Shown here: positions 1 through 64,000 of the stretch, piece by piece | Position numbering within the stretch: position 1 is the stretch's first letter | How the letters are laid out: every line of letters begins with the position of its first letter | Source: Craspedostauros australis | Lineage: Eukaryota; Bacillariophyta; Bacillariophyceae; Mastogloiales; Achnanthaceae | Assembly (NCBI GenBank): GCA_026770025.1 | Contig: JAMXDE010000061.1 | Span: forward strand, 124,001 to 188,000 | DNA: 64,000 bases | Direction of reading: 5' to 3' | Made by a program: the position numbers and the translations under genes | The notes under the pieces: model-generated | Databases searched by the model: none | What the model saw: the letters and a program-made list of their open reading frames with translations, nothing else | Told to the model about the DNA's origin: nothing

Positions 1-2
1 AG

Positions 3-3000
3 ACTGACCACACCTGCGTAGGATGCATCCTTGCAGGGGTCGGTGAGATGACCACCAGCGACGCAGCGTGCCTTGTGGCGGAGGTTGTGCTTCACAGCGT
101 AGACCCATTGAAGGCGGATCTTCTGGAAGCCAGAGGGGACAGGGGCGCCTTTGCCGAGAGACTTGAAGGTGTGGTACCCGAAGAGTTGGTCCATCTCCTT
201 CTTCTCGGCATCGGCCCAGAGAGTGTTGCCGTTCTTATCGTCGAGTCGCAGCGCTTCCTTGTGGTTGCGGGGGACTTGGACGCCGAACTGGAAGGTGGGA
301 GCGTGGTTGAAGGTCTTGGATTTGTGGACCTGGCGCTCGAGACGATGGGTGCGGATGGCGAGGCGCTTGAGGCGCTTCCAGCCAGGCTCGTCGAGCAGCT
401 CGTGGCGGCGGCCGTAGGCAGCGCAGGAGACAGGATCATCCTGAATCATGATGGAGAGGGGTTCGGTGGAGGTGGAGCCGTCTCCCCATTTGACGATGAC
501 GTTGAAGCTGGATCCCTTGTAGGAGGGAGAGGAAGATGAGAGGGGACCCTCGTGTCCGATGATGGAGTCGAACTCCCACTTGGCGTCAGGGTCGTCGTTG
601 TGCTCCTGTTGCCGTTCGATGATGTCGGCGAGCTCAACGTAGGAGATGAGGTCATGCGTCTCCCCATCAGCCAGTGCGAGTAGCATCTTGATGCGTTGGT
701 GGTTGGCTGCGTCAAGGTCATTGACCTTTTGCACCACCTCCGCTTTGACTTGCTGGCCATCCTTCTCGTGGATGAAGGTCATCCCAACGAGATCCTCGGG
801 AGAGAACTTCGGGATGTGGACCTTGGCATTCCCCACTGTTTCAGGGTCTGTGCCGCGGCGGTCAGCCAGGATGGAATCGGCGAGGGAGTGTACGATGGGG
901 TCGGAGTCAGGAGGGACGGAGATGTCGTCGTCTGGCTCCCCATTCGCCACATTCATGGCATCAGAGCCATCGTCCTCCCCAACAATGGGGAAGGGGAAGT
1001 CCGCACGAAGATTGCGGGTGGCAGAGTCGTCGGCAGGTCGGATGGCAGACCGAGGAAGAAGTCGTTGGGTCTCGTCGTCAAGGACCCAGAAGGTAAGATC
1101 ATCGCCTTTGTGAAGGCAGGGACCGGCCCAGCGTCCACTGCGCTCCTTGGACTGGCTGGGGAAGGTGGGGTTGTCAACCCGGTAGTAGACAGGCTGCCAC
1201 CATCGGTAGGACAGGAACTTGGAGATGTCCGGTCGCTGTCCGAAGGCGGCTTGAAGGGGGGTGATGGAGCCAGCGGTGACCTGCGCGATGTGATTGAAGA
1301 GATCAACCACATAGAGCGTGCAGATCAGCCAGAAGCGGTCGGGAGTACCCGTGCGATCCATCACACCGTTGGTTGTGCGTTTGATATCCTGGATCCGGCG
1401 TTCCGCGCCGTTCTGGTGTTGATGCTCCGGCTCACTCTGGTGATCACGGATGTGATACTGCCGGAGGATCTCCATAACCTTGTTACCGATCTGCGCCTTG
1501 GCATTATCGGACATCAGTAGGTCGGGAGCCCCGTGGCGTCGGATGAAGTCACGGAGAGTGTCGGAGATGCGGCTCTCGGATGGCATGGGAAAGCCGGCCG
1601 TGAACCGAGAGTCGAGAGCGACGTACACCTGAAGCATGGTGCAGCCGCCATGGCCGGGAACCCCGTCGTCGTGAGCAGGGGTATCGGAGAAGAGCGTATC
1701 CATTGCAACCGTCTCATGGAGACGGTCGACGTTGGCCGCTGGGAACCGAGACTTGAAATGCTTGCGCATGGAGAAGCGCTCGGCGGTACGGTACCACTGG
1801 GAGGTACACCGAAGAGTGTCGCGAACGCGACGAGCTGGAATCCAGCCGAAGTGGGGTCGGAGAGCCTTGTAGTCGGCAGGCTTGCGAGTGGCAATGATGC
1901 TGCCCGGGTTGTCAGCGATGTCGGCTTGGCGAGCACCAGTGTAGGCCGTGAGAACGGTAGAGTTGTTCTCGCGGCGCTGGAGTGCTGCGGCGTCATCATC
2001 GTCGACGTCGTCGAGGTTCATCTCCTGGTCGAGGGAAGAAGGGTCCCATTCGTCGTCCGCGGTGAAGTCGACATGTGGATACTTGTCGAGTTCGGAGCGG
2101 GTGGGCTTGGCCATGTCCATGTAGGACAGGCCTTGCCGGACAGCCAGTGGGATGATGTGGCCTCCTGGTGTGATGATGGTCTGGCGACCTCCAGGGAGAT
2201 TCCGTGGGCGTTCGTTGACATCCATTCCGAAGGCACCAAGCTGGTTGGATGAATGGATGGTCTTGCCCTTTCCGTAGAGCGCATATTGGTGGAATTTACC
2301 AATGATGGGCCCTTCAGTGGTCTGGATGAGACCAGCAACCGTACCGATGTCGAGGTTGGCGATGGCAGAGTCACCAATGCCACTGACGTCGGCGGTGTGT
2401 CCTGTCTTGCAGAGAACGAGAACGTCATCGCCGGCCAGGCCACCATTGGCACCGCTGTCGACGAGAGAGCCAGATTGGTCCTTGACAAGCTTGTTGAAGC
2501 TGTACCGGACCACCGTGGAGTTGGCAAGGCGCCAGGTCTGGCCCTTGTAGACCAGTTGAGGAGTATCGTCAGACGAAGAGGTGGACTTGGTCTGTGCGAG
2601 AAGGCGATCGATGGCAGTGGACTGGTCACTGGCCTTGGAAGAGTCCGTGTTACCAGCGGATGGAGTTGCGGAAGGAGTGTCGGTGGTGCCCGAAGATGTG
2701 GCAGCGTTGTTGGCAGCTCGGTGGGAGTCAGCCTTTCCTTTGCCCTTGTTCTTGCGCCACTTTCCCTTTGCTTCGAGGAATGCCTTGCGTTGGTCCTTGG
2801 ACATCTCACGCCATTCATCATTGGGAATGGAACGACGGTCGTCCTTGGCGTAGTCCTTGCCATTGCTTTTGCCAGCTGAGCCGCCGGTCTTGGCGTTGTT
2901 GACCTTGCGCCGAGATGTGGTGCGAGGCTGGTTGGCATCGAGGGATTGTGCCTCATCTCGAACGAACTCGAGGAGGTCTTCAAAGGAGACACCAACCTTG

Positions 3001-4181
3001 ATGAAGCCGCGAGATTGCTTGTGACGTTGACGGGAGTTGGACTTCACGTTGGTGTAGGCCCGAGTCAAGTCGACATCAGGACCGATGGCGGTACGCAACC
3101 ATTGCTGCTTGACCGCCTCATCGACACATGCATCATCGAGCTCTTCGATGTCATCGAGCTTGGTTTCCCAGGCATCGAGGAATTGCTCGCGGGTCTTGGT
3201 CCAAGTCTGGTCCAGACGGAAGGCGACGATGGTGTCTCTGTATTTGATGGACAGAGTCTCGCCGACGACGCCACTGGTGTAGCTGTCAACGAGGTCGGCA
3301 TAGGCCGCGCGGCCATCGCAAGACTTCTTGTAGGCACGGATGATGCGCCGACTCTTGGAAGTCTTGACATGCTCAGTGAGCACGGCGAAGAGGTAGCGAT
3401 TCTGGCTCGCGAAGAAGGCCTCGTCCTTGGGTGCTGGCATGAAGTCCATGTCGAGATGGTGGTTGAGTCCATGAGAGAAGGAAAGAGTCTCGAAGGTCCG
3501 CATGAAGGTGAGGAAGTGCTTGTCGTCCTTCAGTGTCGGGAGCGACAGGCTCTCTCGCTTGGTTGCCTTGCTGAACTCCTTGACGTAGTCAGCCGGTAGC
3601 TCCATGGCATGGACACCTTGGAAGTTGGAAGAGGGTGCCATGGATGGAGTCACAGGCGGTTGCGGGAAGGCAGGGTCAGGCATCGAAGCCGAAGGATCGA
3701 ATGCGAAGTTCACATGCGGAGGTTCTTCAGGCACCGGACGGAATGCGGATGCTGGAGTGGTGTGGTGGCCCATGCCCATGCCCATGCCAATTGGAGATGG
3801 CACAGGTGTGCTTGCAGTCGAATGCGAGCGCGAAGAAGGGAGAGAAGGGTTGCTCTGCTCAGCCGTGAACGCCATGAAGGTAGCGCGATCCAGTTCGTTC
3901 CAGGTATCCTCATCCAGAATGGACTGGGTGAGGTACCACTTGCCGAGGTTCAGGATCTTGCGGATGTGGTTGATGCCGAGGGATGCGGTGAAAGGCTCGC
4001 CATCATCGGTGTTGCCACTGAGATGGAAGCTGCGAAGGTCATCCTCAGTGAGAGAGACGAGGTCGAGAGGGCTGATGATGTCCTCATGAGCGATGATATC
4101 GCGAGGAGTTGAGTCGGAAGGGATGCCGATGACACCGAGGATGTGATCCAAGGTGGCGAGGTCCGTCTCAGCAGTCGTCAT
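3..4181 (-). CDS. Ty1/copia Gag-Pol polyprotein, partial (element 1, cut by the window edge inside RT)
   Basis: The minus-strand frame starting at the ATG at 4181 stays open in every stretch I translated, down to the window edge (about 1393 codons). It opens MTTAETDLATLDHILG. The Gag part has a Met-Gly repeat (PIGMGMGMGMGHH) and no CCHC knuckle. The protease motif is VDSGANGGL, with the catalytic Asp near residue 575 (codon at 2457-2459). The integrase core shows AMDTLFSD (Asp near residue 828), then MSDNA and NGAERRIQDIK. The RT begins near the edge with ARCVAGGHLTDPCKDASYAG. Order is Gag-PR-IN-RT, as in Ty1/copia. No HHCC zinc domain is visible before the integrase core. It is collinear with the polyprotein at 40082-45541 but clearly diverged, so it is a different family of the same lineage. 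The start follows a PBS and a 306-bp leader. All long plus-strand frames here are shadows of this one. Confidence 0.88.
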   Translation of the reverse strand, partial: MTTAETDLATLDHILGVIGIPSDSTPRDIIAHEDIISPLDLVSLTEDDLRSFHLSGNTDDGEPFTASLGINHIRKILNLGKWYLTQSILDEDTWNELDRATFMAFTAEQSNPSLPSSRSHSTASTPVPSPIGMGMGMGHHTTPASAFRPVPEEPPHVNFAFDPSASMPDPAFPQPPVTPSMAPSSNFQGVHAMELPADYVKEFSKATKRESLSLPTLKDDKHFLTFMRTFETLSFSHGLNHHLDMDFMPAPKDEAFFASQNRYLFAVLTEHVKTSKSRRIIRAYKKSCDGRAAYADLVDSYTSGVVGETLSIKYRDTIVAFRLDQTWTKTREQFLDAWETKLDDIEELDDACVDEAVKQQWLRTAIGPDVDLTRAYTNVKSNSRQRHKQSRGFIKVGVSFEDLLEFVRDEAQSLDANQPRTTSRRKVNNAKTGGSAGKSNGKDYAKDDRRSIPNDEWREMSKDQRKAFLEAKGKWRKNKGKGKADSHRAANNAATSSGTTDTPSATPSAGNTDSSKASDQSTAIDRLLAQTKSTSSSDDTPQLVYKGQTWRLANSTVVRYSFNKLVKDQSGSLVDSGANGGLAGDDVLVLCKTGHTADVSGIGDSAIANLDIGTVAGLIQTTEGPIIGKFHQYALYGKGKTIHSSNQLGAFGMDVNERPRNLPGGRQTIITPGGHIIPLAVRQGLSYMDMAKPTRSELDKYPHVDFTADDEWDPSSLDQEMNLDDVDDDDAAALQRRENNSTVLTAYTGARQADIADNPGSIIATRKPADYKALRPHFGWIPARRVRDTLRCTSQWYRTAERFSMRKHFKSRFPAANVDRLHETVAMDTLFSDTPAHDDGVPGHGGCTMLQVYVALDSRFTAGFPMPSESRISDTLRDFIRRHGAPDLLMSDNAKAQIGNKVMEILRQYHIRDHQSEPEHQHQNGAERRIQDIKRTTNGVMDRTGTPDRFWLICTLYVVDLFNHIAQVTAGSITPLQAAFGQRPDISKFLSYRWWQPVYYRVDNPTFPSQSKERSGRWAGPCLHKGDDLTFWVLDDETQRLLPRSAIRPADDSATRNLRADFPFPIVGEDDGSDAMNVANGEPDDDISVPPDSDPIVHSLADSILADRRGTDPETVGNAKVHIPKFSPEDLVGMTFIHEKDGQQVKAEVVQKVNDLDAANHQRIKMLLALADGETHDLISYVELADIIERQQEHNDDPDAKWEFDSIIGHEGPLSSSSPSYKGSSFNVIVKWGDGSTSTEPLSIMIQDDPVSCAAYGRRHELLDEPGWKRLKRLAIRTHRLERQVHKSKTFNHAPTFQFGVQVPRNHKEALRLDDKNGNTLWADAEKKEMDQLFGYHTFKSLGKGAPVPSGFQKIRLQWVYAVKHNLRHKARCVAGGHLTDPCKDASYAGVVS

Positions 4182-4487
4182 GATGAGCGATGGACGGATG
4201 GAGAGAGTGGATGCGGATGCTGGAGGCTGAAGGATAGCTGAGGCTGGGGTGCACTGACTGAATCGTCTTCTGGTGCGGGAGGGTGCTGCAGGAAGTCTTG
4301 GATGGCTGAGTGGGAAGGCCCGAACTCAGCAGAGGAACCGAAAGGAGGGCGTTCTGCGAATGCGAGAAAGCCGAGGGAAAGCCGAAATCACGTCGTCACG
4401 TGATGGAAGGTGAAAGGATCGCTCGTGGATGGACGAGGGATGAAGGATGGATGGATTGTCACGCAATCAATTCAGTAGGTGAAAGCT

Positions 4488-4501
4488 TGCGACTGTTAAT
4501 C
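4488..4501 (-). other. Primer-binding site of element 1, complementary to tRNA-Asn(GUU) anticodon arm
   Basis: Read on the minus strand, this 14-mer is GATTAACAGTCGCA and directly follows an LTR end (…CTAACA). Its complement, TGCGACTGTTAATC, fits tRNA nucleotides 27-40: stem strand TGCGA, seven-base loop CTGTTAA with anticodon GTT, U33 and A37, then TC pairing back to GA. The same 14 bases follow the LTR of element D at 38497-38510, and the two sequences diverge immediately outside them. This is half-tRNA priming, as known for Drosophila copia with tRNA-iMet. Confidence 0.75.
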
Positions 4502-4702
4502 TGTTAGAACGAAATCAAGGATGGGATTCCGCACCGAAACGTAGAGTGATCAGATCGTTGTTGGGGTGAGGATGAGTGTTTGTTATTGAGTGTTATTCGT
4601 ATGGTAGTATGAATGCAGGCGAGCTCACAAGATGGATTCTTGAGAACTGTGAGCATGAGAGAGGCATGACATGATCTCATGCAATTGCAAGTAAAATTAA
4701 CA
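4502..4702 (-). repeat. Putative 5' LTR of element 1
   Basis: The inner end is fixed by the adjacent PBS and reads CTAACA on the minus strand. The outer end is proposed at 4702, where the minus strand starts TGTTAATTTT. That gives a 5-bp inverted terminus (TGTTA/TAACA) and a 201-bp LTR. The 3' LTR lies outside the window, so neither the outer end nor a target duplication can be confirmed. Confidence 0.5.
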
Positions 4703-6574
4703 CGGAGACAACACGACAAATGTGCGTGTTACTGCGTGAAGATGAGGTGCAAAAGGTCAATGAACAAAACACCGCGATAGCCCGTGTTGTGAATTACGTC
4801 TTCTCACGATGTTGCTAGTAGTACGATCACACGATTGATCGTATTCACTTGAGAAGGTCATGGCAAGATTCGCACGTGTCACACCCTAGATCCAAGTCTG
4901 TCCTGATTGGGCAGATTGGTTCATCTTGGCAAGAAATCAATTTCCGCGACATTTTGGAACTGTGTTTGAAGGGAAAACGATTCTTGCGACGCGAAATGCG
5001 ACACAAATTTGACACAACGGATTTTCGACCAAAATTTCCGTTCGGAACGGAAAAGGTAAGAAAAGTGGAGATTTCTGATTGGTCGACGGGTGTCGCTATT
5101 GTTAGAGATTTAGCGTGCGCTAATAGATATGGAGATAGCAAGCAATGCTGTGTGTCACAGTACTGTGCGATACGGCACGCGGTGTACAGGAACTCGAACA
5201 GATGTGCATGGAAAACGTTGATAGTCGTCCAATCCAACCTGACGAGCACTTGCAACACACTCCAAAGGATACATCCACGAAGTTCGAAGTCTTAGATCCT
5301 TTTGGAAGGTGCTCCAATCGAACAGCATGTGCTGCCATGTGAGGAGTTCACAGTACTGCTACACACATCATCACTTGCTAGCTCCATATCCAGATTTGAG
5401 CACCTTGCAGATGGATCTAAGGCCTCAAGCTTTGTGGCTGTAACCTATAGAGTGCGCTTGGAGTAGTGGGGTTGTTATGATCAAGTATGCTTGACCTTTT
5501 GTATGCACATATGGCCAACACAGTACACACAGTGACCAAATGGTATCTCAGGAACTGACTACAGGTGATCTGAACCTCCTTGCAGTTGAATGTAGACCGT
5601 TCCAAGGTAGGTACATGCCAATGGTTGATGTCAGTATGCAATATAGTTGGTTCGACCCTCTGCTCAACAGGATTCATCAACAACATCACAAACTAGAGTA
5701 CTTTACACTGTCCCACCAAGAAATGGTTGATGTGTTGACTCTGTGGCTAAATCATTATTTTCGAGTCTGTCGCAGTGATACGCCGGCCATTTCATTGATC
5801 CAATCCTCGTGTCAGGCACCAACACGACCTGGTTAGTCCACTTTGGTCTCCAAAAAGACCTGGTTAGTGAATTTGCTCATAACTTCCACACACAACATTC
5901 ATATTCTCAGAAGATAACAGTTGATAGGACACATTTGGGCCCACAACTAGATCTGTTCTATTGGATTGAGTAATCTCTTGTGTTCCAGTGCTGTCCGGAT
6001 TTGTCCAGATTTGTCCAGATTTGTCCGTACGTGTCCGAATGGGTCGAGTCTGTCCGTATATGTCCTACATAGTCCGTTAGATGCAAGTTCTTACTTCAAT
6101 GTTCACGTCCTACAGAATCTGTAACTTTCTGTGGCAAAAAATACTTATCTCTAATTCGTGTCCTGTAAGACTCAAACTGGCTTTTTTCACTTTATTCTGG
6201 ACAAATTGTTGGGTGTTCCAGTTCAGAGCGCCCAAACTGAATTCTCATCAGTTCGCCGAGGGGGAAGTTCGCATCCCGCCCCTCGAAAAGTGTCTCTATC
6301 AGGTTATGACTCCCTTGTGGGACTGGTCGTGACTGGGTGAGCTGAGTGCGATAACTCTCTATTGTGTGAGCATCACACCACATCTGGGAGCCATGGTAAT
6401 ATAGATAATTTCCCTCAGGTCTAAAAACAAAGACCCAACAGGATTCATTCGAATTGGCAACCACACAAACAAAAATGACGGCAACGACAGGCAAAATGGG
6501 TCTCCTGCGCGATGCATTGTTCATGCGTGTACAACCAATTACTCTGCTCTGCTCTACTTGCTTAGTCTGTCTCT
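4703..6574. other. Unassigned spacer
   Basis: I recognise no gene in these 1.9 kb. Open frames are short (up to 148 codons at 4849-5295 plus), show no known motif, and overlap on both strands. It lies downstream of the DDE transposase pseudogene and upstream of element 1's LTR, so it probably holds the 3' end of the DDE transposon. I could not find terminal inverted repeats for that element. Confidence 0.5.
5992..6076. repeat. Degenerate short tandem repeat (TGTCC-based)
   Basis: Seven or more copies of a roughly 10-bp unit resembling TGTCCGGATT, TGTCCAGATT or TGTCCGTA follow each other and become less regular toward the right. No coding capacity is evident. Confidence 0.6.
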
Positions 6575-7334
6575 CTAGTAACTGACTTGGAAAGGCTGGA
6601 AGAAGCCTTCATCAATGGACAGCTGTGTGATCATGGCAACCACCTTGAACACTGTCTTGTGAAGCTTCATGTTGTGGCGAAATGGTTCATACAAGATCTT
6701 CCATTTCTTGAAGAGACGATTGATGGTTTCGTGTCTTGCTCTTGCTTGCTTCTTGCCATCCCTGTCTGCGTGAGTAACGTAGTCCTTTGGTTTGCGTACG
6801 AGAGGGCCACCATACCCTCCGTCCGCTTCCACCATTTCACCAGGAGCAAGTTTCCCCGCGAGCGAACGGTTGAAGATCTTTTGGTCAGGCCATTCACCAC
6901 AAGGGAATGGACCATGGCACCAAACAATGTCACCAGTTTGAATGCAAATCGCCACCTCGTACCGCAGACCAGCGCCCTTGTATTTGTGACTGTACCACTT
7001 CTTCGAAAGGGCTGAGGTTCGAGGATGCGAAAGTCAGTCCCATCCACCGTGACTTTGCACGTTCGCTGTTTGTCATTCTTCAAGCGATTCCTCCATTTAA
7101 TCTGTTGTACAAATTAGCGACAGCATAAGTATTAAAAAAGGTGATGTGAGTCGTCGTTATGTAAGTGTTATCATGAGATGTATCAATCGGAAGGGTGTTC
7201 TGCACTTACCACGCCTTTGTATCCCTTCTGAATTTCATCCATCAGAAGCCAAATCCACTTCTTAAGCGTTTTGGGGTCTGCAGACATTTTCGATGACAGC
7301 GCAAGAACACAATCGTAGTGTCGCAAGAAGTACA
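6575..7334 (-). pseudogene. DDE transposase (PIF/Harbinger- or IS5-like), C-terminal part with one intron
   Basis: Read from 7334 down, exon 1 gives YFLRHYDCVLALSS and then DPKTLKKWIWLLMDEIQKGY. A canonical intron follows at 7102-7209. Exon 2 starts IKWRNRL and holds the first catalytic Asp in TVDGTDFRI. A one-base deletion near 7005 shifts the frame just before WYSHKYKGAGLRYEV. The rest then reads cleanly (6575-6955): GPFPCGEWPD, second Asp in VEADGGYGG, and Glu in ARHETINRLFK, 30 residues after that Asp, ending at a TAG. The whole catalytic triad is visible, but the shift makes this a pseudogene. The upstream coding continues at 15206 and then 22251, because element A and a mariner-like element were inserted into it. 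Confidence 0.75.
7102..7209 (-). other. Spliceosomal intron in the DDE transposase pseudogene
   Basis: The minus strand reads GTG|GTAAGTG at the donor and GTACAACAG|ATTAAATGG at the acceptor. The intron is 108 bp, phase 0, and AT-richer than the exons. Removing it joins QKGYKGV to IKWRNRL in one frame, as expected for this transposase family. Confidence 0.75.
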
Positions 7335-8138
7335 TGTCGAGATGTACATGTGAGTATATATATCAAGATGTACGTGTATATGTGCATCGTTCACCCGCTA
7401 TTCTCTCATACGCACTTGGACGGTATAACTATACTCGTGTCGATAGTATACTGTGATTCGTCAGAATTACAGGGGAAATGGAACACACGAAAAGGGGCAA
7501 GATTTCTGGAGGAAATTTGCAAATAACGATTTCTGAGAAAATCAGAAGATCGTCCGTCCATGCATCAATGGTACCAAGAGAATCTCAAGGTACTTCCCAA
7601 CTAAACCTCAGATGACGATATCATCTGACAGACTACTGCATCACCAATGGAACGTGACATCTGGAGAGCAGAAGGACGCCCACTGACGTCGACAAGATGT
7701 CAACATGTCACCACATCGACAGCTGTCTCCAAGTCAGAGCAGGAGGCAAAGATCCGATGACCAAAGGGCATCAGCATCATGGATACTGAAGGTGCACTTC
7801 AAATGGTAAGTACTCATGGAGTAGAAGCCAGTACTGAATGAACAGAGTGTCGAATGCGGAGCACGCATTGAACACGGAATATCGTGTAGCATGAGCACAC
7901 GATAGTGAGAGAGAAAGAGAGAGAGAGAATACAGAGAGAGCGAGAGAGGATCTCGCGTACCAACTCATAGTCGGAGACTGAATCTACGAAACAGATTGAA
8001 GCGCCGAGAGCATCGAGCAAGAGAACGAACGGACACCAAGAGTATCGGAGTGCCAACGTAATGAAATAGCAAACAGACGACTATCAACCAACACCATCTT
8101 CCACGTTCGTAGGTTACCGTGAGCGGAACTTGCCAACA
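7335..8138 (+). repeat. 5' LTR of element A
   Basis: Starts TGTCGAGATG and ends CTTGCCAACA, 804 bp. A GA microsatellite lies near 7906-7950. It is followed by CGTTTATAAACG, a 12-bp palindrome where the PBS should be; I could not assign a tRNA. Confidence 0.92.
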
Positions 8139-8220
8139 CGTTTATAAACGATAGATCAGGGCGAGCCCGCTAATCGTATCGTGCGAGGAAGACCAACATC
8201 ATTCAAGAGCAGCAGGCTGA

Positions 8221-11200
8221 ATGAGCGAGGAAGAGGAATTGAAAGACATCCCTCTGTCCAATCCGACTATCAAGAGAGAAGAAGGTGCGAGTGAGACTCC
8301 ACCACGACAAGAGAAGGAAGCAGCCGCGGCTACTGTCCTATCAGGCGCAGACGCAAGCGCGATCGACGAGACCGAAGAAGAACGGTCCGCAAGACTACAT
8401 CGTGAGGAGAAGAGGATTCCCAAGGCGGTCAAGCAAGAGGAGACTGGTGTGACAAAGAGCATTCGCACAGCCAAACAGGGTGGGAAAAGTGAGACACCAC
8501 CAGGAGGAGAATTTGTGACGAAAACAATCTCCGCGCAACAACAGGCAAAAATCGAAAAAGTGACAACACAGAAACTGACGGAAATCAAGGGCGCGAGCGC
8601 ACCAACGACGAAACAACAAACCAACATGGCGACATCAGCCAACATGAACAAGCGACGCATCAAGGCGCCGATGTTCAGCGGTGAACAGGAAGACTACAGC
8701 GCATGGGAGTCCCAAGCGAAGGCATACGCTCGTGCACAGAAGACGAGAGACGTGATGTTGGGCAAGACCAAGGTGCCAACAGTGAGTGAGATCGCGGCAG
8801 CCGCCGATGAAGACAAGGAAGCGATGGAGGAGATCTACAAGCTGGGATGTGACTGCTTCAGTGATCTGATCCTCATGATGGATGCAGAGAAAGGAAAAGG
8901 TAAGCAGGCCATCCAATACATCAACCAATGCATCTCTGACGACTACCCTGAAGGAGATCCACACGCAGCGTGGAACGTTCTCGCGGAGAAGTTCCGACCA
9001 TCCGATGCGGTGACAAAGATCAAACTCAAGCGCCAATTCAACAACGAAAAGATGAAGAGAGACTCGGACCCCGACATCTACATCACGCAACTCGAGAGTC
9101 TACGATCGCGTCTCCACGATGTCAAGTACGAGATCACGGACGAGGAAATGATCATGCAGATCCTCAGCACGGTGAGCGTGGAATACAGAACCCACGTCGT
9201 GAACTTCCAACATCAACTCACGTTCAATCCGGAACTTGTCACCATCAATGCGATCAGAGGAGTACTCCGAACAGCATACGCCACTCATCAAGGAGGCAAA
9301 GCATACGTCGACGACTTCCAAGACAGCAACACGAAGAGCAACGATACCGGCTTCGCAAGCACCGGTAACTTCAAGGGTACTTGTCACAATTGTGGCGTGT
9401 ATGGCCATAGATCCGCCGATTGCCCAGAACGCAAGAAATCGAACAACAAGAAAAACAACAACAACAACAACAAGATGAACGGAAAGCGCAACAAAGGAAG
9501 CGGCTTCAAAGGCAAGTGCAACTACTGCGGCATCTTTGGACACCGCGAGGCGGAGTGCCGAAAGAAGAAGTTCAACGAGAAGAAGAAGGCCGACGAGCAG
9601 GCCAACACAGCAACACAAGGACACGACAAGAGCGGGCACGAGATGGTACTCTCTGCGAAGGACATACCGCTCTGCATGTTGGTGTCCGACGACTACATCG
9701 AAGACTCCTTCTTCGATAACTTCGAGTACGTCAGGAGTGACGACGAAGTGGAGGATGATGAGATCATCCCGGAGTGGCTCAGCGAGGAGCCAATCATCCA
9801 CGAGGTGGATCCAAGACGCGAAGTGAGCTACGAATGCTGCTTCAACGCGCACGACCTGATCGGTCCATATGGCGACGAAGCTGAGATGGACGAGGCCAAC
9901 GATAGCGACATCGAAGAGGCCATGAGCGATGACGACGACGATGCCGACGAGAACGGCGCAGATGAAAACGATGAGGCGGACCGCGCCGCGGCGCCTCCCC
10001 CTCCAGCGGCGGGGAACAACAGATCGGGCATCTTCGACAAAGATGACAGCGACGAAACTGAAGATCATCCAGACGACAGCTTCAATCCAAACGAGCGTGT
10101 CGTCTACCCAGGGAATATCGACTTCCCACCAATCCAGGATCCCAACAGGTCCAACTACCTCCATCGTCATGATACCATCCCATACGCGACAGAGACAGCA
10201 TTGGTGATCCAGAAGCAACTCATCTTCGATGCAGTGATGGAAGCAGGAGTGAGCCTGTTCCCAGGAGTCGAACAAGGAGTACTCAGACCAATATGGGTGA
10301 ACATGATGGGATCCATCCTATCCGAGAACTTCAGATCGATTGAAGAGATTCTCGCCAATTCGGTTGTGATCAATCGCTTACTGGAAGCAGCCGAGACAGA
10401 GACGATCCCAGAGACGGATCTTCATTACATCCTTGGAGGATGTATGCGCGTACTCTTACGCGAGCGTCCACGCGTCCACCCATACGATCCAGCCACAGGG
10501 TCACATCGAAGCAACACAATTCCATCTGACTACGCGCAACTACTCGATGACATGGATGACGGAGATCATCATCATCCATACAACGAAGATGGAGTCCACG
10601 AAGATGACGACGACGGCAGCTTCAACGACGAGATAGCTGCGGCGGCTGTGGAGCAACTCCACGAGCTGAGCACCAAATGCAAGGACAAAGTCAACAAGGA
10701 CACCTGGCTCGCCGATAGTGGAGCTTCGTGTCACATCGTCAACTCGGACGCCGCTCTCTTCAACGTGCGGCACATCAAGTCCTTCGTCCAAGTGGGAGAC
10801 AGCACGAAGCTGGACTCTCCCAAGATGGGATCCATTCGCTTGAAGGTCAAGCAGCGAGACAACACTGGCCACATCATCCAGCTCGATGACGTGAAGTACA
10901 CACCCAAGATGGCGGTGAACCTTTTCTCCACGAACAAGGCTCTGTACAACGGTTACCAGCTTGGCAACAACGGCATTCTGATGGACATCATCAACGGATC
11001 CGGAACAAAGATCGTGTTCGATCGAGTCTTCCCCACATCCAACGGATTCATCACGGGAGTGCAGATGCATCCCATCATGCCAACAGACGACGATAAGGCT
11101 TGCACAGCCATCATCAAGAATCCATCCAAGGAGATCAGAGCAGTGAACCTGCACCGAATGCTCGGACACGCGCCACTCGAAACCATGAAGCGGACGGCCG

Positions 11201-14200
11201 CTCAATACGGATGGAAAATCATCGGCGAGATGCCGGTGTGTCGCGACTGCGCGGTTGCGAACGCAAGAGTGAAGAATATTCCGAAGGCAACCATTCCGAG
11301 AGCAACTCGCCGTGGCGAACGGCTCTTCATTGACATTAGTTACACTAAACACATAAGCTTTGGAGATAAACGCTACTGGACCCTGATCGTGGATGACTGC
11401 ACGGATCACTGCTGGAGTTTCTTTCTCAAGAACAAGAGTGATCAACCAGGGTACATCAAACGATTCGTCCAGACGATCAAGTCACAGACTGGTGACCAAC
11501 AGATCATCTTCTGAGGTGACAACAGCGGAGAGAACAAATCCACGGAGGATATTCTCATTGATGCAGGACTCAATGTGAAATTCGAATACACGGCATCAAA
11601 CACGCCGCAACAGAACGGCAGAGTGGAGCGCAAGTTTGCGTACCTCTACACCAAAATCCGCTCCATGCTCAACGGAGCACAACTCGACGAAGAGTATAGG
11701 CATGGCCTGTGGGCAGCAGCTGCTAGCACTGCCACCGCCATTGCCAACATCACTGTAGCGAAGAACCAGAAGGAGTCACCACATCGACAATTCTTTGGCA
11801 ACGATCCACCATACGCGGATGCACTCCGCACATTTGGAGAGGTGGGTGTTGTGAAGACCACCTACGGCGGGATCACCGCCAAACTCAAGAATAGAGGAGA
11901 AGAGATGGTGTTCATCGGATATGCACACCAACATGCATCAAGGGTCTACAACATGTACAGACCATCAACCAAGTCACTCATCTGTTCACGGGACATCAAG
12001 TGGCTCAACCAATCATACGGACAGTTCCGTGGCTGGGCACCAGCACCGAACATATCCAAGGAAACAGGAACAACGGACGCAGACGGCTTCACAACCATTG
12101 GACGGAAGGGAGCAACGCCAAGGACGGCAACGCGTCAAACATCGGAAGCGAAGAGAGTATCTTTCGCTGACAGCAACAGGTATCACATCCTATCAGACAG
12201 CGATGATGAGGATAATGAGAACAACGGAGCAGTGACTCAACTAATCCAGAATGACGAGGAAGATCGGAGCGAATCCAATCATGAGGATGACGAAATCCTA
12301 CCCTCCGGCGACGAAGCCGATGACGAGACAGGTGTCACCCCTCCAAATACACCAGCGAGGTCTACACATGACATACCATCCAGATCTCCACCAAGCAAAC
12401 CAAGCAAGCGTGACATAGCTAGAAAGGAGAGGATCCGACGTCACGAAGCACGAGGCAGGAAGGGAGAAGCTAATCCCAAGTCAACTGCAGGGAAGAGTAT
12501 TCCCAGAGCTCTGCGCGAGCTCGCAGACTTCAACGAACCAGGTCGAAAGGAAGAAGGGTATGAGAGCGATCCATCATCCAATGAGGCGAGTGACGAACTC
12601 AGTGACGAGATGATCGACGACTCCAACAACGAAACTACAGATGACGAGGCAATCGAAGACGAAGATGAAGAGATCGAGATCACTCACCATAGCACAACAG
12701 GACTGTACGGGATGAACGCAATCATCACTGAGAGACCAGCGATCGACATCGGATTGTCGATACAGGACGAGAACAAGGAACCAGAGAAGCACATCGAACC
12801 TACAACGTTCGATGGAGCCTTCAATCACCCAGATCCTATCCATCGGAAGGGATATCGAGCAGCCATCAAGAAGGAGTTCGACTCCATGGATACACGCAAG
12901 GTGTATAGCAAGATCAAACGAGACGCCATCCCACGCGGCTGCAGATGCTGCAAGTGCAAATGGGTCTTCAAGCTGAAGCGTGACGGCACACATCGAGCGC
13001 GGCTCGTTGCATGTGGCTATTCACAAGTCGCAGGAGTAGACTTCCAAGAGCATTACTCACCCGTCATCCATGACGTGACCTATCGGGTCATGATGGTGAT
13101 CATGCTGATCAAGAAGATGGACTGCGCACTCGTCGATGTCGTAACGGCATTCCTACATGGAGACCTCGACGAGGAGATCTACATGAACTGTCCCAACAGG
13201 ATGGATCATCAACAAGACGAAGCTCTGACCCTACACAAGCCAATCTACGGACTTGTGCAGAGCGCCAGGCAATGGTTCAAGATGTTGGTATCGACCCTCA
13301 AGAATATCAACTTCGAACAGAGCGCAGCAGACCCGTGCCTGTTCTACAGGAAGACGAACGAAGGAAGCATGATCGTGGCCATCTACGTGGACGATTGCTT
13401 CTGTTGCGGAGACTCCAAGGCACTGGAGACATTCCTGAAGGACATCCAAGGCAGCAAGTTCAAGGTGACAATCGAGCGCGGACTCGGAGACCACCTCAGC
13501 TGCAACATCGAGCTGAACCATGACAAGACTAGAGCGACATTGCGTCAACCACATCTCATCCGACACCTCATCGAAGAGTTCGGAACCAAGGTTGAGAAGA
13601 TGCAACGCTATGGGACACCGGGAACCCCGGGTCAAATCATCGTACGACCATCCGAAGATAACGGACTGCAGAAGGTCAGACCGGAAGAACATGCCAAATA
13701 CCGCCGAGGCGTCGGCATGCTACTCTTCCTCATCAAGCACTCGCGACCAGATATCGCGAATCCTGTGAGGGAACTCTCCAAGGTATTGATCGGGCCCACC
13801 AAGGCTGCAATGAAGGAGATGTATTGGATCATCAAGTATGTGATCGATACAAAGGACTATGGATTGAAGATCCATCCAGCGCGTCCAGACGACGACGGCT
13901 GGGACATGGAGCTCTTCTGCGATAGTGAATATGCAGGAGATAAGAACACGAGAATCAGCATAGGGGGATTCATTCTATACCTGTGCAAGGTACCAATCCT
14001 TTGGCGATCCAAGGCACAGAAGGCCGTCACACTCAGCTCATCCGAAGCAGAATACGTTGCCCTTTCCAAAGCGGCAAAAGAGATCTTCTTTGTTATGCAG
14101 CTACTCGAAAGTGTGGGCGTCCCAGTGAAGACACCGATCAAGGTCCGTGTGGACAACATCGGAGCGATCTTCATCGCCAAGAACCCATCAACATCCCAAC

Positions 14201-14382
14201 GATTGCGGCACATCGACGTGCGCCATCACTACGTGAGGAACATGGTAATCAACAAGACCATTGAAATCATTTTCGTCAAATCCGAGCAGAACACAAGCGA
14301 CGGATTCACCAAGAACATCAAGGCCGACTTACAACGCGAACACGAGAAGTCGTACCTTGACACATCGAGAACATTCGAATGA
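8221..14382 (+). pseudogene. Copia Gag-Pol of element A, interrupted by a single TGA
   Basis: One frame runs from ATG 8221 to TGA 14380-14382 (2054 codons) and is broken only by TGA at 11512-11514, codon 1098. The sister copy B has CGA (Arg) there, so this is one C-to-T change two codons before the second integrase Asp. Downstream the frame is intact. Domains: large Gag with two CCHC knuckles (CHNCGVYGHRSADC, CNYCGIFGHREAEC) and an Asp-rich stretch; protease DSGAS at codon 832; HHCC zinc domain; integrase; RT with YVDD; RNase H with SSSEAEY. It lacks 75 nt of B's proline-rich Gag linker. The truncated product would contain Gag, PR and only part of integrase, so the element is non-autonomous unless read through or complemented. 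Confidence 0.9.
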
Positions 14383-14395
14383 CCGAATGCACATA

Positions 14396-14402
14396 GGAAG
14401 GG
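14396..14402 (+). other. Polypurine tract of element A
   Basis: GGAAGGG directly abuts the start of the 3' LTR. The same tract occurs before the 3' LTRs of B, E and H. Confidence 0.7.
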
Positions 14403-15205
14403 TGTCGAGATGTACATGTGAGTATACGTCAAGATGTACGTGTATATGTGCATCGTTCACCCGCTATTCTCTCATACACACTTGGACGGTATAACTATAC
14501 TCGTGTCGATAGTATGCTGTGATTCGTCAGAATTACAGGGGAAATGGAACACACGAAAAGGGGCAAGATTTCTGGAGGAAATTTGCAAATAACGATTTCT
14601 GAGAAAATCAGAAGATCGTCCGTCCATGCATCAATGGTACCAAGAGAATCTCAAGGTACTTCCCAACTAAACCTCAGATGACGATATCATCTGACAGACT
14701 ACTGCATCACCAATGGAACGTGACATCTGGAGAGCAGAAGGACGCCCACTGACGTCGACAAGATGTCAACATGTCACCACGTCGACAGCTGTCTCCAAGT
14801 CAGAGCAGGAGGCAAAGATCCGATGACCGAAGGGCATCAGCATCATGGATACTGAAGGTGCACTTCAAATGGTAAGTACTCATGGAGTAGAAGCCAGTAC
14901 TGAATGAACAGAGTGTCGAATGCGGAGCACGTATCGAACACGGAGTATCGTGTAGCACGAGCACACGATAGTGAGAGAGAAAGAGAGAGAGAGAATACAG
15001 ATAGGAGCGAGAGAGGATCTCGCGTACCGACTCATAGTCGGAGACTGAATCTACAAAACAGATTGAAGCGCCGAGAGCATCGGGCAAGAGAACGAACGGA
15101 CACCGAGAGTATCGGAGTGCCAACGTAATGAAATAGCAAACAGACGACTATCAACCAACACCATCTTCCACGTTCGTAGGTTACCGTGAGCGGAACTTGC
15201 CAACA
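14403..15205 (+). repeat. 3' LTR of element A
   Basis: 803 bp, TGTCGAG…CCAACA, followed by the AGTACA target duplication. It differs from the 5' LTR by about fifteen scattered substitutions, for example near 14430, 14770 and 14930. Confidence 0.92.
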
Positions 15206-15258
15206 AGTACAAGGTCCAATACAAATGCTTGGGATGACATTTTGGTACACCACGAGCA
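15206..15258 (-). pseudogene. DDE transposase pseudogene, middle piece
   Basis: This short host remnant is trapped between element A and the mariner-like element. On the minus strand it reads ARGVPKCHPKHLYWTLY, matching the region upstream of FLRHYD in such transposases as I recall them. It continues in frame into 7334 after removal of A plus one AGTACA. At its other end it joins 22251 after removal of the mariner-like element plus one TA, giving MWSYARG. Confidence 0.7.
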
Positions 15259-15260
15259 TA

Positions 15261-15311
15261 CCTTCCACCTCACTCACTCGGCAAAGCGATAGCACTAGTT
15301 GTAGAGTTTTT
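15261..15311 (+). repeat. Left terminal inverted repeat of the mariner-like element
   Basis: This is the inverse of 22198-22248 with a single mismatch at repeat position 26 (G versus C). Similarity stops after the T run. Confidence 0.88.
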
Positions 15312-15427
15312 TGCCCTCCAACGTGGGATTAGTCGTGTTGCGTAGTCCAGTCTAGAGCAAAAATGCAATCCATCCCAAAAAGTGCTTATGATGCTATATC
15401 ACAACACCCCATCATTCACAATTAAAA

Positions 15428-16286
15428 CTAAATGTACCATGTGAACAAATAACTTGCGATGTATAGGAATATTGAACTTAAATTTAAATTAACTTCAAAT
15501 TTAACAGCATTTTTGTTGATAACGTGGGATTGTGCATGCCACAAAACTCTGGATGGCACCATGGTGCCATCACTTTGCCATCCAAGATGATGCCCATAAC
15601 CGTCTCGTTTCGACCACCTGCGCATCTCATTGTCTCCATATACCCCATATGTATCCATCCCTGCCAAGCATGCACCGTCAGATCTCCCTTCAACACACGT
15701 TGGCAGCCCATACCTGAAATCCAACATTTTTGAAAATGAAGGACAGTCCGAAGCCAGCTGCTTCATCTGATCATATCTCCCTCTCACATCCATCTCTGTT
15801 CCCCCCACGCAGCACACCTCGATCTCTGATTCACTGGGGACACGTTGATGCATCCCAAAACGCCTCAAGATGGATCTCCAATTTTTTATCCATCCTGACG
15901 CTGATGCCATTGTCAGTTTTTCTTCGTATCGAAAAAATGCGACTGCAGCATTTGGTTGGTTTCAACCTCTTCCCCTCAATGTAATCGATCCCCACTTCTC
16001 CAAACCCATTCCTGACTTGATGATTAACACATCTTGTATGGGTGGGTTGGCGGTGTGGTGGATGTTCCCATGCGCCACCACACCAGCAAAGCCACGTGAT
16101 GGGTGCTTTGCCACCACCCAAAAAACTCTTGCACTCCACTTGTTCCTTCTCTTGACACCTTCCAGGCAGTCTTTCAGCCTCAAACTTCGTAGAACCCTTC
16201 ATCTTGATCCCCTTGATGCGTTTTGCCCATCCATGTTTGTCGAAATGGCTTGTATCGTCCACACACAGCCCGTACCCAACGTGCAT
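15428..16286 (-). pseudogene. Unrecognised antisense coding remnant inside the mariner-like element
   Basis: On the minus strand a 151-codon frame (16286-15831) opens MHVGYGLCVDDTSHFDKHG and contains a Cys/His-rich stretch (WCGG, then EHPPH). It ends at a stop. A second frame (15910-15428) overlaps it and continues for 160 codons with GWIKNWRSILRRFG, which suggests a frameshift or an unrecognised intron. I do not recognise the family and assign no function. It may be cargo of the mariner-like element or the relic of an older nested insertion. Confidence 0.3.
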
Positions 16287-17040
16287 GGTTGACGCTTTTT
16301 TGCGCGTTTTGCTCGTTTCGCTATCGCTGATTCAAATGAACCACTCTGACAGCGCCCTCTTGCCCATCCACCAAACTTTCCATGGCGGTTCCGTTGATGT
16401 GCTTGGATTTGGTATTGGACTGGTGGTTGATGCAGTGCCGTCCATGTCTTTTGGCGGTTCTCACAGAGTGTTGTTTTGTTTCCCCATTGTCGTGTTGTTG
16501 TGTTTCTTTTCTTGGTGACGGTCTTTTCTTGCTGTTGGGGTTTGGGAAATTAAAACAGAATTCCAACGAATGCCTCCAAACCTTTGCTACAAATCCTGAG
16601 TCTGGTGAGTCCGCTGTTGGTTTCTGTGAAAGCCAAGACATGTGAAACACTCGGAAAAAATAGTGCATTCTAACTACAGTCCCGTGGCCCTCCCACAGTT
16701 GAAGACGTACGTAGGACCAGTGCAATTTATGTAGAACAAGTAGAAACTGCACTAGAAAACACAATTTTCCATGGCATTCAACGATGCTACAAACGACTAT
16801 GGGAGAGGCTCTCAGAGGACCCGAAAGAAACAGACAATGTGATGATCGGGAGACGATACGGGATGTGTTGTGTGTGTGATGATGTTATTGTGACTATCTC
16901 CGACCGTGCAGAGGCTGTGAACATGGGATTTTCTGCTGCACCGTCTGCCATGGGACCATATACCAACAGACAACACCCCGTGCGGGTACAGGAAGAGGAG
17001 GGCGTCACACTGGTGGTGACAGCGGACGAGGAGGTGGTCG
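16287..17040. other. Unassigned stretch within the mariner-like element
   Basis: Only short overlapping frames are present on both strands, including one of 147 codons at 16321-16764 minus. None has a motif I recognise. A stop at 17017-17019 ends any leftward extension of the sense coding remnant that follows. Confidence 0.4.
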
Positions 17041-18054
17041 AGGAGGAAAGCAACAGGCCAGGAGCTCACCAGCAAAAAGACGTCGCCAACTTGTCTCACA
17101 GAGGATGAGAACTGTTGGATTTGGAGCCACCAGCTGGAGCGAAAATGGGGTGACATCCTCCAGGAACGCAACCTGCTGATCAGAGGGTCTGAACCCTTTG
17201 TGCACACGATGAGGGAAGAAGGCGCTATGGATGAAGTACTGGCATTTGTGAAGGACCTGGATGAGGCCCTGAAAGAGGGCGCCTCTCTTGATGACTCAAC
17301 GGGCATGTTTCACGATGCGTACTTCAACAAGATGTCCGCAGACATGAACCTACGCATGGTCAAGCTGATGGTCAGACTGGTTGCCACCTCCAACAAATTC
17401 TCTGGAGGGCTGTGGAAGTCCAAGCAGATCAAGGAAACACACAAGACAGCAGCATGGATTGGCGTGAGGATGGCACCCATGATGGTCAAAGGCATGCCTC
17501 TGGACAACAAAAAAGAAGAACAGGTGAAATTCCCCAACCTGGTGGCAAAACAAGAAACAGCGAAAACTAAGACACAAGGTTGTGACGTTTCCGCACAAGC
17601 AGCCAAAACCGCAGGGCCTCCACAGTGTGAATGATGTGCTCAGCAAGTACCACAAGATGTTCTTTGACGTCCAACTCCCCATGAAGCGTGAAGGCCATGA
17701 CTCCCCGCTGGTGCAGGTTATCGCCGGTATGAACGCCCTTCGTGCATTCATTTTCAGGGCGGACTCGAAGGCGCAGATCATTGCGTGGCATAAAAACAAT
17801 ACAATGCTTCCATGGACCTCCACTGACGTACCATGGTCCACAAGGGAGACCCTGAAACAAATTGTGGAGAGTCTCTATGCAAAGACGGGATCCATGACAT
17901 ACAACAGACTGCGGGCTGCTCATGAGCAGGAGATTGAAGCATTTGACAATGACAGTACCCTGAGCATGGCAGCCATTCATTTTCGCAAGTCAGATATCCA
18001 GGAGCACAACATCATTGCAGCCAGCTGGTTGTTTGGGAGCCACAGCACTACCAA
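17041..18054 (+). pseudogene. Unrecognised sense coding remnant, frameshifted and cut by a solo LTR
   Basis: A coherent frame runs from about 17041 to 17634 (TEDENCWIWSHQLERKWGD, then MDEVLAFVKDLDEALKEGA, WKSKQIKETHKTAAWIGVRM). It then shifts to another frame near 17600 and continues to 18054 (HSVNDVLSKYHKMFFDV, LVQVIAGMNALRAFIFRA, HFRKSDIQEHNIIAASWL). There the reversed LTR begins. Together about 330 residues of globular, mixed-charge protein survive. No catalytic motif is recognised. Its position inside the mariner-like element's inverted repeats, on the transposase strand, makes it either a captured gene or a second transposon gene. Confidence 0.4.
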
Positions 18055-18849
18055 TGTTGGCAAGTTCCGCTCACGGAAACCTACGATCGTGGAAGGTGGT
18101 ATTGGTTGATAGTCGTTCGTTTGCTATTTCATTAGTTGGTTACTCCGATCCTCTCGGTGTACACCAGTTGTCTTGCCTGATGCTCTCGGCGCTTCAATCT
18201 GTTTCGTAGATTCGGTCTCCGACTATGAGTCGGTATGCGAGATGCTCTCTTGCTCTTCTCTCTCTCTTTACTCTCTCTCTCTCTCAACATCGTGTACTTG
18301 CGCTACACGATACTCTGTGTTTGATGCGTACTCCGCATTCGACACTCCGTTCATTCAGTACTGGCTCCTATTCCATGAGTACTCACCATTTGAAGTCCAT
18401 CTTCAGTATCCATGATCTTTGTGGGTCATCGGATCTTCGCCTCCTGCTCTGACTTGGAGACAGCTGTCGACGTGGTGACACGATGACATCCTGTCGACAT
18501 CAGTAGGCGTCCTTCTGCTCTCCAGATGTCACGTTCCATTGGTGATGCAGCAGTCTGTCAGATGATATTGTCATCTGAGGTTTAGTTGGGAAGTACCTCA
18601 AGATTCTCTTGGTGCCATTGATGGATGGACGGACGATCTTTCAATTCTCTCAGAAATCGTCGATTGCAAATTTCCTCCAGAAATCTTGCCCCTTTTCATG
18701 TGTTCCATTTCCGCTGTAATTCTGACGAATCACAGTATACTATCGACACGAATGTGGTTATACCGTCCAGGTGCGTATGAGAGAATAGCGGGTGAACGAT
18801 GCACATATACTCATACATCTCGACATATACTCACATGTACATCTCGACA
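18055..18849 (-). repeat. Solo copia LTR (same family as A, B, E)
   Basis: In reverse orientation it runs from TGTCGAGATG (18849) to CTTGCCAACA (18055), 795 bp. Its variants (GTATGAGTATATG, CACATTCGTG, GAGAATTG) match E-type LTRs. The flanks differ (TACCAA on the left, TTCTCA on the right), so it lacks the target duplication expected of a simple LTR-LTR excision. Confidence 0.88.
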
Positions 18850-19336
18850 TTCTCACGATATTGGAAGAGCAAAACCTTGAATTCGACTTGTTGGCTGTGC
18901 TGTCGGCTGTCTGCTGCCTGCTATGTGCTGCTGTGTGATGATTCCCAAACTTGTTGTTGCAGGAGTGTGAGAATTGGAGCGTAAGCAAAAAGAGACATCG
19001 AGTCAAACAAGTCAAAGATATCACGATTAGCACAGGAGGTACAAGAGCACAGGAAACACAGAGGATGACCAGTGAGGACAGGTCAGCCACTGACATCAAC
19101 AGCAACAAAAACAAACACAGGGGCGGCATCGACGCTCATGATCCCAATTGGATCACACCATCATCATCATCATCATCATCTGTAGCACCACATTCCAAGA
19201 GTGAAAGCTCTGTCTTGCTTGCTATCAACTATTCCTTATCACACAAGCAACTGCTTCCATCCGAGTACTGCAAGCAACAGCAAACATCAACCATCACAAT
19301 TGATACGAATACAACAACCCTCATTGCCCTCTGCCC
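18850..19336 (+). other. 5' region of the mariner transposase gene
   Basis: No complete gene is seen. An open frame at 18951-19358 overlaps the transposase start and contains a serine run from a CAT repeat (19160-19180). It could be leader or promoter sequence of the transposase gene. Confidence 0.3.
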
Positions 19337-21880
19337 ATGGTTCATGTCGGGGATTTGATCGCTTTGACCACTGCTGTCACAGTGAATCGAAAGCTGCTAC
19401 CCAAAGGCCAGTACTATGTCCAAAGCTTGAAGACGAAGAGAGCTGATGGCAGCATTGTCGATCGAAACGACGGCCAGTCTCCTGCATCCGGAGATGAGCT
19501 GATGCTTCAAGTATCGCCAATGATTGGGAGGAAGCACGTATACCTCGTCCCAGAGTCGGTGTGTGCTCCCCATTTTCTTGCCACCAAGGCCAGGAGACGT
19601 CCCAACATCAATGTTGAAAGACCATCTCTCCTATCACCGCAACACAACTCGCTCATTGCGATTGCAGCAGCAAAGAAGACATCCAGCACACCCACATGCA
19701 AGAGAACACTGGACGCGCAACAAGCCAAGGTTGAGCGCCTCATCCAACGTGCGACAGAGGACAAGGATGCGGTACTTGCAGAGCTTGAACAAGGAATGAA
19801 GAAAGGTCAAGCTTCTTTGGGATGGCTGCGGTCGGATGCGGACACACACAGACCTCTGGGAGACTGTCGGAAGAAGCAGTTGACGTTGAAGGACAGGACC
19901 AACTATATGGTGCTCTGTATCAATTTAGACTCGTCCCAGCGCGCAAGGAAGCTCATCGCACATGCATGGGATGTGGATCCGAGCACACTGTATCGCCATT
20001 TGAAGAAGTTCCAATCAAGTGGATTGGTGGAGCGAAAGAAACGGAAGGACCATGGTGCCAATATCATCGTCAACGCAACGATGCAGCGTCGAAACTTCAC
20101 TCCTCTAGCTGCCTTTGAGAAAACATTTCGGTCTGACCATGCTGGACACTTGATTTCAAAGAAGGATATTGTCGCCGCATTCGCAGACGCGTCGCCAGTG
20201 GAGAAGAAGTTGGCCGCAGCACAAGCAAGTGAATGGATCCACCGCGGAGTCACATTGGAAACCAAGCTGCAGCAGGTATTACAGCGATGCAATGGTACCC
20301 TCTCATGGGAGGATGTGGCCAATGAGCTTGCGGGCAGTGGCAACCCGCAAATTGTCAGCGCGGAGACCATTCGGCGTCATGTCATGTCTTTGAAAGGAAG
20401 CAAATACAAGCAGACCAAGATCTTGCCGCTCCTCACAAAAGCAACAAAGATACAACGTGTGACTTGGGCAAAGGAGTTTTGTGTATTCTGGGCATCGGCC
20501 AAACAATTCAACAATACCCAAGTGGTGATAGCCCACATGGACGAGAAGTGGTTTTGGGTGATTGTATCTCGCAACAACATCAAAGAAGTTCTTGAGTACG
20601 GTGTCCTCCCAATTGTCCATCACACCCACCATAAGAATCATCTAGGCAAGACCATGGTAATTGCAACAACTGCATTTGCACCAATCAACAACTCATTCGA
20701 ACTTGGGGGCAAGGCCTATTGTGTCACCTTTGAACGTGTGGGACGCATGAAAGAGGCTCTTGTGAGCACTTACAAACAAGTGATCGACAAGAATGGGAAA
20801 CGTCGCCATCCTCACATCCCAGAGAACATTTTGCGAGTGAAGGGCCAATTCTACTTCGAGGCCATGGAGATAACTGGGAGCAAGAAGGAGTACAAGAAGA
20901 AGCCAAAATACGACCTTGTGAGTTTCTTCCGCAACCATGAAATCCCCAACCTCGAAAGTCTCTGCATGAAGATTGGTTCGGAAACGGGAAAGAGAGTTGT
21001 TGTGCGTTATCAAATGGATGGAGCCGGTCCCCACCGAGATACATTGCTGCTGGCATTCCTTACAAAGCAATTCGATCAACGGGGATGGCATTATCGCATC
21101 CAACCGCCAAATTCTCCCATCACAAATGTGAAAGACGAAAGCATATTTCCTGCATTATCAAGACATGTCTCGTTGTTCCAAGGTAAGAACAATGGAAGCC
21201 AAATTTTGACAACTGATGCACTGTGGAAGGCCTGCCAACAGTGTTGGGAAAATTTGGAGATGGACAAGGTCGCTCGCGCGTACATCCATCACCATCAAGT
21301 GGCGTACGCCATCTTGGAGGCAAAAGGAGGAGATGAATTCGTCACAAAGAGCAGGGGACTACGTATGGGTGTGCGACAATTGTGCGTTGCATCGAAAGAT
21401 GAGGATGGAAAAGTGGTTGGCACACGAGTGAAAACGCACGACGAGACTGCTGAGAAGAACAAGATCAAAATGGAGCGTGGACCACGAAACTCGAAGTATG
21501 GATTGGATCGCAAACGCAAACGAGACGATGGACACGCGTGTTTGAAGTACTCCACTCCAAGATTCGGTGACGATCGGTCAAGCATCATGAAGATGATGCA
21601 CTTGTGTGAACTACAATGCATAAAAGATCATATTCCAGAGGACCACTGCGATTCGATCATGATAAGCCGAATCATCAACAACAAACTGGAAGAAGAGAAA
21701 AAGGAACGACTCAAGCTGGAAGCGGAACTTGCGGAGAAGAAGAGGACGCCGATTAAGAAGAGCCCCAGCAAGCCAACAAAGAAGATCCCGAGCAAGGCAG
21801 CCAAGATGACCAGCAGCAAGCCAGCAAAGAACACCATCATGGAGACAACACAAAAGGGCATGAGCAAGCCAACGAGGTAA
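19337..21880 (+). CDS. Mariner-like transposase (Tc1/mariner superfamily, DDD type)
   Basis: An intact 847-codon frame; the start at 19337 is the first ATG of the frame (MVHVGDLIALTTAV). A helix-turn-helix-like segment lies around residues 195-240 (RARKLIAHAWDVDPSTLYRHL) and binds the inverted repeats in this family. The catalytic acids fit: Asp402 in AHMDEKWFW, Asp561 in YQMDGAGPHRD, Asp600 in NVKDESIFP, with 38 residues between the second and third. That is near the DD39D of plant mariner-like elements. The usual SPD before the third acid is SPI here. The C-terminus (from about 760) is a Lys/Pro/Ser-rich tail with KKSPSKPTKK-type repeats, probably a nuclear or DNA-contact tail. It lies between 51-bp inverted repeats, so the element may still be mobile if this start and tail are right. 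Confidence 0.85.
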   Translation: MVHVGDLIALTTAVTVNRKLLPKGQYYVQSLKTKRADGSIVDRNDGQSPASGDELMLQVSPMIGRKHVYLVPESVCAPHFLATKARRRPNINVERPSLLSPQHNSLIAIAAAKKTSSTPTCKRTLDAQQAKVERLIQRATEDKDAVLAELEQGMKKGQASLGWLRSDADTHRPLGDCRKKQLTLKDRTNYMVLCINLDSSQRARKLIAHAWDVDPSTLYRHLKKFQSSGLVERKKRKDHGANIIVNATMQRRNFTPLAAFEKTFRSDHAGHLISKKDIVAAFADASPVEKKLAAAQASEWIHRGVTLETKLQQVLQRCNGTLSWEDVANELAGSGNPQIVSAETIRRHVMSLKGSKYKQTKILPLLTKATKIQRVTWAKEFCVFWASAKQFNNTQVVIAHMDEKWFWVIVSRNNIKEVLEYGVLPIVHHTHHKNHLGKTMVIATTAFAPINNSFELGGKAYCVTFERVGRMKEALVSTYKQVIDKNGKRRHPHIPENILRVKGQFYFEAMEITGSKKEYKKKPKYDLVSFFRNHEIPNLESLCMKIGSETGKRVVVRYQMDGAGPHRDTLLLAFLTKQFDQRGWHYRIQPPNSPITNVKDESIFPALSRHVSLFQGKNNGSQILTTDALWKACQQCWENLEMDKVARAYIHHHQVAYAILEAKGGDEFVTKSRGLRMGVRQLCVASKDEDGKVVGTRVKTHDETAEKNKIKMERGPRNSKYGLDRKRKRDDGHACLKYSTPRFGDDRSSIMKMMHLCELQCIKDHIPEDHCDSIMISRIINNKLEEEKKERLKLEAELAEKKRTPIKKSPSKPTKKIPSKAAKMTSSKPAKNTIMETTQKGMSKPTR

Positions 21881-22197
21881 ACTATCACACAGACAGGCAG
21901 AATGGGCAACACACAGACCCACAGCAGCAACGCCTACGAGGAGAAGGAAACGAAGTCTATTAGTAGAATTATAAAAAGTATTAGCACCAAGGAAATAGAG
22001 GTGGAGAGGGGACAGGTGTGATGCCATCAGATGATGATGGGTGTTCGACAACAACGCAAACCTCTGTTGCTCGGTTTTGTGGGTTGCGACCAGTCACGCC
22101 ACTGGCCACTCGTTGGTTTTAGAAACTGTAGCGTTGGGAACATTGCCGATACTCCCGGGATCATCCAAACACGAGTCATTCTGGCCAGAAAAACAGC

Positions 22198-22248
22198 AAA
22201 AACTCTACAACTAGTGCTATCGGTTTGCCGAGTGAGTGAGGTGGAAGG
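22198..22248 (-). repeat. Right terminal inverted repeat of the mariner-like element
   Basis: Inverse of 15261-15311 with one mismatch, followed by the TA duplication at 22249-22250. Confidence 0.88.
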
Positions 22249-22250
22249 TA

Positions 22251-22480
22251 GCTCCACATAACTAGGCACATGCGCGGAGAAAGCCCGTACAGAGAGATAA
22301 TTTTGTTTGTGTTGCTGGTTTTGCTGGGTCATATGACGCATTATGCCCCACAATGTCCAATCCAATTCTGGTTATGTCTTTCAAGTCGTAGCGCTTTGAT
22401 TGATTGTTCCGCAAGTGCGCCGCGTCACAGTCAAAAGCAGCAGGGACACCCGGCAAAAAGCAGCGGAGACGGAAACTCGA
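22251..22480 (-). pseudogene. DDE transposase pseudogene, N-terminal part
   Basis: On the minus strand the frame from 22480 reads AHLRNNQSKRYDLKDITRIG, then SYDPAKPATQTKLSLCTGFLRACA and a TAG at about 22262. The next coding (VMWSYARGVPK) continues in another frame across the mariner insertion site. Between them the usual linker of such proteins seems to be missing, so a deletion with frameshift is likely. Upstream of 22480 the frame closes and I see no start codon. Together with 15206-15258 and 6575-7334 it covers most of a DDE transposase. Confidence 0.6.
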
Positions 22481-22689
22481 CTAGTACGACTAATTCGACA
22501 TCCAAAACCGATTTTGTCACCAGACACAAGAAAGCCTCAATTGACATTCCGCGATTGGCGAAGAACGAACCTCCTTTCGAAGAACTTAGTGCGACATCAT
22601 GTTGGTCCTACTTCGGACAAATACAACGAGGCATCGATGCCGCTGGCCCAAATGATCGAGTCCCGTCAATACCGATGACAATCAGCGCC

Positions 22690-22846
22690 TAAATCTAAAT
22701 AAGTCGAATGACGACTATTTACTTCGAATGACGTCTAAATAAATCAAATGACGTCTAAATATATCTAATGACGTCTAAATAAATCTAATGACGTCTAAAT
22801 ATATCTAATGACGTCTAAATATATCTAATGACGTCTAAATGAATCG
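22690..22846. repeat. Tandem array of a 20-bp unit with TGACGTC core (array 1)
   Basis: About eight head-to-tail copies of a unit like AATGACGTCTAAATAAATCT; the first copies carry the variant GACGACTATTT. Variation is almost confined to the A/T-rich half. TGACGTC is the core of a CRE/bZIP site. No coding frame spans it. Confidence 0.85.
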
Positions 22847-23642
22847 CACAAGTTTGTCACTCGTGACCCAAGAAGACAAGGTCGGGAAGTGATCGAACTA
22901 ATCAAGTGCGCTTGGTCACACAAGCAAACCACGAAATGGTGGCTCTCCTCGACTTTGCCCCTCTCTGGACGGATCACAACAGAGACGAGTGTGGAGTTGG
23001 AGTGTTATTGTCTATTATACGTTTTATTTTGGTTGCGATTGTATAAATGTGAAGCAGACTGTACAAAGAGTTCGTGGTCAACCTCGAAGAGTTCTGATCT
23101 GTTGTCCATTTGGTACTGTATTGGAAGAAGAGGAGCGGGAGAGAGCCATTGGAATGATATGGCTGCCGCTCATGCCAGCGGCTTTGCTTTGTTGGAAGGA
23201 GGAAGCGTGGGGCGGGGGGAATCTCATGGCGATGGCTTCTTGTGGACGGCAAGATTTGTGAGCAATGCACAGAGAAACACAATGCGACTACTCTTCGAAC
23301 AGGGAGACGCCTTCACTGACGCTGCAAAGACAAATGCAGAACAAACGAAACGAGCATGACATCACACTGGTCTAAAGCGATGTAGGATGCAACACATGCG
23401 TGCATCGGTGTGTATTGCATTTGTATCGCGTTCGCTACACTACGTTGATACTTGATGTTGTGGAGTGGTTTGCATGGCTTGGCCATTCCAAACGAACGCG
23501 CGAGCGCCATGTGTTGCTCTCATCGAATCCCGTCTGTGTATTCCTGTTTGTTGGTCTGTTTCCATTTCATCAATCGTGACGTGGCAAGAGCCTTGCTTAG
23601 TCGATCGAGTCAGTTGAGCCAAGTGGCGTGTCCCGTGAAACA

Positions 23643-23827
23643 AATCGAATGACGTCTAAATAAATCGAATGACGACTATTTATTTCGAATGACGTCTAAA
23701 TAAATCAAATGACGACTATTTATTTCTAATGACGTCTAAATAAATCTAATGACGACTATTTAATTCGAATGACGTCTAAATAAATCTAATGACGTCTATT
23801 TAATTCGAATGACGTCTAAATAAATCA
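23643..23827. repeat. Tandem array of the same 20-bp unit, alternating forms (array 2)
   Basis: About nine copies. Here units ending TCTAAATAAAT largely alternate with units ending ACTATTTATTT. The A/T halves are reverse complements of each other, so adjacent units can pair. The array lies about 0.8 kb from array 1. Confidence 0.85.
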
Positions 23828-24866
23828 AGGGTTTCGTGTTGGCACGATTGCTCGGGATTTAACCAAGGCAAACTTAGCGAGGGTCATTCTCGGAGTTTCT
23901 GCCCATGTGCCCCATAAATGAAATTGGCGTCTGTGACCGGCAAAGAGTTCCCGAGAACACCAGTTTGAATCGAGAACTTTCTTCTCGGGAAAACAGTTGT
24001 CATCGCCAATACAGAAAGCTCTGATTGGCTGGGTCAGTCACATCGCAGATTGACTAATTCGACCCATTTTGCCCGGTGTCCCAGAGTGTGGTGTTGTGTG
24101 GTAGACAACAAAGGGTTCGTGTGAGGTCGTGTTTCGGGTCGCTGCGCTTTGCCTCGGTCCATCAAGCTCTGCGCACCACATCATGTCACCACACAAACAA
24201 ACACCCATCACAAAACTCACCATGATGCTTGTTGCAAGTGATGTTGCTTTTCATTTGATCAGTTGGTCTGCGGCTCGTTGCTGCAACTGCACTGCTGTTG
24301 CCTCCTCCTTTTACTGTTGTTGTTGTTGTTTATACTGATGCTACTGATGGAGTTGATGTCACTGTGGATGGTACTGTGATGTTGATGCTATCCAACTGTT
24401 GTGGTAATGATGCAATGAGCACGGTCAACACCGACGCTGCTGTTGGAGTGTGCTTGGATTGATGTTATTGCAAGCTTGCTTGGTGACCCACTGTGCTTGT
24501 ACGTATCGTGGATCTGGCTGCTGCTGACGTGATACAGTTGCAAACGATGGCTGCCACGTTGTTATCTCTTTCGCTCTGTTGGCTCTGATCGGTTGATTGG
24601 CCGAGTAGCTCACGATCATCACATGTGACTACAAGTACTCGCTGTATTCTAATAATCACGCACTGATTATCCCCTCACACGAGGGTTGCCTCGAAAGCTT
24701 TAACGTCGCCGGCGTACAGCTAGCCCTGACGGGCCGACTGCGCTCGAACGACCTACCTAGATCTCCCACATCTCCGTCTACCACGGGTTGCCAATTCCAT
24801 GGGCCATCAAACATACCGCACTGGGCACACAGCTGTCACTGTAATGCACTTCATTCTCTTTTTCTG

Positions 24867-25637
24867 TCATCGCAGACGTTGTCGCCGCCGAGTCCGGCTG
24901 CCTGCCGTATCCTGCCTCGCCGTCGACTCCTTCCGCTTTCGTGGTCGCTGCGCTGTGCCGCCTGGGCGCCGCCGTAGCCCTGCTTGCCTGGCCGCCCGCA
25001 CATGCCGCACCCACAACATTTGGTTCTCTGCCGATTGCTCCCTAACCGTTGCCTCTGTCGTATGGGTCAGCAGCCGGGCGTCGTTGCCTTCGATCCCTCG
25101 CACCCCTCGGCGCCACTCGTCTCGGACTGCGACTGCCGCCTCTTGGTACGCCTTGGCTATCTTTGCCGCTTGCTCGCACTCGTGGAGCACTTTGTTGCGC
25201 GCCATCCACGCTTTCCACCGCACTTCCCACAACCCCGCTATTGCTCGTGCAATCCAGTTCGCAGGTCGCCCGGGCTGGTCAAGAATCTCCATCGTGCTTT
25301 CCTGTATTCTTCGCCACTTCGTGGACCATCTACCTCGCACCATCATGCCCCACCCTATCGTTTGCTGCTCCGATATCGCCTGCTGCAACTGCGGGCCTGC
25401 CGCTGCTCGGACTTCTCGACCCTCGCTCCACGCCCACACTTGCTGCACAAGCGCTCGAACCATCGGGCCGTCGCCACGGGCCGCCAACATCTCTGTTTCC
25501 CACTCTTTGATTGCTGTCCGTCGCACCGAAACCGCCAATGGGTGCTGGCACTGCATGAGGTGCTCCGTCGTTTCTTCTTGATCCTTGCACACTGGACACT
25601 TATCGTCGTTCCAAAACTTCCACTTCCGCATATCCAC
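24867..25637 (-). pseudogene. C-terminal fragment of a non-LTR-type reverse transcriptase polyprotein
   Basis: The 256-codon frame starts MDMRKWKFWNDDKCPVCKDQ and has C-x2-C-x9-H-x4-C (CPVC…EHLMQC), a zinc-binding pattern placed after RT in many LINE-like proteins. It continues with IGWGMMVRGRWSTKW and WKAWMARNKVLHE, then a basic tail. I associate this layout (GW…GR…W, then W…RN…LH) with C-terminal regions of diatom retroelement proteins; that is recall, not a search. No RT core is present and upstream coding is absent, so it is a remnant. GC content is visibly higher than in the neighbours. Confidence 0.4.
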
Positions 25638-25649
25638 GGTGATTTTTTG

Positions 25650-25728
25650 TTGCGTCAGGACGCAAAATCACTGTTTTTTGTCTCCTGACGCAAAAGTACC
25701 CGGATGGATAAAATTGGTTGCGCCAGGA
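25650..25728. repeat. Inverted and direct repeats of TTGCGTCAGGA
   Basis: TTGCGTCAGGA at 25650-25660 is inverted at 25683-25693 and repeated with one change (TTGCGCCAGGA) at 25718-25728. The first pair can form an 11-bp hairpin with a 22-nt loop. It lies just left of B's 5' LTR. Confidence 0.7.
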
Positions 25729-25755
25729 CGCAAAATTGAATTTAACGTGGAGATT

Positions 25756-26558
25756 TGTCGAGATGTACATGTGAGTATATGTCAAGATGTACATGTATAT
25801 GTGCATCGTTCACCCGCTATTCTCTCATACACACTTGGACGGTATAACTATACTCGTGTCGACAGTATGCTGTGATTCGTCAGAATTACAGGGGAAATGG
25901 AACACACGAAAAGGGGCAAGATTTCTGGAGGAAATTTGCAAATAACGATTTCTGAGAAAATCAGAAGATCGTCCGTCCATCCATCAATGGTACCAAGAGA
26001 ATCTCGAGGTACTTCCCAACTAAACCTCAGATGACGATATCATCTGACAGACTACTGCATCACCAATGGAACGTGACATCTGGAGAGCAGAAGGACGCCC
26101 ACTGACGTCGACAAGATGTCAACATGTCACCACGTCGACAGCTGTCTCCAAGTCAGAGCAGGAGGCAAAGATCCGATGACCAAAGGGCATCAGCATCATG
26201 GATACTGAAGGTGCACTTCAAATGGTAAGTACTCATGGAGTAGAAGCCAGTACTGAATGAACAGAGTGTCGAATGCGGAGCACGCATTGAACACGGAATA
26301 TCGTGTAGCACGAGCACACGATAGTGAGAGAGAGAGAGAGAGAGAGAATACAGAGAGGAGCGAGAGAGGATCTCGCGTACCGACTCATAGTCGGAGACTG
26401 AATCTACGAAACAGATTGAAGCGCCGAGAGCATCGAGCAAGAGAACGAACGGACACCAAGAGTATCGGAGTGCCAACGTAATGAAATAGCAAACAGACGA
26501 CTATCAACCAACACCATCTTCCACGTTCGTAGGTTACCGTGAGCGGAACTTGCCAACA
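25756..26558 (+). repeat. 5' LTR of element B
   Basis: 803 bp, TGTCGAG…CCAACA. Close to A's 5' LTR, with shared variants such as GCATTGAACACGGAATAT and CACCAAGAGTATC. Confidence 0.9.
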
Positions 26559-26640
26559 CGTTTATAAACGATAGATCAGGGCGAGCCCGCTAATCGTATC
26601 GTGCGAGGAAGACCAACATCATTCAAGAGCAGCAGGCTGA

Positions 26641-29600
26641 ATGAGCGAGGAAGAGGAATTGAAAGACATCCCTCTGTCCAATCCGACTATCAAGAGAGAA
26701 GAAGGTGCGAGTGAGACTCCACCACGACAAGAGAAGGAAGCAGCCGCGGCTACTGTCCTATCAGGCGCAGACGCAAGCGCGATCGACGAGACCGAAGAAG
26801 AACGGTCCGCAAGACTACATCGTGAGGAGAAGAGGATTCCCAAGGCGGTCAAGCAAGAGGAGACTGGTGTGACAAAGAGCATTCGCACAGCCAAACAGGG
26901 TGGGAAAAGTGAGACACCACCAGGAGGAGAATTTGTGACGAAAACAATCTCCGCGCAACAACAGGCAAAAATCGAAAAAGTGACAACACAGAAACTGACG
27001 GAAATCAAGGGCGCGAGCGCACCAACGACGAAACAACAAACCAACATGGCGACATCAGCCAACATGAACAAGCGACGCATCAAGGCGCCGATGTTCAGCG
27101 GTGAACAGGAAGACTACAGCGCATGGGAGTCCCAAGCGAAGGCATACGCTCGTGCACAGAAGACGAGAGACGTGATGTTGGGCAAGACCAAGGTGCCAAC
27201 AGTGAGTGAGATCGCGGCAGCCGCCGATGAAGACAAGGAAGCGATGGAGGAGATCTACAAGCTGGGATGTGACTGCTTCAGTGATCTGATCCTCATGATG
27301 GATGCAGAGAAAGGAAAAGGTAAGCAGGCCATCCAGTACATCAACCAATGCATCTCCGACGACTACCCCGAAGGAGACGCACACGCAGCGTGGAACGTTC
27401 TCGCGGAGAAGTTCCGACCATCCGACGCGGTGACGAAGATCAAACTCAAGCGCCAATTCAACAACGAAAAGATGAAGAGAGACTCGGACCCCGACATCTA
27501 CATCACGCAACTCGAGAGTCTACGATCGCGTCTCCACGATGTCAAGTACGAGATCACGGACGAGGAAATGATCATGCAGATCCTCAGCACGGTGAGCGTG
27601 GAATACAGAACCCAAGTCGTGAACTTCCAACATCAACTCACGTTCAATCCGGAACTTGTCACCATCAATGCGATCAGAGGAGTACTCCGAACAGCATGCG
27701 CCACTCATCAAGGAGGCAAAGCATACGTCGACGACTTCCAAGACAGCAACACGAAGAGCAACGATACCGGCTTCGCAAGCACCGGTAACTTCAAGGGTAC
27801 TTGTCACAATTGTGGCGTGTATGGCCATAGATCCGCCGATTGCCCAGAACGCAAGAAATCGAACAACAAGAAAAACAACAACAACAACAACAAGATGAAC
27901 GGAAAGCGCAACAAAGGAAGCGGCTTCAAGGGCAAGTGCAACTACTGCGGCATCTTCGGACACCGCGAGGCGGAGTGCCGAAAGAAGAAGTTCAACGAGA
28001 AGAAGAAGGCCGACGAGCAGGTCAACACAGCAACACAAGGACACGACAAGAGCGGACACGAGATGGTACTCTCTGCGAAGGACATGCCGCTCTGCATGTT
28101 GGTGTCCGACGACTACATCGAAGACTCCTTCTTCGATAACTTCGAGTACGTCAGGAGTGACGACGAAGTGGAGGATGATAAGATCATCCCGGAGTGGCTC
28201 AGCGAGGAGCCAATCATCCACGAGGTGGATCCAAGACGCGAAGTGAGCTACGAATGCTGCTTCAACGCGCACGACCTGATCGGTCCATATGGCGACGAAG
28301 CTGAGATGGACGAGGCCAACGATAGCGACATCGAAGAGGCCATGAGCGATGACGACGACGATGCCGACGAGAACGGCGCAGATGAAAACGATGAGGCGGA
28401 CCGCGACGAGTTGCCTCCTCCTCAAGCTGGGAGACACGAGAGAACGGGAACCTTCATCAATCAAGGCGAAACGCGCCGCGCCGCGGCGCCGCCTCCTCCA
28501 GCGGCGGGGAACAACAGATCCGGCATCTTCGACAAAGATGACAGCGACGAATCTGAAGATCATCCAGACGACAGCTTCAATCCAAACGAGCGTGTCGTCT
28601 ATCCAGGGAATATCGACTTCCCACCAATCGAAGATCCCAACAGATCCAACTACCTCCATCGTCATGATACCGTCCCATATGCGACAGAGACAGCATTGGT
28701 GATCCAGAAGCAACTCATCTTCGATGCAGTGATGGAAGCAGGAGTGAACCTGTTCCCAGGAGTCGAACAAGGAGTGCTGAGACCAATATGGGTGAACATG
28801 ATGGGATCCATCCTATCCGAGAACTTCAGATCGATTGAAGAGATTCTCGCCAATTCGGTTGTGATCAATCGCTTACTGGAAGCAGCCGAGACAGAGACGA
28901 TCCCAGAGACGGATCTTCATTACATCCTTGGAGGATGTATGCGCGTACTCTTACGCGAGCGTCCACGCGTCCACCCATACGATCCAGCCACAGGGTCACA
29001 TCGAAGCAACACAATTCCATCTGACTACGCGCAACTACCCGATGACATGGATGACGGAGATCATCATCATCCATACAACGAAGATGGAGTCCACGAAGAT
29101 GACGACGACGGCAGCTTCAACGACGAGATAGCTGCGGCGGCTGTGGAGCAACTCCACGAGCTGAGCACCAAATGCAAGGACAAAGTCAACAAGGACACCT
29201 GGCTCGCCGATAGCGGAGCTTCGTGTCACATCGTCAACTCGGACGCCGCTCTCTTCAACGTGCGGCACATCAAGTCCTTCGTCCAAGTGGGAGACAGCAC
29301 GAAGCTTGACTCTCCCAAGATGGGATCCATTCGCTTGAAGGTCAAGCAGCGAGACAACACTGGTCACGTCATCCGGCTCGACGACGTGAAGTACACACCG
29401 AAAATGGCGGTGAACCTTTTCTCCACGAACAAGGCTCTGTACAACAGTTACCAGCTTGGTAACAACGGCATTCTGATGGACATCATCAACGGATCCGGAA
29501 TGAAGATCGTGTTCGATCGAGTCTTCCCCACATCCAACGGATTCATCACGGGAGTGCAGATGCATCCCATCATGCCAACAGACGACGATAAGGCTTGCAC

Positions 29601-32600
29601 AGCCATCATCAAGAATCCATCCAAGGAGATCAGAGCAGTGAACCTGCACCGAATGCTCGGACACGCGCCACTCGAAACCATGAAGCGGACGGCCGCTCAA
29701 TACGGATGGAAAATCATCGGCGAGATGCCGGTGTGTCGCGACTGCGCGGTTGCGAACGCAAGAGTGAAGAATATTCCGAAGGCAACCATTCCGAGAGCAA
29801 CTCGCCGTGGCGAACGGCTCTTCATTGACATTAGTTACACTAAACACATAAGCTTTGGAGATAAACGCTACTGGACCCTGATCGTGGATGACTGCACGGA
29901 TCACTGCTGGAGTTTCTTTCTCAAGAACAAGAGTGATCAACCAGGGTACATCAAACGATTCGTCCAGACGATCAAGTCACAGACTGGTGACCAACAGATC
30001 ATCTTCCGAGGTGACAACAGCGGAGAGAACAAATCCACGGAGGATATTCTCATCGATGCAGGACTCAACGTGAAATTCGAATACACGGCATCAAACACGC
30101 CGCAACAGAACGGCAGAGTGGAGCGCAAGTTTGCGTACCTCTACACCAAAGTCCGCTCCATGCTCAACGGAGCACAGCTCGACGAAGAGTATAGGCATGG
30201 CCTGTGGGCAGCAGCTGCTAGCACTGCCACCGCCATTGCCAACATCACCGTAGCGAAGAACCAGAAGGAGTCACCACATCGACAATTCTTCGGCAACGAT
30301 CCACCATACGCGGATGCACTCCGCACGTTTGGAGAGGTGGGTGTTGTGAAGACTACCTATGGCGGGATCACCGCCAAACTCAAGAATAGAGGAGAAGAGA
30401 TGGTGTTCATCGGATATGCACACCAACACGCATCAGGGGTCTACAACATGTACAGACCATCGACCAAATCACTCATCTGTTCACGGGACATCAAGTGGCT
30501 GAACCAATCATACGGACAGTTCCGTGGCTGGGCACCAGCACCGAACATATCCAACGAAACAGGAACAACGGACGCAGACGGCTTCACAACCATTGGACGG
30601 AAGGGAGCAACGCCAAGGACGGCAACGCGTCAAACATCGAAAGCGAAGAGAGTATCTTTCGCTGACAGCAACAGATACTACATCCTATCAGACAGCGATG
30701 ATGAGGATAATGAGAACAACGGAGCAGTGACTCAACTAATCCAGAATGACGAGGAAGATCGGAGCGAATCCAATCATGAGGATGACGAAATCCTACCCTC
30801 CGGCGACGAAGCCGATGACGAGACAGGTGTCACCCCTCCAAATACACCAGCGAGGTCTACACATGACATACCATCCAGATCTCCACCAAGCAAACCAAGC
30901 AAGCGTGACATAGCTAGAAAGGAGAGGATCCGACGTCACGAAGCACGAGGCAGGAAGGGAGAAGCTAATCCCAAGTCAACTGCAGGGAAGAGTATTCCCA
31001 GAGCTCTGCGCGAGCTCGCAGACTTCAACGAACCAGGTCGAAAGGAAGAAGGCTATGAGAGCGATCCATCATCCAATGAGGCGAGTGACGAACTCAGCGA
31101 TGAGATGATCGACGATTCCAACAACGAGACTACAGATGACGAAGAAATCGAAGACGAAGATGAAGAGGTCGAGATCACTCACCATAGCACAACTGGATTA
31201 TACGGAATGAATGCAATCATTGCCGAATCACCAGCAATCGACATCGGATTGTCGATGCAGGACGAGAACAAGGAACCAGAGAAGCACATCGAACCTACAA
31301 CGTTCGATGGAGCCTTCAATCACCCAGATCCTATCCATCGAAAGGGATATCGAGCAGCCATCAAGAAGGAGTTCGACTCCATGGATACACGCAAGGTGTA
31401 CAGCAAGATCAAACGAGACGCCATCCCACGCGGCCGCAGATGCTGCAAGTGCAAATGGGTCTTCAAACTGAAGCGTGACGGCACACATCGAGCACGGCTC
31501 GTTGCATGTGGCTATTCACAAGTCGCAGGAGTGGACTTCCAAGAGCACTACTCACCTGTCATCCATGACGTGACCTATCGGGTCATGATGGTGATCATGC
31601 TAATCAAGAAGATGGACTGCGCACTCGTCGATGTCGTAACGGCATTCCTACATGGAGACCTCGACGAGGAGATCTACATGAACTGTCCCAACGGGATGGA
31701 TCATCAACCAGACGAAGCCCTGACCCTACACAAGCCAATCTACGGACTTGTGCAGAGCGCCAGGCAATGGTTCAAGATGTTGGTATCGACCCTCAAGAAT
31801 ATCAACTTCGAACAGAGCGCAGCAGACCCGTGCCTGTTCTACAGGAAGACGAACGAAGGAAGCATGATCGTGGCGATCTACGTGGACGATTGCTTCTGTT
31901 GCGGAGACTCCAAGGCATTGGAGACCTTCCTGAAGGATATCCAAGGCAGCAAATTCAAGGTAACAATCGAGCGCGGACTCGGAGACTACCTCAGCTGCAA
32001 TATCGAACTGAACCATGACAAGACTAGAGCGACATTGCGTCAACCACATCTCATCCGACACCTCATCGAAGAGTTCGGAACCAAGGTTGAGAAGATGCAA
32101 CGCTATGGGACACCGGGAACCCCGGGCCAAATCATCGTACGACCATCCGAAGATAACGGACTGCAGAAGGTCGGACCGGAAGAACATGCCGAATACCGCC
32201 GAGGCGTCGGTATGCTACTCTTCCTCATCAAGCACTCGCGACCAGATATCGCGAACCCTGTGAGGGAACTCTCCAAGGTATTGATCGGGCCCACCAAAGC
32301 CGCAATGAAAGAGATGTATTGGATCATCAAGTATGTAATCGATACAAAGGACTATGGATTGAAGATCCATCCAGCGCGTCCAGACGACGACAGCTGGGAC
32401 ATGGAGCTCTTCTGCGATAGTGAATATGCAGGAGACAAGAACACAAGAATCAGCATAGGGGGATTCATTCTATACCTGTGCAAGGTACCAATCCTTTGGC
32501 GATCCAAGGCACAGAAGGCCGTCACACTCAGCTCATCCGAAGCAGAATACGTTGCCCTTTCCAAAGCGGCAAAGGAAATCTTCTTCGTGATGCAACTACT

Positions 32601-32877
32601 CGAAAGTGTGGGCGTCCCAGTGAAGACACCGATCAAGGTCCGCGTGGACAACATCGGAGCGATCTTCATTGCCAAGAACCCATCAACATCCCAACGATCG
32701 CGGCACATCGACGTGCGCCATCACTACGTGAGGAACATGGTAGTCAACAGAACCATCGAAATCATTTTTGTCAAATCCGAGCAGAACACAAGCGACGGAT
32801 TCACCAAGAACATCAAGGCTGACTTGCAACGTGAACATGAGAAGTCGTACCTTGACACATCGAGAACATTCGAATGA
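26641..32877 (+). CDS. Ty1/copia Gag-Pol polyprotein, intact (element B)
   Basis: 2078 residues in one frame from an ATG 82 bp after the LTR (MSEEEELKDIPLSN). Gag is long (about 850 residues): two CCHC knuckles at about 388 and 433, an Asp-rich run and a proline-rich linker. Protease motif DSGAS at Asp857. The pre-integrase zinc domain starts at His1003 (HRMLGH) and ends CRDC at 1032-1035. Integrase acids are Asp1063 (FIDISY), Asp1125 (RGDNSGEN) and Glu1161 (NGRVERKF), the DD35E pattern. RT has YVDD at 1747-1750. RNase H has LFCDSEYAG at about 1924 and SSSEAEYVAL. Gag and Pol are in one frame with no shift site. All catalytic residues I could check are present, so it is potentially active. 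Sense transcription would start in the 5' LTR. Confidence 0.93.
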   Translation: MSEEEELKDIPLSNPTIKREEGASETPPRQEKEAAAATVLSGADASAIDETEEERSARLHREEKRIPKAVKQEETGVTKSIRTAKQGGKSETPPGGEFVTKTISAQQQAKIEKVTTQKLTEIKGASAPTTKQQTNMATSANMNKRRIKAPMFSGEQEDYSAWESQAKAYARAQKTRDVMLGKTKVPTVSEIAAAADEDKEAMEEIYKLGCDCFSDLILMMDAEKGKGKQAIQYINQCISDDYPEGDAHAAWNVLAEKFRPSDAVTKIKLKRQFNNEKMKRDSDPDIYITQLESLRSRLHDVKYEITDEEMIMQILSTVSVEYRTQVVNFQHQLTFNPELVTINAIRGVLRTACATHQGGKAYVDDFQDSNTKSNDTGFASTGNFKGTCHNCGVYGHRSADCPERKKSNNKKNNNNNNKMNGKRNKGSGFKGKCNYCGIFGHREAECRKKKFNEKKKADEQVNTATQGHDKSGHEMVLSAKDMPLCMLVSDDYIEDSFFDNFEYVRSDDEVEDDKIIPEWLSEEPIIHEVDPRREVSYECCFNAHDLIGPYGDEAEMDEANDSDIEEAMSDDDDDADENGADENDEADRDELPPPQAGRHERTGTFINQGETRRAAAPPPPAAGNNRSGIFDKDDSDESEDHPDDSFNPNERVVYPGNIDFPPIEDPNRSNYLHRHDTVPYATETALVIQKQLIFDAVMEAGVNLFPGVEQGVLRPIWVNMMGSILSENFRSIEEILANSVVINRLLEAAETETIPETDLHYILGGCMRVLLRERPRVHPYDPATGSHRSNTIPSDYAQLPDDMDDGDHHHPYNEDGVHEDDDDGSFNDEIAAAAVEQLHELSTKCKDKVNKDTWLADSGASCHIVNSDAALFNVRHIKSFVQVGDSTKLDSPKMGSIRLKVKQRDNTGHVIRLDDVKYTPKMAVNLFSTNKALYNSYQLGNNGILMDIINGSGMKIVFDRVFPTSNGFITGVQMHPIMPTDDDKACTAIIKNPSKEIRAVNLHRMLGHAPLETMKRTAAQYGWKIIGEMPVCRDCAVANARVKNIPKATIPRATRRGERLFIDISYTKHISFGDKRYWTLIVDDCTDHCWSFFLKNKSDQPGYIKRFVQTIKSQTGDQQIIFRGDNSGENKSTEDILIDAGLNVKFEYTASNTPQQNGRVERKFAYLYTKVRSMLNGAQLDEEYRHGLWAAAASTATAIANITVAKNQKESPHRQFFGNDPPYADALRTFGEVGVVKTTYGGITAKLKNRGEEMVFIGYAHQHASGVYNMYRPSTKSLICSRDIKWLNQSYGQFRGWAPAPNISNETGTTDADGFTTIGRKGATPRTATRQTSKAKRVSFADSNRYYILSDSDDEDNENNGAVTQLIQNDEEDRSESNHEDDEILPSGDEADDETGVTPPNTPARSTHDIPSRSPPSKPSKRDIARKERIRRHEARGRKGEANPKSTAGKSIPRALRELADFNEPGRKEEGYESDPSSNEASDELSDEMIDDSNNETTDDEEIEDEDEEVEITHHSTTGLYGMNAIIAESPAIDIGLSMQDENKEPEKHIEPTTFDGAFNHPDPIHRKGYRAAIKKEFDSMDTRKVYSKIKRDAIPRGRRCCKCKWVFKLKRDGTHRARLVACGYSQVAGVDFQEHYSPVIHDVTYRVMMVIMLIKKMDCALVDVVTAFLHGDLDEEIYMNCPNGMDHQPDEALTLHKPIYGLVQSARQWFKMLVSTLKNINFEQSAADPCLFYRKTNEGSMIVAIYVDDCFCCGDSKALETFLKDIQGSKFKVTIERGLGDYLSCNIELNHDKTRATLRQPHLIRHLIEEFGTKVEKMQRYGTPGTPGQIIVRPSEDNGLQKVGPEEHAEYRRGVGMLLFLIKHSRPDIANPVRELSKVLIGPTKAAMKEMYWIIKYVIDTKDYGLKIHPARPDDDSWDMELFCDSEYAGDKNTRISIGGFILYLCKVPILWRSKAQKAVTLSSSEAEYVALSKAAKEIFFVMQLLESVGVPVKTPIKVRVDNIGAIFIAKNPSTSQRSRHIDVRHHYVRNMVVNRTIEIIFVKSEQNTSDGFTKNIKADLQREHEKSYLDTSRTFE

Positions 32878-32897
32878 CCGAATACACACAGGAAGGG

Positions 32898-33688
32898 TAT
32901 CGAGATGTACATGTGAGTATACGTCAAGATGTACGTGTATATGTGCATCGTTCACCCGCTATTCTCTCATACGCACTTGGACGGTATAACTATACTCGTG
33001 TCGACAGTATGCTGTGATTCGTCAGAATTACAGGGGAAATGGAACACACGAAAAGGGGCAAGATTTCTGGAGGAAATTTGCAAATAATGATTTCTGAGAG
33101 AATCAGAAGATCGTCCATCCATGCATCAATGGTACCAAGAGAATCTCGAGGTACTTCCCAACTAAACCTCAGATGACGATATCATCTGACAGACTACTGC
33201 ATCACCAATGGAACGTGACATCTGGAGAGCAGAAGGACGACTACTGACGTCGACAGGATGTCAACATGTCACCACGTCGACAGCTGTCTCCAAGTCAGAG
33301 TAGGAGGCGAAGATACGATGACCCATGAAGATCATGGATACTGAAGGTGAACTTCAAATGGTAAGTACTCATGGAGTAGAAGCCAGTACTGAATGAACGG
33401 AGTGTCAAATGCGGAGTACCCATCAAACACGGAGTATCGTGTAGCACGAGCACACGATGCTGAGAGAGAGAGAGAGAATACAGAGAGGAGCGAGAGAGGA
33501 TCTCGCGTACCGACTCATAGTCGGAGACTGAATCTACAAAACAGATTGAAGCACCGAGAGCATCGGGCAAGAGAACGAACGGACACCGAGAGTATCGGAG
33601 TGCCAACGTAATGAAATAGCAAACAGACGACTATCAACCAACATCATCTTCCACATTCGTAGGTTACTGTGAGCGGAACTTGCCAACA
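32898..33688 (+). repeat. 3' LTR of element B
   Basis: 791 bp after the polypurine tract GGAAGGG. It starts TATCGAG rather than TGTCGAG. It carries a short deletion (ATGACCCATGAAGATCATGG) and other variants that it shares with the LTR at 36618 and not with B's 5' LTR. Confidence 0.9.
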
Positions 33689-35899
33689 TTCCTGGCGGGG
33701 CAATTTTGCAGTCGTGAGTGGTTGGTTTCTACCATAAGTGGAAGTTTTCGATTGATTCCAGTGACGACGTTTTGATCTGTGATTGCGGGATTTGGTCCGA
33801 GCCTGGGGACGCCACACACGTTTTGTTCGTGGGGATTTTCCTTTCGACACGTTCACGGGTTTGGGCGCATCTGGGTCGAGACTTTCCATTACGAGATCGT
33901 AGAGACTGCGTTTCACGGCTCCATTGAAGTGTGTTGGGCGTTTGTGCACTTGCTTGTACCGTTCTTTGACTCGTGCCTTGTTGTAGACTAGGTCAGCAGA
34001 GTTGATTGAGTCGGGTCTTCGTGGAACGTTCGTGTGAAGGAGTAGTAGAGTTACGGCGGTTAGCATCCAGGCATTAGCTGCCGCGATGTACCACCCATAC
34101 TCTACTCCGATGGTGATGACTTGGAGTGAGGCGAAGAGGAGGACCATTCCAACGATGCTACCGAAGTAGTTGAAGGAGGTGAAGAGGTTCCAGACTAGGG
34201 ACCACCAGGTGTCTTCGTCTTGGCTGGAGGCGGCTGTGAAGCATGTCCAGGCAGCCATGTCGATGGAGAGGTTGTCCTGTTTGGGAACGTTCTTGCCTTT
34301 TGCCTTCGCCTTGAACTTGAAGTTGTCCTGGTGGCTCTCGGTGTTGTGCGAGAGACGCCAGCGGCGGCATTTGGCGCACCACATGAACGTCTTGTCGTTG
34401 ACAAGCTTGCGTTGTGGCTCACCGGGCTTGGGAGCTTTGGACGACCAGCCCTGGCCGGTGTTGCGTTTGGCGTCGCGTTCCTTGGGCTTCTTGAAGTTGT
34501 TTCTCTTTCCATCGTTCTTGGAGAAACCCTTGTGTTGCTCGAGAACGTTGGCGCTTGGATTCTGGACGACGTTGTTGGCGTACGAGTACTTAGGCACGTT
34601 GCTATCTCTGGTACGCCTGATGGCATGCCAGCGATTTCCGCGCACTTCGTTTTCGTACAACGATTCAGCCTTGTTGCAGATTGCCATCCATGTGAGATCT
34701 TTTGCGGCAAGCTGGGGGCGAGCGTACTCGTATGTGAAGACGGGAAGACGCATGAGGATTTCCTCAAGGTCATCCTTCATCACATAGAGAGGACGTCGGT
34801 ACTGTTCACCAGACCGGATCTGTCCTCCAGCCTGTAGGAAGGCATCGAGGATCGTTCGGAGGAGACGGAGGTCGAAGCGACCGGCGTCGTCGAGGCGCTT
34901 GCAAAGAGCACGAAGGTGGACTGCCATCAGACCAACGTTCTCGTTTGGAAAACGTCTGCAGTTGACTTCGCGGATCTTGGCTGCGAGGGCGTCTTGTTCA
35001 TCCAAGGAGTTGGCCGAGTTGCTGTTCATGAACTCAACGAAGAGAGTGATGAAGTTATCGTGGAACTTCGGCTCAATTCGGTTCATGAGCTGGTCTTCGA
35101 GGACTGGATCAAGACTGTCACGGAAGAACGCTGAGGCTGTCTCGTTGTTCTGGACGTCGTAGTGATCCCACTTCAGATGGAACTCGTCAAAGTGCTTGGT
35201 GGCATCTTCAAGAGTGAAGGCGGCTGGTGAATCCAGGACGCAAGTCATCCCTGACTCTACGTTGGCGTCAGCAATGTACGCCATGGTGAGGAGTCCGGTT
35301 CTTGCCATGTGGTTACACACCAGGCGGATGAACTGCTGGATGTTCCCTCCTTTCTTGAACTTGTCGGTGAGTCCTTGCTCTCGCTTGGACTGGTTGGTGG
35401 AGTCAGCACCGTTATGGAGGATTCTCTGTTGTTGAGAGTTAGTCCACCTGGTGTGTGACTCGTCTTGGAGGCCGGTCCAATGTCCGTTTGGTGCGCCTGC
35501 GGTCCAGGGCACCCAGTTGCGTCCTTGCTTGAGGAGACCTCCCATGATGGGAACGGTTGGTTTCCCAGAGAGGTTGTGGTCGTCGTCTTCGCTCTCCTCT
35601 TCTGACTTTCTGCTCTTCTTGGGCATGGGTGTTTCCATGTCAAAGATGCTGTCGTTGAGGAAGGACTGGTCCGTCCGGGTTCTTGTGTCGCCAGCGGAAC
35701 GGCTGCGCTCGAGTCCGGGACGGCTTGGGGTCGTGGTGGCTGTCGCCGCTGCTTGGGCAGTGGCTATAGCCGCGTTTGCTGCTTCTGCAGCGGCTTCAGC
35801 CGCCAACGTCGCCTGTGTGAGGCGAGCGTTCTCGACCGTGATCGCTTCGAGCTGCGCTTGCAGCTCTTCCAGCGTGGCAGGGGTTGTCACTTCCGCCAT
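33689..35899 (-). pseudogene. Retroelement Gag-like protein, 3' end cut by B's LTR
   Basis: The frame opens at ATG 35899 (MAEVTTPATLEELQAQ) and gives about 737 residues. The last 14 codons of the open frame are LTR sequence (CWQVPLTVTYECGR), so the true C-terminus is lost. Visible parts: an N-terminal Ala/Glu-rich coiled-coil-like stretch (about 9-52), a large globular middle, a C-x2-C-x6-H-x4-H cluster (WCAKCRRWRLSHNTESH) near 505-522, two hydrophobic segments near 563-625, and a very basic tail (KSRNHRSKRRHW). The layout suggests Gag of an LTR or related retroelement, unrelated in sequence to the copia Gags here. No protease, RT or integrase is present. Superfamily uncertain. Confidence 0.6.
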
Positions 35900-36617
35900 G
35901 ATGGATGATGGGGACTTCTCGAATTGTCTTCGGACTTCGAGTGGATCGATCTGTTTGCCTTCTCTTGCCTTTGCTCGACTTCACTTCGTTGGGAAGGTGT
36001 GCACTGAAGTTCGATGCAGGCTTGGAGAGGCTCACACTCGGTTGGCGAGTGCGGTTATTGCTTGCTTTGGCAGAGGCTACTGAGGTTCGACCTTGGGTCG
36101 CTTACCTTCAGCTGGGACTTTTGTCCTCTTGAGTGGCTCGGTTTTCGAGCGGTGGGGATCTGATTTCAGATCAGATGCATGCAGTGAGGACGTGGTCCTT
36201 GTTGGAAGCTCGGTCTGCGAGCTGTGCCTTTTGGCTTCGTCTCAGAGAGACTCTTGCGATCGGTTGGCAGAGGAAGATGCTCGGTGGAGTTGATTAGAGA
36301 GTATTTGGCAACCACTCGCAGCTACCAGTTAGGATTCGGGCGTAGGCGTCGCGAATCGGTGGAGAATGCCTCGTGAATCTGCCGGCTTCAGGATAGCCGT
36401 GTAATGCAGTTCAAGAGAGGTGTACTGATTGAAGAGTTATAACTTGTAACGATGAGAAGTAGAGTGCTTTGTAGCTAATCCTTGTCTGTTATTATGAGTT
36501 AGCTTATTGGTGTTAGTAGGGTGAAGAAACGATGCCACACAACTTGGCGAGACCCCGCACTGATGCACTTGATTCAGTGCAACAGAGTAGACAATCAATA
36601 CAGTACTTTGCTCTCCG
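35900..36617 (-). other. Upstream region of the antisense Gag gene
   Basis: These 718 bp hold no gene I recognise. They are probably leader and truncated LTR of the antisense retroelement, cut at 36617 by another copia LTR. I could not identify a PBS with confidence. Confidence 0.4.
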
Positions 36618-37410
36618 TGTCGAGATGTACATGTGAGTATATGTCAAGATGTACGTGTATATGTGCATCGTTCACCCGTTATTCTCTCATACGCACTTGG
36701 ACGGTATAACTATACTCGTGTCGATAGTATGCTGTGATTCGTCAGAATTACAGGGGAAATGGAACACGCGAAAAGGGGCAAGATTTCTGGAGGAAATTTG
36801 CAAATAATGATTTCTGAGAGAATCAGAAGATCGTCCGTCCATCCATCAATGGTACCAAGAGAATCTCGAGGTACTTCCCAACTAAACCTCAGATGACGAT
36901 ATCATCTGACAGACTACTGCATCACCAATGGAACATGACATCTGGAGAGCAGAAGGACGCCCACTGACGTCGACAAGATGTCAACATGTCACCACGTCGA
37001 CAGCTGTCTCCAAGTCAGAGTAGGAGGCGAAGATGCGATGACCCATGAAGATCATGGATACTGAAGGTGAACTTCAAATGGTAAGTACTCACGGAGTAGA
37101 AGCCAGTACTGAATGAACAGAGTGTCGAATACGGAATACGCATCGAATACGGAGTATCGTGTAGCACGAGCACACGATGCTGAGAGAGAGAGAGAGAGAA
37201 TACAGAGAGGAGCGAGAGAGGATCTCGCGTACCGACTCATAGTCGGAGACTGAATCTACGAAACAGATTGAAGCGCCGAGAGCATCGGGCAAGAGAACGA
37301 ACGGACACCGAGAGTATTGGAGTGCCAACGTAATGAAATAGCAAACAGACGACTATCAACCAACACCATCTTCCACGTTCGTAGGTTACCGTGAGCGGAA
37401 CTTGCCAACA
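36618..37410 (+). repeat. Copia LTR (element C)
   Basis: 793 bp, TGTCGAG…CCAACA, same subfamily as B's 3' LTR. The left flank is TCTCCG. The right side runs straight into pol coding sequence without PBS, leader or gag. Confidence 0.9.
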
Positions 37411-37790
37411 AACAAGGACACCTGGCTCGCCGATAGCGGAGCTTCGTGTCACATCGTCAACTCGGACGCCGCTCTCTTCAACGTGCGGCATATCAAGTCC
37501 TTCGTCCAAATGGGAGACAGCACGAAACTGGACTTTCCCAAGATGGGATCCATTCGCTTAAAAGTCAAACAGCGAGACAACACTGGCCACGTCATCCGGC
37601 TCGATGATGTGAAGTACACACCCAAGATGGCGGTGAACCTTTTCTCCACGAACAAGGCTCTGTACAACGGTTAACAGCTTGGTAACAACGGCATTCTGAT
37701 GGACATCATCAACGGATCCGGAACGAAGATCGTGTTCGATCGAGTCTTCCCCACATCCAACGGATTCATCACAGGAGTGCAGATGCATCC
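37411..37790 (+). pseudogene. Truncated copia pol fragment (element C)
   Basis: It starts inside the protease region (NKDTWLADSGASCHIVNS) immediately after an LTR and follows the A/B/E polyprotein for about 125 codons. A TAA at 37672-37674 (GGTTAACAG, where A has GGTTACCAG) breaks the frame. It ends at ATGCATCC, where element D's LTR begins. Confidence 0.85.
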
Positions 37791-38496
37791 TATCAACATC
37801 TAGATCGAAATTAGGTACCCATCTCCCATGACTGAAACGTGATTCACTATTTTTTGATTCGACTCGATTTGAGAGTATAGTCGAGTGAGTCTTGATACAC
37901 GATTGATATTTGGTCACTACGGTCATCGAACATGACGTAGGCACTGACATCATCGTATGACGTCAGAGGATCGGTCATTGTGATCCTCGGAATCGAGATT
38001 ATGTTTTAGTCATGGTACGCTGACCTGTCTAGCCATGCCGAGTGCATCATCGAGCACGTGGCAACAATACTTAGGATCCAGAACAACATCGTCAGGGGTG
38101 ATGCATGCACCCCGTCGACGTAGACGGATCAATCCATATGTGATCAAACAGAGATCAAGATTAGGCAAGACCAGGAGAGATGAAGAAAGACCCAAGGGCA
38201 AGAATAACACGGGATATCGTGTAAATCAACATGCCATCTTGGGCAATGTTTTAGGAAAGACTGCGAGATAAACCACGAGGTAATCGAGCAGCATGTTAGC
38301 AACCGTGCAATAGGCACCATCATTAGAAATAGGAGATCATCATCTCATAATCCAAACCCAATCATCAATTGAATACAACCATAACTTAGCAACAACTATC
38401 ACCAAACACACCAACTTCACCTGACGGATTGATCACCCTGGCGGAGGAGTAAGTGCAGTGTTTGGTGCCTGTCCTGTATTGAATTGCTGATTATCA
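37791..38496 (+). repeat. 5' LTR of element D
   Basis: Begins TATCAACATCTAG and ends GCTGATTATCA, bounded by comparison with 45566-46279. It starts with TA rather than the usual TG. The C sequence it interrupts could also read TATCA here, so the left edge is uncertain by about 5 bp. Confidence 0.8.
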
Positions 38497-38510
38497 GATT
38501 AACAGTCGCA
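38497..38510 (+). other. Primer-binding site of element D, complementary to tRNA-Asn(GUU) anticodon arm
   Basis: GATTAACAGTCGCA abuts the LTR. Its complement spans tRNA positions 27-40 with anticodon GTT, and as I recall it agrees with the yeast tRNA-Asn anticodon arm. The identical 14-mer follows the LTR of element 1 (4488-4501). Confidence 0.78.
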
Positions 38511-40081
38511 GTCTCTATCGGAGTGCATGAACGAATCCTGAAGCGCTGTGCTGCCTTGGTGACATCACGCTGTCCCCTTCCTTTGATTCCGGCCCAAGAA
38601 AGGCCCAACGCGTTCGTGACGACGAACCCAATTGCTCGTGTGTGCAGATTGCTACGTGCCGCCACACCCGCTTTGTCCTGCTAAAGTGCAGAAAGGCTCA
38701 CCCGCTGTTGCGAATATCGCAGGCGGAGTAATTCATTCCAACAACCAAGTTCCGCATCACTGCGTTACTTACGATAGCTGGTCAGCTAAAAGACAAAGGT
38801 GTAATAGCCCGTGAAGCAAGACACACGTAAACACTTGGCCTGGTCAGCATCGACAAAGGTGAAAGCCCGTGAAGCAAGAAACACGTAAAAACTTGGAGCG
38901 GAAAGGCCCTCTGAAACCTATCGGCAATCTCATCTCGAGTTGTCGCGACCAGGTCAGTCGTTAACACTAAGTCTAAGCCGTACTTGCGATCGGTTAACGT
39001 CCTACGGGACGCAGAGATAACTGCTAACCAGACTAGCGTCTGCCCTTGACTGGGGAAGAAACGTGATCGGTAGAGATACCGCGGAAGCAACCCGTAAAGC
39101 TAGCATTGTGCTGATAGCAATATCACCAAGTGAGTCTAACGACACCGGAAGGCAGGTATACGCTGGACGAAAACGCGAGTGGTGGAACCAGGTGAATTAA
39201 AGCGACTGCTGGCACCTGGGGGGCACCGCGCTCATTAGCGTGCAAAATCCTGTTAGCATCAGGTACATCGGGCAAGCTGCTGCCAGATCTAAAAGACGTA
39301 TAGCAAGCTGATCCGTGGCACTCAAAGGAGGCACGGATTGGATCGAAGGTCCAACTGGGTGAAACCAAAGGTGCACCACATCCTGGTGGAGCACAGCTGA
39401 ACAAGCGCAAGAATACGGCGTTCGGGGAGACGAAATCCGAACGGGCAGGGCCATCCAACGCGCAATCCATCCGCGACGTTTCATCGCTTTTCAAGACCAA
39501 CAAAATAACAACAATTCCACCAACAACGCCCATTTGCGCTCAGTCCACCTTCTGATTGGCTACGAATTCCTTCGGTTCGTACCATCACTGGCGCGTCATC
39601 ACCGGCTCACAACTCCTTTGCTATCCCAGTCATTCATCTGACTTCGGGTCGCGCGCCAACACATCGCCCAAACGGGAAATTCACACGGTCCTGGTTGACA
39701 TTTTCCATCGGTCATCCTTCGCCTCGGATTAAGTACGGTCATCTTCGCGTTCATCAATCGGGAAATTCACACGGTCCCGTCTGGCCTTCCATCCGTCAGT
39801 CAGTCACAATTCGAGACATCGCGCACGGATTGACCGCAGTCCACTCGTGACAACGTGCTACCGGTAACGCCTTCGCCATCACTGGCGCTTTGCATCCGGC
39901 ACCACTTCCATTCCCGACGAATCCCAACAAGCGCAGAAACCCACCGTCACATTCCGGCGAACACTTCGACATCACAGCGGACGCCACAGTCATTTCCAAG
40001 TGTGACCACTTTCCTGGGAGCTGCGGGAAAATACTCGTCCGATAAAATAGCAACAAATCCGGAACAACACCCAGCTACACG
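38511..40081 (+). other. Long untranslated leader of element D
   Basis: 1571 bp without a convincing gene. It contains a two-copy tandem repeat of about 60 bp (38779-38899; both copies hold GCCCGTGAAGCAAGA and ACACGTAAA) and a separated repeat of CGGGAAATTCACACGGTCC (near 39677 and 39760). The 400 bp from 38900 look non-coding and may be structured. Confidence 0.6.
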
Positions 40082-43000
40082 ATGTCCAACCCAATCCCAA
40101 TCAACGACCCCATCCTGGCGCACGTCCTCAGCGTTCTCGGATATGACGACTCATCTACTGAATGGCGTATCTTGCACACCGAAGAGATCCAAACCATCAT
40201 GGATTTCGCTTCGCTCCATCGCGAAGACATGCTCGATATGGACGTCACCATCCAGGTGCCTGATCCAGGATCCGACTACGTAGCCCAACTGTCTAAGGTA
40301 GCAATCCGGAAATTCATAAATGCCATTGGCTGGTTCAGTGTTCAACCTAATCCCACCGTAGAGACATGGCGGGAACTCAACCAAGCTTCGTACATGGAGT
40401 ATGTCGCCCGGACGTTCACACCATCGCCTGCATCCTCAACCGCCATGCCCGATGGAACCACCAGCGCATTCCCCTTCGAACCAACGAAGACCGAACCAAC
40501 GGAGAAGACCGGACGCGACCTCGCCGCAGATTTCAGCCGTAGCATCAAGCGTAACATTAGCGACTACCCAAAGTTGTCTGATGACAAGTACTTCGCTACG
40601 TTCCATCGTCGTCTGCGTGCCACCGCTGCTGCTCATGGCATCTCCAATGTTCTCGATACTGACTACGTCCCTTCCGATGAACAAGCCGAGCTCTTCCAAG
40701 TGCAGTCCACCTTCCTGTTCAACGTGTTTGTATCCAACCTGCAGACCACGAAGAGTAGGAAGTGTGTCACTCCATACGAATCGATCTGTGATGGCCAAGC
40801 CGTCTACTGCATGCTGGTTCGCGAGTACACCACTGGTGCTACTGCGGTCAACACCATCCGACGCATCCGCGACGACATCATCAAGTTCAAGCTGGACAAG
40901 CAGTGGCGCAAGACTCGTGAGCAGTTCCTGGACCTGTGGCAACACAAGGTGCACGAACTCGAGGCATTGCGGGACGATCCGATCGACGACGCAACGAAGA
41001 AGGAGTGGTTGACCAACGCCATCGAGGCCGACAAGGCGCTGTACCAGTCTATCTTCCAGACTGACTACCTGCAGACCGCGATCCTGGCCTACTCACCCGG
41101 CAAGTCCGCAACCACCATGGAGTTCGACACCCTCGTGGAGCTCGTTCGGTCGTACGCTGTTCAACTCGATGGCCACGACGCCAACAAGCCCAAGCCGCCG
41201 CGCCAGGTCAACAACACCGACCAGCGCAAGCAACGCGGGAAGGATAAGGACGATGGACCCAATCTCTGGAAGCCCAACAAGGACTACAGCAAGGAGACGC
41301 GGGAACGGCTGCCGCGAGAGGAGTTCCAGAAGCTGTCGGATAAGCAACGCAGCGACTTCCTCCAAGCCCGGCGAGCCAAGTCTGGACGTGGTAAGAAGGA
41401 CAAGACTAGACGCTCCGCCAACAACACAAACCGCAGTGACTCCTCATCCAACCAGAACGACCAACAGGACACCCAGATCAGCGACAAAGGTAGTAACAAC
41501 AACGAGTCTAGTTCTACCGCAGGAACAGCAATCAACCGTATGCTATCCAGTGCCATGTCTAGCGCGTCTGGGAACCCGCCGACTACCCTCGTCATTGACG
41601 GTCGCACCTACACCCTGTCTCACACGAACGTATCGTACAAGTTCAACAACGCGAACGTGACTGTGCAAGGCGCATTGGTGGATGGAGGTGCGAACGGCGG
41701 TCTCGTTGGAGATGACATGCTGGTGATGGAGTCCACGTCCAACCGTGCTGATGTCTCTGGAATCGGCGACGCAGAGATCAAGGATCTGGCGCTGGTCACA
41801 GCCACCGCTGTCATCCAGACCACCTCAGGGCCGGTGATCGGTTGGTTCCATCAGTACGCCAACTACGGGAAAGGGCGCACCATCCATTCTGCCAATCAAC
41901 TCGCAGCGTTTGGATTGGATGTCAACGAGAGACCCAAGAACCTCCCTGGCGGTCGGCAAACCATCGTCACGCCAGATGGATTCATCATCCCGCTCACCGT
42001 GCGTCAAGGTCTCGCGTACATGGACATGCACAAGCCAACTCAGGCAGAGCTAGACGATCTGCCACACGTGTTCTTCACCTCCGACCAAGAGTGGGACCCA
42101 TCTGTCCTGGACGGGGAGGCTGATCTGGACAACATCCCCGCAACCGAACGCGGCGAAGACGACGACATCGACATCACCATCTCCAAGTGCGTTCAGTACA
42201 CTCAGTCCGCTGCAACGCTTGGGAATGGGGAGAAGGCGGTCAAGGCCGGGCCACGCAACATCGTGGGTAAAGCGCCCAACTTCCATGCGCTACGGCCGTA
42301 CTTTGGGTGGATTCCAGCGGACCGCGTGCGTGACACTCTTGCATGTACTACCCAGTGGTACCGCATGTCTGAGCGTTATCCCATGCGCAAACACTATAAG
42401 TCTAGATTCCCCGCAGCCAATGTCAACCGACTACACGATGTTGTTTCCATGGACACGTTGTTCTCTGACACGCCTGCTCATCATGATGGAGTCCCCGGAC
42501 ACGGTGGATGTACCATGGTACAGGTGTTTGTGGGATCCAACACGCGCCTCACAGCGGCGTACCCTCTGGCAAGCGAGTCCCATGTTCCCCATGTTGTCCA
42601 GGACTTCATTCGGGAGCATGGTGCCATGGACGTGTTGATGTCCGACAATGCCACAGCGCAGATCGGAGGCAAGATGAAGGACATCCTCCGGCAGTACTGC
42701 GTTGCAGACCACCAGTCCGAACCACACCACCAACATCAGAATCCTGTCGAGCGACGCATCCAGGATATCAAGCGCACCACCAACGGCATCATGGACCGAA
42801 CTGGCACCCCTGCCAGGTTCTGGCTCATCTGCACCTTGTACGTCGTGGGGCTACTCAACCACCTGTCGCAGTCCACAGCCGGTCACATCACACCCATCCA
42901 AGCCGCCACTGGCCAACGTCCCGACGTGAGCAAGTATCTCAACTTCCACTGGTGGGAGCCGGTGTACTACAAGGTTGGGAACGCTGCCTTCCCTGGCACC

Positions 43001-45541
43001 ACGCAAGAACGCCGTGGGCGCTGGGCTGGACCGTGCGAGCACAAGGGTGACGAACTGACGTTCTGGGTACTGGATGATGCAACGCAACGGCTGTTGCCAC
43101 GCTCGAGCATCCGACGTGTGTCTGATGACGCGCGCAACCTTCGGGCGGACTACCCCCTGCCTGATTCTGGGGAGGGTGGTAACGTGGGTGACGAAGCTAG
43201 CGCAACCGAAAATCCAGAAGATTTCGACAGTGACAGCACACCTAAAGCTAGACAACCCGTTGTGCATGCACTATCTGACCTGGTAGCCACATCACATGGA
43301 GAATCAGATCCAGGTGTAGTCAAAGTCCCCAAGTTCAGTCCTGATGAGCTGCTCGGGTTGACCTTCCTCCATCAACAGGATGGTCTCAAGTGGAGAGCTC
43401 GAGTGATCCGCAAGATCAAGGACGGTGACGCAGCCAACCATGACAACATCAAGATGCTCATCGCATACGGCGACGACGACACCGAGGAGCTCATCGCATA
43501 CACGGATCTAGCTGACATCATCGAACAACAACACGAGCAGGAGATCGGCGACGGGGAGATGTGCGTTTTCAAAGCCATCACCGGTCATGAAGGTCCATTC
43601 CACTCCAGTCACAGCAAATACAACGGCTCCTCCTACAACGTAAAGGTACAATGGGAAGATGGCAGTGTGACCATGGAACCACTGGATGTGATTGCCAAGG
43701 ACGATCCTGTGTCATGCGCGAAGTATGCCGCAGACAACAACCTCCTTGGTCTGCCTGGCTGGAAGCGATTCCGTAAACTAGCAAAGAGAAAGAAGAAACT
43801 CAATCGTCTCATCAATGCTAGTAAACGCAAAACACGTGCACAAGGTCCTATCTTCAAGTTTGGTGTTCAGGTTCCACGGAACGGAAAGGAAGCACGCCAG
43901 CTTGACGAGAAGAACGGCAACTCCAAGTGGGTAGACGCTGAGAGAAAAGAAATGGCTCAGCTCCACGAGTATGGCACGTTCAAGGATCTCGGAAAGAACA
44001 CTCGAAAACCAGACGGATACAAGCAGATCAAGCTCCTCTGGGTGTACGACGTGAAGCACGACCTTCGGCACAAGGCAAGATGCGTAGCAGGAGGCCACCT
44101 AACGGATCCTTGCAAGGATATGGCATATGCTGGAGTAGTCAATCTCAGATCATTCAGGATTGCACTGCTTGCTGCAGAACTCAACAACCTCAAGCCCATG
44201 GTGGGTGATATTGGTAATGCCTATCTAGAAGCCTACACAAAGGAGAAGATCTGTTTTGTAGCCGGTCCTGAGTTCCAAGAGTTTGCTGGTCACATGATGA
44301 TCATTGTGAAAGCGCTCTACGGACTACGCACATCCGGTGCTCGATTCCACGAGTCTCTGGCCGACACACTCCGAGACATGAAGTTCTTTCAGTGCAAAGC
44401 TGATCCGGATGTGTGGATGAGGGATGCTGGTAGATGCTGGGAATACATCTGTGTGTACGTAGATGATCTGATGGCCGTCATGGAAGACCCACAGTCATTC
44501 TTCGACACGCTCATCAACAAGTACAAGTACAAGTTGAAAGGTGTAGGACCAATCAAGTACCACCTCGGCGCAGACTTCGACCGTGACAAAGACGGAACCC
44601 TGACTATGAGCCCGCAATCCTACATCAAACGGATGCTGGCGAATTACGAACAGGTGCATGGGGAGCTTCCACGGACCTACACCAGTCCCATGGAACACAA
44701 CGACGCTCCCGAGCTAGACACATCGCGCGAACTAAACCCTGTAGAAACCCGACAATTCCAATCACTCATTGGCGCCCTTCAATGGTGCATCACATTGGGT
44801 CGGTTTGATATTGCTGCAGCCGTGATGACTTTGTCTAGATTCAGAGCCCAACCCAGGATTGGTCACATGGACCGCGCTAAACGTGTGTATGGATACCTCC
44901 GAAAGCGTTCTGACGCCGCCATCAGGTTCAGAACGGGAATTCCAGATCACGAGCGCTACTTTGAGATCCCTGACCATGAATGGATGTACTCTGTGTATGG
45001 TGACGATGAAGAGGAAACCGCAGACGACGATCCAACACCCAAGGGCAAGGCAGTTCGAATGACGACGTTTGTAGATGCCAACCTCATGCACTGCAAAGTG
45101 ACAGGCAAATCTGCAACTGGTGTTCTCCATCTGCTCAACCAGACACCCATCGAATGGTTCAGCAAGCGCCAGACCACCGTCGAGACTGCAACCTATGGAT
45201 CGGAATTCGTCGCGGCAAGACAGGCAACAGAGCAAGTGATTGCGATGCGCCTCACTCTTCGTGCAATGGGGATTCCACTGGATGGACCCGCCTGGATGTT
45301 CGGAGACAACCAGAGCGTGATCACATCCTCCACCATTCCCAACAGTGTGTTGTCCAAACGACACAATGCATTGGCGTACCACCGCGTGCGTGCCGCAGTA
45401 GCTGCGAAGATCCTGCATTTCTGCAAGATAGACGGAACAGAAAACGTAGCCGACGTCATGACCAAGTTCCTTCCATGGGCAAAGTACTGGCCGTTAGTGA
45501 GGCCGCTTCTATTTTGGAAAGGAGAGACTCTGGGTGGATGA
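40082..45541 (+). CDS. Ty1/copia Gag-Pol polyprotein, intact (element D)
   Basis: 1819 residues, one frame, ATG at 40082 (MSNPIPINDPILAHVL). Gag (about 1-500) has no CCHC knuckle but a basic Arg/Lys stretch (RRAKSGRGKKDKTRR). The protease motif is VDGGANGG (Asp534), with Gly where element 1 has Ser. Integrase: Asp791 (SMDTLFSD), Asp855 (MSDNA), Glu890 (NPVERR); no HHCC zinc domain before it, only FHALRPYFGWIPADR. RT: KARCVAGGHLTDP and YVDD at 1459-1462. RNase H: TFVDAN, YGSEFVAAR and FGDNQSV near the C-terminus. Order Gag-PR-IN-RT-RH defines Ty1/copia. All DDE and RT residues are present, so activity hinges on the protease. Confidence 0.93.
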   Translation: MSNPIPINDPILAHVLSVLGYDDSSTEWRILHTEEIQTIMDFASLHREDMLDMDVTIQVPDPGSDYVAQLSKVAIRKFINAIGWFSVQPNPTVETWRELNQASYMEYVARTFTPSPASSTAMPDGTTSAFPFEPTKTEPTEKTGRDLAADFSRSIKRNISDYPKLSDDKYFATFHRRLRATAAAHGISNVLDTDYVPSDEQAELFQVQSTFLFNVFVSNLQTTKSRKCVTPYESICDGQAVYCMLVREYTTGATAVNTIRRIRDDIIKFKLDKQWRKTREQFLDLWQHKVHELEALRDDPIDDATKKEWLTNAIEADKALYQSIFQTDYLQTAILAYSPGKSATTMEFDTLVELVRSYAVQLDGHDANKPKPPRQVNNTDQRKQRGKDKDDGPNLWKPNKDYSKETRERLPREEFQKLSDKQRSDFLQARRAKSGRGKKDKTRRSANNTNRSDSSSNQNDQQDTQISDKGSNNNESSSTAGTAINRMLSSAMSSASGNPPTTLVIDGRTYTLSHTNVSYKFNNANVTVQGALVDGGANGGLVGDDMLVMESTSNRADVSGIGDAEIKDLALVTATAVIQTTSGPVIGWFHQYANYGKGRTIHSANQLAAFGLDVNERPKNLPGGRQTIVTPDGFIIPLTVRQGLAYMDMHKPTQAELDDLPHVFFTSDQEWDPSVLDGEADLDNIPATERGEDDDIDITISKCVQYTQSAATLGNGEKAVKAGPRNIVGKAPNFHALRPYFGWIPADRVRDTLACTTQWYRMSERYPMRKHYKSRFPAANVNRLHDVVSMDTLFSDTPAHHDGVPGHGGCTMVQVFVGSNTRLTAAYPLASESHVPHVVQDFIREHGAMDVLMSDNATAQIGGKMKDILRQYCVADHQSEPHHQHQNPVERRIQDIKRTTNGIMDRTGTPARFWLICTLYVVGLLNHLSQSTAGHITPIQAATGQRPDVSKYLNFHWWEPVYYKVGNAAFPGTTQERRGRWAGPCEHKGDELTFWVLDDATQRLLPRSSIRRVSDDARNLRADYPLPDSGEGGNVGDEASATENPEDFDSDSTPKARQPVVHALSDLVATSHGESDPGVVKVPKFSPDELLGLTFLHQQDGLKWRARVIRKIKDGDAANHDNIKMLIAYGDDDTEELIAYTDLADIIEQQHEQEIGDGEMCVFKAITGHEGPFHSSHSKYNGSSYNVKVQWEDGSVTMEPLDVIAKDDPVSCAKYAADNNLLGLPGWKRFRKLAKRKKKLNRLINASKRKTRAQGPIFKFGVQVPRNGKEARQLDEKNGNSKWVDAERKEMAQLHEYGTFKDLGKNTRKPDGYKQIKLLWVYDVKHDLRHKARCVAGGHLTDPCKDMAYAGVVNLRSFRIALLAAELNNLKPMVGDIGNAYLEAYTKEKICFVAGPEFQEFAGHMMIIVKALYGLRTSGARFHESLADTLRDMKFFQCKADPDVWMRDAGRCWEYICVYVDDLMAVMEDPQSFFDTLINKYKYKLKGVGPIKYHLGADFDRDKDGTLTMSPQSYIKRMLANYEQVHGELPRTYTSPMEHNDAPELDTSRELNPVETRQFQSLIGALQWCITLGRFDIAAAVMTLSRFRAQPRIGHMDRAKRVYGYLRKRSDAAIRFRTGIPDHERYFEIPDHEWMYSVYGDDEEETADDDPTPKGKAVRMTTFVDANLMHCKVTGKSATGVLHLLNQTPIEWFSKRQTTVETATYGSEFVAARQATEQVIAMRLTLRAMGIPLDGPAWMFGDNQSVITSSTIPNSVLSKRHNALAYHRVRAAVAAKILHFCKIDGTENVADVMTKFLPWAKYWPLVRPLLFWKGETLGG

Positions 45542-45553
45542 ACAAGACTCCCG

Positions 45554-45565
45554 ACCATAGGGGAG
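45554..45565 (+). other. Polypurine tract of element D
   Basis: ACCATAGGGGAG precedes the 3' LTR start directly; the purine run AGGGGAG is the likely plus-strand primer. Confidence 0.55.
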
Positions 45566-46279
45566 TATCAACATCTAGATCGAAATTAAGGTACCCATCT
45601 CACATGACTAAAACGTGACTCAATATTTTTGGTTCGACTCGATTTGAGAGTATAGTCGGATGAGTCTTGATTACACGGATGATATTCAGTCACTACTGTC
45701 ATCCGTCCTGACGTAGTCACTGACATCATCAATGACATCAGAGGATCAGTCAGTGTGATCCTCGGAATCGAGATTATATATTAGTCATGGTATGCTGACC
45801 TGTCTAGCATGACCGAGTGCATCATTGAGCACGTGGCAACAATACTTAGGATCCAGAACAACATCGTCAGGGATGATGCAAGCACCACGCCGACGTAGAC
45901 GGATCAACCATTATGTAATCAAACAGAGATCAAGGCAGACAGGATCAGACAGAGATGAAGAAAGACCCAAAGGCGAGAATAACACGAGATATCGTGTAGA
46001 CCGACATGCCATCTTGGGCAATGTTTTAGGGAAGACTGCGAGAGAAACCACGAGGTAATCGAGCAGCACATTAGAAACCCGTGCAATAGGCACCATCATT
46101 AGCAATAGGAGATCATCATCTCATAATCCAAACTCAATCATCAATTGACACACCAACTAATAGCAACAACAACAACACCAAACACACCAACTCCACCTCC
46201 TGGCTTGATCACCCTGGCGGCGTAGTAAGTGCAGTGTTTGGTGCTCCCATCTTGTCCTGTGTGTAATTGCTGATTATCA
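45566..46279 (+). repeat. 3' LTR of element D
   Basis: 714 bp, TATCAACATC…GCTGATTATCA. It aligns along its length with 37791-38496, with small indels. Confidence 0.85.
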
Positions 46280-47135
46280 CAGTACATGCCAATCATACAG
46301 GAACGAGCAGAGCAATCAGCACACTCCAAGCTGCCATTTCTGCAAAGGACTACCGTGGAAGTGACAAGAAGATGTGATGGCAACGTTCAAAGTCCAGCAA
46401 GGATGTCGAAGGCAGTAAAAGCAGAACTTGCTGCAGCAAGAAAACGTGTGAGGAAGAGAATAGCATCCAAAGAGGGATCCAGCAAGCGCCAACGAGCGCA
46501 ACTATAGAAAGAGATTATGATAACACCAGAGACCAGAGAAACCAAAAAGTAGAAGCAAGCAAAACTATTACAACAGATGAACGCAAATGCCAAGACAGTA
46601 CCAAAGTTGGCTTGCGTTAACCATAGAATGGATACAAAAAAGGTGGCACAAACAGTGACAACAGCCAGCAAAAAGACAAAAATCCATAAGGAGACTGCCA
46701 ATGGCATAGGCAGAAGCAGACAGTTGCAAGCAAGGGCTGTCAAGGCTGCAGCAACAAAGGCCAGGAACAAGGAACTGGAGAAGAGGAGTGCTCTTGCTCA
46801 AGGAGAAAATGATGAGAGAGTGTCCATGGCAAGAAATCAATGACAAGCATGTGGAAGTCTCTACTAGGCAAAGTCCAGAACGCAGCCAAGTGGTTCACCT
46901 ACAAGGCAGTGCTGGCAGAGGAGGGCCGGTTGATCCACAACTTGGTGAAGGGCATGATGAAGCAACAATACAGATGGTGTGGGAAAGCAACAGCAACCGC
47001 AGGCAAAACAACACCAGTATAAGAAGTCCAAGCATTCATCAGCATAGCCACTGACGGACGCAAAGAGAAATTTGGTGTGACACAAGTTCCCAAGATGGAT
47101 GAACAACGCGAACAGATCAAAAGGTTGTAGCAGAT
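46280..47135. other. Unassigned spacer between D and H
   Basis: Small plus-strand frames (46286-46507, 46577-46843, 46840-47022) encode Lys/Ala/Arg-rich peptides without known motifs. They are collinear and may be a decayed gene, but I cannot name one. Confidence 0.35.
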
Positions 47136-48375
47136 TGTCTGAATGTGCATATGTGTATGTGCATTGCTCACCCATTGTTCTCGTCCTCTATGCGCAACCA
47201 GCAATAAAATTTGTGCCATTCGCAATCTGTGATCGAGTGAATGACAATACAAATTTACGCATGCCAATGAGTCCACAATTTTGGAGAAATTTGTGTACAA
47301 TCATTTCTGAGAGTATCAGGAATCCGGTCTGTCCATCAACTGAGAGACACATGTAACATCGATTTCAAATCGACATACTTCACAACTAAACCTGAAGTGA
47401 CACCAATGTGATTTTCCTGCAGCATCATCAATGGAATGTGGAATCAGCACAAGCATGAAACAACAATGACTGACATTGACTCAGAAGTCATCGTCATCCA
47501 GATCGACAGCTGGCTACAGATCAGAACAGAAGGCAGGAATCTACAACCAAGGTGCCATTGTGATTGTGGAAAGTGCAAGGTGCAGAGTGTGCACGACACT
47601 GACTACTACATGTGACGTAGTAGGTCATTGTGAGAGGGATGATCGAGGGCATGTTGAATACACGAAAACACACATGGTATTAACACACACAAGAGAGAGA
47701 GAGAGAGAGAACGGCCTACGGCTGAGAGAGAGAGAGAGAGAAAGAGTTTTCCTTTTTTCGGAAGGCCTTCGGTCAGCATCGCCCGGCTTTGCCATGCTCG
47801 CTTGCTGCCATTACCTTGGCACCAGCGCCTATGGCGCTATCGCCAACGTCACTTGTTCTCAAAATTTCCGTTGCAATTGCTTGATTCGTGTGCCAATGAC
47901 ACACCTCCTCCACCTCCTAATGCTGCTGCACTGCTTCCCTGGCAGTGCCTGCAGCCCACCAGTTTGAAACCGCTGACGAAGTAACCGCGAAGCACAAGTG
48001 CTCAACTCATAAAAACAGTGTTCGGTACATTTAAACTACGTTGTTACCGTGGATAAGGTCTTCTTCCGTGCGGTGCAGTTCCTTCGGCACCACAGCCGCA
48101 CCCTCACCTTCCTGTCAGTGTCCATAAAACGTTCGCTCGTTCGTTTGTTAGAGAGAGAGAAGAGAATACATGAAATAGCGAGATAGGATCTCAGGTGCCG
48201 ACTCATAGTTGGGAGAGACTCTGAGAGTAGTGAAAGAGACTTTGAGAGCATTGAAGACAACAGCCACAAGAGATATCATGCGTTGGCAAGCAGAGTAATG
48301 AAATAGGAGATATCAACGTAACATCACTGCCAACATCTACAGTCCAGCAGTATCCATGCACAGAACTTGCCAACA
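47136..48375 (+). repeat. Divergent 5' LTR of element H with an internal insertion
   Basis: Starts TGTCTGAATGTGCATATG and ends GAACTTGCCAACA. It aligns patchily with the 800-bp LTRs but is 1240 bp because about 440 bp of unrelated sequence sits in its GA microsatellite. Confidence 0.7.
47711..48150. other. Insertion of about 440 bp inside the GA microsatellite of H's 5' LTR
   Basis: GA runs lie on both sides (47691-47710 and 48151-48160), with a further GA run at 47724-47745. The insert (ACGGCCTACGGCT… to …GTTCGTTTGTTA) matches nothing else I saw in the window. It has no clear inverted ends and no recognised coding. Confidence 0.45.
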
Positions 48376-48451
48376 CATTCATGAACAATAGATCAGGGAG
48401 AGCCCATGGATTGGACGAAGCAGACAGCGACGCTCAAGAGCACAAGGCTGA

Positions 48452-50839
48452 ATGAGCGAGGAAGAGGAATTGAAAGACATCCCTCTGTCCAACCCGACTA
48501 TAAAAAAGAAGAAGGTGCAAGCAAGACTCCACTTCAACCACAGAAGGAAGCGGGTGTGCCCACTGTCCTCTTGAGCGCAGCAGGAAGCGCAATCAACAAG
48601 ACCAAAGAGGAAATGTCTGCAAGACAACAACGAGTGCAGAAGAGCATTCTCATGGGCATCAAGGAAGAAGAGACAGATGTGGCGAAGACCATTCGCACAG
48701 CCGAGCAACATGGAAAAAGCGCGACAACACGAAAAGAAGAATTTGTGACGGAAATATCTCTGCGCAAACACAAGCAAAAATTGAAAAAAGTGATCACACA
48801 GAAACAAATGGGAATAACAAGCGTGCGTGCAACATCAACAAAACAACGAAGCAACATGGCAACATCAACCAACATGAACAAGCAACGCATCAAGGCGCCG
48901 TTGTTCAGCGGTAGTCAGGAGCACTACAACAACTGGGAGTCCCAAGCGAAAGCGCGTGCGCAGAGGACAAGAGATGTGATGTTGGGCAAGACAAAAATCC
49001 CAACTGCGAGCGAGATCGCAGCTGCCATGGGAGCAGACAAGGAAGCGATGGAGGAGACGTACGAGCTGGCAGCCAACTGCTTCAGCAATTTGATCCTCAT
49101 CGTGGATGCAGAGAAGGGAACAGGTAAGCAAACCATCCAATACATCAACCAGTGCATCTCCGACAAATACCCCAAGGGAACCCACATGAGGCATGGAACA
49201 TTCTTTCAGAGAAGTTCAAGCCAACCAACATACCAACCGAAATCAAGCTCAAACGTCAGTTCAACAACAAGAAGATGAAGAGGGACACCGATCCAGATGT
49301 CTACATCACACGGCTCGAGCTACTGCACTCCTGCCTTTTGGATGTGGGATACATGATCACCAAAGACAAGATGATCATGCAGATTCTCAGCACCGTGGCC
49401 ATCGAGTACAAACAACAAGTGAGCAACTTCGAATACCAACTCACAATCAATGCTGCAGTGGTCACCATCAGCGCCATTCGAGGAGTCCTTTGTACAGGAT
49501 ACTCGACCAATCAAGGAGGGAAGGCGTATATCGACGATTTCCAGGACAGCGCTATGAAGAGCAATGATGCCAGGTTTGCGAGCTCTGGTAATTTCAAGGG
49601 AACCTGCCACAATTGTGGTGTGTATGGTCATTGATCTGCGGATTGCCCCGAGCGGAAGAAAACGAACAACAAGAAGAACAGTATCAACAATAAAAAAATG
49701 GAAACCGAAACAACAAAGGCAGAGGAAGTAGATTCAGCAGGAAATGCCACTACTGCAGCATCATTGTGCATTGCGATACGGAGTGCCGAAAGAAGAAGTT
49801 CTATGAGAAGAAGAAGGCCAACGAGCAGGTCAACACAGCAAACAAGGGATACAAGAAGAGTGGCCATGAGATGGTGCTCTCTATACTGGACATGCTGTTC
49901 TGCATGGAGGTGTTTGACGACTACATCGACGATTCATTCTTCGACAACTTCCAACACTTACAGAACGACGACAAAGTACACAACGACGAGGTCGTGCCAG
50001 AATGGCTCAGCGAGGAGCCAATCATCCATGAGGTGGATCCACGTCGTGAAGTCAGCTATGAGTGCTGCTTCAACATGAGCAAAATCATCCATCCATCTGG
50101 CAACACAGCTGTGATGGGAACAGAGGCCATTGATATCGAGATCGAAGCGGCCGCGAACGCAGACGGCGCTGGCCCCAACAAGAATGGCACGGACTGTGAC
50201 GACGACAAGATGAATGGCAGCGAGGCGACGCCTCTTCCAGCAGCAGGAAACAACAGAACGGGCATCTTTGACAAAGACAGCAGTGATGAAACAGTAGAGG
50301 AGGAATAGTTCAATCCGAATGAGGAAGTTGCTTACTCATACAACATCGCATATGTGTCGATCGCGGAATTCGCAAGACCAGGCATCAGCTTCAGAAACGA
50401 TGCGATCCCACGACCAACAGCAACCGCGGAGACTATGCAATGACAGCTCATCCACGACGCTGTGATGACAGCAGGCATGCGGCTATACCCAGACGATGTC
50501 GACGCAGGAGAGCAACACCTGTGGGTGTCCACGACAGCAACAATGCTGTGTGAGAACTTCTGGTCCATCGAAGAGATTCTCGCCAAGGGACCAGTCATCA
50601 ACCGATTGTAGGGGGAATACAACAACGAGCCAATCTCAGACATGACCCTGCACTACATCCTGGGAGGATGCATGCACGTGCTCTTACGCGAACGACCACG
50701 CGTCACACCATACGATCCGGTGACAGGACTTCACTGGGAAAGCACGACCCCAGCAGCGGCTGTAGAGCCATACTACGACGGCGTGACCTACTACAGCATG
50801 GACGACGGGAACGAGGATCCCAACGACGATGACTATGAC
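48452..50839 (+). pseudogene. Copia gag remnant of element H
   Basis: The ATG context and first codons match A/B/E (MSEEEELKDIPLSNPTIK). Single-base deletions shift the frame near 48503 and near 49180. TGA at 49632-49634 falls inside the first CCHC knuckle, and a further shift follows. In the last frame TAG (50306), TGA (50441) and TAG (50609) interrupt it. The second knuckle is degenerate. Identity to E's Gag is roughly three quarters in the best blocks (DVMLGKTKIPTASEIAAA). The remnant stops exactly at E's insertion site. Confidence 0.85.
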
Positions 50840-51632
50840 TGTCGAGATGTACATGTGAGTATATGTCGAGATGTACGAGTATATGTGCATCGCTCACCCG
50901 CTATTCTCTCATACGCACTTGGACGGTATAACTACATTCGTGTCGATAGTATACTGTGATTCGTCAGAATTACAGGGGAAATGGAACACACGAAAAGGGG
51001 CAAGATTTCTGGAGGAAATTTGCAAATGACGATTTCTGAGAGAATTGGAAGATCGTCCGTCCATCCATCAATGGTACCAAGAGAATCTCGAGGTACTTCC
51101 CAACTAAACCTCAGATGACGATATCATCTGACAGGCTGCTGCATCACCAATGGAACGTGACATCTGGAGAGCAGAAGGACGCCTACTGACGTCGACAGGA
51201 TGTCATCATGTCACCACGTCGACATCTGTCTCCAAGTCAGAGCAGAAGGTGAAGATCCGATGACCGAAGGGCATCAGCATCATGGATACGAAAGGTGAAC
51301 TTCAAATGGCGAGTACTCATGGAGTAGGAGCCAGTACTGAATGAACGGAGTGTCGAATACGGAGTACGTATCGAATACGGAGTATCGTGTGCGACGAGTA
51401 CACGATGTTGAGAGAGAGAGAATACAAAGAGGAGCGAGAGAGCATCTCGCGTACCGACTCATAGTCGGAGACTGAATCTACGAAACAGATTGAAGCGCCG
51501 AGAGCATCGGGCAAGAGAACGGGCGTACACCGAGAGCATCGGAGTAGCCAAGTAATGAAATAGCAAACGAACGACTATCAACCAACACCATCTTCCACGA
51601 TCGTAGGTTACCGTGCGCGGAACTTGCCAACA
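50840..51632 (+). repeat. 5' LTR of element E
   Basis: 793 bp, TGTCGAG…CCAACA. Next comes CGTTTATAAACG and a leader of 82 bp before the ATG. Confidence 0.93.
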
Positions 51633-51714
51633 CGTTTATAAACGATAGATCAGGGCGAGCCCGCGAATCGTATCGTGCGAGGAAGACGAACATCATTCAA
51701 GAGCAACAAGCTGA

Positions 51715-54700
51715 ATGAGCGAGGAAGAGGAATTGAGAGACATCCCTCTGTCCAACCCGACTATCAAGAGAGAAGAAGGTGCGAGTGAGACTCCACCACG
51801 AAAAGAGAAGGAAGCAGCCGCGGCTACTGTCCTATCAGGCGCAGACGCAAGCGCGATCGACGAGACCGAAGAAGAACGGTCTGCGAGGCTACATCGCGAG
51901 AAGGAGAGGATCCTCAAGGCGATCAAGCAAGAGGAGACTGGTGTGACGGAGAGCATTCGCACAGCCAAACGAAGTGGTAAAAGTGAGACACCACCAGGAG
52001 GAGAATTTGTGACGAAAACAATCTCCGCGCAACAACAGGCGAAAATCGAAAAAGTGACAACACAGAAACAGACGGAAATCAAGGGCGCGAGCGCACCAAG
52101 AACGAAACAACGAATCAACATGGCGACATCAGCCAACGTGAACAAGCGACGCATCAAGGCGCCGATGTTCAGCGGTGAACAGGAAGACTACAGCGCATGG
52201 GAATCCCAAGCGAAGGCATACGCTCGTGCACAGAAGACGAGAGACGTGATGTTGGGCAAGACCAAGGTGCCAACAGTGAGCGAGATCGCGGCAGCCGCCG
52301 ATGAAGACAAGGAAACGATGGAAGAGATCTACGAGCTAGGATGCGACTGCTTCAGCGATCTGATCCTCATGATGGATGCAGAGAAAGGAAAAGGCAAGCA
52401 AGCCATCCAGTACATCAACCAATGCATCTCCGACGACTACCCCGAAGGAGACGCACACGCAGCGTGGAACGTTCTCGCGGAGAAGTTCCGACCATCCGAC
52501 GCGGTGACGAAGATCAAACTCAAGCGCCAATTCAACAACGAAAAGATGAAGAGAGACACGGACCCCGACATCTACATCACGCAACTCGAGAGTCTACGAT
52601 CGCGTCTCCACGATATCAAGTACGAGATCACGGACGAGGAAATGATCATGCAAATCCTCAGCACGGTGAGCAACGAGTACAGAACCCACATCGTGAACTT
52701 CCAACATCAACTCACGTTCAATCCAGAACTGGTTACCATCAACACGATCAGAGGAGTACTCCGTACTGCATACGCCACTCACAGAGGAGGCAAGGCATAC
52801 GTCGACGACTTCCAAGACAGTAACACGAAGAGCAACGACACCGGCTTCACAAGCACCGGTAACTTCAAGGGTACTTGTCACAACTGTGGCGTGTATGGCC
52901 ATAGATCCACCGATTGTCCAGAACGCAAGAAATCGAACAACAAGAAAAACAACAACAACAACAACAAAATGAACGGAAAGCGTAACAAGGGAAGCGGCTT
53001 CAAGGGCAAGTGCAACTACTGCGGCATCTTCGGACATCGCGAGGCGGAGTGCCGAAAGAAGAAGTTCAACGAAAGCAAAAAGAACAACGAACAAGCCAAC
53101 GCGGCTACGGAAGGACACGACAAGAGCGGGCACGAGATGGTACTCTCTGCGAAGGACATGCCGCTCTGCATGTTGGTGTCCGACGACTACATCGAAGACT
53201 CCTTCTTCGATAACTTCGAATGCGTCGGAAGTGACGACGAAGTACAGGACGATGAGATCGTCCCGGAGTGGCTCAGCGAAGAGCCAATCATCCACGAGGT
53301 GGATCCAAGACGCGAGGTGAGCTACGAATGCTGCTTCAACGCGCACGACCTGATCGGTTCATACGGCGACGAAGCTGAGATGGACGACGAGGCCAACGAT
53401 AGCGACATCGAAGAGGCCATGAGTGATGACGACGACGACGCCGACGAGAACGGCGCAGATGAAGACGACGAGGCGAATCGCGACGAAATGCCTCCTCCCC
53501 AAGCTGAGAGATACGAGAGAACGGGAGCCTTCATCAACCAAGGCCAAGGCGAAACGAACCGCGCAGCGGCGCCACCTCCTCCAGCGGCGGGGAACAACAG
53601 ATCGGGCATCTTCGACGAGGATGACAGCGACGAATCCGAGGACGGCAATCATCCAGACGACAGCTTCAATCCAAACGAGCGTGTCATCTATCCAGCGAAT
53701 ATCGACTTCCCGGATATTGAGGATCCCAACAGTGTCGACTATCTACTCCGTCACACTGTCACACCAGACGCAACAGCAACGGCATTGACGATCCAAAAGC
53801 AGCTCATCTTTGACGCTGTAATGGAAGCGGGGATGCGACTGTTCCCAGAAACCACACGAGGGGCACTCATGCCAATATGGGTGAACATGATGGGATCCAT
53901 CCTATCCGAGCACTTCGAATCAATCGAAGAGATCCTTGCCAATGCGATCGTCGTCAACCGCATACTGGAAGCGAACGACTCGGAAACGATCCCAGAAACG
54001 GATCTGCACTACATCCTTGGAGGATGTATGCGTGTACTCTTGCGAGAGCGATCACGCGTCCACCCATACGATCCAGTCACAGGATCACACCGAAGCAACA
54101 CGATTCCATCGGACTACGCGCAGTTATCCGATGAGACCAACGACGAACATCACGAGAATCCATGGAACGAATATGGAGTCCACATCGACGAAGAGGATGA
54201 AGACAACGTCATGACCGATACAGCTGCAGCAGCCGTGGAGCAGCTCCACAAGCTGAGCACCAAGCACAAGGACAAGGTCAACAAGGACACCTGGCTCGCC
54301 GACAGTGGAGCTTCGTGTCACATCGTCAATTCAGACGCCGCTCTCTTCAACGTGCGGCACATCAAGTCATTCGTCCAAGTGGGAGACAGCACGAAGCTGG
54401 ACTCTCCCAAAATGGGATCCATTCGCTTGAAGGTCAAGCAACGAGACAACACTGGCCACATCATCCGGCTTGATGATGTGAAGTACACACCGAAAATGGC
54501 GGTGAACCTTTTCTCCACGAACAAGGCTCTGTACAACGGTTACCAGCTTGGTAGCAACGGCATTCTGATGGACATCATCAACGGATCCGGAACGAAGATC
54601 GTATTCGACCGAGTCTTCCCCACAGCCAACGGATTCATCACGGGAGTGCAGATGCATCCCATCATGCCAACGAACGACGACAAGGCTTGCACAGCCCTCA

Positions 54701-57700
54701 TCAAGAACCCATCCAAGAAGATCAGCGCGGTGAGCTTGCATCGAATGCTCGGCCACGCACCACTCGAGGCCATGAAGCGAACGGCAGCTCAATACGGATG
54801 GAAGATTATCGGCGAGATGCCGGTATGTCGCGACTGCGCGGTCGCGAACGCAAGAGTGAAGAACATTCCGAAGGCAACCATTCCGAGAGCGACTCGCCGC
54901 GGCGAACGGCTCTTCATTGACATTAGTTACACTAAACACATAAGCTTCGGAGATAAACGCTACTGGACCCTGATCGTGGACGACTGCACGGATCACTGCT
55001 GGAGTTTCTTTCTCAAGAACAAAAGTGATCAACCAGGATACATCAAACGATTCGTCCAGACGATCAAGTCACAGACTGGTGACCAACAGATCATCTTCCG
55101 AGGTGACAACAGCGGAGAGAACAAATCCACGCAGAATATTCTCATCGATGCAGGACTCAACATGAAATTCGAATTCACGGCATCGAACACACCGCAACAG
55201 AACGGTAGAGTAGAACGCAAGTTCGCGTACCTCTACACCAAGATCCGCTCCATGCTCAACGGAGCACAGCTCGACGAAGAGTATAGGCATGGCCTGTGGG
55301 CAGCAGCTGCTAGCACTGCCACCGCCATCGCCAACATCACCGTAGCGAAGAATCAAAAGGAGTCACCACATCGACAATTCTTCGGCAACGATCCACCATA
55401 TGCGGATGCACTCCGCACTTTCGGAGAGGTGGGTGTTGTGAAGACTACCTATGGCGGGATCACCGCTAAACTCAAGAATAGAGGAGAAGAGATGGTGTTC
55501 ATCGGATATGCACACCAACATGCATCAGGGGTCTACAACATGTACAGACCATCGACCAAGTCACTCATCTGCTCACGCGACATCAAGTGGCTCAATCAAT
55601 CATACGGACAGTTCCGTGGCTGGGCACCAGCACCGAACGTATCCAACGAAACAGAAACAACGGACGCAGACGGCTTCACAACCATCGGACGGAAGGGAGC
55701 AACGCCAAGGACGGCAACGCGTCAAGTATCGGAAGCGAAGAGAGTATCTTTCGCTGACAACAACAGATACTATATCCTATCGGACAGCGACGATGAGGAT
55801 AATGAGGACGATGGAGTAGTAACTCAACTAATTCATAACGACGAAGAAGATCGGAGCGAATCCAATCATGAGGATGACGAGATCACACCATCTGGCGACG
55901 AAGCCAACGATGACACAGGCGTCACCCCTCCGAACACACCAGCGAGGTCTACACATGACACACCATCCAGACCTCCACCGAGCAAACCAAGCAAACGTGA
56001 CATAGACAGAAAGGAGAGGATCCGACGTCACGAAGCACGAGGCAGGAAGGGAGAAGTTAATCCCAAATCTACTACAGGGAAGAGCATTCCCAGAGCTCTA
56101 CGTGAGCTCGCAGACTACAACGAACGAGGTCGAAAGGAAGAAGGATATGAAAGCGATCCATCATCCAACGAAGACAGCGATAAACTCAGCGACGAGGAGA
56201 CCGACCATTCCAACAACGAAACTACAGATGACGAAGAGATTGCAGACGAAGAAGAGATCGAAATCACTCACTATAGCACAACAGGACTGTACGGAATGAA
56301 TGCAATCATTACCGAATCACCAGCGATCGACATCGGATTGTCGATGCAGGACGAGAAGAAAGAATCAGAGAAGCACATCGAACCTACAACATTCGATGGA
56401 GCCTTCAATCATCCAGACCCTATCCATCGAAAGGGATATCGAGCAGCCATCAAGAAAGAGTTCGACTCCATGAACACACGCAAAGTGTACAGCAAGATCA
56501 AACGAGACGCCATTCCACGCGGCCGCAGATGCTGCAAGTGTAAATGGGTCTTCAAGCTGAAGCGTGACGGCACACATCGAGCGCGGCTCGTTGCATGTGG
56601 CTATTCACAAGTCGCAGGAGTGGACTTCCAAGAGCACTACTCACCCGTCATTCATGACGTGACCTATCGGGTCATGATGGTGATCATGCTAATCAAGAAA
56701 ATGGACTGCGCACTCGTCGATGTCGTAACGGCATTCCTACACGGAGACCTCGACGAGGAGATCTACATGAACTGTCCCAACGGGATGGATCATCAACCAG
56801 ACGAAGCCCTGACCCTACACAAGCCAATCTACGGACTTGTGCAGAGCGCCAGGCAATGGTTCAAGATGTTGGTATCGACCCTCAAGAATATCAACTTCGA
56901 ACAGAGTGCGGCAGACCCGTGCCTGTTCTACAGGAAGACGAACGAAGGAAGCATGATCGTGGCCATCTACGTGGACGATTGCTTCTGTTGCGGAGACTCC
57001 AAGGCACTGGAGACATTCCTGAAGGACATCCAAGGCAGCAAGTTCAAGGTGACAATCGAGCGTGGACTCGGAGACTACCTCAGCTGCAACATCGAACTGA
57101 ACCATGACAAGACTAGAGCGACATTGCGTCAACCACACCTCATCCGACACCTCATCGAAGAGTTCGGAACCAAGGTTGAGAAGATGCAACGCTATGGGAC
57201 ACCGGGAACCCCGGGTCAAATCATCGTACGACCATCCGAAGATAACGGACTGCAGAAGGTCGGAGCGGAAGAACATGCCGAGTACCGCCGAGGCGTCGGT
57301 ATGCTACTCTTCCTCATCAAGCACTCGCGACCAGACATCGCGAACCCTGTGAGGGAACTCTCCAAGGTATTGATCGGGCCCACCAAGGCCGCAATGAAGG
57401 AGATGTATCGGATCATCAAGTACGTGATCGATACAAAGGACTATGGACTGAAGATCCATCCAGCGCGTCCAGACGACGACGGCTGGGACATGGAGCTCTT
57501 CTGCGATAGCGAATATGCAGGAGACAAGAACACGAGAATCAGCGTAGGGGGATTCATCCTATACCTGTGCAAGGTGCCAATCCTTTGGCGATCCAAGGCA
57601 CAGAAGGCCGTCACACTCAGCTCATCCGAAGCAGAATACGTTGCCCTTTCCGAAGCGGCAAAGGAAATCTTCTTCGTCGTGCAGCTACTCGAAAGTGTGG

Positions 57701-57966
57701 GCGTTCCAGTGAAGACACCGATCAAGGTCCGTGTGGACAACATCGGAGCGATCTTCATCGCCAAGAACCCATCAACATCCCAACGATCGCGGCACATCGA
57801 CGTGCGCCATCACTACGTGAGGAACATGGTAATCAACAAAACCATCGAGATCATTTTTGTCAAATCCGAGCAAAACACAAGCGACGGATTCACCAAGAAC
57901 ATCAAGGCCGACTTACAACGTGAACACGAGAAGTCGTACCTTGACACATCGAGAACATTCGAATGA
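51715..57966 (+). CDS. Ty1/copia Gag-Pol polyprotein, intact (element E)
   Basis: 2083 residues, collinear with B's protein. Two CCHC knuckles near 388 and 433, protease DSGAS at Asp863, HHCC zinc domain, integrase second Asp at 1131 (RGDNSGEN) followed by NGRVERKF, RT YVDD at 1752-1755, RNase H with LFCDSEYAG and SSSEAEYVALS. No stop or shift. Differences from B concentrate in the Gag linker (about 560-820), while RT and RNase H are nearly identical. With near-identical LTRs and a target duplication, this is the best candidate here for an active, autonomous element and for supplying enzymes to A, C and H. Confidence 0.95.
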   Translation: MSEEEELRDIPLSNPTIKREEGASETPPRKEKEAAAATVLSGADASAIDETEEERSARLHREKERILKAIKQEETGVTESIRTAKRSGKSETPPGGEFVTKTISAQQQAKIEKVTTQKQTEIKGASAPRTKQRINMATSANVNKRRIKAPMFSGEQEDYSAWESQAKAYARAQKTRDVMLGKTKVPTVSEIAAAADEDKETMEEIYELGCDCFSDLILMMDAEKGKGKQAIQYINQCISDDYPEGDAHAAWNVLAEKFRPSDAVTKIKLKRQFNNEKMKRDTDPDIYITQLESLRSRLHDIKYEITDEEMIMQILSTVSNEYRTHIVNFQHQLTFNPELVTINTIRGVLRTAYATHRGGKAYVDDFQDSNTKSNDTGFTSTGNFKGTCHNCGVYGHRSTDCPERKKSNNKKNNNNNNKMNGKRNKGSGFKGKCNYCGIFGHREAECRKKKFNESKKNNEQANAATEGHDKSGHEMVLSAKDMPLCMLVSDDYIEDSFFDNFECVGSDDEVQDDEIVPEWLSEEPIIHEVDPRREVSYECCFNAHDLIGSYGDEAEMDDEANDSDIEEAMSDDDDDADENGADEDDEANRDEMPPPQAERYERTGAFINQGQGETNRAAAPPPPAAGNNRSGIFDEDDSDESEDGNHPDDSFNPNERVIYPANIDFPDIEDPNSVDYLLRHTVTPDATATALTIQKQLIFDAVMEAGMRLFPETTRGALMPIWVNMMGSILSEHFESIEEILANAIVVNRILEANDSETIPETDLHYILGGCMRVLLRERSRVHPYDPVTGSHRSNTIPSDYAQLSDETNDEHHENPWNEYGVHIDEEDEDNVMTDTAAAAVEQLHKLSTKHKDKVNKDTWLADSGASCHIVNSDAALFNVRHIKSFVQVGDSTKLDSPKMGSIRLKVKQRDNTGHIIRLDDVKYTPKMAVNLFSTNKALYNGYQLGSNGILMDIINGSGTKIVFDRVFPTANGFITGVQMHPIMPTNDDKACTALIKNPSKKISAVSLHRMLGHAPLEAMKRTAAQYGWKIIGEMPVCRDCAVANARVKNIPKATIPRATRRGERLFIDISYTKHISFGDKRYWTLIVDDCTDHCWSFFLKNKSDQPGYIKRFVQTIKSQTGDQQIIFRGDNSGENKSTQNILIDAGLNMKFEFTASNTPQQNGRVERKFAYLYTKIRSMLNGAQLDEEYRHGLWAAAASTATAIANITVAKNQKESPHRQFFGNDPPYADALRTFGEVGVVKTTYGGITAKLKNRGEEMVFIGYAHQHASGVYNMYRPSTKSLICSRDIKWLNQSYGQFRGWAPAPNVSNETETTDADGFTTIGRKGATPRTATRQVSEAKRVSFADNNRYYILSDSDDEDNEDDGVVTQLIHNDEEDRSESNHEDDEITPSGDEANDDTGVTPPNTPARSTHDTPSRPPPSKPSKRDIDRKERIRRHEARGRKGEVNPKSTTGKSIPRALRELADYNERGRKEEGYESDPSSNEDSDKLSDEETDHSNNETTDDEEIADEEEIEITHYSTTGLYGMNAIITESPAIDIGLSMQDEKKESEKHIEPTTFDGAFNHPDPIHRKGYRAAIKKEFDSMNTRKVYSKIKRDAIPRGRRCCKCKWVFKLKRDGTHRARLVACGYSQVAGVDFQEHYSPVIHDVTYRVMMVIMLIKKMDCALVDVVTAFLHGDLDEEIYMNCPNGMDHQPDEALTLHKPIYGLVQSARQWFKMLVSTLKNINFEQSAADPCLFYRKTNEGSMIVAIYVDDCFCCGDSKALETFLKDIQGSKFKVTIERGLGDYLSCNIELNHDKTRATLRQPHLIRHLIEEFGTKVEKMQRYGTPGTPGQIIVRPSEDNGLQKVGAEEHAEYRRGVGMLLFLIKHSRPDIANPVRELSKVLIGPTKAAMKEMYRIIKYVIDTKDYGLKIHPARPDDDGWDMELFCDSEYAGDKNTRISVGGFILYLCKVPILWRSKAQKAVTLSSSEAEYVALSEAAKEIFFVVQLLESVGVPVKTPIKVRVDNIGAIFIAKNPSTSQRSRHIDVRHHYVRNMVINKTIEIIFVKSEQNTSDGFTKNIKADLQREHEKSYLDTSRTFE

Positions 57967-57986
57967 CCGAATGCACATAGGAAGGG

Positions 57987-58779
57987 TGTCGAGATGTACA
58001 TGTGAGTATATGTCGAGATGTACGAGTATATGTGCATCGCTCACCCGCTATTCTCTCATACGCACTTGGACGGTATAACTACATTCGTGTCGATAGTATA
58101 CTGTGATTCGTCAGAATTACAGGGGAAATGGAACACACGAAAAGGGGCAAGATTTCTGGAGGAAATTTGCAAATGACGATTTCTGAGAGAATTGGAAGAT
58201 CGTCCGTCCATCCATCAATGGTACCAAGAGAATCTCGAGGTACTTCCCAACTAAACCTCAGATGACGATATCATCTGACAGGCTGCTGCATCACCAATGG
58301 AACGTGACATCTGGAGAGCAGAAGGACGCCTACTGACGTCGACAGGATGTCATCATGTCACCACGTCGACATCTGTCTCCAAGTCAGAGCAGAAGGTGAA
58401 GATCCGATGACCGAAGGGCATCAGCATCATGGATACGAAAGGTGAACTTCAAATGGCGAGTACTCATGGAGTAGGAGCCAGTACTGAATGAACGGAGTGT
58501 CGAATACGGAGTACGTATCGAACACGGAGTATCGTGTGCGACGAGTACACGATGTTGAGAGAGAGAGAATACAAAGAGGAGCGAGAGAGCATCTCGCGTA
58601 CCGACTCATAGTCGGAGACTGAATCTACGAAACAGATTGAAGCGCCGAGAGCATCGGGCAAGAGAACGGGCGTACACCGAGAGCATCGGAGTAGCCAAGT
58701 AATGAAATAGCAAACGAACGACTATCAACCAACACCATCTTCCACGATCGTAGGTTACCGTGCGCGGAACTTGCCAACA
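57987..58779 (+). repeat. 3' LTR of element E
   Basis: 793 bp after the polypurine tract GGAAGGG, followed by the TATGAC target duplication. One difference from the 5' LTR seen by eye. Confidence 0.93.
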
Positions 58780-61700
58780 TATGACAACGACATGGCAGCA
58801 GCCGCCGTGGAGCAGTTCCACGAGCTGAGCACCAGATACAAGGACAAGGTCAACAAGGACACCTGGCTTGCCGACAGTGGAGCTTCGTGTCACATCGTCA
58901 ACTCAGACGCCGCTCTCTTCAATGTGCGGAACATCAAGTCCTTCGTCCAAGTGGGAGACAGCACAAAGCTAGATTCTCCCAAGATGGGATCCATTCGCTT
59001 GAAGGTCAAGCAACAAGACAACACTGGCCACATCATCCGGCTCGATGATGTGAAGTACACACCAAAAATGGCGGTGAACCTTTTCTCCACGAACAAGGCT
59101 CTGTACAACGGTTACCAGCTCGGTAACAACGGCATTCTGATGGACATCATCAACGAATCCAGAACAAAGATCGTGTTCGATCGAGTCTTCCCCACATCCA
59201 ACGGATTCATCACGGGAGTGCAGATGCATCCTATCATGCCAACGAACAACGACAAGGCTTCCACAGCTATCGTCAAGAATCCATCCAAGGAGATCAGCGC
59301 GATGAACTTGCATCGAATGCTCGGCCACGCGTCACTCGAGACCATGAAGCGGACAGCCGCCCAGTACGGATGGAAGATCATCGGCGAGATGCCGGTATGT
59401 CGCGACTGCGCGGTCGTGAACGCAAGAGTGAAGAACATCCCAAAGGCAACGATTCCAAGAGCAACTCGCCATGGCGAACGGCTCTTCATTGACATTAGCT
59501 ACACTAAACACATAAGCTTTGGAGATAAACGCTACTGGACTCTGATTGTGGACGACTGCACAGATCACTGCTGGAGTTTCTTTCTCAAGAACAAAAGTGA
59601 TCAACCAGGGTACATCAAACGATTCATCCAAACGATCAAGTCACAGACTGGTGACCAACAGATCATCTTCCAAGGAGACAACAGCGGAGAGAACAAATCC
59701 ACGCAAGATACTCTCATCGATGCAGGACTCAACATGAAATTCGAATTCACGGCATCGAACACGCCACAACAGAACGGCAGAGTGGAACGCAAGTTCGCGT
59801 ACCTCTACACCAAGATCCGTTCCATGCTCAACGGAGCACAACTCGACAAAGAGTATAGACATGGCCTGTGGGCAGCAGCTGCAAGCACTGTCACTGCCAT
59901 TGCCAACATCACTGTAGCGAAGAACCAAAAGGAGTCACCACATCGACAATTCTTCGGCAACGATCCACCATATGCGGATGCACTCCGCACATTCGGAGAG
60001 GTGGGTGTTGTGAAGACTACCTACGGCGGGATTACCGCCAAACTCAAGAATAGAGGAGAAGAGATGGTGTTCATTGGATATGCACACCAACACGCATCGG
60101 GGGTCTACAACATGTACAGACCATCGACCAAATCACTGGTCTGTTCTCGGGATATCAAGTGGCTCAACCAATCATACGGACAGTTCTGTGGCTGGGCACC
60201 AGCACCGAACATATCCAGTGAAGCAGGAACGACAGACGCAGATGGCTTCACAACCATTGGACGGAAGGGAGCAATGCCAAGGACAGCAATGCGTCGAACA
60301 TCAGAAGCGAAGAGAGTATCTTTCGCTGACAGCAACAGGTATCACATCCTATCAGATAGCGACGATGAGGATGATGAGGACGATAGAGTAGTGACTCAAC
60401 TAATCCATACCGACGAGGAAGATTGGAGCGAATCCAATCATGAGGATGACGAGATCATGCCATCTGGCGATGAAGCTGACGATGACACAGGCGTCACTCC
60501 TCCGAACACACCGGCGAGGTCTACACCTGACACACCATCGAGACCTCCACCAAGCAAACCAAACAAGCGTGACATAGCTAGAAAGGAGAGAATCCGATGT
60601 CATGAAGCACGAGGCAGGAAGGGAGAAGCTAATCCCAAGCCGACTACAGGGAAGAGCATTCCTAGCGCTCTGCGTGAGCTTGCAGACTTCAACGAACGAG
60701 GTCGAAAGGAGGAAGGCTATGAGAGCGAATCATCATCCAATGACGATAGTGATGAACTCAGCGATGAGATAACCGACAAATCCAACAACGAAACTACAGA
60801 TGACAAAGAAGTCGTAGACGAGGATAAAGAGATCGAAATCACCCATCATAGCACAACAGGATTGTACGGGATGAACACAATCATCACCAAGTCACCAGCG
60901 ATCGACATCGGACTGTCGATGCAGGACGAGAACAAGGAACCAGAGAAGCACATCGAACCAACAACATTCGATGGAGCCTTCAACCATCCAGATCCCATCC
61001 ATCGAAAGGGATATCGAGCAGCCATCAAGAAGGAGTTCGACTCCACAGATACACACAAGGTGTACAGCAAGATCAAACAAGACGCCATCCCACACAGCCG
61101 CAGATGCTGCAAGTGCAAATGGGTCTTCAAGCTGAAACGCGACGGCACACATCGAGCACGGCTCGTTGCATGTGGCTATTCACAAGTCGCAGGAGTAGAC
61201 TTCCAAGAGCACTACTCACCCGTCATCCATGACGTGACCTATCGGGTCATGATGGTGATCATGCTAATCAAGAAGATGGACTGCGCACTCGTCGATGTCG
61301 TAACGGCATTCCTACATGGAGACCTCGACGAGGAGATCTACATGAACTGTCCCAATGGGATGGACCATCAACCAGACGAAGCCCTGACCCTACACAAGCC
61401 AATCTACGGACTTGTGCAGAGCGCCAGGCAATGGTTCAAGATGTTGGTATCGACCCTCAAGAATATCAACTTCGAACAGAGCGCAGCAGACCCGTGCCTG
61501 TTCTACAGGAAGACGAACGAAGGAAGCATGATCGTGGCCATCTACGTGGACAATTGTTTCTGCTGCGGAGACTCCAAGGCACTGGAGACATTCCTGAAGG
61601 ACAGCAAGTTCAAGGTAACAATCGAGCACGGACTCGGAGATTACCTCAGCTACAACATCGAACTGAACCATGACAAGACTAAGGCGACATTGCGTCAACC

Positions 61701-62533
61701 ACATCTCATCCGACATCTCATCGAAGAGTTCGGAACCAAGGTTGAGAAGATGCAACGCTACACGACACCGGGAACCCCAGGTCAAATCATTGTACGACCA
61801 TCCGAAGACAATGGACTACAAAAGGTCAGACCGGAAGAACATGCCTAATACCGCCAAGGCGTCGGTATGCTACTCTTCCTCATCAAGAACTCGCGACCAG
61901 ATATCGCAAACCCTGTGAGGGAACTCTCCAAGGTATTGATCGGGCCCACCAAGGCCACAATGAAGGAGATGTACCGGATCATCAAGTATGTGATCGATAC
62001 GAAGGACTATGGATTGAAGATCCATCCAGCACGTCCAGACGACGACGGCTGGGACATGGAACTCTGTTGCGATAGCGAATACGCAGGAGACAAGAATACA
62101 AGAATCAGCGTAGGGGGATTCATCCTATACCTGTGCAAGGTACCAATCCTTTGGCAATCTAAGGCACAGAAGGCTGTCACACTCAGCTCATCCGAAGCAG
62201 AATACATTGCCCTTTCCAAAGCGGCAAAGGAAATCTTCTTTGTCATGCAGCTACTCAAAAGTGTGTGGCGTTCCAGTGAAGACACCGATCAAGGTCCGCG
62301 TGGATAACATTGGAGCGATCTTCATTGCCAAGAACCCATCGACATCCCAACGATCGCGGCACATCGACGTGCGCCATCACTACGTGAGGAACATGGTAAT
62401 CAACAAAACCATCGAAATCATTTTCGTCAAATCCGAGCAGAATACAAGCGACGGATTCACCAAGAACATCAAGGCCGACTTACAACGTGAACATGAGAAG
62501 TCGTACCTTGACACATCGAGAACATTCGAATGA
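58780..62533 (+). pseudogene. Copia pol remnant of element H
   Basis: Resumes H coding right after E (NDMAAAAVEQFHELSTRYKD). Protease DSGAS, HHCC, DDE integrase and RT regions read through to a TAA at 61846-61848 (GAA/AAA in other copies). The frame continues to about 62265, where an extra base (GTGTGTGG for GTGTGGG) shifts it; the last part, 62266-62533, encodes the RNase H end. The RT motif is YVDN rather than YVDD (AAT at 61552-61554), and 9 bp are missing shortly after (LKDSKF for LKDIQGSKF). Protein identity to E stays high, unlike the gag half. Confidence 0.88.
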
Positions 62534-62553
62534 CTGAATGCACACAGGAAGGG

Positions 62554-63354
62554 TGTCAAGATGTACATGTGAGTATATGTCGAGATGTATGAGTATATGT
62601 ACATCGTTGCCCCAATATTCTCTTATACATGTACGGACATCACAGTACATTCGTGTCGATAGTGTACTGTGATTTGCCAATATCGCACCACAAATGGAAC
62701 ACACGAAAATGAGCAGAATTTCTGGAGGAAATTTGCAAGCAACGATTTCTGAGAGAATCAGGAACATCATTGGACCATCCATCAATGGTACCAAGAGAAT
62801 CTCGAGGTACTTCCCAACTAAACCTCAGATGACGATATCATCTGACAGACCATTGCATCATCGATAGAATGTGGAATTAGAAGGAAAGTGGAACCAACAG
62901 CTGACATCGACAGGATGTCAACATGTCACCACGTCGACAGCTGTCTCAACATCAGATCAAGGAGGCAAAGATTCGATGACCAAGGAACATCGAGATTGTA
63001 AGTATGCAAGGAGGAAAGCAGTGTGGGAGTATTGGCGATTACTCGCGGAGTACTGGGGCAACAGAGAACGAAATGACGGAGTATGTACTGTATGCGGAGT
63101 ACGCGTCGAGTACGAATATCATGTTGTATGAACATGCAATATTGAGAGAGAGAGAGAGTACAAGCAAGAGTGAGAGAGCATCTTGTGTACCAAATCATAG
63201 TTGGACCAACGAGAGAGACACGCCAAGATCATCGGGCAAGAGAAGAGACGTCGAGAGGATCGGAGTGTCTACGTAGTGAAACAGCAAACATAATACCAGA
63301 CAACAACACCGTCTTCCATGATTGCAAGGCATCCGTCTATGGAACTCGCCAACA
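62554..63354 (+). repeat. 3' LTR of element H
   Basis: 801 bp, TGTCAAGATG…ACTCGCCAACA, after GGAAGGG. It is diverged from E's LTRs (perhaps a fifth of sites, with long identical blocks such as around 62780-62840) but much closer to them than H's own 5' LTR is. Confidence 0.85.
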
Positions 63355-63909
63355 AACCCATCAGTTCTCATTAATACACATATAGAAGGCAACTGTGACA
63401 AGTGAAGGGAGGGTCCTGGCGACAACAATCAAATCCCACCGCTTGCACGTACATATCGACTTGATAACCGTTCTGCGTCACACCTAACACGAGATCAAAT
63501 CGGACAGTGGAAACACGCGTATGGCATTGGCTGGGCAACAATGTAATCAGCTTAAACCTTGAGTTATATAAATATAGAAAGAAATTGCGAGCTAAAATAT
63601 GTATGAAATGCAACGAAGGTTTCAAATAGAAAGCTGGAGTAATGCGGAGTAACGGGATGATGCCGAGTCGTATCGACCACAGGTGGAAACAAGCAACGAA
63701 ACGATGTGCGGCGACTCGAGCGATTTGTTGCGCGTCCCGAAACGAACGAACATCCGAGAGAATTCTCAAATGTGATATGTATACATAATTTCACACAGAT
63801 CCCAAAACATGTGTTGACCTCTCCGGTCGTGTCGGAGCGGACACAACTCATGCGACTTTTGTTGGCACACTGACCTCGTGTTACGATTATCCAACATTTC
63901 GCCAAAAAA
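63355..63909. other. Unassigned right flank
   Basis: No gene recognised. Minus-strand frames up to 132 codons show no motif and lack coding character. Confidence 0.4.
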
Positions 63910-63999
63910 ATGAGTGATCGAAGCAGTCGAAAGCTGAGGAGAGGCTCAGATCCGTTTCATGGGTTTCGGGACAAAAAAAGACAGGTTTTTGCACAACAC
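63910..63999 (+). CDS. Possible start of a gene running off the window
   Basis: An ATG after an A-run opens a frame that stays open to the edge (MSDRSSRKLRRGSDPFHG and 12 more residues). It is basic and Ser/Arg-rich. Thirty codons are too few to tell a gene from chance. Confidence 0.2.
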   Translation, partial: MSDRSSRKLRRGSDPFHGFRDKKRQVFAQH

Positions 64000-64000
64000 G

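Follow-up and report, generated by a model that had tools for sequence, protein, structure and literature searches.

Copia retrotransposons include one genus that is set apart by priming from a short piece of a tRNA. Two copia-type elements of the diatom Craspedostauros australis raise the question of which tRNA, and which part of it, would start their reverse transcription. Both lie within a 64,000-nucleotide stretch of genomic DNA, hereafter the window. A first-pass annotation had placed the identical 14-mer GATTAACAGTCGCA next to the LTR ends of both elements, here called D and element 1, and had described these LTRs as unrelated. The complement of the 14-mer had been read as tRNA positions 27-40 with anticodon GTT, and a cleaved tRNA-Asn had been proposed as the primer of the lineage.

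The site and the two elements of the window

The features of the two elements are as follows (PBS, primer binding site; PPT, polypurine tract).

37791..38496, plus strand: 5' LTR of D, TATCAACATC...GATTATCA
38497..38510, plus strand: putative PBS of D, the 14-mer GATTAACAGTCGCA, complement of host tRNA-Asn(GUU) nt 27-40
40082..45541, plus strand: open frame of D, 1819 aa; residues 1309-1523 match RVT_2 (E 4e-23)
45559..45565, plus strand: PPT of D, AGGGGAG, adjoining the 3' LTR and assigned by position
45566..46279, plus strand: 3' LTR of D, sharing 87.5% identity with its 5' counterpart
4488..4501, minus strand: putative PBS of element 1, the 14-mer GATTAACAGTCGCA again
4502..5125, minus strand: 5' LTR of element 1, TATTAGCGC...TTCTAACA
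1..4325, minus strand: frame of element 1, part of a 1912-codon stop-free frame that continues past the window into locus L059

Both copies of the 14-mer were found where the annotation had put them. In D, GATTAACAGTCGCA begins at the first base 3' of the 5' LTR, and a search of the whole window allowing up to two mismatches returned no third place (the shuffle mean at that setting was 0.5). The LTRs of the two elements are indeed unrelated, with no real similarity between them (best E 0.19), and their reverse transcriptases (RTs) are 69.5% identical over 416 aa. The RT of D is of the RVT_2 type (E 4.1e-23, 82.7 bits versus a cut-off of 31.6), as is that of a more distant element, L063 (E 7e-24). 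At an E-value of 0.01, no PDB relatives of the D RT were found by sequence. In the L060/L063 stretch, the region upstream of the RT gave a sub-threshold integrase (rve) match (E 0.0067); in D no such match was found.

Element 1 has the LTR pair, target-site duplication, PBS and PPT expected of a Ty1/copia (Pseudoviridae) element. Its 3' LTR lies beyond the window at C59:121939-122562 and is identical to the 5' LTR at 623 of 624 positions; the element spans 7187 bp, with 624-bp LTRs, the PPT TTTGGGGAG and ATATC target duplications. Around D, the LTR pair and the PPT are present and a target-site duplication is absent. Since, in addition, its LTRs differ by 12.5% and a shortened element of another family (the A family) lies alongside, the D region (37411-46290) is probably a recombinant place. 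Elsewhere in the window, two 20-bp tandem repeat arrays separated by several hundred bases occupy 22634-23887, and an 847-aa open frame at 19337-21880 gives a sub-threshold match to a Tc3-type transposase HTH.

Fit of the site to the host tRNA-Asn(GUU)

The host genome (a 74.8-Mb assembly of 90 contigs) has 61 light-harvesting matches, and these proteins with their PDB relatives indicate a red-lineage alga of the chlorophyll a/c type, probably an ochrophyte. It was searched with the complement of the 14-mer extended by GCA, which closes the anticodon stem. Five places were located in this way. They are five tRNA-Asn genes of identical sequence, at each of which ARAGORN calls the anticodon GTT, and in all five the anticodon arm is TGCGACTGTTAATC, with no difference from the arm that the annotation had derived from the element site. 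The complement of GATTAACAGTCGCA starts at tRNA-Asn nt 27 and spans nt 27-40 exactly, covering the anticodon stem on its 5' side, the loop with GUU and two bases of the 3' strand. The proposed position and anticodon are thus borne out. In both D and element 1, the predicted pairing of the site with these nucleotides is -21.9 kcal/mol, as compared with -4.9 to -14.5 kcal/mol for the acceptor 3' ends of two host tRNAs that were tried.

Some LTR elements prime themselves by folding the 5' end of their RNA onto the site; Tf1 does so, and the same is predicted for plant TAR elements. In another copia type of this genome, a palindrome occupies the same place (see below). For the present elements, self-priming appears extremely improbable. 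A Tf1-like form was rejected because the site finds a complement of at most 5 nt in the LTR of D and 7 nt in that of element 1, whereas a tRNA matches it exactly.

Judged from complementarity and position, the 14-mer is very probably the PBS of a copia-type clade primed by the 5' half of tRNA-Asn(GUU). In such a mechanism, the host tRNA would be cut in the 3' strand of its anticodon stem, between nt 40 and 41, as a primer ending at C40 requires. The 5' part would then act as primer, with nt 27-40 paired to the site. The 3'-OH of C40 would thereby come to lie at the LTR-adjacent base, from which minus-strand strong-stop DNA would extend through U5 and R.

Retention of the site across copia elements

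Exact copies of GATTAACAGTCGCA number 293 genome-wide (138 + 155), and the reversed control has none. Five of them are the tRNA-Asn genes and 288 lie elsewhere. The dinucleotide CA directly precedes the site in 222 of these 288 copies, while 18 (288/16) would be expected for a random dinucleotide. Thirty-nine of the 288 were read, namely the two in the window and 37 further places with 36 distinct sequences, which were obtained from 50 records. All 39 resemble LTR junctions. Among the 37 places, CA precedes the site at 30 and TA at 7. The exact 14-mer was itself the query that retrieved these places, and for 30 of the 50 records the query also included the CA. The places therefore cannot prove that the site is conserved, and only tests that start from the RT can do so.

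By similarity of their upstream DNA, the 36 sequences fall into eight clusters with 9, 7, 7, 5, 4, 2, 1 and 1 members, the LTR being deduced in most clusters from the common upstream repeat. One single-member cluster, L047, ends like element 1 and may be a rearranged copy of it. D, element 1 and two miniature elements show both LTRs in full, with the site adjoining the 5' one. The LTR starts resolved in the tRNA-Asn clade are TA (TATTAG, TATCAA, TAATAG, TATCAG) and not TG, and the ends are CA or TA. The miniature element, found at loci L006 and L011 (positions 1295-1957 in element orientation), measures 663 bp. Its 206-bp LTRs are identical at 206 of 206 positions, the 5-bp target duplications are CCGGT and ATATA, and its PBS is the tRNA-Asn 14-mer. 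The LTR also holds a tRNA-like stretch (Rfam tRNA, 35.4 bits with a gathering threshold of 29), at which ARAGORN calls no tRNA.

Extension of the tRNA-Asn match beyond the 14-mer requires a C as the next base. Of the 37 places, 32 have A, 4 have G and one has C at this position, so that the match ends with the 14-mer at 36 and reaches nt 26 at one. A two-part PBS was also considered by scoring the pairing of downstream bases with tRNA-Asn nt 1-26; over nine sequences, drawn from seven of these clusters, the mean z was -1.23, versus -0.69 and -0.85 for two control tRNAs. Within the first 30 nt behind the 14-mer, L003, L013, L014, L039 and L011 have a second block in common, CTAC(A/G)TC with CTGA further on, whose putative pairing with the 5' arm of tRNA-Asn is weak.

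Another small RNA, or another tRNA containing the same 14-mer, could in principle take the place of tRNA-Asn. Room for it is left by the 39 copies read out of 288 and by the partial survey of host tRNAs, in which 63 of 1610 first-look candidates were scored. We consider it very unlikely, as the copies read all look like LTR junctions, ARAGORN found no tRNA gene in 37 three-kb loci around copies of the 14-mer, and the anticodon bases and the stem bases 27-29 both match Asn exactly. The complement of the 14-mer, present in tRNA-Asn, is absent from the host tRNA-Met sequence found. As far as these searches reach, no other tRNA offers the longer match that the annotation had named as grounds against its reading. 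In viral contigs, a search with the D RT gave no match; a 16-mer, CAGATTAACAGTCGCA, matched three of these contigs and was taken for chance.

Retention of the putative tRNA-Asn site was then assessed from the protein side. Among 1503 first-look candidate relatives of the D RT, 100 were scored, comprising 63 rows at 96-100% identity and 37 at 72-73%. The rows used were 23 on contigs C1-C9 and one on C12 that was checked by hand, all within the range of the first 100 listed places of the 14-mer, which ends at C12. The 14-mer lies 3.9-5.4 kb upstream on the same strand in 20 of the 23 RTs, and the C12 RT also fits (site 5357 bp away), which makes 21 of 24. In the remaining three the closest copy lies further upstream, at 6.6, 13.3 and 13.3 kb, for which nested insertions are a conjectural explanation. 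Moreover, an RT on C17 (L113), picked blind to its upstream DNA, has the exact site 4.4 kb upstream. The L001 family, with an LTR ending in CTATTA, also keeps the site. The RT of this family (L001/L063) lies 6.4 kb downstream of the site and is 39.8% identical to that of D, as seen in one copy in which about 1.4 kb between the two stretches is unread. In L063 (2188-3999), the L001-type open frame goes on for about 600 codons past the RT match, where there is no Pfam hit.

A midpoint-rooted tree was built from fourteen hand-chosen RT fragments of the window and selected loci. Seven RTs of site-bearing elements stand on one side of a branch supported at 100/100, and six of them do so at the same support when L113 is left out. 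The tRNA-Asn-site label requires one change on the tree versus a shuffled mean of 4.9. Three RTs of an iMet type, described below, group at 96/98 (95/98 without L113), and three of a palindrome type group weakly at 48/8 (59/16 without L113). WA, L061 and L063 are long branches flagged by the tree tool; WA and L061 are without the tRNA-Asn label, the PBS of L061 being unread in this set.

Taken together, complementarity to the tRNA, abutment to the LTR and retention in one RT group, across unrelated LTRs and RTs about 40% identical, are seen directly, and the comparison with related elements that the annotation had suggested shows the site kept beside different LTRs. Because D and element 1 belong to one RT group, their common site was most simply inherited rather than acquired twice. 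These observations support the earlier proposal of a lineage primed by cleaved tRNA-Asn; from them we infer the cut itself, a nuclease that would make it, the use of the product as primer and the start of the cDNA.

Other copia clades and known half-tRNA primers

Elements L065 (C8), L067 (C29) and L068 (C2) carry a different sequence, CGCTTCCTCTGCGCAACG, behind the 5' LTR. A loose pattern located host tRNA-Met at three zero-mismatch places, all called by ARAGORN, and the corresponding stretch, printed for two of the three, is CGTGGCGCAGAGGAAGCG. By our reading of the sequence, this tRNA is the initiator. Two stricter iMet patterns were also run; one gave no match and the other gave three, one of them a tRNA-Met on the small contig C90, which was taken for an organelle. 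The 18-nt site fits tRNA-Met raw nt 6-23 at 17 of 18 positions, with the misfit at G9. The primer of this iMet type would accordingly end in the D stem, at canonical nt 24 or, as the CA that closes the LTR can pair with tRNA-Met too, as many as two bases beyond it. The 16-nt core of the site has 36 genomic copies, at least one of which (C9:1509396) is not at an LTR end. When 62 of 150 RT rows were entered, the core was found 3.8-5.2 kb upstream in 30 of the 32 rows that have frames of at least 1000 aa and are outside a group with 1499-aa frames; it was upstream in none of the 21 rows of that group and none of the 9 short rows.

L064 and L066 have no tRNA site next to the 5' LTR but the palindrome CGTTTTAAAACG, and in the A family of the window this position (26559-26570) is taken by the palindrome CGTTTATAAACG. 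Their position is like that of the different palindrome of the fungal element GalEa, described as a conserved hairpin site (PMC5445492).

These other clades also bear on the reading of the 14-mer as a conserved RNA signal, for packaging, dimerisation or regulation by tRNA fragments, with priming elsewhere. In the diatom Phaeodactylum, tRNA-derived small RNAs matching the D-loop/anticodon region are described (PMC4247016), which lends this reading some substance. We consider it very unlikely, because zero spacing to the end of U5 together with an exact tRNA match are the usual marks of a PBS, and the other clades bear candidate sites of their own at exactly that position.

Priming by the 5' half of tRNA-Asn therefore remains our preferred reading, and half-tRNA priming as such is known. 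Copia itself reportedly uses tRNA-iMet, and Tca2 is said to be primed by a tRNA-Arg half. Hemiviruses are described as priming their cDNA from a half-tRNA at its nt 40 (PMC1181622). The clade described here resembles hemivirus-type elements (copia, 1731, Ty5, Osser) in its copia-type RT, a putative primer end at about nt 40 and a short tRNA segment (PMC1181622, PMC8515867). The hemivirus feature of a PBS complementary to an internal tRNA segment with the primer end near nt 40 is thus present, whereas the usual, though not obligatory, hemivirus primer, tRNA-iMet, is not the one that fits here. Ty5 uses tRNA-iMet, whose internal 3' end has been ascribed to RNase P (PMC5371799), and Osser a half tRNA-Met (PMC6317226). 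The primers of copia, Ty5 and Osser are therefore tRNA-iMet or tRNA-Met, in contrast to the tRNA-Asn(GUU) of this clade.

Closer parallels are found in plants and fungi. The plant lineage Bianca likewise has a non-initiator half-tRNA primer that is constant within the lineage, although it is tRNA-Ile (PMC6317226). The same source names tRNA-Asn for 2% of the elements in plants, but does so among sites said to fit tRNA 3' ends in the main (PMC6317226). FunCo1 of filamentous ascomycetes has a PBS, ATTAAGAGTCT, whose reported complement is an internal stretch of tRNA-Lys (PMC5445492). By our own reading this is the same place in the tRNA as here; the tRNA and the fungal hosts differ. The CoDi elements of diatoms are a diverse and abundant set of Ty1/copia elements in algae of the same broad kind, and the main text of the paper contains no match for 'primer binding' or 'tRNA' (PMC2806351). 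In the portions of the literature searched, with few subscription journals and no supplements, no half-tRNA-Asn or D-stem primer was found, and tRNA-Asn as a half-tRNA primer is apparently new.

A wider pattern is possible, which we put forward tentatively and with somewhat less than even confidence. The copia clades sampled here may all avoid the 3' CCA ends of tRNAs, each having its own start, whether half a tRNA-Asn after nt 40, a 5' fragment of tRNA-iMet ending near nt 24, or a palindrome. As a further guess, the anticodon-stem half-tRNA primers (iMet, Ile, Lys and, here, Asn) all decode ANN codons and hence have U36 in common and probably t6A37, features by which tRNAs destined for cleavage may be marked.

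Two clades of this genome lend themselves to a natural comparison, one that would combine the usual cut position with another tRNA and one that seemingly uses a different piece of a tRNA; a single host tRNA pool meets different reverse transcriptases and different primers. A practical consequence is that PBS finders restricted to CCA-type ends would overlook every copia type with a PBS read in this study. Such a D-stem primer, if true, would add a further cut position to those of tRNA-derived primers, with 5'-tRNA fragments acting directly as primers of retrotransposition.
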